DNA from: Thelephora terrestris
Lineage: Eukaryota; Basidiomycota; Agaricomycetes; Thelephorales; Thelephoraceae
Length of the DNA: 64,000 nucleotides
NCBI GenBank assembly: GCA_015956445.1
Contig: WIUZ02000002.1
Location: 1,674,001-1,738,000 of the forward strand
Direction: 5' to 3'
A program made the translations under genes and the position numbers. Positions 1 through 64,000 of this stretch are shown here, piece by piece; position 1 is the stretch's first letter; each line of letters opens with the position of its first letter. The notes under the pieces are model-generated. The model saw only the letters and a list, made by a program, of their open reading frames with translations. It was not told where the DNA came from and ran no database searches.

Positions 1-337
1 TTTCAGCCACAAGCGCCTCATTTTTAAGATTGAAATCGACCCGCCTAAATTCATCTGATTCGCCAAAGGCGAGGGTTATGTCCGTGAATGTCTCCATGAC
101 GGAGCTCGCGGCCTCGTCCATGAGTTGCAAAGCTCGGACGTCGTTTGGTTTCGCAAACTCGTGGTCTTCCGAAAATCTATAGAAATACAAAGTTAAACTG
201 TACGTCAAGCGCGAGGCAAAATTCTAAAACTGCCGATGGAAGGAATGGCCGTCGATCCTAAGCACGATGTATGTTTCTTGTAACAAAGGGTCGGGGAGTT
301 CGAAATTGCGCACGTAGGCGAACTTTGAGCCAGCCAT
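1..337 (-). CDS. THG1: tRNA-His guanylyltransferase THG1, N-terminal part (runs off the window)
   Basis: Thg1 adds the extra 5' G (G-1) to tRNA-His in the nucleus/cytoplasm. The protein begins [13 protein letters not shown], then ..[15 protein letters not shown]-like text (here [15 protein letters not shown]), [12 protein letters not shown] and [11 protein letters not shown]. These are the family's N-terminal signature, with the metal-binding D and G of RIDGH and the ESDEF motif. Exon 1 is 337-234. The first intron (233-177, 57 nt) begins GC and ends AG: only this splice restores H-R-F-S-E-D, because reading on gives a stop four codons later. A further intron seems to start after ESDEF near base 30. 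The ATG at 337 is the first in frame and matches the usual family start. It is divergent from the gene at 537, with 199 bp between the start codons. The C-terminus is outside the window. Confidence 0.9.
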
Positions 338-536
338 CGGCTGAAGAGGAGAGGACGGTGAACTTGATCACGCCTTCCTGATTTGGGGGCCTTTTCGCGT
401 GCTTCACATCAAATCACATCTCTGGGACGCTTGCCCGAGTCAGGGCGTCAGTCGACCTTGCACCACAACCACCACCACGCACGATTCAGCACCCAACACA
501 AGAAATTCCCTCATAAATACTTTATTAAACTTCTCA

Positions 537-1365
537 ATGTCCAGTTTGAACGTTCCAGGCCCTTCCCCGTACGCCTCCTTCTTCCGTCACCGCACCCTCG
601 GTCGTGCTCCCTCTCCTCCTACTTGGGCCTGCTATGAGCAGATACAGTACGACGACGAGTACAGCGATGATAGTGCCTCAGACGGCGACAGTCGCGATGA
701 GGATGAGGATGATGACGAGGACCGTGACCGCGATAATTCCTGCTCCGAAGACGATGAGGATTACGGACGTCATCCCGATTCCTCCTCATCTTCCATCCAG
801 GGTCACGAACCACCTCCATCTCCAGAGGACTGTGAGAAGAGCAGCGACTCCTCGGATGGTGCCAAGAAGGACGTCAAAGGCAAGGGTCGGGCGGTGGACC
901 CTGAGCACGAGGTCGCCGATTTGCCTCCCCCGCCTCCTCCGCCTCGGCTCCGTCCCAAGAAGCGACACTCAGGCCGCCGTGCTCGTACTCTCAGGCCTAT
1001 CCTCACCATTCACAAGAGCCAAGGCTTTGTATGGAATCAGGTACGCCACAATCTGTCGTGTCTGCCCTCCGAGTATAATTAAGCGCTCATATATCCCATC
1101 AACAGGACCTTTTCGTGCCTCCATATATCAAAGATCGCTGTGAGTCCAGAGCTTCTTTCTAACACCTGTCACCTTTTGATGTACCCGTTTCGCTACTTAT
1201 ATGCTAATCCATCTTCGTGTTTTAGACATTGCGTCGACCTCGCCGCCGAACTCTCGCGGATTCGTCTCGTCCTCCGTCTCGTCCACCGCTTCCTTCCCCG
1301 ATTACGAGGTCGAAGTCGTAGAGATCCGAGTGGACGAAGGCTATCTGGACAACATCATCCCCTGA
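537..1365 (+). CDS. Conserved protein of unknown function with acidic N-terminus
   Basis: Three exons (537-1040, 1106-1139, 1226-1365) join in phase into a 225-aa protein. Residues about 35-95 are a strongly acidic, Asp/Ser-rich stretch. A proline run and a basic Arg-rich patch (about 125-160) follow. The conserved-looking C-terminal part reads GFVWNQDLFVPPYIKDRY, crossing both splice junctions, and ends VEVVEIRVDEGYLDNIIP. The way this segment is built across three exons argues strongly for a real gene. I do not recognise the family. The acidic and basic blocks suggest a nuclear or regulatory protein, but that is only inference. It shares a short divergent promoter with THG1 and is convergent with UBP8. 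Confidence 0.75.
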
Positions 1366-1721
1366 ATCAATGTATCCTCTACACTCCTCAATCCTCCCTG
1401 TTATCTAGTATCGCACTTGCCAACTCCTTCCTCGTCTCGTTTTACTTGTATAGTTCGCTATCCCCACGCTTCCTCGTCAAACCACTGTAGAATCGTTCGC
1501 ATACAGGCTTACTTACACTCCCGGCTCTAGGTATCATAACTTGTTTCCTTACTTTCTCTTACCGGTTTCGCCTCTTACTCTTTCGAAAATGACATTTATC
1601 TCAACTCACGCCATTAGATGCGAGCGATAATAAAGGGCATCTATCTACAACGCATCGGGCATAGTATACAAACAACTAGGTAAATAAGGAAACGGAGGCG
1701 GCCGGTCAACAACAGGGCGGG
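1366..1721. other. Intergenic, convergent 3' ends
   Basis: 356 bp between the stop codons of the acidic protein gene and UBP8. AT-rich and pyrimidine-rich stretches (for example around 1550-1700) would fit 3' UTRs and polyadenylation signals of both genes. I see no further gene. Confidence 0.5.
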
Positions 1722-3771
1722 TCAAATAGTGGCGAGTATATCGTTATCGACTTCTTTCATCCTCTCCAGTTCCTTTTCCTTCTCTCTTTGCCTCTCTTTT
1801 ACGATCTCCGTCTCACGGATAAGTACGTAAGTTGGCGTCATGTAAGGCTTGTAATCCAGGTGCTTCTTCACGTAGAAACACATATATGCGGGTGATTTCA
1901 GGCATTGCGTCAGAGTCGTCGGCGTCACCTTCTCATCATCAAACCGGTACCACTAGAGCCACGAATGAATGAAAATTCAGCTAGGACAGGGGCCGAATAA
2001 ATTGAAACCCACCTCTTGCCGGAACCGAGCGAAGTTGGTGTAATGTCCGTTGTCGATCTGTCCTTCGTGGCATATAACGGCGAAGAGGTCATATTCGTAC
2101 AGCGCGTCCGGGCCAGGATATCTTTACACATTTTTTTGGTGGGTCAGCCACTCCAACGTGTGGGTCGACAATTCGAAATACTGCTTACGGAAAGGACTCC
2201 GACGCGGAAGCTTTCGCCTTGCCCTTCATTGCACCCTTTCCGCCCCCGCTCACGACGAACGTGGTGTACGGCGCCATGTTGATCGCGGCGGGAAACCTTA
2301 CCCGCGTGTCGATCTTCTTCGCGGCCGTCTTGTCGGCCGTTCGATGTTCGAATCTCTGAAATGCGGTATTTTGTCGCCTCTGATGGTAGAGAATCGGTTC
2401 GAGTACACCCTTACCTTGAATTGGACACTCAGAACCGGCGGAAGCTCACGAATGCTTAGCTGCTTGGTGACTTGCTATAGTCCGGTGGGTCAAATAGGGA
2501 TGAGCGAGGAGGGATGGAAGACTCACGTGTGGGGCCTGCTTGCACTTGCTGCAACTATACTCTTTCGAACCAAGCGTTTCCGGTTTTGTGAACCTTCTCA
2601 AGCACGAACCAAGCGTGGCCTCGGAATCCTTATCCCCTTCTACCTCCAAGCTGATATCCAGCATCGGATCCACAGTCGACGTAGTGTTCCCGCACCTCTC
2701 ACACTTCACCTCACTGTGCAGCTGACCCAAGAAGGTTGTGTGAATGATACAGTTGCACGATACGTTTGTCGACCCCCGGGAGGTAGCGTGGATCTGATTT
2801 AGCGCCGCGATGAAAAATTCGTGGGCGTCTCGCTGCGCGTATCCAGACAGTTCCGAAGAAGCTCTCCACGTGGTGGCCAAAAACGAGATTGGACCGTATG
2901 GCACCGTATCACCCGAATAGATCTCCGAGAAAAGGTTGTCAAACTCGCAGCAGGTACAGTCGGTATTCTTGCACGTCGCGCGGTTATGTTTGCCGCTGAG
3001 GAAGTAGTTGCGGAGGAGTGGGTTGTGGATGAAGGATTGCAGGACGACGTTTAAGAAACACGTTTGGCCGAGGTTCAGGAGACCGCGACGGCTTTCGCAC
3101 GGGATCTGGATGGCATCTTTTAGTGCGGTGGTGTCCTTTTCGTCCGAAGTCCAAGGTTTGTAGGCTTCACGAGTCTTCTTCGTGACTGTCGTATCTTAGC
3201 CGCGTGGGAGAGAGCACGGATAGGCGGTTCATACCTTGAAACCTGGTCTCAGCTTCTTCGGCTTTCAAAACCGCCGTGGAAAAGAGACCCTCAAACGTTG
3301 TGTTCAAGATGAAGTTGTCACATTGTGAGCAGAACACACGCCCAGTCTTGGGATCAGCGCCTGGGGGCGAGCGTCAGACCGCAGCTCGCATCGAGATAAG
3401 GTTTGGTTCGAGAGCTCACAGAAGAAGTGACCGGTGGTCCTCAAGTGGCTACGAATATGACCTCTCGTCCAACACCCCGAGTACGAGCAATGGAGGCAAA
3501 CGAATGGCCGTGGCAGGGTCACGCTACAAGTCCCACACGTAGGCGACGCGACCTTTCCTTTTGTATCAATACCGTGATTCGTGTGCATGAGAGTATGATC
3601 ACATACCTTCCGCCGCTTACTCGGATGAATCGAATCATGTGTCCGTTGGAAGTACCAAGTTGACGCGGTCTTGAACTTCCCTGATAACGCGACCTTCTCG
3701 GGACCCTCCAAAGCTTCGACGATATGCGTACACCTCTCGCTCCCTTCACTCTGGTCCGAAATGTCCGACAT
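1722..3771 (-). CDS. UBP8: SAGA-complex ubiquitin carboxyl-terminal hydrolase (Ubp8/USP22 type)
   Basis: Cysteine protease that removes ubiquitin from histone H2B as part of the SAGA deubiquitination module. The reading frame starts at ATG 3771 (MSDISDQSEGSERCTHIVEA) and crosses about eight small introns. An N-terminal ZnF-UBP domain is visible: CTHI, then TCGTC, CLHCSYSGCW, HIRSHLRTTGHFFC and VFCSQCDNFI. The USP core follows with its Cys box GLLNLGQTCFLN, a zinc-finger insert (CERCGN and CSKCKQ), the His box DNGHYTNFARF and the Asp segment WYRFDDEKVT. All three catalytic residues (Cys, His, Asp) are present. The C-terminus is a charged helical tail ending DNDILATI. This is the full family architecture with no breaks, so I take it as functional. 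It is divergent from the HIT gene at 4149. Confidence 0.92.
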
Positions 3772-4148
3772 GGATTGACGAGACGAGTTGCAGCACCTCC
3801 GCTTGCTGTGTGACTATCAATGTGTTTCTGTGGGTCATGCAAAGGTCGAAATGAGATCCGCGAGAACACGAATTGCGGTTCAAAGATGACTCTCTGATCC
3901 TCCAGTTGTGTAAGAGTAGAGTGGGTGGTTAATAGCTGGGTGCCAACCACATCGCCTGGCGAAGGCGTCGGGGGGGTTGTTACAATGAGGGCGACCTCGA
4001 GTTACAGCCACAAGAATTGATCGGGCGGGTTACTCGCACGTGACGTGACGCGAGAGGTTTTGCGAATTCTCTGCCAATTACCTGCCAATGACTGAGCAGA
4101 GCGTGCCCATCTCGGTCGCAATGCAAGGTTTCTTCGTTCGCTTCCATC
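3772..4148. promoter_or_regulatory. Shared divergent promoter region UBP8 / HIT gene
   Basis: 377 bp between two divergent start codons. No obvious TATA box or coding exon was found. It must hold both 5' UTRs and promoters. Confidence 0.35.
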
Positions 4149-4870
4149 ATGTCGTGCCTCAGGTTTGCTGCAATAGACGTTCGTAGGCCTGTAAGACGAT
4201 GCATCTTCTGCGAGGCGTCGTCTGAGAATGGGTTTAACATCGTCTTTGAGGTGAGCTGAGCACCAGGGCACCGTAGCTGGACATTGTCTGATATATTTGA
4301 GTAGGACCAAGATTACGTCGCCTTCAAGGACCGCAGTCCTGCCGCCGAACATCATCTCCTGGTGATTCCGAGAACACACGTCGGTGCGGCTTAGCACTCC
4401 TTTAGAAGACCAGGGGCGGAGAATAACGCGAACTTTGTGCTTCGCTCAGCGACCGTGAAGACAATAGCCAAAGCAGATATCCCCATGCGTGAGTCTACGC
4501 TCATTTCACGCAATACCCACCTTACGAGTTATCTCGATAGTCACGACAATGAAGGGTATCGGTACAAGGCTTTTTGACGATCTCGGAGTGCCACCCGAGA
4601 ACCGAAAGTATGCACCCCTAAGCCACCCGCTCAATGAAGCGTGTAACTCACATCATCCACAGGATGGGCTTCCACATTCCCCCTTTTAATTCGATAAACC
4701 ACCTGCATCTACACCTACTCTCGTTACCCACTCGTGGAATACGGAAATTCGAGTTCCCTGCTTCGAAGGGAAAGGAGGGAAAGTCCAAGGGCTTCAGCTG
4801 GTTTGTTGAGGTGGACCAGGCTATCGAAATACTCCAGCAGGAGAAGAGTATCGGTGTGTTCCCCTGCTGA
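4149..4870 (+). CDS. HIT-domain (histidine triad) nucleotide-binding protein, HINT3-like
   Basis: Exons 4149-4250, 4305-4383, 4450-4488, 4529-4607 and 4663-4870 join in phase into a 168-aa protein. After a CIFC motif (residues about 18-21), typical of zinc-bearing HIT proteins, come DYVAFKDRSPAAEHHLLVIP (the N-terminal HIT strand) and THVATVKTIAKADIPM. The C-terminal half has MGFHIPPFNSI, then the histidine triad NHLHLHLLSLP, and SWFVEVDQAIEIL. This matches the HINT3 branch of HIT nucleotide hydrolases (AMP-lysine or phosphoramidate hydrolases) in order and length; human HINT3 is 182 aa. All catalytic histidines are visible. A decayed tandem copy lies downstream. Confidence 0.88.
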
Positions 4871-5186
4871 TGTTGATTCATTGCCTCCGTCCACGCGCAC
4901 TTTCGTCCGGATACATGTTGGTATGTGCAGATACTGTTTATCAAATCCATCTTGTTTGTTTTTGCGACGAGCTTGCTGTTCGAGAGGTGGAGAATTTGAT
5001 CAGGTCAGCTGAAATGAAATTATCATGACGGATACAGCAGCATAATGGTCGCCCATTCATTTCCAAAAGTGGTCAGTACCAAGTTGAATCACCAAGCTCC
5101 AAGTCTCCAACTACTCGCCTATCACAGGACCGAACAGAGCCTCCCCGTCTCAGCCGCAATGCAAATTATTCTCTTTCGCTTTCACC

Positions 5187-5850
5187 ATTTCATGCCTCAG
5201 GTTCGCTGTAACGGCGTTCGCGCGCCTGCGGGACCATGCCTTTCCCGCGGCGCACTAGAAACATCGTATTCGAGGTGAGCAACGCACTAGTGCACACAGC
5301 TGGACACCGTTTGATACGCCCGACCGAAACCAAGATCACGTCGCCTTCAAGGGCCGTAGCCCTGCCGCTAGGCATCATATCCTGGTGATTCCTCGAACAC
5401 ACGTCGGTGCGACTTAGGCCTCCCTCAACCGTGAAGACTTCACCTCGAGCAGATATTCCTATGCGTGAGCTTACACTCAGTTCGTGTGATACGTACCCAC
5501 CTTACGGGCTATCCCGATAGTCTCCACCACGAAGGGGATTATCACCGGCGCTTTGAACGACCTCCGCGTACCACCTGAGGCACCTGTTCATGAAGCATAT
5601 AACCAGAAATCGTCTGCCAGATCGACTTTTACATTCGCCCTCTCAATTCGATTGACACCTGCATCTCCATCTACTCTCGTCACCGACTCGTGGGGTACAG
5701 AAATTTGAGTTCCCCGTATTCAAGGGAACATACAGCGAGTCAAAAGGGTTCAGTCGGTTTGTCAAGGTGGGCTGGGATATCGAGGTACTACAGGCCGCCG
5801 GGGGAAGAGTGCCAATGTGTTCCATTGCTAATGTTGATCCCCAGTCCCTG
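5187..5850 (+). pseudogene. Decayed tandem copy of the HIT gene
   Basis: The segment follows the HIT gene exon by exon (SCLRFAV, DHVAFKGRSPAARHHILVIP, KGFSRFVKV) but is broken in several ways. The start codon position reads ATT instead of ATG. The first-exon CIFC motif is replaced by unrelated residues. The acceptors before exons 2, 3 and 4 have lost AG: the exon 3 junction reads CTCAA where the intact copy has CTCAG, and the exon 4 junction reads CGGG for CGAG. A one-base deletion just before the histidine triad puts HLHLH out of frame with the upstream NSI. Similarity extends into flanking DNA (about 5050-5950 against 4000-4950), so this is a tandem duplication of about 1 kb followed by decay. 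Confidence 0.8.
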
Positions 5851-6252
5851 TCCGCACACTTTCATCGATATGTTGGCACCGCTCATCAGATTCATTTCGT
5901 TCTCTTTCGTGACAAGGCTGCCGTGTCGGCCCGCCATGATATGGCTGAGGCACAACCGTGACGCGCCACTGGCATGGCGTCAATGCTTCTCTTTCAAAAT
6001 ATTGATAGATCCGAATGTCTTTGTTTCTTTCTCTCGTAGATACACGCGGCCTACCTAGCTGCGAATATAAATTTGAGCTGTATCTACCTCAGAACGCTCA
6101 TCCCCTTTCTTTTCTTTCGCCCTCTACTCTTACATCGCTGTAGTACTGGCTCAAGACGACCATCGTGCATCCCCTTCATTCCAAAAGCGAACACTCTAAG
6201 CTAGCCAAACACAGTTCCGCCACACTCCTGCAACGTTAACCCAGAGTCGCCG
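5851..6252. other. Intergenic, upstream of BTB gene
   Basis: About 400 bp holding the tail of the HIT duplication and a pyrimidine-rich stretch (about 6095-6135) typical of fungal promoters near transcription starts. No gene is visible. Confidence 0.4.
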
Positions 6253-8202
6253 ATGCCAGTAAGACGGAGGGGTCCTGCAGCATTCTCTCCCCCCATTGCG
6301 ATGCAGCAATCTATCTGGGATTCTATCACAGAGGGGAATTTCATTGACGCGAAGGTTTTCGCATACTCAGGACGCGCGCGTGGATCCGGGCGAGTGCATA
6401 CGCCGAAACCACTGTTTGTCAACACCCATGTGCTGGCGAGTGCATGCGCCTACTTTCGATCCAGTACGCCCGGCTCCCTTTCCGTCGAAGATCTCTGGTT
6501 TATCATCCCCACAGCGTTCGATCTCTCCGATGGCATCGAAACCAGCCTGACGGCAGGACTTCCTCCAGGATTAGATGCTACTTTCGACATTGAAGAGAAT
6601 TCTTTGACCGATGATTACAATGATGTTGAGCAATACCCTGCCGATGAAGTCTTTGTAGATGCCGAAGTGCCTAGTGAAACGCGTGTAGAAGGACCTCCAG
6701 AAATCCCAGAAAGGACTGTCAAAGCATATCTGGTCAAGTACACGCCATACAACACGTTCGTTCACAACTTGTGAAATCCAACCTGTCCACTGATGGAAGT
6801 GTAGCCTACGCGCGATCATCTGGTACATCTACTCAGGAGAGATATTTTTCTCCACAGCTCTTCCAGGCCACCCGGTGGCCTCTGTCGAATCCATCTATCA
6901 ATTTGCAGAAGAGGTTCGTATCGCGCATGAACACGATCACCGCTTCCTGGCTGAAATTGTGGCAGCACGGGATGGACCACCTTAGATCACTAGCCTTCAG
7001 AAGGATCGTTGCACCTATCAATGACATGCACCAATCGAGGTTGATACAAGACGCATTCAGCCCTTTCGCTTCTCGGTAAGCCCCGCCTACCGCCACAAGG
7101 TTTACGGCCTAACCTCCGACGTATGCCGCGCAGACACCCGCAGATCCGTGATGTCTACGTCCGGCGACTTCGATATTTTCTAGCCTACGGACCCAACGAG
7201 CAGTTTCAACAAGAACTAACTCGTTATTTTTCTGGGGAGCTTCCTCGTAGCAGGGACCTTCTCGCATCCCTATTACGGTCCGTCATGGATGAACCAGATA
7301 CTGGGGTCCCTTCAGGAGAAGATGACAACCGCAATGCTATCCTGAGGGTGTCCGTTCCCTGGCCGGCTAGGACCAAAACTGCACTGCTTAAGTCGTTGGA
7401 CTGTGGCACCTTTGAAGACATACGTGTTGCAGTTCCCTCGGGCCCAGAACCAACAGAACCCCATATTCACTTCGCTGGGGGTGTGGATGAGCAGGTTGGC
7501 GCCACAATCTCACGCCGTACGTCCCCAGATGATCACGGAAGCGAGCTGATGACAGATGATAATCTTCCAGTTTGTCAGTCAGAATCCGATACTGAAATAT
7601 CACTTTTGACGTTGGTGAACAACTGGTCATAATCGCTACTCCGTTTCTGATGCTACGCTAGTTGGCGGGCCATTGCGTACTATGTGTACACCAATTGTAT
7701 CAGCTTCAAGCCTCTTGGATCGCAAAACGTTGAAACGACTCCGGCTCACGGTCCTTCAGATGCGCAATTTCGAGGATATCAATGCTCGCCGAGGGAAGCA
7801 CTACATGTGGCTCGCCAGGTATGCAATTTTTTTCACGTTCTTTCACGGCTTTTTTTGACACAATCTGCACAGCTCCCCAACTATAACGCATTAGTTAATC
7901 TTGTGGCCAACGAGATCGCCTCACAGTTGACCCCGGAGAACGTCGTCGAGGAGATGTTTCGGAATTCACCAGCGTCAATCCCATCTCTCCTCCTCACTCG
8001 ACCTCTTACTGACAAGCAAATCAGGCCAACACAAATCATTGACAGAGGGGTAGAAATTATCCAGGAGAATCGTGGAAGTACTCAAATCCGCTCCCAGTTG
8101 CAGAGGATACTTGAGGATGCTGCATCTGGGGACAACTCGGCAAATGCTGCTGCATTCTTTGCGTGCTTCACTCAGCTTCTTCGAAGGGTCGACCAGCTCT
8201 GA
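6253..8202 (+). CDS. Tandem BTB/POZ-type protein (paralogue 1)
   Basis: BTB domains mediate protein-protein contacts, often as adaptors or transcriptional regulators; the partner here is unknown. The frame begins MPVRRRGPAAFSPPIAMQQS. A BTB start (WDSITEGNFIDAKVFAYSGR, then LFVNTHVLASACAYFRS) follows. After an intron, an acidic loop precedes VKAYLVKYTPYNT and CSLRAIIWYIYSGEI, the BTB core strand and helix. Next come QFAEE, HGMDHLRSLAF, FASR and PQIRDVY. A second, weaker BTB half repeats the scheme: DCGTFEDIRV, SWRAIAYYVYTNCISFKPLG, then LTPENVVEEMF near the end. Several introns (for example after YFRS, after YNTF and after FAEE) are needed to keep frame, and the junctions I checked by hand fit. 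A paralogue sits at 34038 with the same exon plan. It appears intact. Confidence 0.72.
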
Positions 8203-8289
8203 TAGGCATGGTCCTGAGGTTTCATTCAACTGTTGCATAGGCGTGTTCATCTTGTAAAAATCTAGCCTTGTAGTCGTCAAAAAATTGTA

Positions 8290-8600
8290 GTGCCTGGTGA
8301 GCCAGGAGTCCCCCATGGAATGTGGGACAGTGAGCGGTGGTGACTGTCTTCGCTATCGGTTTCGGGTGTCGCCTGTACTGAAGCGCGTCTGGACGAGTTG
8401 GGTCTGGGCTTTGCACAACGATGCCACCATATTGACCCCTCGGTGTCTGCTGTACTTTCGGACGAAGGAAGCATTGCAATCGGCAAGGAATGCGGGGGAG
8501 GCAGTGGGACGGGAGGCGAATAAGGATGGCCTCGGCGAAACTATGATCGAGGAAGAGGGAATTCTGATGTCGAGGAACGAGACGCACGCATAAAGCGGAA
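8290..8600 (-). pseudogene. Fragment matching the 5' end of the Ca2+/H+ exchanger gene
   Basis: On the minus strand this segment parallels the leader and first coding exon of the exchanger at 10676: the CGTCTCGTTCCTCGACAT leader, then a coding start MLPSSESTADTE against MLPSPERTAGTE, and a YGGIVVQSPDP-like stretch against HGGIIVESPVP. The start and the downstream part are in different frames, so it is frameshifted. It ends without the membrane-domain exons. I read it as a dead copy. A similar solo fragment lies at 29860-30153. Confidence 0.65.
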
Positions 8601-8794
8601 AATAAGACTGCTCTTTGGACGGATAAGTAAGAGGATTTGAAAAGGGGGGGGGGGTGGAATTATCGCTCGGCTGATCCAAGGCTGATCACGCGATTAGGCT
8701 AGTATGCAACCTGACTGGCGGGGCGAGGCAGTGCTTGTCACTATGCGTCTATGGCCCGACCCGAGTACGCACTCTCTACCCAGACGCACCATCG

Positions 8795-8944
8795 GATGAC
8801 GATGGAGACGTGCACTGGACGGAATGCTGAACGTCCATCAAGTGATGAAGATAGAGACGTGCACTGCCAGACGGAATGCTGAACGTCCGTCAAGGGATGA
8901 CGATAGAGACGTGCACTGGACGGAATGTTGAAAGTCCGTCAAGT
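8795..8944. repeat. Three tandem copies of a 49-52 bp unit
   Basis: Units at 8795-8843, 8844-8895 and 8896-8944 each begin GATGA(C/A)GAT(G/A)GAGACG and contain GGAATG(C/T)TGAA(C/A)GTCC. The middle copy has a 3-bp insertion. They lie between two exchanger relics, in DNA with no gene. Confidence 0.85.
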
Positions 8945-8959
8945 AGTTTCCTACATGTG

Positions 8960-9560
8960 CCTTACAACTGACTGCCCCCGAAAAACACAGTGCGAGGACA
9001 GCCTCTCGGTCTCAGCTGCGCGGCCATCACTCGAGCGCTCATGGCGCGTGGGTTATCTTCTATGAGACCGATGGTCGTTGGCAGAGAGAGGAGCTTCGGT
9101 TCCGTCTTGCTTGGTCCAGTGTGATGAGCGTACCCAACTGTATCGAGCCTCGACCGAACTTGCGTCATCGCACAAGTGCTTGTAAGAGAAGAGCTGGAAG
9201 TGGATGTACGAAAGGTACACTTTGACGCAAAAATACCGCCCAATGTCAGGGCGGGAGTTCCAACAAAAGCCAAAAACTCAAACCCACTAATCTGACTGTT
9301 CCCTGCTGGCATGTCCACCCTAATTCACGACATGACGCATAGTCCATCGTCACGTAAACATGAGGGGACTGAAAGTTTAGCAAACGTGCGAACTTTATAG
9401 GGCGCCAATGAATAGGCGCGAGGTGGACTCGGACATCGATGACGACAAGTATTAACGAGGATGATTTGAATTTGGTAATAGCACCCAATGATTCGATAGA
9501 TAAGATCTCAGACAGGACGCCGTCAGCGTCCACATGATGAATCTGGGAAGTGTGCATGAA
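8960..9560 (-). pseudogene. Relic of the central part of a Ca2+/H+ exchanger gene
   Basis: The reverse strand matches the intron-rich middle of the intact exchanger (about 11990-12450), including intron text such as the ATGTGGACGCTGACG word, the CTCGCGCCTATTCATTGGCGCC word and the GCGTCAAAGTGTACCTTTCGTAC junction leading to the QLFSHKNL-like exon. Because introns are retained, it arose by DNA duplication, not retroposition. It is full of small indels. It lies 5' (on its own strand) of the 5' fragment at 8290-8600, so the order is scrambled. Confidence 0.6.
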
Positions 9561-10012
9561 CACACTCAGATCGTGAACTGGCAAAGTTGTCCGCTTAGTA
9601 AACCTGTGAAGTTCCGCCTGCAAAGAGACAGAAGGCAACTGGAAGGACCTGCACAGGTAGCCGGACCAAACGCGAGACGCTTGCCAGTACTGAGTACAGT
9701 ACTGAGGGAGAGGCGTGGTTTCGGTGATGGACCTTCCGAATCGGGCGGGTGAAAATCCCACTAGAGCCCGAAACGAAGAGGGACGGGGCTACTACATGTA
9801 ACCCGAGCTGTCGTTCCATTTCGATCACGAGTCGGCCCTCTACCCCTGGCGTCGTGGATCATCGATCATCGATCATCCGCTATATCGGAGGCCTATCCAT
9901 ATGGTCAACTCTCGAAATTGAGGTTCGTGGACCAAAACCCCACAAATCTATCTATGAATCCTAGGAGGTGCTACTAGAACGACGTTTCGTTTGAAATACT
10001 CCTATTCTCTCT

Positions 10013-10378
10013 TTGTTTGCTCACAGCTCGTGGACTTGCTACTCTCACTGTCAACCTTCCTTTACACAATCAACTAGTTCCCACCGCTCGTGTCGGTCGA
10101 CCATACTCCTGGACGTTCTCGGATCACTCGTCCACTATAGACTCTGGGGCTCCCTGGCTTACACTGCATCTGGTCTCCCCTCTTGGTTGCCCTTTCACCC
10201 GGAAACTCATACATTCAGCGGCACACCATTTGTAGGCGACGAAGGGCTCCATCTAGTGGATGTGACGGCTCGGCAAGGTTCCTCGTCTGTGTGTTTCTAC
10301 AGTATAATGGACAGCCCTCAGCTGCACGTCTCCTACCACCCAAGCCTTCAAGAGGTTTTCCCGTCACAGCGCCATTGA
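10013..10378 (+). pseudogene. Frameshifted fragment with cadherin-like AXL2-type domain
   Basis: Two overlapping frames together give one recognisable domain. The first frame reads VNLPLHNQLVPTARVGRPYS followed by WTFSDHSSTIDSG. The second continues SLAYTASGLPSWLPF, then THTFSGTPFVGDEG and LHLVDVTA. This is the dystroglycan-type cadherin-like repeat of Axl2-like cell-polarity surface proteins. The switch of frame near 10145-10155 has no GT/AG pair around it, so I read it as a frameshift in a gene fragment. No signal peptide, further repeats or transmembrane segment follow before the exchanger promoter. Confidence 0.5.
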
Positions 10379-10460
10379 AGGCTTTCAGCGCCATTAAACC
10401 CCTACTTTTGAACAAAGGCCGGTACCCGTCCTAAAATTCGGAGCAGGCGAGGATGGAAAG

Positions 10461-10468
10461 TATTTAAG
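10461..10468 (+). promoter_or_regulatory. TATA-like box of the Ca2+/H+ exchanger gene
   Basis: TATTTAAG followed by a C/T-rich tract (10500-10560), about 215 bp before the chosen ATG. The leader contains a GTACG donor-like site, so a 5' UTR intron is possible. Confidence 0.35.
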
Positions 10469-10675
10469 AACGCGCCCCATCGTCTTCGTCGAGTATCCCA
10501 TCCCCCTCTCCACATCCTCTTATTCAAGCCAGACCACAGCTTTCTCTCTACTCAATGTGTACGTCTCGTTCCTCGACATTTGAATTCCCTCTTTCCCCGT
10601 CATCGCTTCGCCGAGTTTTCCTTATCTGCCTCCCGTGCTATTGCTCCCCCCGCATCCTGCAACTTGCTGATTCTG

Positions 10676-13242
10676 ATGCTTCCTTCGCCTGAACGAACAG
10701 CGGGCACCGAATGCCAACATGGTGGTATCATTGTGGAAAGCCCAGTCCCAATTCGTGACACGCACCTCTCTATAGACGACCCCCGGGGCGAAAGTGAAGA
10801 AGGTCGCCACTCAACGTCCCACACGGTCCGGCCAAGCCGGGCGGCCACATATCCCCCCATTACCATCAGTCCAGCTCCAAGTGTGCCTATACGCAGCAGG
10901 AAATTTGGCGGTCAACTTAGTGAAAGAACGGACGGTACCCCCGTTGTGGACAGGTTAACAAGGGCAATGTCCATTCCAGTCGGGAGGCCCCCCAGCATTC
11001 GGAGACAGTTGCGGAGCATCTTGCTTGCCTCCCGTACGTTCCAACGTCCCATCTGATTTGGTAGTAGGTTCGGAGTTCTAACACACTACCAGTGATGATC
11101 AATATGCTCTTGTTAGCCATTCCGATCTCTGTAAGTGGTTTCTTGGGTTTCCGGCATCGTGTCAACGCGAACTGATTGATTTATCACACATCCTTGTTTT
11201 CTAGTGGGCATTGCACTTCGCAGTACCCGGTCAATATACGCTAGTATTCCTATGTGAGTGACGTCACGTGATGCGGTACAACACCAGGGTGTTCAGCTCC
11301 GCCCCAGTTTCCTTGATAGCCATTATACCGCTTGCAAAGGTGCGCGTGCGTTCACCTCCATTCCACTCCACTATCCCTGATCGTGTCATCCTCACTCCAC
11401 AGCTCTTGGCATTCGCCACAAAGGAATTGTCAATGCGAGTCGGCGAGACGCTGGCTGGATTGATCAACACCACTCTGGTACGTGCTTCATTTCGCCCAAA
11501 ATCCACTATCCCCCTAGTTTAGTTTCTCACAGAATACCGTGTTTGCTTGCAGGGTAGCGCGTGAGACTTTTTGACAATGTCTACTGCGGTTGTATTTTGA
11601 TCGCTTCCTTAACTCACCGCTTTTGAGACACCCTTTCAGCGTCGAACTAATCGTCGCCGTGCGTGAATCATGCTGTTCTCCCTCCGTCGGTGGCTAAACC
11701 AGTTTTTAGATTATTGCGCTTGTGAAATGCGAGCTCCGTGTAGTTCAATCGTCCCTCGTTGGCTCCATCCTGAGAAATCTCCGTGAGTAATTTTTTCCGA
11801 TGAACTTCACCCATCCGATTCGGAACGTTGCATACTGAAACCACGCCTCCCCCTTAGTGCTGGTAAGTGCCTTGTGTTCGATTCGGTAACCCTGGCTCAC
11901 CTGACCCGATCCGCCCACGCAGGTCCTTGGCTTCTGTTTCTTTGTGGGCGGAACCAAGTTTAGCGAACAAGGCTTTCCGATCCGTGCGTTCATGCCCACT
12001 TTCAATCTATCATGTGGACGCTGACGACTTCCTATTTGCTCTCTCGAATCACTAGGTGCCGCCCATGTCAATTCATCCTTGCTGAACCTCAGCGTCTTCG
12101 GTGTCCTCATCCCAGCTGGGTGAGCTCATCCTTCTCCCACCTCGCGCCTATTCATTGGCGCCCCTCTACACCTTTACTAAATTTTCGCTTTCTTCACGTT
12201 CACGTGGTGGTGTATCATGTCGTGAAATAGGCTTGACGTAGTAGCAGGGAACCGTCAGATCAGTGGGTTTGATGCTGAGACCGAACAACGGAATATCTTG
12301 AAACTGTCTCATGGTTTAGCCGTTGTGCTCCTGATCAGTGAGTTTTGGTTCTCGTTGAAACACCAGCTCCGGACGTTGACATCATTTTTGCGCCAAAGTG
12401 TACCTTTCGTACATTTACTTCCAGCTCTTCTCTCACAAGAACCTGTATCACGACGAAGCTTTACCGAGGCCCGAGACAATTAGATACGCTGCTCCTGATG
12501 GGCCAAGCTGGATAGAGTTGGCGAAGGCAAGGGCAAGGAAAGCTCTTAACATCGCCCCAGGGAGGACAGACACGGAACAGCAGAAACCTGAGGAGACGGA
12601 GGAGGGTGAAGCGGAACCAGAGCTGTCTCTGTCAATGGCCATCGGTCTTCTGGTTGTGGTCACGACTCTCGTCGCAGTCACCACTGAATCGCTTGTCGAT
12701 TCAATCGATGGGTTGGCCAGCAGCGGTAAGATCTCAGAAGAGTTCATCGGTTTGATCTTGCTCCCCTTCGTCCGACTCGTCGGGAATCCCACTGAGCACG
12801 TCACTGCTGTCACGGTTTCCATGAAGGATAAGTTGTCGTTGAGTCTGGGAGTCGCCGTTGGAAGTAGCCTAGTAAGTTCTCTCCTCATTGGATGTGGAAT
12901 CGTTGATTCACTTTTGTCTAGCAAACTGCGCTGTTTGTCATCCCGTTCACCATCATTCTTGGGTGGATCATCGGACGGCCGATCACCATGCTCTTCGACC
13001 CGTTCGAGTCGATCGTACTCTTCCTCGCCGTCTTGACGGTCAACTACGTGGTGCAGAATGGGAAATCAAATTGGTTGAAGGGGATAATCATGATCTGTTT
13101 GTGCGTTGATCCTCCCTTTTACTTTGATTCTTCCATGGGAGTGACGTGTGAGATGTCGTGATGTAGCTATGTTATCGTGGCGCTGTTGTCCTGGTTTTAC
13201 CCGGGGACGAAACCCCCTGGACTGCTAACTTGCTCAGTGTAA
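10676..13242 (+). CDS. Vacuolar Ca2+/H+ exchanger (VCX1/CAX family)
   Basis: Vacuolar-membrane antiporter that drives Ca2+ into the vacuole using the proton gradient. The start is ATG 10676 (MLPSPERTAGTE); an in-frame upstream region lacks another ATG. After a Ser/Pro-rich cytosolic N-terminus, roughly eleven short introns separate the membrane segments: WALHFAVPGQYTLVF, LIAIIPLAKLLAFATKELSM, RVGETLAGLINTTLGSAVEL, VKCELRVVQSSLVGSIL, LGFCFFVGGTKFSEQGF, LKLSHGLAVVLLIMY and FQLFSHKNLYHDE. An acidic loop and the second half follow: TLVAVTTESLVDSIDG, VGNPTEHVTAVTVSMKDK, GVAVGSSLQTALFVIPF, MLFDPFESIVLFLAV, VVQNGKSNWLKG and SWFYPG. The second GNxxEH motif is intact. The first reads GSAVE instead of GNAVE. 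The stop at 13240-13242 lies 3 bp before the target duplication of the large transposon, so the native 3' UTR is displaced. Confidence 0.85.
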
Positions 13243-13245
13243 CCT

Positions 13246-13253
13246 CCGAGTGA
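13246..13253 (+). repeat. Target-site duplication, left copy (8 bp)
   Basis: CCGAGTGA directly before the left terminal repeat; the same 8 bp follow the right terminal repeat at 29092-29099 in the same orientation. Confidence 0.9.
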
Positions 13254-13371
13254 TATCCTGTACGGATCGGTTCAAAAATAATAGGCCCGATTATCGCGAT
13301 AATCGCCCAATTTTCGCCATTTATAGCTCCTTTCTTTACAAGTCCAAACCTTCTCCCTATCCACGCTTTTC
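13254..13371 (+). repeat. Left terminal inverted repeat of the 15.8-kb element
   Basis: 118 bp, matching the reverse complement of 28975-29091 with few mismatches. It contains the perfect 18-bp palindrome CGATTATCGCGATAATCG, which is imperfect in the right copy. Confidence 0.92.
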
Positions 13372-13502
13372 AATGATAGGATATGATACCCCCTTTCCCA
13401 AATACAGGTTTTTTTCGATTATTGCCTCAGATTGTTCAATTATTGGTGTTAAAGGTATTAGACACTAGGATAAAATCATTGATTCATATGCTTCTATGCG
13501 CG

Positions 13503-13589
13503 CAATAATTGCATACAATAATTGCATCCAATAATTGCGCGCAATAATTGCATCCAATAATTGTGTGCAATAATTGCGCGCAATTATTG
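13503..13589. repeat. Left subterminal array of CAATAATTG words
   Basis: Six copies of CAATAATTG start at 13503, 13516, 13529, 13542, 13555 and 13568, and its complement CAATTATTG starts at 13581. Spacing is exactly 13 bp throughout. The 4-bp spacers are mostly CATC or GCGC-like. The regular phase suggests binding sites for an element-encoded protein. Confidence 0.85.
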
Positions 13590-13983
13590 CATAAAAGGTT
13601 TTATGAACCCCATGAGGTCAAGTGATTTTGACATGCATTCAACTCACATCAGGATTGCAACGGTGTCAAGCAATCTCTTGGAGGTCTTATATGAAGATCA
13701 ATGCAAGAAGATGGACATGTACTTTATCCGCCATTGGAGGCACTGGGGGGGGGATAGCTGTGATCATCATTGTATACACGTTCATGATTAGGGAGACGGG
13801 TAGACAGATTCTGTACATAAAGATTAATGCTAGTAGGCGATGCGGAAGAAACAGAGTCTGCTATGTCATTATGGACGGGACAGGAATGATGGACATGAAG
13901 GATGCGTAAAGAGAGCGACACGAGTTAGTCCGAAACGGAGAATGGGGCACCTATGGGAACAGGACAGGGTGGAACGGCGGACA

Positions 13984-15466
13984 TCAAAAGTTCCAAAGCT
14001 CCGATTCCTCGTCGCTCAACCAGGCCGGATTGTCAATCTCATTCTTGAATGAGGCGGAGTGTTGGAGGCGGAGTGCCAACGTATTGACGTCGCGGTGGTT
14101 GTCGTGGGAGGATCCCTCGATGAACTCTGGCGTTTCAGGGACGATCGTATCTTGGGCCTTTAGAGGCATGCCTATAGAAACCCTATTAGTATGCTATCCC
14201 ACTGTGTATGTGAAGGACATAACTTACGGCGGGCACGCTTCTTGGGATGTTCAACGACCTTGACGTCGTTGACCTCAGTGTCCTCATCGATATCAATGGT
14301 GGAGATATCTTTGGGGCTGTCTGAGGAGTCGGAGGAGATGGATACTGAATCTGTGAGGTGCTATGAGACTGCCACCGATAGGCTGGACTATATGCTTACT
14401 GGATCTACGACGCTTTAGGGAGTCGACTGGAATCAGGGGAGCTTGGGATGGAGAGAACCATTCGTCAATGACCTCCTGTGGGATGCGTCTTCTGGTAACT
14501 TTACCGGCCTGTTAGTGCCCTTCAATTGGGTATATGTATGGAACGACTCACCTAGATAGAGGGTCTTGGCCTTGAACCCTACACCCTTTGCCTTTCCACT
14601 GCTCATGGAGTCTACGTATGAGTCGGCGGTTGGGTGGGTGTCGTCAACCAGGGAGTAGTTCTTCCGGTTCTTCTTGAGGAGGATGTAAGGCAATTGGTAG
14701 CTGAGCCTCTTCAGGCCAGTAGAGTCGGACTCGTCAGGGATGTCTTGGAATCCAGTGGTGGTTGCATCGAAGTAGCTGAAGAGGGTGGGGAAGTGGAGGC
14801 GAAGGAAGGCATTCATTTGTTTGGTGCCCCAACTAAGACGGATCGAGAACCCTGGCTTGCTGGCCTCATTGGCTAGGCCAGCATTAATCCAAGGCTCTAA
14901 TGATGTAGAGTTGATTGATGGAAAGGTGAATCGGGTGAGGTTCTAGTGAAATGTCAGATAAAGCATTCACTGATGAATGCAGGTGGTCGGCGTACCTGTT
15001 CACCACATGGGAAGAACACGATCCTACCAAATGCTACTGAATCCTTCACCTTGCTTTGGGTGGCGACCCTACTGGAGACAGCCCTGGACGTAGCCTTCCC
15101 CTTGGTGGATGGGGCATTGGACTGATGGCGTCAGATGTGGGGTTAGCAGGTGGTGGAATAGAGAGATAATGGACTCACCGAAGCCGATGGGGTTGGACGG
15201 AAGCCCTGCAGGGTTTCCTTCCTCGCCTTCTCATGTGTGGCAGAGGCCTTGAGGGACTTAGCTAGACGATCAACATACTTGTTGTGGTCCCGTTGAGTTG
15301 CTGCAACAGCAACATGCTCATGGGATTGGGTGGCAGGGGGATCGGAGTGCGAGGCCAGGCTATGATTGCATTCCTTGCACCTCGACTTCCTTGACTTCCT
15401 GGGAACAAAGGCCACACATTCACAGTCGACGTCTTCATCTGAAGATCCAAGGCAGATCGAAGGCAT
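13984..15466 (-). CDS. Transposon-carried protein of unknown function with Cys/His-rich N-terminus
   Basis: Six exons (15466-15179, 15121-14996, 14942-14552, 14498-14400, 14350-14228, 14171-13984) join in phase into 404 aa. The N-terminus (MPSICLGSSDEDVDCECVAF) continues to RCKECNHSLASHS, a spacing of Cys and His that could bind zinc. A middle part rich in Lys, Ala and Ser follows, then a folded-looking region (NLTRFTFPSI, SIRLSWGTKQMNAFLRLHFP, LPYILLKKNRKNYSLVDD). The tail is acidic, with a likely nuclear signal PKKRARR, and ends SDEESELWNF. I do not recognise the family. The divergent BTB gene starts 237 bp away, so they share a promoter. Complete frames argue against decay. Confidence 0.75.
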
Positions 15467-15703
15467 TGGGAGGGAAACCCTGGGGATGGTGGGAATAGGG
15501 AAGGAAAAGGAGTGTGGGGGTAAATGCTGAGAGGAGGGAAAGAGGAGATGATGAGAGGAGAAGGCGGAATCCTGCTTTATGTGGTCCATGGCAATGGGTA
15601 GACATAGATCACGTGATGGGGCGATCATACAGGATGAGATAAAAGAGAACGTGGGCTGCGCATGCCATCTCTCATCCCCCACCCTTCACACTTCCCATCC
15701 AGA

Positions 15704-16820
15704 ATGACAGATATCACCATGCCACCGACGCCTCCACCGACACAAAACTCACAAGAGCAGTGGGTGATTAGACGGAATGGTCAGGCGATTCAGCATGCGC
15801 ACTTTTACGACACAGGCAAAACACTAAGGGATCCTGTAATCCTGCGGGTGGGTTCCATTTGTCATGTTCACGATCACACCGCGATTTATTGTGCAGGCAG
15901 AGGATACCCTCTACAGACAATCGGCTCACTCCCTTAGCCGAGTGAGCAACTTCTTTGCTTCTGCCTTCTCGATTTCAGGCATCACAAGCCCTGAGGAGGG
16001 GACCTCAGATGATTGCCCCATCTTCCTCCCTTCATCAGTCACATGTGCGGACTTTGAGGTCCTCCTATGGTTCCAGATAGAGTAGGTCTATTTCCCTCAA
16101 TCGCTGAGGTATCACTTACAAATTGGGCATGATGCCAGCTACAATCCGGATCCCTCACAGGACACCCTCTTACGTGCAATATCAATCTCCAGGCGTTGGT
16201 CGGTTCAAAGCCTGTACAATTACGCATTTGACCACTTCAAGCGAAAGTTTGAGAGTGGTAACATTCACCCTGCCATTGTCCTTGGTGTTGCCCGAGAGTA
16301 TGGTATCCCTGCCCTCATCAGCCCGGCAGTCAGGGCCTTGGCCAGCCCTGACATATCACTCTCCAGCTGGTCAGTCAACCTCGACATCATACTCCACATG
16401 TCCGTTGTGGATATTGGTGCCATTGGCCGGATGAAGGAGAGACTCCTTGATACACGCACCGCCCTTTGCACACCACCACCTGACATTCACGATCAGGGGA
16501 CATGCTCAGGCACAAATCGCACTCTGTGTTCTGCATCCTGGAGGAGCTTCTGGGCTTTGGAAGTCGTGCCACAACTTCTGGGGACCAATGGCAAGGATGC
16601 CAGTTGGCTCCAGGAGGTAAGGGATGGTGTCATGAATGTCAAGGTCCTCGGAATGATGGGGAAGTGTATAACCCAAACAGTCACAGGTGCAATCGGAAAG
16701 CCTGCATGGAAGGCTGAAGCAAAGATTACTGATGGGGCGGTGAAACTCCTCATGGTTGAGGAGCGTGGTATGCTGGTGGCAGGGGACATTTCAGACGATG
16801 AAGTGAAGATGGCTGAGTGA
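15704..16820 (+). CDS. Transposon-carried BTB/POZ-domain protein
   Basis: Exons 15704-15847, 15897-16081 and 16139-16820 give 336 aa. The second intron (57 nt) removes an in-frame TAG that would otherwise break the frame at 16083. The order is typical of Agaricomycete BTB proteins: EDTLYRQSAHSLSRVSNFFA (BTB entry strand and helix), SDDCPIFLPSSVTCADFEVL, then LLRAISISRRWSVQSLYNYA and GVAREYGIPALISPAVRALA. The C-terminal part after residue about 200 is less recognisable. BTB proteins are usually adaptors; here the role may be regulation of the element or of a host partner, which is inference only. It is distinct from the two tandem-BTB host genes at 6253 and 34038. Confidence 0.72.
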
Positions 16821-17221
16821 TGTGACACTTTTGGGGTATCTAGTGACAAGGCTTCCAGAGATCTCTGTTGTTCTTCTGCTCTCCACCCTTGAGGTGAACC
16901 TCCTTCGCTCTCGCGCCCCCCCCCCCCCCCTTTGTAGTTTACGTCATGGACTATCTCTTGCCTGGACCCATGCCTATCCCTTTGTGATTCTTCCAGGGTT
17001 TTTTGTGGATCATCTAGGCGGGGCAGTGCAACCCCATTACATATGCCAGTCATCCTGTACACGTCTATATGAGGCCAGCCATCTTGTACACATCATTGTG
17101 ACCATTCACGTATCCTGTGGGGTCAACTTGGGTTATCTTTACTAACCTTTTACTAACAGGATAATGGTTGAACGATGTGACAGTGGTTGAATGACAATAC
17201 ACCAGGCAGTCCATTTACGTA
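16821..17221. other. Convergent spacer inside the 15.8-kb element
   Basis: Spacer between the stops of the BTB and integrase genes. It contains a run of C (about 16916-16931) and repeated A/T-rich words near 17130-17200. No gene is visible. Confidence 0.5.
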
Positions 17222-19335
17222 CTATTCTATGTACTCCCTACATGTTTCAATGCGCATCAAAAGGTCTAGAGCCTTACACCACACTACAATTCGAGGGAAC
17301 CATATGTCATGGGGGAGGGGAATGACTAAGGGCCTCGATGAACGTCCAGTCCTGTATGACTCCGACGATTCATACTCAACATTCAGATTGAATCCTGCTG
17401 GGTAATCCTCTGACAAAAGGGCATCATCTAGGGCATGTGCAAAGACTTCACCTTCACCTGTGTTCATGGGAGGCACCGTGGATGGAGCAACCCCTGCTGC
17501 CTCATGTCGGACATTCCGACCCTGTGCTGCTGCAATCACCTGTGCAATATCCCTCCACGAGCCTGCCGATCCAGGTTCAGACCCATCCATCAGATCCCCA
17601 TTGGTATCTGAGTGAGAGTCATCATCTGAATCGGAGCCGCCATCGCCATCGCTATCTGATCCCACACCGTTGCTGGAGTTGGGCTCTGAGTCAGAGCTGT
17701 GGGATGATGATGTAGAGCTAGAGCCAGAGCTAGAGCCAGAGCTAGAGCCAGAGCCAGTACCATAATAGTGATGTAGTAGATCTGGATCCACGTCATCCAC
17801 TGCATCATAGACGCCATGCATGGTCTGGCCCAACAGCCGGAGATCCTATTGAATGTTGGGCACTAAGCAGGATTGAGACTTTGGCATTTGGTACATACCA
17901 CTGGGCTCATGTTCGCCCCCTTTCCAGATATGGGGTGGTTGTTCCAGTCCTTGATGAACTCCTTGCAGTCATGCTGTATATCCTCGAGGAAGAGGGTATG
18001 AAGGAGCCAGATGTGGTGGGGATTCTGCCTATCAAGGCGATGAAGCCTTTCAAGGCGGGTAAAGAAGGCCCTCCAGCTATGGGCGAAGTGGCGGCCAATC
18101 TCAAGCCACATCCTCTCGATCCGGGTATTATTTGTAGAGCTGTATGCATACGGTTACCATTCAATTTACAAAAATGCTTGTGGGGTGTCACCTACGTTCC
18201 CCACATGAATGAAGCACGATTTGGACCGCGGTACATAATCATCCATGTACACAGGTCAACATTCTCTGACCCCCTGTCTCCCCTAACACGATAGGGACAC
18301 CCAAACTCCTCGATGGCATCGAGGAAGAGCTTGAGAACAGTCTGTGATGTGTTGCGTGTGTCAACACGCATGCCAGTGATCTGGTGAGGGATGGGAGATC
18401 AATGTTATCATTCTTCTGAGGGCATGATGCCAATGTACCATCCTATCATACCCATCAACAAACCCATGAACCACAATGCCCCAGGGCCCGAGCTTATGAT
18501 GCCCATCAACATGCCATAGGGCGTTTGGCCTGCTTGACTCATATTCACGGCGCTTGATGGCCTTTCTCTGGAACATGACCTTTGCAACACTGTCGACTCG
18601 GCTGAGAGAACCAATAATCCGTTCCTGTTGGACACGCATCCCTTGCTGAGATAGGTAGCCACGTATATAACGAATCCCCGTGTTTGGATGGACTGCTTTA
18701 TACTCCTTGATGGCCATGTCAAGTGAGGAGTCCGACATAGTTGAGAATGGCTGTCGCTCTATCCCATATTGACGCATGTATCTCTTGACTGTGCTTATGT
18801 GGATACCAAGTGATGATGCCAGCTTTGGGATGCCAATATTTCGCCCTGGTCTAAAGGCCTCCTTGAGGAATTCCTCTGAGATGACCTTCTTGGGGCGACC
18901 ACGCCCCCCGCATTTCTCAACTGTGACCACCTCAATTTTTGAGACTCTCAAGGCTTCACTATTCTGGGGATGAGCTATGAGCCATGATACAAATGGGGGG
19001 CTGACCTACGCCGATGTTGCCCGATCTTGGGCGGCATGTAGTCCACTAATGAGTAGTGCCATGGAATCTCTGATTGTCCTAATGTAGCTGGATGGGAGAG
19101 GGCTATCTGTCTGGGAGCCAAGGACATCAATTATTGTTGTCATGAACGTCTCTGCCTGTTTGATATGGTGGCCGAGCTGGACAGGGTCGGATTCATCGAG
19201 ATTTACTGCCCGTCGTGAAGCCAAAAATGCTGCACTTAGTCCACGGTGGGCCTCAGTAACATCGGCTGACCATGGAGCAGAGGGGGAGGGAGGGAGGGAG
19301 GGGAGTGCCAACGGGATAATGACTGGAGCGGACAT
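17222..19335 (-). CDS. DDE integrase (retroviral-integrase-like core) of the 15.8-kb element
   Basis: Exons 19335-19010, 18958-18439, 18380-18196, 18139-17899 and 17845-17222 join in phase into 631 aa. Residues about 150-176 (IPKLASSLGIHISTVKRYMR) form a helix-turn-helix. The core begins SSRPNALWHVDGHHKL and carries D260 (WHVDGHH), D317 (RVRGDRGSENV) and E352 (NNTRIERMW), with 34 residues between the second D and the E, so the catalytic triad is complete. VVHGFVDGYDRM lies between the first two. The region after residue 420 has MHGVYD, a Ser/Gly/Asp-rich linker encoded by a short CT-rich repeat (about 17715-17755), and a final folded block (LVIPLPHDIWFPRIVVWC). It presumably cuts and joins the TIRs. 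This integrase type is widespread in eukaryotic transposons and in Agaricomycete genomes. Confidence 0.88.
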
Positions 19336-20856
19336 GGGAAGCGTTAATTTCCCCCAAGCCCCTCAGTGGGGACATGTGAGGTGTATCCCTCAGAGCTGGA
19401 CCCAGTGTCGGAAGCAATCTGAGATTATAATCTAATCACCATCGGTCATGATGGCAATGATTGGTGGGCTCCATGGACCCTTTCTGATTATAAGTAGTAG
19501 AGCCAACAAGCGGCATGGCCCACAGCCTCTAGCAAAGTCTGTAGTATTTGATCGTAATACGGAACTTGTAAAAATGCTTTGTTTTATGACTCTAACAACC
19601 TACCAATCTTACAAATCCTACATTGAGAGATTCCTTTGTAACTTAATCCCTAGCAAATCACATGACATACTGTCCTGCAATGCCACCGTCCCCTCCCGGT
19701 TGGCAGGTTCAAGAGCGTGGGGAGGCTATGAATTGTGGGTTATTTATCAGCAATTTGATGGGACAGTTCAATAGGCAACGGGGATTCAAGCACCAAAGGT
19801 ATGTGACAGAGAGGCTGGGGGTGTTGAACTGTCCTCCCACTCAAAGGGGACATGTTCTGCAGGGGACGTAGGTCCCACTCCAGCAAACCCTCAGTAAGTA
19901 GGGGTGAGGGCTGATAGAGAGCGTGCGATCACCCTGAGTGCTGATTGAAGGATCCGGGAATACTTGGGTGTCATCAAGAGAGGATGGCCTTTCCGTAGAC
20001 AGGCAAGTTAGCGGGAGGGAACAAGTTTCGAGCTTGACTGGGAGGTGGAGGATGGTAGTCGGCGGAGCAGTGGTGGTGGCAATAGTAATTCTGGAGGCGG
20101 CAGTATATCGCAATGCATATCAGGAGAACGAACCGTGAGACCATTCAACCTGAGGGATTGTGTGGATGGATCATAGCAGGAGTGCCGTTCAACATGGGAA
20201 ACTCCCTCAACGTGGGAACCCACTGTGGTGCTGTGTCTTGCCATTGGGAGAAAACCCCTTTCTAAACAGTGTGAGCAGCTAGAGTAGCTAGTGCTAGGGT
20301 GAGTATGGCTTTCATCCTGCCGGTTGGCACAGCTTTTCATCGCCCGCAGACATGTCACATACCTCTTAGACCAAAACTGGCCTGAAGGCAGGTTACCTTG
20401 GAGTCTTCCATCTGTTATGACTCTTCCATCGTCAGGAAATATTGTTGGAACTCTGACACTTTCCTGAACTGAACGGTGATGCAGTTGGTATTCTCATGAA
20501 GCCGGACATTAAGGAGACAGGAGATGGCGCCCGAGACTTGTAGCGAGGATGAGTGTATGTGGGCTGGGCAAGACAGTTGTGGGTGACTGTTGGGTCGAAG
20601 TCATCATCGAAGTCTGGAGGGAGAGTCGATTGAATGGCCTTGCTGGCATCGGTGATATCGGTGACAACGGAAATGTTGTGGGTGATAGCGGAGACAATGA
20701 CACGATCACATTCATCGGAGTAATCTAAACCGCAGACATAGGCTTGGTCAGAGAAATATGTAGTATGGAAAACACAATTGATTGAGGTAGTCCTGGTGGC
20801 ATCAACTTCAACTGTCGTCACCGGGGGTGCTGTTGTTGTAGGGGAGGGGGGGGGGT
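19336..20856. other. Long spacer inside the 15.8-kb element
   Basis: About 1.5 kb between the integrase start and the stop of the next minus-strand gene. It has a GAGG repeat (about 19275-19305) and a run of ten G (about 20846-20855). An open frame at 20432-20821 (minus, 129 codons, no ATG) could be an unassigned exon, since its codons look ordinary, but I could not link it. Otherwise I see nothing. Confidence 0.45.
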
Positions 20857-22307
20857 TTATGAGCCAGAGTCGGAAGTAACCACCCCAACCACCACCTCCT
20901 CCTCGTCATCAACATTGGCGTCCAAATCCTCCTGTTCACCCTCAGCGTCCAAGTCTTCTTGTTCACCCTCGGCATCCAAATCCTCCTGTTCACTCTCATC
21001 CTCATCTCCTTCCACTCGGGGAACCTCCCTCCTTTGTGCTGCAAGCGTGGTCGAACCTTGGCTCCTGGCACTGCTTGACTGAACACCTCTCTGCTGCAGT
21101 GCCGTTTGAAGGATGTGGGGCTATAGAAATGATTGAGAAATGTGGAAAGAGATTGGATTCAGCACGTACCACACGTTTGAGCTCCCTGTCGAAGTATTCT
21201 TCAAGTTGCAGACGAACAATAGCATTCACCTCAACCTCGTTGAATGTAGGAATCCCTGGCTGCCGTGAGGGTCCTGCACGCTTCAGCCCCTCCATGATGA
21301 GGTCGTGTGTCTCCAGTGAATCCATAAAGTCCTCCCTGCTTTTGACGTCCTGCGTCCCCATAGTGACCGCGAGGTGCCATAGGGCCTCCCGGCTATAAAT
21401 GATGTTTCGGCGATAAACCCGGCCGTACTTGGGATCAAGGGGATTGTCCTTAAGGTAAAAGGAGGTGATGTCCACGATGGTTGGTAGATCTGCCCCGGGG
21501 GCAATCGCAGCTTGGATGGATGGACCGTATGCATCCGGGACTCCCTTCAGTTGGCGAACCAGAATTGGGGAAAGGGCCTTCAATGGGGCGGCACGTATTG
21601 GCCCTGCCGCGTTGTCTCTGTCGAGCTCCTGGCCGACCGCCTCAAGGACGTTCCCTGCATACGCCATTCGACGTAGTGATTCGTGGCCATGGTCATGCAA
21701 CCCATGCCTGCGCTCCTGAAGGAGCTGATGTATGATCCGTGCGTCCTGTGGATGAACCTTCCGCCGAATCCAGGAGGACCATTGGTAAGTCTGCTTATTG
21801 GCCACCTTCCGGCGTCGCCGGTAGGAAATCTCGCACGTGTCGCCCTCATTCCACTCAAGGAACTTACTGAGGCTTGGAGTGGGGACATCAAACCCATATC
21901 TCCGTATACCGCTGTATGTGGTTCAGAGTTAGCATAGCCATAGAAAAGGTCAGATCCAGTACTTACATATGGGGTTTCAGCTTGTATTGTTGAAGAGTCC
22001 CATCAGGGTCTCTATCTGTCTCGTCCCGAGTATCCCGGAGGTTGGGAGTGGGGAATGGATCTGGATCCGCCTCATTGTATACTGTTCCCTTCTTGAACAC
22101 CCGGGTCGGGTTGACAGCATCAAAAAGGATGTATGAGGGGAAGGTCTTGTAAATCTTCCAGTGATTTGCCATTGCCGGCGCGCAGCGTTCGGCAACGGGA
22201 CGATCCATGTCTGAGCGGTCGGTTGTATCTTCGTACCTCGGAGGATCGGGGTCAGAATCAGTGCTGACCCTGCGCTTGTGTTGCTTGGAGTTCTTCCTTT
22301 TAGGCAT
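20857..22307 (-). CDS. Transposon-carried protein of unknown function with acidic repeat tail
   Basis: Three exons (22307-21967, 21911-21170, 21120-20857) give 448 aa with all phases matching. The N-terminus is basic (MPKRKNSKQHKRRVS), a likely nuclear or DNA-contact segment. The central region (IRRYGFDVPTPSLSKFLEWN, YRRRRKVANKQTYQWSSWIR, LPTIVDITSFYLKDNPLDPK, RRNIIYSREALWHLAVTMG) looks like a folded domain that I cannot place. The last 60 residues contain three near-identical units of EGEQEDLDA, then DDEEEVVVG. It is on the same strand as the integrase and could act with it, but that is only inference. It looks intact. Confidence 0.75.
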
Positions 22308-23350
22308 TGCTGAACCGGCAAAGAGCTGATTGTTATCTGTAGGGCGAGCGTCGAGCGGGAACAGAGAAAATCGCTGGAGGTTCCGATCGCAGTGATCCGG
22401 CGTTACCGTAACGCGTAACGGACGCGCGGTGTGTAAACAGAACCAAACAACGCGGATGATCAAAACACGATCAAGGATCAATGACCGATCTTGGACGTGA
22501 ACCTCTACCATGCAAACCCGACTCTGGAAATTTCCAGAAAGGGTGGCCAGCCCGGATGTCAGGGATGGCCTGCTGGCAACGTTCCGCCCATATCCTCACT
22601 TCCAACCAGGAGTTCCTGGTTGGATTTGGCCTGCCTGGATGTCCAGGAAGGCTTGAGCGATTTCGGTATGGCAGCCAGCCTGGAGTTCCAGGAAGGCTGC
22701 CAGCCACACCCCCTATTTCAACCAGACGCGTTTAGTGCATCGTTGGGGCAGCCAGCCTGGATGTACAGGATGGTTGCCAGCCACACTTCCCACTTCAATA
22801 AGACGTGTTTAATGCGTCGTCGGCGTCATGTTATTTTCAGGTTATGCTTCACCCTTTCGAGACTTGCTTCGTTGATAGTGATGTATGTTATTGTTGACAT
22901 ATCTTTTGATCCTGTGCTCACATTATTCATTATTCGTACTCGCCCGCATTCCACATTCAATGCATTCCGCTTCCCGCTCAATAGTTAACCTCGCAGTTTG
23001 TCTGCTTCCGCCCACCACTACAGTAATAGATCTAGACCTATGACACTGAAAACACATCCCTTCCTCTTTTTTTTGACTGGCTTTGTGCAACTTGTGCAGA
23101 GCGTGAAAACTTCTTCCAGATTGGGAAGGGATAGTTGTACGGTGTGCGGACGGTCTCCACCGTGGCACATCACTCAATATCATACCCTGATACGTTTTTT
23201 TTGTATTTTAAGAGAGAAACTATATACTCTGAATTGACTCCCAGCTTTTGAGCCCTTAGCAATAGGGGGATAAGCCTACAACAGCATGGGTCTGGCACGC
23301 CCTCAGCCAACGGCCACTGATCAATGATGTTGTCAGGGTTGTGGGCCTGC
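22308..23350. other. Spacer inside the 15.8-kb element
   Basis: About 1 kb. Positions 22540-22824 hold the imperfect repeats listed separately. The rest (22830-23350) is A/T-rich without a convincing gene. Confidence 0.45.
22671..22824. repeat. Two tandem 77-bp units, plus flanking partial copies
   Basis: Units at 22671-22747 and 22748-22824 share GCAGCCAGCCTGGA, a CCAGGA or ACAGGA word, TGCCAGCCACAC, then CAA(C/T)(C/A)AGACG(C/T)GTTTA. Each begins with a self-complementary block (CAGCC...GGCTG) that can fold. Shorter partial copies of the first half occur near 22550 and 22629. Confidence 0.75.
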
Positions 23351-23974
23351 TTACTGTTTGTGGGGCGCTAGAGGATTAGCGGATGGGTGAGGGGTGTCGG
23401 GTCGAGGCTTGAAAGGAGTACCGGGAGTAGAGGTGAGAGGAGGAGGAATATCAAGAGAGAGAGGTGACTCCGTCTGATAGGGGTGCACTGGCGAATGGTA
23501 GTCCTGGCAGAATTGATGTAGCGTTTGTACGAACGGGTCGAAGTCTTGGTCGCTAAGACGTTCGAAGTTGACAAGGTATTCTATGACTGAATAAGGTAAT
23601 TCAGTTGGTACTTCCCACCAAAGAACGATGATAGCAGGGGAATGGGTGTGGATGTTAGTGGTAAGGTGAACGTGTGGATTAGGGAAGTAGAAAGCGGGGC
23701 TTATACTGAAGTAGACGGTCGCTAGGACGCTCTCAGTAAAGTCGGAGTTCCAAAGGAACTGATGATCGGCGCCTAAGAGAAAAGGGGGAGTGGTGACTCC
23801 GGCGTCAAGAGCCGCGAAGGGGCGATAGTAAGGAAAATGAGTAAGTAAACCGGCTGTTCGGTTTACTTGGAGACTTCTGATAAGTTTATACTCCCAGATA
23901 GATCTCCTGGCGTCAGGGATGACGGGGCGTTGGACTGGACTGTTAGAAGGGAAGGGGTTTGGGGCACTGAACAT
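23351..23974 (-). CDS. Transposon-carried protein of unknown function (207 aa)
   Basis: A single open frame from ATG 23974 (MFSAPNPFPSNSPVQRP) to the stop at 23351, without introns. It has an aromatic- and proline-rich composition: WEYKLIRSLQVNRTAG, LLGADHQFLWNSDFTESVL, YFPNPHVHLTTNIHTHSP. The tail after residue 170 is Pro/Thr-rich. I do not recognise it. It is divergent from the gene at 24578 across a 603-bp region with a TATA box for each. The intronless structure differs from its neighbours, so this pair might be a nested insertion. Confidence 0.55.
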   Translation of the reverse strand: MFSAPNPFPSNSPVQRPVIPDARRSIWEYKLIRSLQVNRTAGLLTHFPYYRPFAALDAGVTTPPFLLGADHQFLWNSDFTESVLATVYFSISPAFYFPNPHVHLTTNIHTHSPAIIVLWWEVPTELPYSVIEYLVNFERLSDQDFDPFVQTLHQFCQDYHSPVHPYQTESPLSLDIPPPLTSTPGTPFKPRPDTPHPSANPLAPHKQ

Positions 23975-24577
23975 ACACTGGCAGGAGGATTCCTGCTAGA
24001 ATGAGTCAGAAGTAGTAAGACGGAGGAGAATTCCTCAGCTTACTTGTTTATTCAAGTTTGTGGGTAGAGGAGTACAGAAGAGATTGAGAATGGGGAAAAG
24101 AAAGGAGCGAACGCTCTTCCTTATATACCCAGTCCTCTACAGGAGTCATTACTCTACAACGAACCAAACAGGGATCAACACGGTCTGTGCGTAGTTTAGG
24201 GTAGGGTAGATGAGTCAGGGAAGTGGGACCTTAGAACGACGAATGACGAAATGAAATAGGGGAACAATAGCGCATGAGTCATTCTAGAAGCTTGATGGGG
24301 ATTTCTCTTGTTTCAGGGTAGCAATAGAAGACTGACGGGGATTTCTCATGATTGACGGGGATTTCTCTGGATTTGATGGGATCGTGATTGGGGTTAAGGG
24401 TTCGTTTATCCTAATTAGGACTTAAATGGATGATGATTCATTGTCTTCCCCTTTTGGTTTCCTATTGAGTCAGTTGTATATAATCCAGGGGGATTATTGG
24501 TCCTTTCCTCTCATCGTCTCTTTTCCTTTCCCACAATCACCACTACTACTCTCTCCTCTCAAACATCTTTGTTTACT
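23975..24577. promoter_or_regulatory. Bidirectional promoter of the divergent pair
   Basis: Contains TATATAA read on the minus strand at 24121-24127 (147 bp before ATG 23974), TATATAAT on the plus strand at 24477-24484 (about 94 bp before ATG 24578), and three copies of TGA(C/T)GGGGATTTCTC at 24294, 24333 and 24353. Confidence 0.6.
24294..24368 (+). repeat. Three copies of a TGACGGGGATTTCTC motif
   Basis: Copies begin at 24294 (TGATGGGGATTTCTC), 24333 and 24353, all in the same orientation between the two divergent genes. Possible regulator-binding sites. Confidence 0.6.
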
Positions 24578-25487
24578 ATGTCTGCCTTCGTTGCCAACAA
24601 CGCCGTGCTCAACGCTGCCGCCACCCCCTTTGACTTTACCCCGTCCTTCGAGACGGATGCTCCCTACAACGTGGAGCAACACTTGTACGACTCCCCCGCC
24701 AACATCGCCCATGACAATCAGGTAGCGGTGGACTTCTTGACCGCCCACAATGCTCCTGCCGACTTCTGGGAACAAGCTGGTTTCGAGGATCCCAGGGCTT
24801 CTAGGCCTCAACCGGAAGCTAGGCATCCTGGAGCCGCTCTTCTATTGGATAGGATGGAGAGGGAGAGGGAAGATAGGATTGCGAAGTTGGAGAAGCGAGT
24901 GGATCTCATGTACGTCATCATGAACAGTTTGAACGAGGATTTCTCTCACTTTGCTTTGGAACATTGGGGACCTTTCCAGGCGGCTCTCTTCAGACATTTC
25001 GGACACCAATGTCACGGAGCCTATTGCACCGATCCCCCTTCTAAGTCCCCAGTCGTCCCTTCGCCACCGCCAGGATCAGGGCGTTCCTCTCCCTCCGTCC
25101 CCTCCCTGGAGTCCTGCCCCAGTTCGTCAGATGGTGGAGAGGTCCCAGAGGAAGAAGACCCGCAAGAATCCAATGACTCGTTCTGGTCAACGTTGTCGTC
25201 CCTCCGACAAGTCACGGCAAGTACGGATGAAGTTGAAGGTGGAAGTGGCGGGTCTCCAAGACCGGTATGGGTTCGCATTAGTGAGCGGGGCCTTGTCGGA
25301 CGTGAAGCGAGAGATGTATGAGAGCTTGTCTCATGACGTGTTAGGGTGCAGGGAGTGTTGGCAGGACCCGGTAACTCGGGTGTATTCTTACTGTCCTCAG
25401 AGCATTCATAACCCTCATCACTTCGCTCATCGTTGCGCGTATCCTCAGGCCTGTTCTTGTGACGTAGATCCTTTTGTTCTTGTTTAG
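24578..25487 (+). CDS. Transposon-carried protein of unknown function with coiled coil and Cys-rich tail
   Basis: Exons 24578-25220 and 25282-25487 give 282 aa. The start MSAFVANNAVLNAAATPFDF follows a C/T-rich leader and TATA box. Residues about 90-125 (LLLDRMEREREDRIAKLEKR) form a coiled coil, continuing VDLMYVIMNSLNEDFSHFAL. A Ser/Pro/Glu-rich linker follows. The second exon encodes VKREMYESLSHDVLGCRECW and a Cys/His-rich end (YSYCPQSIHNPHHFAHRC, then CSCD) that could bind metal. I do not recognise the family. The coiled coil plus Cys/His tail is loosely like a structural or nucleic-acid-binding protein. Confidence 0.6.
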
Positions 25488-26265
25488 TTTTGTAATATCT
25501 AGTGGTTGTCTTTGTACTTTTATTACCTCGAATAAGACCAATGTCTTGAATTATCTGCGTGATCTTAGATAATATGTCACGTGTTCGTGACAGATGTCAT
25601 GGGTGGCTCGAGCGCTCTGAGACTCGAGACAGGCCGCGCGTTCACGAAAACAATTGCAAACCTTCCCGTCAGCCTGCGACCACGTTGACTCTCCTCCTCT
25701 TCAACTTCCACTTCATCACGGTCCTGCAAACCTGCAAGCACAATTCATGAGACGAAATCAATAGGTCCCTTCAACCTTTTTGGTGCTAACAGGACCCAGA
25801 TCCCACCCATCCTTTCCATTCCCGGGCTCCTGCCCCTGATGCCTGTTCAAACGTTTGGTATGGACACGGGAAGCAACCCTAACCTCTCGTGTCAGACGTA
25901 TCCAGGGCTGGGTTTATGCCCTCGTTATCGTGTCTTTATGTGCACTTCTATTTCGCCTTCTGTTTACTTTGGAGTACTCTAAATGTTACCTAGCTACGTC
26001 GATGATCTTCCTTAAGTCGAGTCCGATCTTTGACAATCTCCAAAAACAGGGTGAAGCCCTTGCTACTTCTGCCGCTTTTGCGTCTTCAATGATCTTCAAA
26101 GACCCAACGGTTTTGCTGATGAATGTAATGTCTGTATATACCGTATATACCATAAATGGAATTAAAATCGATATCCCACAATAACTGTTCAGTTCATCAG
26201 CCACATGGTGCGCTGTGATCACGGATCGCTCGTACTGCAACCCCCCACATCAACTCACCGCAGCC
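25488..26265. other. Spacer inside the 15.8-kb element, upstream of the caspase-like gene
   Basis: Contains the short hairpin TGTCACG-TGTT-CGTGACA at about 25575-25592 and a repeated ATATACCGTATATACC word near 26135-26150. No convincing gene. Confidence 0.45.
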
Positions 26266-28661
26266 ATGTCATCTCAAATGGGACCATCCCAGGCGACACA
26301 AAGCTCCTCCTATCCAGGGACCCTGGACGAGGAATACGAAGGCTACTTCTCCAATGTTTACGATGCTGCCCAGCCTCTCATTCTCGGCCAGGGATACGAA
26401 TCTGTATCCCAGGATCGGCTGCGAAAAATCATGAACAAGGACTGGATAAAGCAGTGTACGTCTATCCCGGACTGTACACAACCGCTCCCCACAATATGGG
26501 CTCATCCTCTCATAAGTCAAGCGGCGCGGTATCAGTCAGACCAAGACCTTATCAAAAAAGGCCAAAGAGCGTATCACGAAGGACTTGGCTGCAGGGAGAT
26601 ATGCAGACAGGGAGAATGCAAATGAGTCGGCGCTCATGGCGCCATCTTCAGATCCTCGGGACTATTCACATGTGAGTTTAGTGTTCAGCCCCTCATCTCT
26701 GCAGCGACTTACCAAGGGCAGTGGTGTACGCTCTGCATGGACTTTGCATTGCAGCTGATCCTGTGTGCTGGGTGTCGGGTTGGCGTCTGTTACCCATCCA
26801 TCGGCTCGACAAAAGGGTGTGTGGCATGGGATGAAAGGATCGAACAGGACGACTTTGTCTTCTTCTGCCCATTCTGTGCAAGGTCCGCCAAGGTTACGTG
26901 CCCAGTATGACCTGTTGCTTTCACTTCCCATCCCCATCACTAATCTATTCCAGCTCACATTGGCAGAGCCAGAGAGGGTTCCAAAGAAGGACTTGACCCT
27001 ATTCCGTTGCGACCCTCCTGCCCTCGTAATCTCGATTGTGTGGCACACAACGAGACACCCATTCATAAATATGTTTCGAAGCCACCTCCAAGGCAGATAT
27101 TCCGGCAATGAGAAGTCGGTATGTATTCCTCATGTGCATTGAAGAGGGTGGAGGTGATGACGTCCTAATAGGTGAAGTTCATGGACTGCAGCCTGCAGCA
27201 TACATCGGGGGAAAACGATGAACGTCTCACGGGGTCACAGGCGGCAGCAGACGCCATTGAATTCTTGGAGGCCAATCCCTATGCAAAGATTGTAGTGATT
27301 ATCGACACCCATGCCGCCGAAAACGGATATTTTGTTTGGGCCAAAGACGCGAATGGGGACTACCAGGCGTGCTCACTCCTGGAGGTGGGTGTTGCCTGTT
27401 GGCTAATGTGCCTTCCTGCTCACACTGCCTTCACAGATCCTTCAAGACTGTACTCCCAAGGAGATCTTCAATTACATGTCCGATGCAGAGGATGCCCCGT
27501 CCCACCACCACAAGATGCTAATTGTGAATCTTGCCTGCGGAGCTTCGGTCTCTCTGCCCCAGCCACGGAGTGAACTGCTTACTGGGTATGTGCCATGCAT
27601 CAGACTCTCCCGGTCACACACACGCTTACCAGCTCACACACATCAGCCACTGCGCCGATGCAGTGCTGTCATTTGCAACAAACACGACAATCACCAGTGA
27701 GGTAGCGTCCGTTCTGCTTCCCCTGATCTCAGATTGGGTGCAGACCTCCTCCGACTACGATGTTCTGATAGCAAAGTCCGTTCAAGCCGGATGGGCACAC
27801 AGGAACCACCCTGTGCTATCCAGGCGTGGTCATGACCCTTCCCGTTACACCAAATTCACGTCCACTGAAGAGCCACATGTCGACATGGCATCGGGCAAGG
27901 ATGATCACATCCTTTATACCCGGTTCGACCTCGGCCAGCCTGGCGGAAGAATAGTCAGGTGTTTCCGTGGATGTGAAAAGGGGATTGGTGCCAAACCGGG
28001 GAAGAATACTGTGCGCATCAAATGCGAGGGATGTAAGTACAGGACTACCATTCCAGCATTCAGGTCGTCGACAGAAACGACACTGGGAAGGTTTTCACTG
28101 GTTGCGGTGGCGTACCCACAGGAGCTCTATCCTACCCCTCACTGGAATCCCACCAACACAGAAAATGATCAGGCGGGTCCCTCGATGCTGACGCCAGCCC
28201 CTCCCCCTGCAACGCCAACCCCTCCTCCAGAAAGGTCAACCTGCACCTCTCAAGAGCTGGCACCCCCTCCTTCTCCTCCTCTCCAGTCAACACTGCGCCC
28301 ACCACGTCTGGATCCAATGGTGCGATCGATATCTCTCCCCTCGATGACAAGCACAGGATCCACCACACCCATGCAACGTAGGCTCCCCACAATCCGGATC
28401 CCCCCACGGCCTTTGCGCCAAGGCTCCCCAACAATTCGGATCCCCTCACAGCCATTGGGCCAAGGCTCCTTGACGGCTGTGGAGTCCAGGAGGGCAGGCA
28501 CTCGGAGCGCCACCGCCACCCCACCCAAACCCCAAAAGCGACCACAGAGCAAGTCGCCCGAGCCTGAGACCGAGCCTTGGATGAGCGACCTGGTTAGCAG
28601 GATGTGGCAAAAGAGGCGAAGGCGTGGGGATGACCATCCCCCCACACCACCAATGTCTTAG
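26266..28661 (+). CDS. Transposon-carried caspase/CHAT-like (clan CD) protein with Cys-rich segment
   Basis: Seven exons (26266-26455, 26517-26671, 26722-26892, 26954-27118, 27172-27384, 27437-27585, 27647-28661) give 685 aa. Residues 116-170 hold CxxC pairs (WCTLCMDFALQLILCAGCRV, then FFCPFCA), a zinc-finger-like block. A caspase-like fold follows: LVISIVWHTTRHPFIN, then KIVVIIDTHAAENGYFVWAK with candidate catalytic His 274, and KMLIVNLACGASVSLP with candidate Cys 332. A strand, then DTH, then a later hydrophobic strand ending AC-G, is the clan CD arrangement. The chain continues CADAVLSFATNTT, then a second CxxC region (VRCFRGCEKG, IKCEGCKYR) and a long Pro/Arg-rich disordered tail ending near RMWQKRRRRGDD. 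Activity is not proven: the His loop has AAENG where G is commoner. Confidence 0.72.
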
Positions 28662-28727
28662 ATATATTTTGTATCACGTAGCACAGACTCAATGTAGGTT
28701 TAATTAACAGAATGAAAATACCAAACA

Positions 28728-28858
28728 CAATGATTGGATGCAACTATTGTACAATTATTGGATGCAATTATTGTACAATTATTGGATGCAATTATCGGAC
28801 AATTATTGGATGCAATTATCGGACAATTATTGGACGCAATTATCAGATACAATCATTG
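28728..28858. repeat. Right subterminal array of CAATTATTG words
   Basis: Eleven copies of CAATTATTG or one- to two-base variants start at 28728, 28741, 28752, 28765, 28776, 28789, 28800, 28813, 28824, 28837 and 28850. Spacing alternates 13 and 11 bp, then ends 13, 13. The word is the complement of the left array, so the two arrays are mirror images. Confidence 0.85.
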
Positions 28859-28974
28859 AGGTGTACAACGAAACCAAGACCCCATTTAAAGGCTGAACAC
28901 ATGAATAGGCTACCCAAAGACAATAATCGTAAGTACATAATACTTACAACGAAAGGGGTGTATTATTTATGACA

Positions 28975-29091
28975 GAAAAGTGTGGATAAGAAGAAGGTTT
29001 GGACTTGTAGCAAAGGAGCTATAAACGGCGAAAATAGGGCAATAATCGCGATAATCGGGCCTATTATTTTTGAACCGATCCGTACAGGATA
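28975..29091 (-). repeat. Right terminal inverted repeat of the 15.8-kb element
   Basis: 117 bp, inverted match of 13254-13371. The outer 47 bp are identical. It ends CGTACAGGATA at 29091. Confidence 0.92.
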
Positions 29092-29099
29092 CCGAGTGA
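29092..29099 (+). repeat. Target-site duplication, right copy (8 bp)
   Basis: CCGAGTGA, identical to 13246-13253. Confidence 0.9.
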
Positions 29100-29859
29100 T
29101 TGCAATTTCCCTTCCCTTTTCATTCCGACCTCTGAATATTGTTCTCTTCAGAAAACCACAATCGGGCATGCGCATACTGTACATTCAATGTAGGCGGTCT
29201 ATTATTTTGTGTATGCCTGTCTTGGTCTCGTGTTTGTCTCTCATAGAATGTATATGTACCCAGGATCCGCGTATTGGCCTCATATCATCATCTATATGTA
29301 TCGCGTCCAAGGTACTGAGAATAGACTGTTTGTCATTGTTCCGTATGGGACACCTGTCCTCGTCCTTGTTACAGAGTGCGCGAGAAGGAGGTTAGAGAAC
29401 ATTCGCCGTTGATGACGTTGAAGTGCCGGGCGTGTGAACGGCTATCGTGGGAAACCAACCGAGGGCATCACCTCCACGATTCGGATATGATAGGAAAACT
29501 GTCCACACTAGGCTGGAATCAAGCCTCGAACTCAGAGGCGAGGAGGACGCGGTTCGGAAGTGGACGATACCTAGGGGAACGACGCCGCCTGGGGCCCTGC
29601 CAACATTCCACTGGCACGGTTTCACCACATATCGCAGGGTAAAATACATGGATTTCAAGTGGCCAGTAGAAAACAGGACGTCCTTTTTTCCATTTGCTAC
29701 CCCCTGCCAACATGGCGGAACCCGCCCGCAACTGCCAGTTGCCAGGCAGTTCCTCTTTGAGCAACTGCTCCCGTCCCTAAGATCCTGGCCATAGCTCCCA
29801 GGGTGCTGCCTCACCCCACTATGTACTATTGATTAAATAACATGCACGGTTGTGCCTGT
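29100..29859. other. Displaced downstream DNA of the Ca2+/H+ exchanger, then unassigned sequence
   Basis: Before the transposon inserted, this DNA directly followed the exchanger stop codon, so the first few hundred bases should be its original 3' UTR and terminator. Beyond about 29400 both strands have open stretches of 80-140 codons, but none starts with ATG in a convincing context or shows a motif I know. Confidence 0.5.
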
Positions 29860-30153
29860 TGAGTATCCTCGACTTTTGAATACCCTCTTCCCCGATCATC
29901 GTTTCGCAGAGTCATCCTTATTCGCCTCCCGTCCCATTGCTCCTCCGCATCCTGCAACTTGCTGATTCTGATGCTTGCTTCGTCGGGATGTACAGCAGAC
30001 ACTGAAGGTCAGTATGGTGGCATCATTGTGCAAAGTCCAGACCCGAATGTTCAGCCGCGCTTCACTACAGACGACCCCCGAACCGATGGTGAAGATAGCC
30101 GGTCACAGTGTTTAGCACTACGCCCAACATGGATCCTCAAGGCCACAAAGTTC
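29860..30153 (+). pseudogene. Second solo fragment of the exchanger 5' region
   Basis: Matches the leader and first exon of the gene at 10676: CCGATCATCGTTTCGC against CCGTCATCGCTTCGC, the CCTGCAACTTGCTGATTCTG word, then a start reading MLASSGCTADTEGQYGG against MLPSPERTAGTECQHGG, and TDDPRTDGED against IDDPRGESEE. It lacks all membrane exons and stops at the left end of the 3.7-kb element. Confidence 0.65.
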
Positions 30154-30225
30154 CAGCTGTTTGCAAGTCGATAGCTCGTTTTCGAGAAAAACACACTCAG
30201 CTTTTTTCGTTCGCGGACGGAGCTT
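30154..30225 (+). repeat. Left TIR of the 3.7-kb element
   Basis: 72 bp; inverted copy at 33823-33894. Confidence 0.9.
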
Positions 30226-30625
30226 GGCGCCACGAAAAGCACAGCATCGGCACAAGTAGTCCGCAACTTTATTTGTAATTTCAATTTGAAGCCCAATTGG
30301 CCACAACACTTGCTCAAAAGCCCGACGCCAGAGCATGAGAGACGCTTCATCTCTGCTCTAGCTGAGACCGTTCGCTCACAAGGTAAGGTCGCTTCACGAA
30401 CTATGACACTCTAATAAGAAAAAAACATAGGGCTCACTTCTCCGCGGAAGGAACTTGTGCTTCCCCTGGCACGGAACCTTTTATTATTTGATTTTTTACT
30501 CCAAGTGCTAGGGGAGCCATCGGTGCCTCGAAGGTCCCTGTTCTGTAGAGCGGGGAGGTGGGCAGCTATGAGGGCTCACGGTATAAAAGAAATATGGGGG
30601 TCATAGATCTTACCCGCCGCACACT

Positions 30626-32359
30626 ATGGGTCCCAAACGTCCGCCTCATATCCCCCCCGAACTCTGGAAGGCGTACCTGCGTCGTTACCGCCGCTGGGCA
30701 TGGTGGGTCGGTGATATTGGCGGGAGTCACCCTGACTATCCTGGGATGTCGTCGAGTTGCCAACATGATGGTCCTGCCCAGGGTACGTCCTCGTCTACCG
30801 GCCAACCATCCAACCCTCTGCTGCCTTCCATGTTACCTTCTATCCCTCCACAACCTAGCCACCTCTCGCCTCTTTGGGCTACGGTGGCTTCTTCTTCACT
30901 TCCTATTGCACCGACTCCTCCTGCGCAGTCAAATTCACATGCCAACCATCTGGGAGTGACTCAGTCTGTTGGCGTTCCTCCTCAAGGTATGTACATGTGG
31001 AAATTTTGTGGAAATGTGTTGACCCATCTCACACTCTTATGCCAGCAAGCAACGACCGTAGTGGCCCCAAGATAGTCACTGTCTCAGTCCCTTTGAACAC
31101 CGCGGTTGTTGGCGGCCTTGTCGCACGGAGGGAACTCCGCATTTCTTCCGATGTCACGTTTGCAGATTTTTACTCACGGATGTGTACCAACATGGACCTT
31201 GACCCCACCGAAGCATCAATTGGATATAAGTTTCACACCGACCGTGCGAGGGACCCCCCTTGTGAACTAAGTAACGAATCTGACTATTTGCCAATGATGC
31301 AAGAAATGGTACGCAAGATCCTCGCTGCACGGTCCCGTAATCCGGTTCTTTTCCTCCACAACTTGGTACGCCCTTGTCTCTTAGTACGAAATGTTATGCG
31401 ATCTCACGGTACTTTTGCACAGCGCCCCGCAACCCGTACCCCAGTACTATCCAAACGAAAGCGGGATGATGAGCCGATGGACAGCAAAGACGGCCGCCCT
31501 CGTCCATCGACAACGTTGGACTACACACAGGAGTACAGAGAGCTCCTCTCAAAACTCCGTTGCAAGCTGCACGAAGGACGTCTGTGCCGAGTAGACCCAG
31601 TCACGACAGAACATAACGAGCTCAACATCTACCAAGTCACCCTCTGGGCTCGGATGATTGTACGCCAGATGCAATGATTCCGCATTGGAGCGATACTGAC
31701 AGTGATTTTAGGCAACCGGTCAGGCAACCTATGGGCAACCTCCCAATAGCTCTGCGTTTGATCACGTTCGAAAGCGGCAGAGGTTCTCTGTCCAACACGC
31801 CCCTGTGCCAGCCAGTGCACCATCCATTCACGTTCATTTCCCCAACCCGGCCTCACCTTCACAGTTGTCAATCACAACCTTGCAACCATCCCCCATGGTC
31901 ACCATTGAGCCAGTTGCCACGACTGCCAAAATTGAGCCGATTGTCACGCCGAACACCGCAATTGAGCCGATCATCACAAACTCCGTGCCAGTTCAACCAG
32001 TAGGATCCACTGCTGGGGCTGTCATTGATCTCACCTGTGAGATTGAGGAGCCCAATATCATCTACCCCACAGTCAGGGAGCTGCTCGTAGAGTTGGACGA
32101 ATCCATGCCTGCTCTTGGCGTCATTCACTATGAGGCGCAGTTGTTAGCCACTGGGTTCAGCCATGTAGACCAAATTTTGGACATGCCTACAGTCCGTGCA
32201 ACCCTCAGCAACGTTGAGGTTCCAATTGGTATTATGGACAAAGTTATCGAACGTGCTTGGAGGATGGCGAGGAGGGCTTCAAAGTCAAAGTCCACCATCA
32301 AGAACGAGGACAACCACGATCACGGGCTCGAAGAAAATTGTTTCGAGGCAAACTTTTGA
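30626..32359 (+). CDS. Transposon companion protein with C-terminal SAM-like helical domain
   Basis: Exons 30626-30986, 31046-31365, 31423-31659 and 31712-32359 give 521 aa. The start MGPKRPPHIPPELWKAYLRR is followed by a Ser/Pro-rich linker. A folded block begins PKIVTVSVPLNTAVVGGLVA, with RRELRISSDVTFADFYSRM, LGYKFHTD-like IGYKFHTDRARDPP and ARSRNPVLFLHNL. A helical segment follows (YTQEYRELLSKLRCKLHEGR), then FDHVRKRQRF. After a repetitive Ile/Glu/Pro linker (three variants of KIEPIVT), the last 110 residues (YPTVRELLVELDESMPALGV, then YEAQLLATGFSHVDQILDMP) look like a SAM-type domain. I recognise this as a recurrent Agaricomycete protein of unknown function. Here it lies inside the TIRs of a Tc1/mariner-type element, so it is probably part of it. 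Confidence 0.78.
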
Positions 32360-32578
32360 AGGTAATTTGAATACTGACATATGTGACTGCTTGACAGGCA
32401 CGTGTAACTATTGTACGGGGGATGAAGAAGTCAACAAAAACTGTAGTGGGGGTGCAGAAGTAACAAACTCAATGTACGACTCGGGGATGCAGAAGAAGAA
32501 ACAACCTAATGTACATGGTAGCAAGAAGAACTAAAAAAACAAATGTACGTGGGGACGAGCAGTTTTTAATATAATGTA

Positions 32579-33730
32579 TTACAAATAACCGCAGTCCTTG
32601 AACCATCCCTCAACTTTTGCGGGTGTTACCGCCCCGAAAACTGCATCCCAAATCATGACATAAGGGTGAATACTGGTGTCGAGGTCATCAGGTACCAACT
32701 CTGACCGGGCATAATCACGGTTGCCACGTATCCATGCTTTGATGCACGAAAACGCTTCTTCGATCGGATTGAAGTCTGGAGAATATGTCGGGAGATATAG
32801 GAGCTTCATCCCCCTGTTTTGTGGTCAATGGTTGGAACATAGTCTGCTGTGTACTCCATACCTTCTTTCAATCATATCACGGAGTTCCCAGGATTTGTGT
32901 ATGCTTGCATTGTCCATAACGAGAACTGAGTTGGTGCCAGGGAACTGATTCATATTGTCAAGGAGTCCATCGACAAAACTGTTGAATTCTTGTGCGGTGT
33001 AAGGGTGGTCCTCAACGGCAAGATGGAGGATCCCATCAAGAGAGAGAGCAGGAAGGATGGAGTATCTGTGAGGTCGTAAGGACCAAGGATATAGGGAAGC
33101 ACCAGAGAGAGGAGATACCGAGTTCCACGGATAAAAAAATCCCTTCTGCGAGAGCGACACCCGATCGGGGCCCATCCCCGGGACCGTCTGGTTGTCAGAC
33201 GGTTTACTGCACTTTCATCGACAAAGACCAACTGTTCTGGGTGGTAATTTTCTGCAACCTCGATCTGATATTTGGCACGGCCCTCCTCCACTCGCTCATT
33301 TGCAATAAAGCAGTTCTTCTTAAGTGAGAAACCTCGTCGGCGCAGTGTCCGGTGAATGGTGCTGACATCCACCGAAACACCCCGGTTCTCTTCTAAATCA
33401 GCCTTGAGTTCACGAAGGTATAAATCGGGTGTTCGTTCAATGAGTGATTCGAGGTACTGCGCCAATCCTCATCAGCAAAAAACAGTATCAGCAAGCCGGG
33501 TCACGTACAGCACAATCCACACCATTCAACATCCGGCGGCCCCCGCTCTGGAGAGGCTTCTTTACAACGGAACCGGTGGCATATGCGTTATTCAGCGTGC
33601 GCCGCAGAGTCGATGGGTGGACTCCCATCAACTTGGCGACCTTGTACTTCGGCAGTCGGTGTAGTACATGCATTGTAACCATCTGCTCCTTGAGAGGAAC
33701 AGGGATGTGTCGTCGATGGCCAAGTCCCAT
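32579..33730 (-). CDS. Tc1/mariner-type DD34E transposase
   Basis: Exons 33730-33509, 33456-33119, 33065-32862 and 32813-32579 join in phase into 332 aa. The N-terminus has a helix-turn-helix (HRLPKYKVAKLMGVHPSTLR) and a second DNA-binding region (DPVYTF-like YLESLIERTPDLYLRELKAD, then STIHRTLRRRGFSLKK). The catalytic residues are the Asp of LVFVDESAVN, the Asp of SVLVMDNASIH and the Glu of YSPDFNPIEEAF, with 34 residues between the second Asp and the Glu. The block GWAPIGCRSRRRDFFIRGTR plus YSILPALSLDG, typical of fungal members, is restored by removing one intron. No stop or frameshift is present, so the enzyme may be functional. Confidence 0.9.
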
Positions 33731-33822
33731 GAGATTCAGGTGTGCGAAGTGGGTGGGGATAAAGTTGATGCAGATCTAAGATCTATTTACACGTGCGCTA
33801 ATTGTCACGTACAGGCTGTGCT

Positions 33823-33894
33823 AAGCTCCGTCCGTGAACGAAAAAAGGTGAGTGTGTTTTTCTCGAAAACGAGCTATCGACTTGCAAACAGCTG
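33823..33894 (-). repeat. Right TIR of the 3.7-kb element
   Basis: 72 bp, inverted copy of 30154-30225 with two mismatches. Confidence 0.9.
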
Positions 33895-34037
33895 TCATAC
33901 ATCAATACGACACCGCGTCTAATCCAGGTCATTGCGGTCCGGTTCGGCTGCTAGGCCCGTCACCCGCTAAAGGCACTCCTGCTCCGGACCCGCGGCCACA
34001 CTCCTGCCACACTTACTCTCTCTCTCTCATTCCGACC

Positions 34038-35861
34038 ATGGAGGTATTTCGGAATCCTTCAGGGAATTATTTGAGAAAGTTCTCACCTCCCCTTGCGATG
34101 CAACAATCCATGTGGGACTCGATTGTGAACGGGAATCTTATCGATGCAAAGATCTTTGCATTTTCTCGACGTTCTCGCGAACCTGGGCGGGTGGACACAC
34201 CAAAGGTTCTCTTCGTGAACACTCACGTGCTAGCAGCTGCGTGTAGTTACTTCCATTCCAGTAAGTTCCAGCCCTCTTTCATGGAAGCGCCCTATAACTC
34301 CCCCTCCCAGCTTTCAGTTTCTCTAACGGCACTGAAACTGATCTCGACGCAGAACTGCCTCCGGGGATGGAACCCTGCTTTGACTTGGCAGAGTGTGATT
34401 TGGACAGCGATTTTGATGATCCTGTGGATGATGATCCTATGCAGCCTCAACCGCGAGCTTCCTCCGACACCCTTGAGTCGCCGCGGAGGCCGATTAATGC
34501 ATACCTCGTCAAGTTCACGGCATATAAAACGTTGGTTGCCAAATCACATGAAGACCATTGTACCACTAACAGATGGGATGTAGCTTACGCGCAATAATCT
34601 GGTACATTTACACGGGAGAAATCTCTTTCCTCCTCGGTTACCCAGCGGTCCCTAGCCCCTCTGCAAAGTCTGTTTATCGGTTTGCCCATGAGGTTTGTAC
34701 CTGATAAAAATGGACCACGACACCACCACTTAAAGTCGTAACAGCACAGCATGGGTGATCTCGAAACACTGGCATCGAACGAAATCGAGCTCTCCATTTA
34801 TCGGTTGTCGCCGTGTGAGTTAGTTGAAGAAGCATGTAGCATTTTCGTTTCCCGGCAAGGTCCACCTATGAGAAATACTGCCCAGCTTTTGACGTGTAAT
34901 ATCCATCAGATATCCGGAATGGTGTCGCGCTTACAGCAGGCGGCTCTCCTTTGTATTGTCCACGGACAGCGAAGCAAAGAGCGCTTTTGAGCGGAAGTTA
35001 TCCGCTTACTTCTCTGGGATGCTTCCACACTGCAAGGAGATTATCACATCCATCGTTCTGCACCGCTTGGGTCATCGGATCCCCCCCGAAGTTCCTCGGG
35101 ACGACCGTAATATGATTCCGAGGGCATCCCAACCATGGCCAGATGAGACCAGAAATGCACTGCGCACGTCTTTGGACAGCGGTACCTTTGATGACTTCAA
35201 GCTTTCACTTACCTTTGGCCTAGTTCACTTCCCCTCCGCAAGGATGTATGACAATGCCCGGGTCCTGCCTTCACGTCGAGCTTTTCTCTCTCAACGTCGG
35301 TGGAGATACTTCGAATCCATCACCTCTGATCTCACGTGGGCTAGTTGGCAGGCTCTTGCGTATTTCGTGAATACCGGCGGCATCACATTCAAGCCGTTTG
35401 GATCAACGCATCTTGAGCAGTCTACGAGTCAGAACCCCTCGGATCCTCAATTCCGAGGGTTCCCGTGTTCAATGAAGGAAACACATAGCCTTGCCAAAGC
35501 GGTATGAAGGACTTTCCTCAGTTCTCAGCGCGTATAAAAGCAACTAGATCAGCTCCAATTGAACGAATTAATACGCGTCGTCACCGATGCAATGGTGTCA
35601 AGCCTCACGCTGAAGAACGTGGTTGAGGAGATGTTTTCTGGCCCAACACTGTACGCTCTTCTAGGGGATATCCGTCACACGTCTGACAATCTGGTTAGCC
35701 CAGGCGAAGTAATCAAGAGAGGGGCTGAGATCATACGCGAAAATTTGAGGAGTACTAGTAGAGTTCACTCCCAGTTGCGTGAGATGGTTGCAGAGGCTGC
35801 AGATGGATCGAGGTCGCGCGATTTTGCTGCCTTGGTAGAATGTTTCCGTGGACTCTATTAG
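34038..35861 (+). CDS. Tandem BTB/POZ-type protein (paralogue 2)
   Basis: Starts MEVFRNPSGNYLRKFSPPLA, with MQQSMWDSIVNGNLIDAKIF and LFVNTHVLAAACSYFHS matching the gene at 6253. After an intron come LPPGMEPCFDLAECDLD, an acidic loop and INAYLVKFTAYKTL, then CSLRAIIWYIYTGEI. This junction needs a weak donor (GTTGCC), and its acceptor differs from the one used in paralogue 1. A second half follows (FERKLSAYFSGMLPHCKEII, DSGTFDDFKLSL, SWQALAYFVNTGGITFKPFG), ending LTLKNVVEEMFSG and LVECFRGLY. The region 34690-34960 between the halves is hard to splice with confidence, so this copy may be partly damaged. The 3.7-kb element sits 143 bp upstream of the ATG. Confidence 0.62.
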
Positions 35862-35889
35862 CCTCTAGCTACTTAGTAGGTCTCTTAAG

Positions 35890-37149
35890 TCACATTCGTG
35901 CATTACCCCAGCAACAATCATGAACCAAGTGCTTTTGCCGTGGCAGATATTGACTTAGGCGTCCTATTTCTCGCTCAAACCGCCACAAGTTGAGCGTTCT
36001 GAGGACACGAAAAAGGGTGAAGGTCCTGAAGCCCCACGTGAACCTTCTGAACCAGTAGACATGTCCTAAAAGCGAAATGAGAACAAGGACTACAAAGCCT
36101 GTGGGCTGTTGGTGCTTAATATTTGTTACCTGGAGAAGTGTGGAAGATCCTGTTGCATCGCCTCCACCTGGTCCTGAAATCGAGAAGTCGTCGTAGTTCA
36201 CATAATCATCCATTTCGCTCGCGTTTTCTTCCACGCTCGATGTGTCTAGGACATACGGGGATTCAGCCGGCGGAGATAGGTCCCCGAAGGATCCTATCGG
36301 AAGGAATTGCATCGTGCCCTTATTGAGTGCGTTCAGGATCTGACTGGTCTGCGTGCTGGACAACGTGGAGGGATTTTGCATGGGAACGTTTGCGGGCCAT
36401 CCCACAAGCCGCACACCATAAGTTTCGAGGCTCCCTTGGTTTTTCCACCGCATTTCTGCCGTTCGCACACCGCTTGCTTTCCTACGTAATCATTGAGTAG
36501 GTGAGGGGAGCGACCAAAACGGTGACGAACCGTAGAGCAGCTCGTACAGCTGTGTACACCTCAGATTTCAACAGAGAGGCAGGGGTCCTCTTTGACTTTG
36601 ACTTTGACTTTGGTATCGTCGGGGCAGAGAAGGATGGCATCAGAGCTGTGGAAGTTTGTGGGCCGCAGCTCCTCCTACAGTGATCCTTGAATGCCAATGC
36701 ACCAGGAGCGCCACCCCCTCTCAGACCCCGCCAGAACTCTCGACCGGTAGTTGTGCCACCCAGGAAGCCTTCGTCGAAAGGATCAAGGGGGTCAATGGCT
36801 AGAATGAAAGACTGGACGGATAGCATTGCCGCAAGCGTCTCCAATGTCTGCGAAACGGATCTCAAAGCATCCTGTATTCTCTCTCGCTTGTCGGACGATC
36901 CAGCAGAACAAAAGAGATACTTCTGCTGAGACTCCGCGACGTAACGTTTGATCTAAAGTCCCCTTAGAAACTCAGGCCGCCTATGGGTGGCTGTAGAAAT
37001 CGAGTTCCGGTACGAACTTGTTCAAGTGGCCGTTGTTCTCTAATCGCGAACGTCCTCATCGCGTCGAACAGTGTCTTGTCGATAAACGCGTCTAGGCGTT
37101 CGAGAAAGAAGGCGTCCTTTTCGTTAGCAATGCTCTGGCCGGACACCAT
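35890..37149 (-). CDS. Conserved fungal protein of unknown function
   Basis: Exons 37149-37018, 36925-36531 and 36481-35890 join in phase into 372 aa. Both introns have GTTCG donors. The start MVSGQSIANEKDAFFLERLD is preferred over an in-frame ATG at 37260, because the latter lies only 15 bp from the divergent SVF1 start. The core reads FIDKTLFDAMRTFAIREQRP, IQDALRSVSQTLETLAAMLS, a glycine-rich FWRGLRGGGAPGALAF, then YTAVRAALRKASGVRTAEMR and YGVRLVGWPANVPMQNPSTL. The latter motif recurs in Agaricomycete proteins I have seen only as hypothetical. A hydrophobic stretch (GFVVLVLISLLGHVYWF) near the end could be a membrane segment or an unspliced intron. Confidence 0.65.
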
Positions 37150-37275
37150 TTGGGCGGCGTCGTGCGGATCAAACAAGATGGTGGTGCAAATACAAGTGGC
37201 GCCGCAGTCAGGTGAGCGGAGAAGGTCGTAACAGGTCGTCCGCCTGCACTTGACCACCATCTCCTCACGATCGCC

Positions 37276-38693
37276 ATGTTTTCCACCCTCTGGTCGTGAG
37301 TGAGGGTCTCGCTGTGCTAGATCAAATATTTAACGTCGGTTTATAGGACGTCGGACCCAACTGCGCAGAACTTCTTCCCGGTTTCGTCTCGCTATGCCGA
37401 CTCCGAACTACTCGGCCCCCTCGAGCCCAAGGACACGGAGTGGACGTGCGCTGGTGGATTTTCTGTGGAGACGCAGATCTTTTATTGCTTCACGGAGAAC
37501 TGGTCAAGTGTCATGGTGCAGCTTATCTACTCATCAGTCGGGTGAGTTGCTCCTGAGAGTTTATCCGCCTTGATCAAATGTTGATTCTTGCAATTGGGTA
37601 GACTTTGGCCCACGACCCAGTTAGTGGTCAAGTTTTACGATCCAGATACAAAGGAGACGATTTGGAAGTCCATGAACGTCTCAAACTTTAGTCCCGGTGG
37701 GGACAGACGTTCCAGCAAATCGGACCAGTTCACCGTCACCCACAAATCTACCCCTGGGGCCGAATTCGAAGAGTCTTATTCCGTACTCGGACGATTCGAC
37801 AACGGCTTGCAAATCTCGCTGGATATCAAGAGACCCGCTGCCGTCCCCGGTTTCAAGATTGGCAAAGGCCCAAAGGGAGGTTTCTCCTACTTCGGACCTA
37901 ATGTCGAGAAACCCGAAGGTTACGTAGTCCATCGGTTCTGGCCGAGGCTCCAGTCCTCAGGCGTCATAATCAAGGATGGCCAAGCGAACTCGTTCGCTGG
38001 TCCCGGAATGTTCGTACACGCTATCCAGGGGATGCGGCCCAATCTCGTGGCATCTAGCTGGAACTTCTCTCACTTCCAAAGTGAAGAACACGGTGGCGTC
38101 TCTGCTATCCAAATGGAACTCACCACCACCGATGCTTACGGGAAGAAAGGCGAAGGATCTGGCAAGGTGGTCGTGAATGTTGGTTCTTTGGTCGTTGGAG
38201 GGAAATTGGCCGCGGTTACCGCTGAGACGAGGTGGCCCGGAGAGCCTGTTGTGGATAAACCCTCCGTGTCCTCTCGGGCGGTCCACCATGACAAGTCCTT
38301 GGACAGTTTCACGGGGTATAATGTCCCTTCGAGTCTCAGTTACCATTGGGCTGGACCGTCTGTTATCCCAGGGGCAGAAGGTGGCCTCAGCGCTGATCTT
38401 TCGGTCGATGTTGGCAAGCCAGGCCAGGAGATCGGGTTGATCGAAAAGGTGGACGTCATGGCCGAGATCCCTGGATTCGTCAAAGCTGTTGTTAGTTACG
38501 TGGCCGGTGCCAAACCTTACATCTACCAGGCAAGTTGTTCAGTCCTTCCCCCCTTGCGTTAACTCACGATCATTTCCAGTGGTTGAACCCCGCGACTTTG
38601 AAGATCACTGGACCGGATGCATTGGTCCCAGGGCTTTCCGGTGGATTGGAAGTGAAGGGACATCTGTACAACGAAGCTACATTCATCTCTTGA
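37276..38693 (+). CDS. SVF1: Svf1-family stress survival protein
   Basis: Svf1 proteins are lipocalin-like (two calycin lobes), act in sphingolipid/ceramide handling between ER and Golgi, and protect against oxidative and cold stress. Exons 37276-37295, 37347-37541, 37602-38529 and 38580-38693 give 418 aa. It starts MFSTLWSTSDPTAQNFFPVS. Family motifs follow in order: LEPKDTEWTCAGGFSVETQ, MVQLIYSSVGLWPTTQL, FKIGKGPKGGFSYFGPN, GPGMFVHAIQGMRPNLVASS, HGGVSAIQMELTTTDAYG, GLIEKVDVMAEIPGFVKAVV and GAKPYIYQWLNPATL. The last intron (38530-38579) begins GC (CAG/GCAAGT), and only this splice gives the conserved IYQW. Length and content are complete. Confidence 0.92.
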
Positions 38694-38983
38694 TCTCTTT
38701 CTCGATTCATATATACGCTCCGCACTCCGTCATAGTTTGTAATGATTTCCGATCTACTGTACGCCATGATGCCACGACATCGACCTTCGACTCAGGGGAA
38801 GGCTCCGGTGCCGCAGCAGGGCGAGGCGCGGCATGATTAAGTTTTGGCACCTGTGCCTGCTACCATCCCCGAACCATCCCCTCGCTTTGCGCTCACCTCT
38901 CTTCACTACCAATCTTCTTCCCCACGGCACTCAAAGCCACTAAAGGTTCCAGGAGTTGCCGTTGTCTGTGTATGTGATGTACG

Positions 38984-40858
38984 ATGTTGCGCATGCTTGC
39001 GCACCCACAAACCACTAGACAATTCGCACGTTCGTTTCACAATCCCTCCATCTATCGACTAGGACGCCAGTCGTTGCCAAGCCATCTCTATCGCCCTGCA
39101 GTGTTCAATGTGACGCGATTGTCGGAGCAAGGGAGCTATCTCAATGCCGTCGGTCCCCGCCATGCGATTTGTGGCGGCCAGGTCGCAGGATTCCACGCTA
39201 CCAGGAGGAATGAGGCTTTGCCTTTTGTGCCGGTGTTTGCAGTCATGCTCAAGGTGCGTTTATCGCGTTCCGGAGCTCTTGTAGACATTGATTTGGTGAT
39301 AATAGGCATCCGGTTCCCTCGAACTTGCTCGAACCGCGAGCAGGGTAGCGCTTTCGCTCGCTCCTATCCTCTTCATAAAGAACCGGAGATTGAAAAAATG
39401 GCTCCAGAAAGACTTACCAGGAATGGAAGAGAAGCGGCCGGTGATTTTGAAGAAGATTAGAACGAGGACAATTCTTTTCCACATCCTGATCATGACCCCC
39501 ATCGTCCTTTTTTGGGCGACAATCATTGCAAGTTTGGAGCGGACACCACTGACTGGGCGGTGCGTTGCTTGCTGTTCTAATCACAGTCACACGAATGGCT
39601 GAAGTGAATAAACGCCTTTTGTAGGTGGAGACTCATCCTGTTATCACCCGAAGAAGAGGATCAAATAGCTGCGCAATTGGCTGGCGAGGGTTGGTACCAG
39701 GCTGTCGGCGAGATCCTAGCAAGCCAAGCAGAGGATGAGAAAGTTCCTACTCCAATCCCAGCCACAGACTGGCGGTACCAGTGGGTACAAAGCACGCTCC
39801 GGCGCCTAGAATCCGTCGTCCCTGTCCTCCAAGATGAAAAGAAGCTTAGCCCTTCGTGGCTGGAGACTAGCCCTGACGATGTTCAACTTCCACCTCCTGC
39901 AGATTACCCTTTGCGACCGAGACCTCGCGCCTCCGAGTACCTCAAGATGTTCTCTGATATGACCTGTGGAAAACGGTCGAAACACACTCCCGACCACGCC
40001 CCTCATACCATCACTGGACCCCCTTATTCTCTCCTTCTCGTCGATAACCCAAATTCCTCCAACGCCTTTTCATACGGTTTTGGTCCTGATGGCGGAGGCG
40101 GAATCGTCGTTTATAATGCGTTCATAGATGAAATCATGAATGACCCGGAACTCGCCCCGAGCACAACGTTACAAGAGTCAGAAGAATCATCCTGGTGGTC
40201 ATACATCTTCGGCTCTATCCTCAACGCCAACCACCAGCCTCAACATCCCGTACCTTCCCCCGAACAAACTAACCGACTCGCAGTTCTCCTCGCCCACGAA
40301 CTCTCACATCTCATTCTCTCGCACCACCTCGAATCGTTGACCTCCAGCTCAATTGTTTTACCAGGGCTCCTCTCTATCCTTACTGACCTCGTCCGAACGT
40401 TAATGTTCCCGGTGACCATGTTTTTCGGGCCCTTCGTAAACGATGCCGTAGCAAATATGGGCAAGATCGGGTCTGGCGAGGTCACAAAGCTCTCGGTTCT
40501 CTGCACCACCAGGATACAAGAACTCGAAGCGGATGTGGTGTCGACGAGGCTCCTCGCCTACGCGGGCTTTGATCCCCACTCCACCGTCAAGTTCTGGGAG
40601 AGCAGGACCCCTACGGTTTATGGGGACCTCTCTGAATGTGCGACGTGGAAGGAGGACTCGAGCAGTGCTCGTGATGCAGAAGGCGACAGGCTACCTTATA
40701 AGACCGCGCTCTCGTTGTTTGGCTCCACTCATCCTATGAATGATACGCGGGTCGGGGCTCTGACGAAGGAGCTCCTCAGGTGGTCCGCGGAGAAGGAGGA
40801 GGCTCTCGTTCGGTTGCAAGCGGAGAAGCAGCCAGAGAAACAAAAAAGAAGCGGTTGA
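38984..40858 (+). CDS. OMA1: OMA1-like mitochondrial inner-membrane metallopeptidase (M48)
   Basis: Zinc peptidase of mitochondrial quality control. Exons 38984-39253, 39306-39559 and 39625-40858 give 585 aa. The N-terminus is rich in Arg, His and Ser without acidic residues (MLRMLAHPQTTRQFARSFHN), as expected for a mitochondrial presequence. A transmembrane helix (LFHILIMTPIVLFWATIIA) is followed by the family block LERTPLTGRWRLILLSPEEE. The zinc site is LLAHELSHLILSHH (HExxH), with the third ligand in TRIQELEADVVSTRLLAYAG. The C-terminal STHPMNDTRV is also conserved in the family. Longer than yeast Oma1 (345 aa), partly through an insert of about 45 residues before HELSH. It appears functional. 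Confidence 0.9.
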
Positions 40859-41353
40859 TCATGGTAGAGGTTCTATGTTTCTGTTGTGTGGAGGTGTTTT
40901 GGTCCCCAGTGCTTTCGATGTTCCCTTTCTCTATACGAACCACGTCTTCCGGCGGAGTTCTTATTGTTTCTCTTCCCGTGTTAGTTAAATACTGTGTATA
41001 GGTAATCATCGGCTGTCAGCATATAGCGTCTTAACTTATCCCCTTCTCCATCCACTAGATGGTTGCCGAGTCGATGCCTTCAGTAGGTGCGTTGAGATCG
41101 TTGACCGCGAAAGTTAAGAGTCACTGACGCTCTGCTCACAAAATCAGTAGTAAAGGGAAAGTTTCAGTGTGTATTGGATCCCGCCTTCGACGGGCACAAG
41201 TCACAAAAAGATTTAAGATATGGTAAACACACAACATCCTCAACCTCAAGGGAGAGCTCGAAGGTTCGAAAGGACAAGCGAAGGCCCGCGCTCTATGGTA
41301 TTAATAAAGGAGATAGTAAACCTCTCCACCATTCGCTACGGGTGGGAAGAGCT
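40859..41353. other. Intergenic, convergent 3' ends
   Basis: 495 bp between the OMA1 stop and the stop of the secreted protein gene. A/T-rich; no gene seen. Confidence 0.4.
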
Positions 41354-43161
41354 TTAAGCACCAAGATACCCCTCGGTCCTCCTCAACATCCTCAACAGAC
41401 CACGATGAAGCGAACGAGCGGCGATGGGATTGCCTTGGTCGTCGAGAGGGGTGACGTTGGCGAAGTTAGTGATCTTCCCGAAGACGGCGTTGAAAGCGTC
41501 GGCTTGCTTTCCAGTCTTCGCTGGGGCGCCGTCAGCTGCGGTCTTGGCCTTCGCGCAGGTGGCTTTGGCGGTAGCGTCGGCTTTGCAGGTGTTCACGAGT
41601 TGGTCGCACATGAATTGGGTGATGATGTCGATGTTTTGGGCCGAACCGTGGTTGTAGCTCACTGTGTTCCAAGTTGTGACGTTAGCGTGATTTCCTACAA
41701 GAGGATGGGGGGCAAAGGTTACCTTTGTCGACGGGCTCGAAGGAAGTTTCGCGACGACCATCGAAGCCGGCACCGAACTGGATCTCGGGAACGCTACAAG
41801 ACCCAAAGTTGCCAATGTTTCCTGCGTTGTTGTTTCCGTTGGTCGTATTGGTTCCGTTTTTTGCGTTGGTCGTGTCGGTTCCGTTCTTCCCATTGGTCAG
41901 GTTGGTTCCGTTCTTGCCGTTTGCCATCTTCGTCCCGTTCTTTCCGTGCATTCCGTGGTGCTTGTCGGTGCCGTTGTTTCCACCCATGTTGGAGACGATG
42001 TTGGACTTGGTGCCGTCGGTGGTCTTGTTATTGCCGTCCTTCATGGGGTTGAGTAAATCGCTGTTGCCCATGTTTCCACCAGAGTTGGTCTTGAGATTGC
42101 CGTTCGTCTTGTTATCCCCATTCTTGTTGTCGCCGCTCTTGGTGTCCCCATTCTTTTTACCCCCGTTCTTGTGCTTCTTGTCTCCGTTCTTCTTGTCGCC
42201 CCCGTTCTTCTTGTTACCTCCGTTCTTCTTGTCGCCTCCGTTATTCTTGTTGCCTCCGTTATTCTTATCGTTTCCCTTGCCGCCGTTGGTGTTGGTTCCG
42301 TTATTCTTTTTGTTCGCGTCCAACACCTTGCCTCCTTTACCGTCATTGGCGGTGCCGTTGGTTCCATCCATCATGCTTCTAGCGGCGAGGCGGACCTGAT
42401 CAACGAGAAGAGGAGCTTTGAAAAAATCAGCGATAGAATCCAGAGACATCGTCAGGAACACCCGTACCGTTGGTATCAAAGGGTACGGTGTTTGGCTGAG
42501 ATCCACGAGTGACGGTAGTCCCCGTAGCGGGGTCGAAAAACAGGTTGGGGTCGTTCGCGGCGTCTTGAGCCTGAACAAGTCCGTTGAGCTGATTGTTCTT
42601 TGGAGCCTTCTGACAGTAGACGGAATTCAGGAGTGTGGGCGGGTTCGTGCTGGAGTCCGGAGGGGTGTTCTTCTCAGTCTGGCGGTATTTCACGGCAGCG
42701 GCGATCATCTTGGACTGAGTGATGGTATCGAATTGACGAGAAGCATCTGCAGAATCTCGTCAGACCCTCCTCGTAACACACGAAGAGCAAGGGGAGCACG
42801 CACCGATGATTTTATCAGCCATGTCTTGCTGCGAACACTCCGGTTGGACAGCCAATAGCGGAGCAATCTGAGCGACCGAACAAAACGACGCGTAAGGTAT
42901 CCACAATGCTTGGTCAATAATAGATCTCCGAGGGGCCACATCGTAAGGTGAACAACTTACAGCCTCGTCAGCCAAAGCGTCACAAATTCCACCACCGCAA
43001 GCAGCAGCGATCTCCATCAACACATCAGGTTGCGCTTGTCCAAACCTACGAGCGTAGATTGCCCGTCCATCGCGTTCCAAAATCCAGGTTCGAGCCTCAA
43101 CGCTGCCGAGCAGTAAAACGGCTTGGATGACGGAGACCAAAAGCGCAGCTCTTGCAAACAT
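41354..43161 (-). CDS. Secreted protein with long Asn/Gly/Lys repeat region
   Basis: The start MFARAALLVSVIQAVLLLGS is a clear signal peptide, cleaved probably at VEA/RTW. The mature N-terminal part (QPDVLMEIAAACGGGICDAL, PLLAVQPECSQQDMADKIIG) and a middle part (VYCQKAPKNNQLNGLVQAQD, then ANDPNLFFDPATGTT) contain paired cysteines. After an intron, about 150 residues consist of imperfect KNGG, KNNGGD and NGTN repeats, so many N-glycosylation sequons occur. The C-terminal domain (CSVPEIQFGAGFDGRRETSF, SYNHGSAQNIDIITQFMCDQ, ADAFNAVFGKITNFANV) is conserved in Agaricomycete secreted proteins as I recall them, function unknown. Cell-wall association is plausible. The repeat array is encoded by near-identical 15-18 bp units and is likely length-variable. 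Confidence 0.75.
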
Positions 43162-45593
43162 GACTTGTCGAGAGGGCGGAGGTCGTCGAGAGAACGAGAG
43201 GCGGGGAAAGAGGTGGGTAAAATTGAAGATGAAGAGGAGCTGGGGAGCCGGGCCCGATGAACTGTGTGTGTAGCCAAAGTCTTTCTTTGTTGCGATGAAT
43301 GAAGGGATTGGACACCAGGTCAAAAGGCTTGAAAAGATCGACTGAAACTTTCCAGCGTCGTGCAACGACGAGGGTCCAGAAAAAATGAGGGGAAGGAAAA
43401 GAGAGAGAAAGTGGGCTTGAAAGGTAGGGACAATAATAACCAGGCCCTTTTATCCTGCCTCTGCAGAGAACAGGGCCCCGGAGATTTTCCGGGAACAAAG
43501 GGTCCCGGCCTCGCATTTGGTGCGGTAGGTATTCATATCTGAGGAACCTGATCCTCCTTATTTGAATCTATATTTAGAACGTCAATTCTTCACAACGGCA
43601 TAAGTATAGTGGTGGGCATACGCGAACGCAATCGGGTGGGTGGGACAACGAGAGGCGGGTCGTCGCCTGTCATCGCTCTGTTTCTTGGTTGCGGTAATCA
43701 TGGTCACCGCGTGATAGGCAATGGAAAGATCGATATCAGAGGTTCCCTCCGCATACGCTTTGTCGGGAGCGGAGGTCGCCGGAACAGTCGATGGCGGGAG
43801 AGCGCTTAACCGCGACTGTTCTGTCAGGAGACTAACAAATATGTGCGGGTAACATGCAGCTACATGCACGCACACCCTAAAACGAGGAACACAAGGGCCT
43901 GGCCGCCCAAAACAAGCGAATTTTTTTCGGCAGCCATTAAGACTCCAGCGTCTATCCGGAGACAATGGTAACGATCTGGTAACAATGAGAGTCAGGCGCA
44001 TGTCAACGAGCGAAACGATAAAGGAAACTCATATCGCACCCTAGCCAACAGACGCGACATAAAGAATGGCTATCGGGTATTGGGTACAGTTCGTGTAGTG
44101 AGAGCGATGATCTATAATAGTCTATAATTGTCAAACCGTTCAGTGACGACAAAGGGAACTGGATGATGAGGGGTGCGTCTTGACCTGGTGGTTGTTAGGC
44201 AGCATTGCAGAATGAATGAGACGAGGGCCTAGGCGATAGGGACAGTTATTTTGGGAAAAGGTTTGCAGGGAAGGACGAAAAGGAGGCAAGGCAAGTCTAC
44301 GCAAACCACCCGGACTGAAGGGTCGGAAATGGAAATAGGCTCATAAGGCTGGCATTGTCCGCAGTTCCTCTGAATGCCCCTGGAGAGATCATATCCAATC
44401 AGTCACATAATCGGCCCAGCCAGCCCCCTTCGCACATCTCAACAACCCAGATGTCGCGTGCGAAGGCACGACGGAATATTGTTGCGCCACCATATAGCGT
44501 TTCCAGGGGGAAGTCGCAACCATCTCGTATGCGCGGGAAACGAGAGACTGCGGGCAGGACTCTACGAACCTCCTGGTATCTTTAGCGATGCAAGACTTAG
44601 AGACCATTTGCGAAGGCTGGGAATGTGGCTTTCCGCTGTTCATCCAGACAGGGCGCGACTGGGAACATGATGTAGAAATTCTAGTAGAAACGAGGTGAAG
44701 ATGGGCGCACGTGGGTCGTATTTCCAACGTATACAAAACTCGAAGGGCGATGGAAACCCGCTTCATAAGGAATCCACCGAACGCAAAATATTCCCAAAAA
44801 TCATCCGAGGACAATCCCAACCTCTTCGCTCGAGGGAAGTGCGACGAAGGAGATGAATCTGGCCGTAGGCTGCGGTCCAAGATTTCGGGGCCTTGTCGTT
44901 CGGAGACGTGTAACGTATATGCGCGTGGGGAACGAGTTGCAGCGGAACCTCGATTCATGAACTCGGGCTCAGGAGCAGTGAAACATCCACTATCTCTAAT
45001 GCTAAACCATTTACAACCCTACGAGCCAGCATGCATCCAATTACGGCAGCTCTTTCCTGTAGAGTTGAGATGGGCAGCAGGGGTCCCAACCGGAGGAACG
45101 GTGATCTAGCTGTCGAGTGAAAACTTGGCTGACAAACGACACCCAAGGCACAAGCGCGGTCAAAGGGGTATCGACATCTGTTCGGTGTTGACTTTTGGAA
45201 TGTAGGCACGAACGCAGGACGGTGCTTATGTGAGTGCGACCCCATGTTCAGCGCCGTGCCTGATTCTAACATCAGCCAAGCACTGACTGTGTGTCTCAGG
45301 GAGCACCGTATTAAAATGGAACCTCGCACATTAGCAATCCGTCTGCCGAGCTGTCGAAGGTAATTCAACGCTGAGATTCAAAACCCATTCACGATCACCT
45401 TGCCGAACAACTCATGTGTCCAGTGCGTTGACGAAAACCGGATCAATGGTGACAGTTCCTCACAGGCCTCACCTCTTATGCTTGCCATGAGGATTAGTTG
45501 AGGCCACCGCATGCCCAAATACCCATCAGATATATATCTGATGCACTTGCTGGCGACCTCGAGTTCACCCCGGTCCCCTCCAGCGCTTTTGCC
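43162..45593. other. Long intergenic region before the kinase cluster
   Basis: About 2.4 kb. The right part (from about 44960) is the first copy of the tandem duplication, matching about 49370-50028. I saw no motif in the open stretches on either strand (for example around 44400-44950). A/T-rich stretches near 44100-44140. Confidence 0.45.
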
Positions 45594-47420
45594 ATGTCAG
45601 CTTCGGTCTTGGAAATCCAACGACAGCTTGGGGGGCTCAACCCCTCCGACGACACCTATCGACAACTCCTTCAGGAACTTCTCACCCACCCGGACCTGAA
45701 AAAGTACATCCATGGCCTTCAAGAGACCGATTTACAACGATTCGTAGAGCTCCTGGATGAGGTGAGCGAGGTCAACATCCATGGGCCACGGAGTGCTAAT
45801 TTATCCGAGTAGGCCCTCAACCACATCCAAGTCACCGATGACCTTTTTCGAAAGACTTTGCGTAGGCTGCAGAGCATATGCAGCAACCAAGGGATCCTCC
45901 CCTCATCTTATCTCATTCCGAACGAAACCCTTTCGAACAGAGTAGGACCAATCGCTCCTGGAGATTTCGGTGACGCATTCGAAGCAGAGCTCGGTGGGAA
46001 GAAGGTTTGCATCAAGGTTTTGAGGTCGTACGTCCAGGACACTAGTGACCTCGTAAAAAGGGTTCGTGCATTTGCCGTTGATCACCGGAATCTGTGGCTA
46101 AAATACCTCGGACCGGTAGATATTTTACAGAGAAGTAGTTGTGTGGAAGAGATTACAACACCCAAACATCGTTCCTTTCCTCGGAGTTCCCACCAAGAAA
46201 CCGCCACCGTTCGAGATGGTTTTTGATTTGATGGAGCATGGCACACTGACTGAATTCGTGACAAAGTACCCGAAAGTAGATTGCATTGGCCTGGTAAGCA
46301 AATCGATTCCACAGTCGCAACTTCGCTCTAACCTCCAGATATCACAGTTGTGGGACGTGGCAGATGGCCTCCACTTCCTTCACTCGTGCAACATAGTACA
46401 TGGTAACTTGAAGGGCGTAAGTTTTCCCCCCTTTCACAACTTATCCCGCACTCCGGGAATTGATCTTAGTAATGAACTCGAAGGCGAATGTTCTAATCGA
46501 CAAGGAGGGTCACGCTCGCCTCACCGATTTTGGGCTGGCCTCTGTAATCCAGGGGGAGAACTCAACACGTAACCCTCAAGACCGGGGCGTGGAAGGTACG
46601 AAAGCATGGGTAGCACCCGAGATCTTGAGAGGGGGAGCTGTGACCAAAGAAGGCGATGTCTTTACGTTTTCGATGGTAGCAGTTGAGGTATGAACAAGGG
46701 GAATCATACATGAATCGTTCTGAACACCAAACAGGCATTCACGGGAAGCCCCCCTTTCGCTTCAAATTATCAAACCGCCTTGTATAGTATAATGGCAGGG
46801 ACCCGACCCGAACGACCAGATACCATGAGCCACGAAGGATTGTGGGAGCTTATACAGAGGTGCTGGGGTAAAGAGCCAGAGATGCGGCCGACCACGATGG
46901 AACTATTCGAGTTCTTCCCAGCGTCGTGAGTCCTTCCTTCTCCATGTCGAGCGGACGACACCTCATCCCTCCAAGGTTCCCGGGGAGAAGGGATATATCG
47001 AGGGTACAGCCACTTCCAAACTCGCCGTCATCTTGGAGTTTGACGGAACCCGGGATCCAGATTGGCGGAACAACTGAGCTCCGCACAGATCTGGGCGTGG
47101 AAGGCGTGCGGGACGAGCCAAGGCCCTCAGCTCTATCTCCCGGGGGTTCAGGCATGCCTGAGCCAGCACTGCCGCCGCCCGAGCATAGTAGCGCGTTGAG
47201 AGCAGGTACGGGCGAATGTCTGATATCGATGTCCCATTTAGCCTTACGGAGACTAGATCCTCCTGCCGCGTCTCCGAGCTTCTCGAGACGGCTCCGCAAT
47301 GGTGATCTCTATCACGAAGCGGCGAGACGGCTTCTGCTCACTCTAAGTTGTGTTGACAGTTTTTCGACATCTTTTTGCCGCCGTCACGAAGGCTGCCCCC
47401 CGCGGCCGTGCGCTGGATAG
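45594..47420 (+). CDS. TKL-like protein kinase family member, predicted pseudokinase (copy 1)
   Basis: Starts MSASVLEIQRQLGGLNPSDD, with a helical N-terminal region of about 90 residues. The kinase domain has an altered glycine loop (PIAPGDFGDAFEAELGG), the ATP-binding Lys in KKVCIKVLRSY, the alpha-C Glu in REVVVWKRLQHPNIVPFLGV, a hinge VFDLMEHGTL, and a catalytic loop reading HGNLKGANVLID. The expected catalytic Asp (HGDLK) is Asn. DFG is present (LTDFGLASV), as is the APE (WVAPEIL). The kinase domain ends near LWELIQRCWGKEPEMRPTTM. A Pro/Ser/Gly-rich tail across two further introns ends FSRRLRNGDLY and a few more residues. About eight introns. Because the Asp is missing, phosphotransfer is unlikely; nucleotide binding remains possible. 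Confidence 0.72.
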
Positions 47421-48413
47421 GAAAAAACTTGCACAATGAGGGTCGACGTTAGGAGAGGCCTCCTGCCGAAGTTGGGCAGTTGCTGTCGTTTTAAACGAAT
47501 GACGAGACTTGTTTTATTTATCCTCCTCTTCACACTAATGTAATCTAATTATCTTCCATTTTAATAAAGACGCCAGTACACCATCAGGCCTATGAACGAC
47601 GGAAACGAAGCTGGTATGTATCACTCAGTCCGAAAAAGAATTATCTCACTCGCTCTCCATCTCCTTAGCAGTTGCACAGTCGTTCGCGCCGTTTTCATGC
47701 TGCGGAGTTGATTCCTGGAACCATATGTATTATTTCAACACCTGTAACACGAAAATCCTCGTTTCATTCGTGGCAAAGTAGGGGTCCGAGCATAATTTTG
47801 TGCAGACATTCTACAGAACAATATCAACCAAAAGATCCAAATGCACAGAGCGCGTTTACTGGAGTCATTAAATCCTTCAGGCCACTACGCAGTGACATAA
47901 AAGGCGGTTTTAGTCGATAAGCCCAGAGGAAACGAGGTGCTGTAACACATGAGCTTGATCCAACCAGCTCAAAATTGACTATAACGTTACATCCCTTGTC
48001 GGTGATCGTCGGTTGTTATACGTGGTCTGCTTGAGGAGACTATCAAAATTGACCCGATCGCTTGGGTACTTCGCAAATCCCTGCATGCTGAATCCGTACA
48101 CTTCCACGTTGGCAGCCCGACCGTGAACCAATCAATCAACAGAGAACAACCGGCATCTACACACCCAGACGTGAAGAAGGCGTACTCGATTCGGATGAAT
48201 GGAAGGGTGACCACGTGGGTCTCCACTCATCCCACAGCGTGGCGAACGCAGTACCGCAATCCGCTGAGTAGGATCCCGATAGAGAGAGGCTGGGGTCACT
48301 GCAGGGAATGGATTATGCGCGCCACGTTCCAGCAGGAGAGGTGGGTATCCGGAATCACCGGGGGAAGAGGGGAGATGGAAGATCGTTGGTACAGGAACCT
48401 TTCCCCGTGTCTA
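47421..48413. other. Spacer between kinase copy 1 and the decayed dsRBM relic
   Basis: About 1 kb, similar to 51833-52500 in the second unit. No gene seen. Confidence 0.4.
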
Positions 48414-48720
48414 CTACCACGAGAGACGGCGGTGTATTAGAATCACTGCAGATAGCTGATATCCGTTGATGAATTCTACAGAAATGTAACGCCTGCCCGG
48501 CTTCAAGCCCCCGAAGGGTGGTTGAGTGTCATTTATTGTACCATAATCGAGGGATTGCGTACAAACAAGACCTATCGTCCGGAAGTAGGGGAGTGCCCGA
48601 TTTTCGAGCACCGCAAGCCTGAAGCTTGTTATTGTTATTGACACGAAGAGAAGGCCACCCTCCTCAACACATTCCCGCGCGTGACTGGGCCGCGTGGCAG
48701 GCTGACGTCCACCATCCGAC
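48414..48720 (-). pseudogene. Relic of the double-stranded-RNA-binding gene (3' part)
   Basis: Matches the last exon of the gene at 52530-53574: the word FVSITITSFRLAVL parallels FVSTTLTSSRLAML, and the DNA beyond can be aligned to QVSLVRQFLQDHGLTGDT only by changing frame several times. No dsRBM exon is recognisable upstream. Clearly decayed. Confidence 0.6.
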
Positions 48721-50028
48721 AGAATCCTCATTCGGCTTTTGATCCAAAAGCGTCGGGTTGATGAACTTTCAACACTCTGTTCCGTTCGAGAAGGGCGGTA
48801 ACATCGGCGCCGGGTGAAACTCAAGCCATTAGATTGACTGCCAGGAGCTGGATCTCCCATTGCTTGTGTGGTATTCTTTGTGAGACGGATCATCCCACGT
48901 AAAAAGTCAGACTGGATAATTGGCGGTGCGTACCGCCCGCTGTCTTCGTGAGATCCACTGTGGGCTCCGGCCACGGGGTTTAAATTAGACCAGGTTTGAT
49001 TGGTATTGGACGAGATAATTTCGGCTGTCAATGAGGCAGACTCCTGCTGCCCCGTCATACTCTAAAGTGGCAGCGCACAGGTTCAAGTTTGAGGGGTGAG
49101 GGAGGTGTGAGGGTGACATCACGGAAGATGTCGTTGACCTGCCAGAAGCGTTCACGTTTTGGTAATCTGTACACATGCGAGTATTTGGCTGTAGTTGGTC
49201 CTTGAGCTCAGACCTCCAGAGAGCAGATGCCCAAGTGCCTCGGCCAAAAGTTCGAGTGGGGCTCTGTGAGTCGGGTCTGCCATCGCGCAGGAGGAAGTAG
49301 GACGTCAAAAGCGCTGAAGTGCTGATCGAGTGACACTTGACGCTCCCGGGCCGGCAATGCCTCGCGTGTACGCGTGTGAAACTCGGCAACCGAACAGCGA
49401 AATGAAACATTCACCGTCTCTCGGACCCCAAACCGTTTACAACCTACGAGTATCTGGGACAATTTTCGATAGAAGGCAGCTGAGAATCTATTCAAATACT
49501 CATCCTTCTTCCGAATCCTTCCAAAGAATTGATGGGCATTTGATTGCAGCGGCTCTTTCCAGGAAGAATGGGATGTGGGAACATGGATCCCACTTGTGAG
49601 AGGATAGCCGTGATCTAGTGGCTGGCAAGTAACCCCTGCACTGCCAGACGACACCTAATCGGTCAAAGGTGCATTAAAATCTGTCAAATGTCGACCGTGG
49701 AATGTTGCCTCACGTAGGCATGAACACGGGGCGGCGGTTATGTGAGTCGCAACCCCTCACCCAGGGCCACGCCTGATTCTCAAATCAGCTAACCATCGAT
49801 TGGGCCTCCAGGAGCACCGATTTGAATGGAACTTACCATAAGCTGGATAACCAATGGCAGTCTTCCCCGCCTCTCCATGCCACGGGGATCAGTTGAGGCC
49901 ACCGCGTGCACGGAATATTCACCCGATATATATCTGGCGCGTTTGCTGGCGACCTCAAGTTCACTCTGGTACCCTCCGAATAAGACCTCCCAAAAATACT
50001 CTCAGTCAATCCCACAAACAGCCTTGGC

Positions 50029-51832
50029 ATGTCAGCTTCGGTCACGGACATCCGGCGACAACTTTGTGGGCACAACCCCTCCGACGGGACCTATCGACGG
50101 CTTCTCCAGGAATTGCTCACCCACCAGGACCTGAAAACGTACATACACGGCCTCCAAGAGGCCGATTTGCAGGGATTCGTAGAGCTCTTGGATGAGGTGA
50201 GCGAGGCCGACACCCATGGTCATCAAGCGTTAATTCATCCGAGTAGGCCCTCAATCGCATCCCAGCCACCGAAGACCTCTTCAGCAAAACTCTGCGCAGG
50301 CTGCAGAGCATATGCAGCAATCGAGGGATTCTCCCCTCATCTTATCTCATTCCGAGCGAAAACCTTTCAAAAAGACCGGAGCCAATTGCTCCTGGAGATT
50401 TCGGTGACGCATTTGAAGCAGATCTTGATGGGAAGAAGGCCTGCATCAAGACTTTGAGGTCGTACGCCCAAGATACCAGTGGCGATGTAAAAAGAGTGCG
50501 TTCTTTCGTCGCCCATCATTGGAATCCGTGATCAAAATATCCGCGACCGGTAGATATTTTACAGGGAAGTTATTGTGTGGAAGAGGTTACAACATCCAAA
50601 CATCGTCCCCTTCCTCGGGGTTCCCACCAAGATACCGCCACCATACGAGATAGTTTTTGATTGGATGGAAAATGGCACATTGATCGACTTCGTGGCGAAG
50701 CACCCAGAGGTAGATCGCATTGGCCTGGTAAGAAATCGTTCTGGCCGCCGCAACCTGCTCTCACCATCAAATACCACAGTTGTGGGATATCACGGATGGT
50801 CTCCACTTCCTCCACTCGTGTAAAATAATACATGGTAACTTGAAGGGTGTAAGGCATTTTCTTTTCCTAGCTTTCTCCGCCACGGATAGTGATCTAAACG
50901 AACTCGAAGGTGAATGTTCTAATCGACAAGAATAATCACGCCCGCCTCACGGATTTTGGGCTTGCCTCGGTGATCCGGGAGGAGAATTCAACGCTCAGCC
51001 CTCAAGACCGGGGTGCGGCAGGTACGACAGCATGGGCGGCACCTGAAATTTTGAAAGGGGGAACCATGAGCAAGGAAGGCGACGTCTTTACGTTGGCCAT
51101 GGTAGCAGTTGAAGTAAGTGCAAGAGAGATTCTCCTTGGATTATTCTGAACATCAAGTAGACATTCACGGGTCACCCCCCCTTCACTTCAAGTTATCAAT
51201 CCGCCTTGTATAGCATAATGACTGGAAAGCGACCACAACGACCTGGTTTCCTGAGCGACGACGGGTTGTGGGAGATCGTGCAGAGGTGCTGGGATCAACG
51301 ACCAGAGAAGCGGCCAACTATGCTCGAACTGGTCGAGTTCTTCCAATTATCGTGAGTTCTCCCTTTTTCATGCCGAGTGGCTGACACCTATCTATCCCAC
51401 GCCTCCAAGATTTCCAGGGGGACGAGAAATACCGAAAGCGCAAGCAATTCCGAGCACACTATCAACTTGGTCTTTGGCCGACCCCGAAGTTTATATCAGC
51501 AGAACCAATAAGCCCCGTACGGACCCAAACAGGCAAGAAATGCAGGATGAACCAGGACCTGCAGATCCGTCCACCGGGAGTCTCCCAGGGGTTGACCCGG
51601 AACTGCCGACGACGGTGGGGCGTCACCCCTCAGAAACAGGTACGGGCGAACATCAAGTATCGATGTCCTATCCAGCTGACAGAAACTAGATCCACCCGAG
51701 CAAGGCGCGGGGGGCGGGCCACCTGGGCACGACGGCCAACGGGTCCCTGAGAAAGGTGTTCCGACTTCTGCCAACGACCGCGCTGCGTCTTCAAGTCTCT
51801 TGAGGCGACTACGCAACGGTGATCTCTTTTAG
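50029..51832 (+). CDS. TKL-like protein kinase family member, predicted pseudokinase (copy 2)
   Basis: Starts MSASVTDIRRQLCGHNPSDG. It is colinear with copy 1 exon by exon: KKACIKTLRSYAQDTS (Lys kept), EVIVWKRLQHPNIVPFLGV (Glu kept), VFDWMENGTL, LWDITDGLHFLHSCKIIHGN with LKGVNVLID, LTDFGLASVIREE, WAAPEIL. The catalytic loop again reads HGNLK, so the Asp-to-Asn change predates the duplication. The tail diverges more (FPGGREIPKAQAIPSTLST) and ends SLLRRLRNGDLF with a stop at 51830-51832, earlier than in copy 1. I see no frameshift. Like copy 1 it should lack phosphotransfer activity. Confidence 0.72.
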
Positions 51833-52529
51833 TGAAACGAGGAGACGACTTCTGCTCACTCTTTTACTCGACAGCTTTACGAACCGTGTTCACGGCTATT
51901 AGAAAAATCGTTCCCCGTGGCCGCGCGCTGAACAAGGGGAGGCCTACATAGCCTATGGAATACAACCGTATCGTAGGAGGCAGGGAAGGGTTTTTGCAAA
52001 TGCTGAGCAGTTGCTGTTGCTGCAAATGGCTGCCGGGACTCCGTTATTCACGATTCCCCGTCCCCTCAATTGCGCAGTCGTTCGCACCATTCGAATTTTG
52101 GGAACTAATTCCCGAAATCACGTAGAACATTGAGTTCCGTTTAGGTACCCCCACCACGCATGGAAACCATCCTCATTCCGTTCGTAGCTATTTGGGTTTG
52201 GGCGTGATTACATACACACATTTTGTGGAATAATATGAATCAAAAGGTGCGGAACTTGTTGACCGAAGTCATTATATTCTTCGGGCGACTGCGCAGTGAC
52301 ATAAAACGGGCTGTTGGATGATATTTCCAGAAGAAACGAGGCACTTTAAGACTCACGCAGGAGAATATGATACCGCCATGGCTGTTATGCGGCCGGGCAG
52401 GGCGTGGTAAATGCAATGCAACGATTCGCTGAGTTGGATCCTGATCAAAGGAGGATATAGACTCTGGATGTCCGCTAGCACAAGAGATGGCGGTGTCTTC
52501 GACCCCACTTCAAGACAACCCGATAGCTG
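51833..52529. other. Spacer, convergent 3' ends
   Basis: About 700 bp between the second pseudokinase gene and the dsRBM gene. No gene seen. Confidence 0.4.
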
Positions 52530-53574
52530 TTAATTGCCGATGGACTTAACAAAAAGGCTTACCTCGGCTTCAAGTTCCTGTATGGTTGCTTGAGTGTCGC
52601 CCGTCAAACCATGATCTTGAAGGAATTGACGTACAAGTGAGACTTGGGCACTCCTCCAGTCCCAGACAAGCAAAGATGGTCTATTTAACACACTCGCAAG
52701 CATAGCAAGCCTGGAACTTGTCAGCGTTGTGGACACAAAGTGAGTGACATTCTCCTCGGTATCTTCTAGCGAGTGACGGATTTTGGGCAGCGCGTAGCAG
52801 GATGGTGCCCAGTCATCCGATAAGGCCCTCAGTTGGATTTCAACCGACAGGTTTGGCGACTTCTAGATAGACATGAAATGACATTCCTGTGAGCGATGAA
52901 CATACCACGGTCCCAGCCGTTCGACAAAGGCAATCATATCGGAGTTGGGGCAGAAGTCAAAACCAATTGTGTACCTCTGTATGATGTAGTATGTACAATC
53001 GATTCGATCCCAGTATATCGGTGTCTCTGCTTGTGCAGCGACATCGATGAGTGGATCTTAGGAGCCAGATGACGGGAAGCAGGGAGAGGGGCATGTGGTG
53101 GTACAAGATACGTCCAACTGAGGACTCTTTTGGAAAGGCGGAATCGTGTGCGATGCCTTGGGTAAGCGGATGACACAACCGCAGACGTTGTACGAGAGAG
53201 GTTACCCCAACGACTAGCTACGTGTATACTTGGAAGCGAGAATGTGCCTCAGTACCTGACGAGCGGCTTCTTCCTTTGCCTGCTCCAAACTCCTGCCGAC
53301 GGCACGACCGCACTCTGTCCCGTCGACTGCGAAAGCGAGTCAGCCGAGAATATGTTAGGCGGTTGGGTGACAGACGGTACGCATGAGCGATCCAGTTGGG
53401 ACAGTGTCGAGGGCCATCTTGACTGTTGCCCCAGCTGAGGCGCTGGGTACCACCGTTAGCTTGCAAGTAGTTGTTTAATTGCACTCGATAGTCTGGAAGA
53501 GTAGTCAGTATGGGTGATGTGTTTGTGCCGTAGAACGGACGATTTGAGGAAGCGATTTCGTAATGGGAAGCCAT
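52530..53574 (-). CDS. Double-stranded-RNA-binding-motif protein
   Basis: Starts MASHYEIASSNRPFYGTNTS. A dsRBM follows: YRVQLNNYLQANGGTQRLSW, HCPNWIAHAY, then across an intron DGTECGRAVGRSLEQAKEEA and ARQVLRHILA. The final Lys/Ala-rich helix carries KEEAA, typical of the RNA-contacting helix. Two later segments read DPLIDVAAQAETPIYWDRID, YYIIQRYTIGFDFCPNSDMI, then KSPNLSVEIQLRALSDDWAP and WRSAQVSLVRQFLQDHG, ending FVKSIGN. Exon boundaries between about 52960 and 53230 are approximate. Such small dsRBM proteins with an extra C-terminal helical part are common in Agaricomycetes, function unknown. The 3' part lies in the tandem duplication. Confidence 0.65.
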
Positions 53575-53851
53575 CCTGTCCTGGAGGTGCTCGTCTAAGG
53601 GTGATTATAAGGGAGTATATTAGGCGCCCAATCTTTGTTTACATTTTGATGGCATTCTGGCCCGGCATCCCGGCATGGCGGATGCAATTCTCTCCACCAC
53701 AAACAACTACGTATATTCCTGGGACGATAGTACTGGGTCTTATCGACCTTTATTCTCAAAACCATGATTTTACGGTAAGAGTTTGATGGCGCATCAGATC
53801 AGCACATGACCAATTTTATTGTCTCATGTTTTGACTGTCCCTAGTCTCGAA

Positions 53852-53925
53852 CCAGACGTTCTAGGATCTCAATCTGAGTTTAAAATACGAGCCGGTGAAA
53901 CATCGATCGATCCTAGAACGTCTGG
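53852..53925. repeat. Perfect inverted repeat, 17-bp arms, 40-bp loop
   Basis: CCAGACGTTCTAGGATC at 53852-53868 and its exact complement at 53909-53925. It lies in a gene-free stretch and would form a stable hairpin. It may be the remains of a small inverted-repeat element. Confidence 0.85.
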
Positions 53926-54031
53926 GGAACTCTGTATACAGAGGGCCATGTCACGGTAACGGTGTCCATAAATGGCTAACCCTAACCCGATCAACCACAT
54001 TGTAAATTACCCAGAAAGAATTTTATTGTAT

Positions 54032-54424
54032 TTACTTGGAACAATAATCTGATTGGATCCCTCTTTCCACTTGTAACCCACCAATGATGGACGACACGGA
54101 GCTCAACGAAGGCCAGCCAGGACCAGGTCGCAACTTGAGAGAACGCACGGAAAACCTGCTGAACCCTGTCCCCACAATGACCGTAGAATCGAGGCTGAGT
54201 ATCAGGGCCTCTGTCACGTCAAGCTGGAAGGAATGAGGCGCGTTCTGGTTGAATGCGGCTTTCACTGTGTTGGTGAGAGCCTCTCTTGTTGCATTTGAGT
54301 CGTAGCCCCCCTTTGATCTACGTGCTTGCTCGACTGAGTGAATTACGAGGGAGCGCCACTGGTCCCTTCTGCCAGTCCATTCAGCATGAGTGGGGTAGCA
54401 CGGATGGGGATAACCGAAGGACAA
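54032..54424 (-). pseudogene. Fragment resembling the start of a RecQ-type/DEAD helicase domain
   Basis: The open stretch reads YDSNATREALTNTVKAAFNQ, then PHSFQLDVTEALILSLDSTV and IVGTG. A Phe/Gln followed by D.TEAL...D..V..GTG resembles the Q motif and the beginning of motif I of RecQ-like helicases, which would continue GKT. Instead the frame meets a GT and then unrelated sequence to the stop, so the helicase core is absent. No ATG precedes it in frame. I read it as a truncated remnant; the family call is tentative. Confidence 0.3.
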
Positions 54425-54746
54425 ATAAGAATAAATAATGGAAGGGATTGAGCACTGTGACCTGAGCCTCGCACGCTAGTAACACGTCACCCCCTGTGAC
54501 CGTGATCCCCCCTTCCTCTATACATAGTTCACAAGACGTTTGGGAGTATCTCTCTGCAGACCCACATGAGATCCAAAATACCCGATCTTCAATGATTGAA
54601 TCAAAATTTTTCAAGTCCGACCGACGAGGGCTGCAGAGAGATAACTCCCAATTGTCTTGTATCTAGACTAGACTGTCCCTTATCCGGTTCCCAATTAAAA
54701 ATTTGCACGATGCCCACCAATCCGCCGCTCCTCACCCCCTCCCACG

Positions 54747-55920
54747 ATGATCGCTTTCACCTGTCACGGTTTCCTTGGAGAGAACACAGTTTCTCTATCT
54801 ATCGATGGTGCTTCTCAAGAGTCACAGGTCTCGGCTTCCGTCGTCTTTGCCCTCAATGTTCCTTGTGTCTTTGACAGACTCGGGTGCCAAAGGTCTTCTG
54901 TCGTCGTCAAGGTCCCCACTTTGAATGGTTTTTACATCTCCAAAATGAACCTCTCGGTGTCCTATGGTCCCCTAACCGACGTGTCTCTTGGTTCTGATTG
55001 GATACTCCTCTGTCAACCTGTCTTCATCAACGACCACCCATCCATCTTGAACCCGATGCTCAATACCATCCAGGCACTTCCCCCTCTCCATAGCTGGCAG
55101 CCAACTAGTGGTTTGTTTGTCCATTCTTCTTCAAAGCAACGTCTCTCCTCTGACTTACCGTTTAGTTACAGTAAATCTCGCTCAACTGCTCACAACTTCC
55201 CAGCGCAAAGCGCATGATGCACTGTCGTCCGTGCTGGGGAGTTGTTGCACCAGTGCCGTATCTTGTAATGAAATGTTTATGGACCATCGTATTGAGACAC
55301 GTTGTCAAACCGACGAGGAACAGCGCGATGCCGTTCTCCATCACTTGTTGAATGGAATGTGTTTTTTACGGTTGGATGTTCTTTCATGTCAATCTCTTAG
55401 CCGCCGCCTTGCATCGACGATGCACCTCTCGTACGACATTTGTACTTCATTGTTGTTTACATATAGGCGTAAACAACTGGATCTGAGTACATTCCAGTTG
55501 TGTTGTGCGTCCCTGGACATGAGAAGCAATGGGTCGAACCCTGGACGTGATCTATCTCATCGGTTGCAGCAACGCCTGACACGTTGGGGCCCACTCCAGA
55601 AGTGCGAGAATGCAGTTGATATGATTTCTCATGTCGAGTCGTTTGGTTTCGGTTCCCTGCTCGAGCTCACTTCTCTCCATGGCATTCGTATGGACGTGAG
55701 CACCTCTGACAAAGATGAATTTCGCAATGCCATCGTCAATCACCTCGTGTCCGGGGAATGCCAAACAAAAAATGCGGTGTTGTGTGCCTCTCTCTGTTCT
55801 ATTCTGCTTCCACCCAGTGTAGATTGTAAGATACATGAGACTAAAGACACGAGAGTCGAGAGTGGAACACCATTCCCTGATTTCAGGTTGGGCTGGGCCG
55901 ACCCTGGCCGACCACCGTGA
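54747..55920 (+). CDS. Unrecognised protein, possibly transposon-associated
   Basis: Two exons joined near 55108-55165 (donor after WQPTS, acceptor before VTVNLAQLL) give about 370 aa. It starts MIAFTCHGFLGENTVSLSID, with DVSLGSDWILLCQPVFINDH as the most distinctive segment. The second exon has LHHLLNGMCFLRLDVLSC, RLASTMHLSYDICTSLL and a Leu-rich end. No catalytic motif is visible. The 3' end after SVDCKIHETKDT may be an intron or 3' UTR, since the last 20 codons look non-coding. It is divergent from the helicase-like fragment, a pairing suggestive of a transposon remnant. Inference only. Confidence 0.45.
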
Positions 55921-56080
55921 AGATTCGAGGTTGAAAAGTCCCGGGCTTTGCCGCTAGCCGGCCCTACCCCTTATCGTGACAAAAGATGGTCGCCCATCTC
56001 GCGCCCATCTCTACCGAGTTAGCTTTTCCAGGCTTTTCCTCACAGCCTTTGTGCCAACCCCGCCTCCACAAACTTCAGCC

Positions 56081-58912
56081 ATGACTACGAACTCCCTTCA
56101 ACCGGAGGGAGGGCACGATGGGGCTTTTTCCTCGCTGTCCGCATCCATAGAAGCTCTAAATCTTGTGAACCAAAACACGAGCGTCGAATCGGCCAAGAGT
56201 GTTTTCGGCTCGGCCGGTGTACTTCTGGCTACGATTAGAGTATGTCTCCTCCCCACTCTGTGACGATGGACTTCCTGTTCACGGTCGTCTAGGATTTGAT
56301 GGTCAACCAACAAGACTACGTCGTGCTCGGGTTTTCTTGCGCTGGCGTATGTCAAGCTCTCGACCGGGGGTTGAGTGGGAGACGAATGGAAGAGCTCAGC
56401 GGGTCCGTCCTCTGGGCGATTGAGAAACTGACAACGTGAGTTGGTCTGCAAATGCGTACGTTGAACGACCAAGTCACCAAGGACCCAATCGCAGGACTGT
56501 GGCAGCGATCCAAGAACAAATCGTCAAGCAAGATCAAAAAAATCCGGCCTTACCTTCCTTCCATGCGAGGAACGATAAAGAGATGATTGCCGCTTGGGGG
56601 CGGGACTTCGATAGGGTCCTCCATATCTTCAACGTGCGTCCACTCAGCCCCATTTGACGATCACTAAAGGCTCTCCTTTCAGATGGAGTTATCAATCAAC
56701 AATCATATGGTACTCTTGAACATTCATCGTGATGTGCAGGCGGTTCAAGGAGGGACCGACGGCCGACACCAACCAGTAAGCACAACCATTCCTTCGTCAA
56801 CAACAAAATAATGATTTCCTTAGATCCAAGCAAGGTCGGTGCTCCCTAGTGTTAGAAGGATTCGTGGTCTCATGTTTCAGTAGCATCCCTCTTGGGGAAT
56901 TGCCTCCCCCTCCACCTGGTGCCTGTTTTGGACGCGATGCGCTTATCGAGAAAATCGTCGGTCTTGCAGACACCTTCAACTCTATCGCTCTCATTGGCGC
57001 TGGCGGGATTGGTAAAACATCTGTTGCCCTCGCTGTTCTACATCACGATCGCATACAAGAACAGTTTGGTAGCAACCGCCGGTTCGTCCGCTGCGATAAT
57101 TTTCCAGCTTCCCGGCCCAACTTTCTCCGCCGGCTCTCAAAAGTTATCGGTGCCGACATGAGGGACCCCGAGGACTTGGTTTCCCTCCGACCGTTCCTAT
57201 CTCTCACCAAAATGATCATAGTCCTCGATAACGCAGAATCCATTCTCGACCCACAGGGAACCGACGGGAAGGAGATCTATGATGCGGTGGAGGAGTTGAG
57301 TCGATTCAGCAACATCTGCCTCGCTATTACTTCCCGCATCACGACTGTCCCTCCGAATTGTGAAACCATCGAAATTTCAATGCTATCGATGGAGGCCGCA
57401 CACGACGTGTTCTATCGTATCTACAAGTATGGGAAACAATCAGATCTGGTCAACGACATTCTAAGGCAAATGGACTTCCATCCACTCTCAGTCACGTTGC
57501 TAGCCACCGTTGCCCATCAATATAAGTGGGACAATGGTCGACTGGCCAAAGAGTGGAAGCAACGCCAAACAGGTGTGCTTCATACCGAGCACAACGACAG
57601 CCTCGCAGCCACGATAAACCTCTCGCTGGCCTCCCCAATGTTCCAAGGTCTTGGCCCTGACGCCCGAAGGCTTCTTGAAGTCATCGCATTCTTCCCGCAG
57701 GGTGTCGACGAGAATAACCTCGACTGGTTGTTTCCGACCATCCCTAATATAAATGCCATATTCGACAAGTTCTGCATCCTTTCCCTCACATATCGCAGCG
57801 ACGGTTTCGTCACAATGCTCGCCCCACTTCGCGACCATCTTCGCCCCATAAATCCAAAACGATCCTCGCTCCTCTGCGCAGCAAAGGAACTCTACTTTAC
57901 CCGGTTATCAGTCGATGTCGATCCTAACACACCCACGTTTGGAGAAACTCGGTGGATCATTTCGGAGGATGTAAATCTTGAGCACCTGCTTGACGTCTTC
58001 ACGTCCATCGATAAACGCTCGGACTCCGTGTGGAGCGCCTGTGGAGACTTTATCAAGCACCTGTATTGGCACAAACCACGGCAAACGATACTACGGTCAA
58101 GGATCGAATGCCTTCCGGATGACCATCCCTCTAAGCCGGAATGTTTATTCCGGCTCTCGCGGTTGTTCAATTCGATGGGGAATAACCTGGATCAAATTTT
58201 ATTTCTTCTCCGCGTCTTAGAAATCCGTAGCAAGGAAGGGGATCAATATCGGGTCGCTCAAACGTTGTTGGAACTATCTGGAGCAAATCGGATGCTTGGC
58301 CTCCGCGAGGAAGGAATACGACAGGTGAAGGAGGCATTGAAAATCATGGAAAGGGTTGGTCGCGCCACGGACCGGGCAGTGTGTCTGAACGCCCTCGCCT
58401 ATTCTTTGCACGACGACAAACAACTCGACGAAGCACGAGATGCGGCATCTCGCGCCATCGCTCTCTCGGAGAAAGGCCAGGAACTCGAGACCTTTCGATC
58501 CCATCACATCCTCGGCGCAATATATTCTTCCGAGGGCGAGCGAAAGAAAGCAATCCACCATTACGAGGTAGCACTCGGGATCGCGTCCCCTTTCAAATGG
58601 CACACCCCGATGTTTTGGATCCATCACTCCATGGCAAATCTATTCTGCGATGAAGGCACGTTCGACGATGCGCAGGCCCACATCACGCAGGCAAAGCTGC
58701 ACGCTGCCGATGACACTTACTGCCTCGGTCGGGCGATGGAGGTGCAGGCTAGGATTTTATACCGACAAAAGTGGCTCGCGGATGCAATACCCGAGGCTGC
58801 GTGTGCGATCGAGACTCTCGAGAGGCTCGGGGCGGTGGCAGGTTTTGATGCCAGCAGAGCTCTTCAGGATATCGAGCCTGCAACGGAAAGCCAGGCTATC
58901 TCCGGTGGATGA
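56081..58912 (+). CDS. NLR-type STAND NTPase: helical N-domain, NB-ARC, TPR repeats
   Basis: Fungal NLRs are candidate non-self or damage receptors. The start MTTNSLQPEGGHDGAFSSLS begins a helical N-terminal domain spread over several short exons (SAGVLLATIR; DYVVLGFSCAGVCQALDRGL; WGRDFDRVLHIFN; ELSINNHMVLLNIHRDVQAV), similar to the MLKL-like or adaptor helical bundles of Agaricomycete NLRs. A linker with a proline run leads to ACFGRDALIEKIVGL. The NB-ARC core has Walker A GAGGIGKTS, Walker B KMIIVLDNAES and ICLAITSR. From about the middle of the large last exon, TPR-like repeats follow (RVAQTLLELSGANRMLGLRE; AVCLNALAYSLHDDKQLDEA; SHHILGAIYSSEGERKKAIH; HHSMANLFCDEGTFDDAQAH). The large last exon (starting near 56870) is unbroken, so it looks functional. 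Confidence 0.82.
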
Positions 58913-59634
58913 CATTCCAGTGGTGAGCCTCTCGAAACGATACCACGTCCTACACCTGTTGAACCTCCATCTTTAGCACGCGGCGCACCATCTGATACCT
59001 TGACGAATACCTCGTAGATCACGGGTCTGGGCGTTCACCGCGCGGCTGATCCATGTATTTTTACCGTTCCCAAAGACGACCTTTACCGTACCTATTGACA
59101 CCCTTTCTTCACTTTTCTCGTGCTCATGTTTAACGCATCACTCCCATCCATTCATCTGCATTTTCTCCTTTTTCCGAGTGACTGATCTTTGACCTGCTTA
59201 AACCTCAAAACTTCCAGGCCGGGCTCATGCCCAGGTATTCGACCAACAATTCAAGCGCAAGTCTTTGGGTCAGATCTGCCGTCGCGGGAGAAGGAAGGGG
59301 CATCACCGATCGACGCGGTTTCAGATCTCCGGGCCCTCTGGCACACGGCACTCAGGCACCGAGCTGAGCGAGGCTTTGGTTGTCCTCCTTTCCTTGCTCC
59401 CAATCTAACTGAGCCACCGTATTGCCATACACTACGATGACCACCGTCCTGGATTGTTTACATGCGTTTCTTGGGCCAAACTATGGGTCCTGGCGGACCC
59501 CGATGGACGTCTCTCAGCGTGTCCCTCTGCCTTCTTGTCGAGTGTTTAACTAGTGGCCACTTATCTCGTATAGAGGTCGTAAAAAGCTCCGACGACGAGA
59601 CCGTCGCGTATGGACCTGAATCGGGCGCGAGCAG
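58913..59634. other. Gene-poor stretch after the NLR gene
   Basis: No assigned gene. A short coding-like stretch around 59215-59330 (AQVFDQQFKRKSLGQICRRG) follows an AG and could be an exon of the unassigned gene below. Confidence 0.35.
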
Positions 59635-59928
59635 TCGTTCCATGCGAGCATCGAGGCCGAGAAGTACCAGTACGAATCCGCGGCTTTTGAATCGAAAGGA
59701 CTGTTCTACCGTAGTGAATCTGACGAGCAACAGCGAGCGCTCTTTGGAATCACGCTTTCCACGCGGCGCGACTTCAGGCCCAGGTATTGGCCTACCCTCG
59801 TGACTGAGGTTTACGATGAAGGGAACGCTCTACGGCGTTTATCCCATGGGCTTTCAACCCTTCAGGACAGGTATCATTCTCGCGATCAGGCGGGCCCGCG
59901 ACTCATCCATCCGTGCCCCTGGCAGTGA
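59635..59928 (+). other. Possible exon of an unrecognised gene
   Basis: Following an AG at 59633-59634, an open frame runs FHASIEAEKYQYESAAFESK, SDEQQRALFGITLSTRRDFR, YWPTLVTEVYDEGNALRRLS to a stop at 59926-59928. Codon use looks like real coding sequence, but I could not find the rest of the gene or name it. Confidence 0.3.
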
Positions 59929-60680
59929 AGCGATGCTCCCCACCAAGTCGACACGTTTGTGCAGTAGCGAGCCCAGATGGAATCAGCTTCCGTTCACGGC
60001 AAATACTCTCAACATCCAGAACCCCATAAAACCATAGAGTAAGGGTGCTTCGGCGCCCCAGTAAATCGTAACCGCTGGTTCACTGGCCCTGCGAGAGATC
60101 GCATGATTTCGCTCATCCACAGCACAAGATGGGACATATCGTTGGTGAACAGAGCGAGCGGACACCGGTAAGCGAACCACATTCATGCAATCCACCACTC
60201 GAATCTTTTTCGAATCAGAAGCACAGCGCATGGCCACAGACGCATTCGCAATCACCGTAACCTTCCCGCCTCTCAAGAGCGTACGAACATCCCGGGCGAG
60301 GCCCACAAGTGAGTTCCCCCCAAGAGAGGCCAAGAGGAAGCCCGGGAGAACAGGGTCAACCAGATGGTGGGGAGCCGTATAAACAAAACCCCATCCAGAG
60401 CGAAACGAGGAGACCACACCCCCCTACAGCCACCAATTTCAGTTCAGAAAATCTCATCTCATCTCTCTCGTTCTCACAAGGACCCTAGAGATGAAATCAA
60501 ACGGAAAAGCGGCTTTGGACCTATCCAAACTGACATTTTGCGGGTCACGTTGGTGGAGAGGCAGGCGCGAAGAGGGATATATATATGTATAAAACGAGGG
60601 GAGAGGGGAGGGGCTTGACTCTCGAGAGGGACAAAGGGAGAGAGTTGTAACGATAGACTTTTCAGTGCGTCCGTCGCGGT
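59929..60680. other. Intergenic
   Basis: About 750 bp with no supported gene. A TATATATATG run occurs near 60580. Confidence 0.4.
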
Positions 60681-61359
60681 TTAGTGGTGGTCGTGCCCGT
60701 GCTCGCCTTCTTCCGGACCATGGTAATCCAGCTTGTAAACTGAAAAAGCAAAAGGCAGGGGAGAGTATAAGTTCACCCGCGACTTCAAGGTAGAGGATAA
60801 CGGATGCACGACTTGCCGGAACCACATTCCCCACAACGAAGCAACTTGTCTTTATGAATGGTGTACCACCTGATGTCGTGAGAATCCTGAGGAGACCCAG
60901 TGCACCCCATCACGCGCTCGACGTCCTACACAGAAAAAATAAAATTAACGTTCAGCTCGCCAGCCCCCGCAAATCACACCACGAAACCGAAACATCAAGG
61001 ATACAGGGGAAAAGGGGCAAAGGAAAGAAACTTCAAAAGAGAGGAAAGCTCACGAGAGAATAGACCAAAACCGGGTGATCCAGGGTCCCAATCCTGCTCG
61101 AATCCAACGGCTGGCTGTCGAACACCTCCACGCCCTCCAAGTACCCCATGGTCTGCATCCTCTCCAGCCCCGTCGACTGGTTGATATCCGTCGGGACCTC
61201 TCCGCTCTTTCCGCCTTCCCCGAGCAGCTGGGGAGCAGGGTGCCCTGACTTTCGGGCGGTGGAGACGGTGAACGCGCGAGAGGAGGTCGTGGTTGTGGGT
61301 TTGGACCAGACGCTTAGACGAGCCGCGGGTCGCGCGAGGCGGAAAACGTGAGACAGCAT
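60681..61359 (-). CDS. COX4: Cytochrome c oxidase zinc-binding subunit (yeast Cox4 / mammalian COX5B)
   Basis: Nuclear-encoded subunit on the matrix side of complex IV. Exons 61359-61054, 60925-60817 and 60739-60681 give 157 aa. The presequence (MLSHVFRLARPAARLSVWSK) is basic and hydroxylated. Then come HPAPQLLGEGGKSGEVPTDI, GLERMQTMGYLEGVEVFDSQ, PLDSSRIGTLDHP, and the zinc region ERVMGCTGSPQDSHDIRWY with RCGECGSVYKLDY. The second intron (60816-60740) begins GC (G/GCAAGT); this splice alone restores the conserved CGSVYKLD. The protein ends in a His-rich tail (GEHGHDHH). Complete. Confidence 0.93.
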
Positions 61360-61613
61360 TTTTTTTTTCTGTCTGTGTTGTGGTGTACGGGGGGAAGGAA
61401 AGACCTGGGTGAGAAAGGGATATGTTCTTGTATGCGGAACTTTCGGTCAAGCACGGAAAGCGCGGCTGGGAGTTTGTCACGCGTCACGCGATCGCTGTCA
61501 CAGATTCTGGACGCAACCTGGATTGCGACTAAGTAGTAAGGGTGTAAAGTATATGGTAGAGTAGTTCTACGCGGGTTTGACACAACAAATGAACGTGATT
61601 GCATAGGCGTGCA

Positions 61614-64000
61614 CTATCTAAAAAGAATGACATCTAGGGGCATACATCCAGGTCGCTGGCCAGGTTCGAGCCTATCTCGGGATTGCAGAAATATGGGTCG
61701 TGAGTCAACAGCCCTTGCGCGAAGGAAGAGGAAACGTAACCCACCCGGATAGAACCAAAAGGAAATGGCTATAATCACGTAGAAACCTGACAATAACAAT
61801 CAGGCGTCCAACGAGCCAACAGCGAGTGAAAGGGCGCACCGATGAGAATGAGCCCTTCCATCCAATTGGAACGTCCATCGGCCACTACATAATTCATGGT
61901 ATGGACTACGAACGCACACGTAGAGTCACCGATACCATTCCGAGAGGATGTGCAAAATGGAGGCAGAATCAGTGAGTCGATAGCGGTATTTTTAACAGTA
62001 AAAGAACACTTACTCGCGAGATACAGCGCCACCGATTCAAAAGGATCAAAGAGCATCCCCAACGGGTAACCCGTTATCCACGCAATGATGCAAATGAGCG
62101 GTATAACGAAGAGCGAAAGTTGCTGTTCGAGCGTGAGCGTGGACCCGCAAGACCCAAAGAAACGGTCACTCACGATGGTAGAACCGATAGCAACAGCGCT
62201 GCTCAGAGTCAGCTGATCCTTGACCGAGACGTTGATGGCCGTCACGCAATCTACGAGAGAATGGGTCAGAATTGACCGCCACCTCCGCAAGGCCGCTCCC
62301 TTACCAGCGATCGCCCGGACTGTAGGCAAGAGAATGAGAGCCGTCCACTCCTTGCTGATGTACTTGGTAACAGAAATCTGATTGGCTGTCACCACAAGCC
62401 AATCGGCGGCGACGGCGACCAGCTACAAAAATCGCGTTCAAAACCCTAACCTTTCGCGTGTGACAGTTCGTTCTTACCACGGAGACAACGGCAAGAATAA
62501 ACACGGTCATGAACCAGCTGAGTTGGGGCACTTGAACCTCCTGGTCGTTAGGAACTTCCGAGGTTGCTTCCTGACCAAAAGGGTTCGGGTGTTCTTCGCC
62601 TTCGTTGAGGGTCACCTCTGAACGGTCACTGGCAGCGGTCTCGGTTCGCTCCATAGGGACCCCAGTACTTGTGCTTCTTCGAGGAGTCGGATGTACGAGT
62701 CTGATGGAGTTTTGCGGGGAGAAATTTCGCAGTGATTCAACGTTAGACAGGTCAGGGGCGGATGACAATGAGCGAGAGAACGTTGATGGAGACGCTGAAC
62801 GTCGTGGTGGGGGCTCGAGAACATCACCAGTCGGTAAAGCACCAGGTTGGAGTACTGGGCTGGTAAATCCCTTGCCTTTCACGTTCTTCTTCGTGCACGC
62901 GCGGCTATGAATCCCAGCGGCTGAGTCCTCATACAGATGGGAGTGGGACCACAGTTGGAACGTGAGGTAGGCAACGTAAACTTGAAAGGTCGTCAGCCAA
63001 TAGTTGGGAGAGGGGCATTGGCACTCACCCAGTAAGAGGGTGACCGCCACTCCATGGCTCATTTTCAAGATGGCTGCTTTCTGGCTGTCAAGACTAACGG
63101 TAGGCACGAGATCGGTATCTACGCCTAATGGATCGTCCTGGTCGGAGCGGAGGGCTAAATGGAAGACTAATGTAGCAGGATGGTAAACGCGTACTGCGTC
63201 CAAGAGTTTGGCATCGCACCTGCAGGTAGTAGTACTGCGCCCACGGATATCGATAGTAGGGAGGACTGAACCTGGATTGCGGCTAGAGCCCACTTATTAG
63301 CCAAGTTAGGTGACAACGTGATGAACTCGCTTACAGGAATTGAACCATTGCTCTTTCCAGCGTAATCCGCCCGCGAAAGTGCATAGCCCAAAGACTAGTA
63401 CTGAGGTAAACGCTATCAGAGTCGAAGATGTGAGATTCGAAACCAGAAAACCCACGTGATTTGCACATCATGGAACCAATCACTACACGGAGGGTCAGCT
63501 TTAATGGGAACATGGGAACAAACGGACAGACATGATGATTGGACGATGCGGAGCTCGCATTTCCTCAGGGCAATGAACTATAGGATATGTTGGTTCCAGA
63601 TGACACGTCAAATACAGAGGGAAACACACAGCGATGACCATCTCGACACTGCAAGGGCGTTAGCATAGCTCGATTGACTCGATCCTCGCCACTCACATGT
63701 TGGACTACAAAAGCGAAATATTTTGAGTCACCGGTGTAGAGTAGTTGAAGGTCAACTCACCAAGCTCGCGTTTAGCAATCCGGCCTTGGAACCACCGATG
63801 CGACGAGCGAGAGAAGCGGTGGCGAGGTCATGAAGCTAATGGTTTTGTAAGAAAGTGACGAGTCGCACACGGAGAGACGGTACCCTTATCAAAGGAATCA
63901 AAGACAGGATGCAGACTAGGCTTGGCCGTAAGTGACACTGCTAGGGATAAGTCCTGAAAACTTACAAAGAAAGATGATGGAATCGGCCTCTTGAACGGAG
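61614..64000 (-). CDS. Second Ca2+/H+ exchanger-like protein, divergent (N-terminus off the window)
   Basis: The minus strand carries the exchanger plan across many short introns: ADSIIFL, ATASLARRIGGSKAGLLNAS with SNIVEMVIA, LRKCELRIVQSS, GSMMCKSLLVFGLCTFAGGL with RWKEQWFNS, IQVQSSLLSISVGAVLLPAG, AAILKMSHGVAVTLLL, VYVAYLTFQLWSHSHLYED, a long Ser/Thr/Arg-rich loop, SWFMTVFILAVVSV, NQISVTKYISKEWTALILLP, DCVTAINVSVKDQLTLSSAV, QLSLFVIPLICIIAWITGYP, MLFDPFESVALYLA, MNYVVADGRSNWMEGLILI and VIIAISFWFYPG. Both GNxxE signatures have changed: the first reads SNIVE, and the second region reads RAIAD-C where GNAAEH is expected. Frames are open, so it is expressed-looking but may not transport Ca2+ in the usual way. 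The stop is taken at 61614; the last 30 residues may be extended beyond the family norm. Confidence 0.72.

Follow-up and report, generated by a model that had tools for sequence, protein, structure and literature searches.

A large gene-carrying DDE transposon, probably of the IS3EU/GingerRoot kind, in Thelephora terrestris

Transposons of the IS3EU group are marked by TA..TA ends, target duplications that are usually 6 bp long and a transposase related to IS3 and IS481, according to the available sections of PMC10045372 and PMC12730594. Styx of Zymoseptoria, as presented in the available text of PMC10853768, is an IS3EU-related element of 7.9 kb with four ORFs and is proposed to have gained extra genes; within the literature examined, it appears to be the closest described precedent for the element analyzed here. 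In this study, we investigated an insertion in the genome of the mycorrhizal mushroom Thelephora terrestris (Agaricomycetes), in a 64,000-nucleotide stretch of DNA that is referred to as a whole as the window. Its sequence features point to an autonomous-looking DDE DNA transposon, very probably of the IS3EU/GingerRoot kind, that would have grown to ~14 kb by gaining genes. The element appears to have been mobile recently, and its extra genes are kept by selection; the reason for their presence in a DNA transposon can thus be put to the test.

Ends, target duplications and copies

The first-pass annotation had read the locus as one transposition unit, and this reading was borne out: the terminal inverted repeats (TIRs) were found at the coordinates in Table 1, with identical outer 47 bp and an exact 8-bp target duplication. 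The outer 80-bp arms are 95% complementary, and a 31-bp core of the TIR (up to 3 mismatches) occurs at 2 sites in the window, compared with a mean of 0 over 100 shuffles. The unit in the window measures 15.8 kb, but without inserts it comes to ~14.0 kb, as in the copies on C58 and C23, because 23331-25592 is a separate nested repeat. Inside the TIRs, repeats of the CAATAATTG/CAATTATTG type (one mismatch allowed) cluster at both ends in all five copies counted. The window copy has 9 of them in its first 700 bp and 12 in its last 450 bp, versus 4 in its 14.7-kb interior, and 200 letter shuffles of the first 700 bp gave a mean of 0.23 and a maximum of 2. These subterminal repeats are putative transposase-binding sites.

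Table 1. Features of the unit, in window positions, and two-ended insertions in the genome, by contig
Feature	Position	Strand	Description
Target duplication, left	13246..13253		CCGAGTGA
Left TIR	13254..13371	+	starts with TATCCTGTACGG
Subterminal repeats, left	13484..13613		CAATAATTG type
Gene G1	13984..15466	-	6 exons, 404 aa; no Pfam family; hand-spliced
346-aa protein (BTB protein of the first-pass annotation)	15704..16820	+	3 exons; one 27-nt intron uncertain
Transposase	17222..19335	-	5 exons, 631 aa; rva_4/rve integrase core with D-D-E
Gene D	20857..22307	-	3 exons, 448 aa; no Pfam family at cut-off
Nested 2,262-bp repeat	23331..25592		TGTCAGG..GTGACA ends, 5-bp duplication GATGT; not element proper
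Gene E (caspase of the first-pass annotation)	26266..28661	+	7 exons, 696 aa; zinc-finger-like Cys pairs, conserved His/Cys; 29-nt intron uncertain
Subterminal repeats, right	28727..28869		24-bp units containing CAATTATTG
Right TIR	28975..29091	-	
Target duplication, right	29092..29099		CCGAGTGA
Window insertion	C12		15.8 kb; duplication CCGAGTGA
C3 insertion	C3		20.9 kb; duplication GATCAT
C58 insertion	C58		14.0 kb; duplication GTCAGCAT
C5 insertion	C5		15.0 kb; duplication GGCTAC
C23 insertion	C23		14.0 kb; duplication GTGATA
C24/C18 insertion	C24/C18		duplication TTATAC; halves paired across contig ends via common flank
C19/C34 insertion	C19/C34		duplication CTCGAC; halves paired across contig ends via common flank

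The T. terrestris genome (40.6 Mb, 60 contigs) was searched for further copies, with only the best candidates scored, so that all counts are lower bounds. The TIR search returned 16 matches, which resolve into the ends of 7 two-ended insertions (2 of them paired across contig ends), a single end on C51 and one end of an older, interrupted copy. The last is the copy in which the C5 insertion is nested; the sequence GGCTAC occurs once in the window copy, as the uninterrupted counterpart of the C5 target. Every two-ended insertion is flanked by a target duplication, of 6 bp in five cases and of 8 bp in two. The termini TATCC..GGATA are present at all 16 matches save for decay in the older copy, and TATCCTGTAC or its complement at 15 of them, the sixteenth being altered internally and retaining the ATA end. 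Inserts apart, the copies are collinear in gene order. Thus, additional copies of the kind that the first-pass annotation had proposed to look for do exist, sharing ends and genes and differing in their duplications.

An empty site, the other check it had proposed, was recovered for one insertion. The joined flanks of the C58 element match C39:1828-2624 over the whole 800-base query at 99% identity, and the collinearity of the two contigs continues further out; most simply, the C39 site would be an allele without the C58 element. For the window insertion, a genome search with its flanks found no element-free allele. Elsewhere on C12, a sequence related to its left flank (2 kb) at 85% stops at about the insertion point. 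Near-identical stretches were also seen between C39 and C58, between C11 and C60 and between C1 and C23, which suggest that the assembly retains parts of two haplotypes or that there were recent duplications. The element lies ~220 bp downstream of an ORF (12380-13036) with a sodium/calcium exchanger domain (Na_Ca_ex, E 3e-11). Elsewhere in the window, we take the long ORFs 56780-58912 and 39608-40858, judged by eye, to resemble an NB-ARC/TPR protein and an M48-type peptidase, respectively.

The copies differ in inserts and in damage. The nested repeat of the window copy contains the ORF 24437-25321, which matched no Pfam family; its TG..CA ends give it an LTR-like appearance, and a query covering 23331-26228 had at least 60 genome matches including itself (best 40 of 399 candidates scored). 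The window copy also has an extra ~580 bp before 26229 that is absent from all six other copies covering the region (C58, C23, C3, C5, C18, and C19), and near 13603 and 20186 it is missing ~550-680 bp and ~230 bp, respectively, which are present in the other copies covering those places. Two inserts of ~3.3 kb with TGTCAGG..CCTGACA ends and 5-bp duplications lie in C3, one of ~2.4 kb interrupts the 346-aa gene of C24, and gene D is interrupted by 0.5 kb in C3 and by 1.4 kb in C5. Net indels not divisible by three affect the transposase of C58, C3, and C5, gene E of C58 and C5, and gene D of C24. Stop codons were found in C5 in the genes for the 346-aa protein (1), the transposase (2), D (3), and E (3), and in C3 in D (1).

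Gene content, selection and relatives

Splicing gave an open frame in the window for each of five genes, namely G1, the 346-aa protein, the transposase, D, and E. The first-pass annotation had counted at least seven; the region 23331-25592 belongs to the separate nested repeat. A small hexamer gene finder, short of training data, produced poor models and was dropped in favor of splicing by hand, aided by the copies and, for E, also by the database model P0001, which agrees partly with our model of E and omits the zinc-finger-like exon. The E sequence used in the database and Pfam searches differs from the final model at two exon joins. Across the five genes and the six pairs of four copies (window, C58, C3, and C5), dN/dS ranged from 0.15 to 0.52, below 1 in all 30 comparisons; these values cover 4 of the 8 sequences handled, C24 being without E and C18 and C19 comprising only the right part, and they come from frames projected onto the window frame with insertions ignored, in which absence of a stop does not equal an intact gene. 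The five genes have therefore been under purifying selection.

The history of the genes differs along the element. Synonymous divergence between the window and C58 copies is 0.04 for G1, 0.03 for the 346-aa gene, 0.02 for the transposase, and 0.06 for E, and it is 0.37 for D. Between C58 and C3, the corresponding values are 0.07, 0.11, 0.14, and 0.17, and D stands at 0.02. This gene-wise divergence does not fit one tree of copies and probably results from recombination or conversion among them.

The transposase matches the Pfam families rva_4 (1e-54) and rve (7.6e-10), and its first 453 residues match the NCBI models for IS481 (7e-15) and IS3 (9.7e-11) at scores below the strict NCBI cut-offs. 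The full D-D-E triad that had been reported for it is present, within the motifs WHVDGHH, RGDRGSEN, and RIERMW as assigned from sequence. An upstream HHCC zinc motif was looked for by eye only, and none was seen; a PDB sequence search gave only a nonsignificant match to HTLV-2 integrase (E 0.6). Related proteins number 134, of which 120 were listed, and the named ones among those listed span many mushroom genomes; similar unannotated elements may therefore be common. In the T. terrestris genome, the first large transposase exon has 17 matches, made up of six copies of the element, two relatives at 45-46% identity, and nine at 30-32%, and rva_4 itself gives 45 exon-level matches. Another multicopy group of rva_4 transposase genes, at 30-32% identity, comprises L048, L049, and loci on C59, C12, C58, C20, and C4; it is perhaps a young family, since several scores are equal, and its C1 copy diverges from the C34 copy inside the transposase.

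The 46% relative on C8 belongs to a 5.3-kb element with TAT..ATA ends and a 6-bp duplication, GGGAAA. Around it lies an outer element (C8:586668-593122; L050/L051) with 343-bp arms that are 99.7% identical and a duplication, CGAAAC. The 5.3-kb element carries the transposase and, on the opposite strand, an adjoining relative of the 346-aa protein at 21-22% identity, the two genes being divergent on C8 and convergent in the window. A search of the same element for G1, D, and E found none of them.

The genes other than the transposase differ in how closely they are tied to the element. All 28 matches of G1 in the genome fall in six element copies, as do 13 of the 15 matches of the 346-aa protein, with the other two at related loci on C8 and C23. 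The first-pass annotation had called the 346-aa protein a BTB protein; no Pfam family up to E 10 and no relevant PDB sequence match supports the label, and, at the level of sequence, a very divergent BTB fold could still be present. D and E (searched with the first 399 residues of D and, in place of the window protein, with P0004, a relative of E) were found as a pair, no more than 3 kb apart, at six loci besides the element copies, on C11, C60, C6, C1, C23, and C59; on C59, D gave a short match. Of these, the C11 and C60 loci, and likewise those on C1 and C23, look like duplicates or alleles of each other. The two genes are divergent, as in the window, at three of the six loci (C11, C60, and C6), and two (C11 and C60) have an rva_4 gene no more than 20 kb away. 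None of the six gave a match in the genome-wide search for TIRs of the element, and the parts of the C60 locus that were examined showed no TIRs.

Database relatives of E (11 matches) and D (12) come, where the organism is named, only from Thelephora, the others being unnamed or metagenome proteins. In T. ganbajun, a relative of E (P0009) and one of the transposase (P0074) each come from a contig of 18,765 bases, seemingly the same one. Among 12 members of the D family, 2 overlap with the Rsa3 model, at best with an E value of 0.0015, and the match was not trusted. The caspase label given earlier to E gained no support from sequence searches: there was no Pfam caspase or CHAT match up to E 10 in any of nine members, no PDB sequence match, and no NCBIfam match for two relatives. 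The E family does conserve a His (7 of 7 members covering it) and a Cys (9 of 9), both preceded by a hydrophobic stretch, which is suggestive, as a hint only, of a peptidase. By analogy with the TET/JBP genes, which are thought to do so in other fungal transposons, D and E might form a mobile two-gene module, with E as a divergent zinc-finger cysteine peptidase, that is passed between transposon families in Thelephorales and aids elements against host silencing; we consider this full scenario speculative and rather unlikely.

Classification, alternatives and a possible mechanism

The TAT..ATA ends, the mostly 6-bp duplications, and the IS3/IS481-like DDE transposase mean that no new class is needed to accommodate the element. 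The TA..TA termini characteristic of IS3EU/GingerRoot elements are present, and so is the usual 6-bp duplication, at five of seven insertions and at both C8 relatives. The suggestion in the first-pass annotation of an undescribed class of cargo-carrying transposon therefore gave way, since ends, duplications, and transposase agree with the IS3EU marks in the available text of PMC10045372 and PMC12730594. Counting against our explanation are the 8-bp duplications at two of seven insertions, the damage in several copies, the failure to find an element-free allele for the window insertion, the presence of D and E elsewhere without the TIRs of the element, and the differing orientation of the transposase and the 346-aa relative on C8.

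A separate class, with a likeness to IS3EU that comes only through a common rve-fold transposase, seems improbable to us. The size, the gene content, and the two 8-bp duplications do differ from those of IS3EU elements in the published text available, and among the five gene models Pfam detected neither an alpha-kinase nor a TET/JBP gene, but such a class would have to share TA..TA ends, predominantly 6-bp duplications, and an IS3/IS481-related transposase with IS3EU, the smaller related elements in the genome likewise have 6-bp duplications, and Styx offers an IS3EU-related element that gained genes (PMC10853768). Even less credible is that the unit consists of host genes caught between two transposon ends as a composite or hitch-hiking segment. 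A transposase lies inside, and further copies have the same gene order between the same ends, although the joint occurrence of D and E at six other loci would suit a host origin. It also touches in part what the first-pass annotation had named as grounds for rejection, the enclosed genes occurring together elsewhere without the TIRs; G1 was found in the six copies only, and the search for the 346-aa protein added just two related loci to these.

A KDZ/Zisupton or hAT element, for which the two 8-bp duplications would speak (Zisupton makes 8-bp duplications, according to the available text of PMC12730594), is hardly conceivable given five 6-bp duplications and a transposase in which the Pfam scan detected rva_4 and rve and neither KDZ nor hAT. 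We give equally little credence to a Maverick/Polinton or integrated virus, since the integrase-like gene and the several genes between long TIRs come without any polymerase, ATPase, protease, or capsid family (Pfam, five gene models), and searches of viral contigs with D and with one transposase exon yielded no relative. An LTR element was also considered and rejected, and no tyrosine recombinase of the Starship type was found by Pfam in the five gene models; nothing found points to either of these or to a Maverick, as the first-pass annotation had concluded.

For an IS3EU/GingerRoot transposon, a plausible mechanism would begin with the N-terminal part of the transposase binding the TIRs and the subterminal repeats. 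The transposase would then insert the TAT..ATA ends into the target at positions staggered by 6 or 8 bp, and repair by the host would give rise to the target duplication. The donor might be either excised, as in cut and paste, or copied out; bacterial IS3 copies out. The transposase and the 346-aa protein may be partners of long standing, because a distant relative of the latter adjoins the transposase in the smaller C8 element. G1, D, and E would be cargo, of which D and E resemble a module of two genes that is also present elsewhere and may help the element, for example against host silencing, although this is a guess.

Comparison with known systems

Our literature search, which reached few subscription journals and not Repbase, found no description of the Thelephora element; it may be catalogued in Repbase. 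Starships are large gene-carrying fungal elements with a tyrosine recombinase and are not known to have such TIRs; the Thelephora element is like them in size and in carrying genes and unlike them in its DDE transposase and TIRs. The IS481EU elements also have an IS481-like transposase and more than one duplication length per family, but their duplications are of ~4, 15, or 25 bp and they are known from parabasalids, as far as the available text of PMC10045372 goes. The TET-bearing IS3EU elements of rust fungi are closer, with 6-bp duplications, TIRs of >30 bp, TA..TA ends, and genes beside the transposase. Their ends read TAYGG..CCRTA, as opposed to TATCC..GGATA in the Thelephora element, and they carry TET/JBP and alpha-kinase genes, as the available sections of PMC12730594 have it; neither was found in the five Thelephora gene models.

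Styx shares with the Thelephora element an IS3EU-related DDE transposase, TIRs, extra genes, and mobility, was annotated with a 6-bp duplication setting, and has two genes that are lineage-restricted. It is an ascomycete element with 36-bp TIRs and ORFs for a transposase, GATA- and CCHC-motif proteins, and DUF3577 (PMC10853768, in the text available), whereas the Thelephora element has ~14 kb, five genes, 118-bp TIRs, and 6- and 8-bp duplications. Collectively, what sets the Thelephora element apart is its size, its gene content, the two duplication lengths in one family, the exchange of gene blocks, and the recurrent D-E pair; set beside the descriptions available to us, it fits the IS3EU kind and widens that kind's range of sizes and gene contents.
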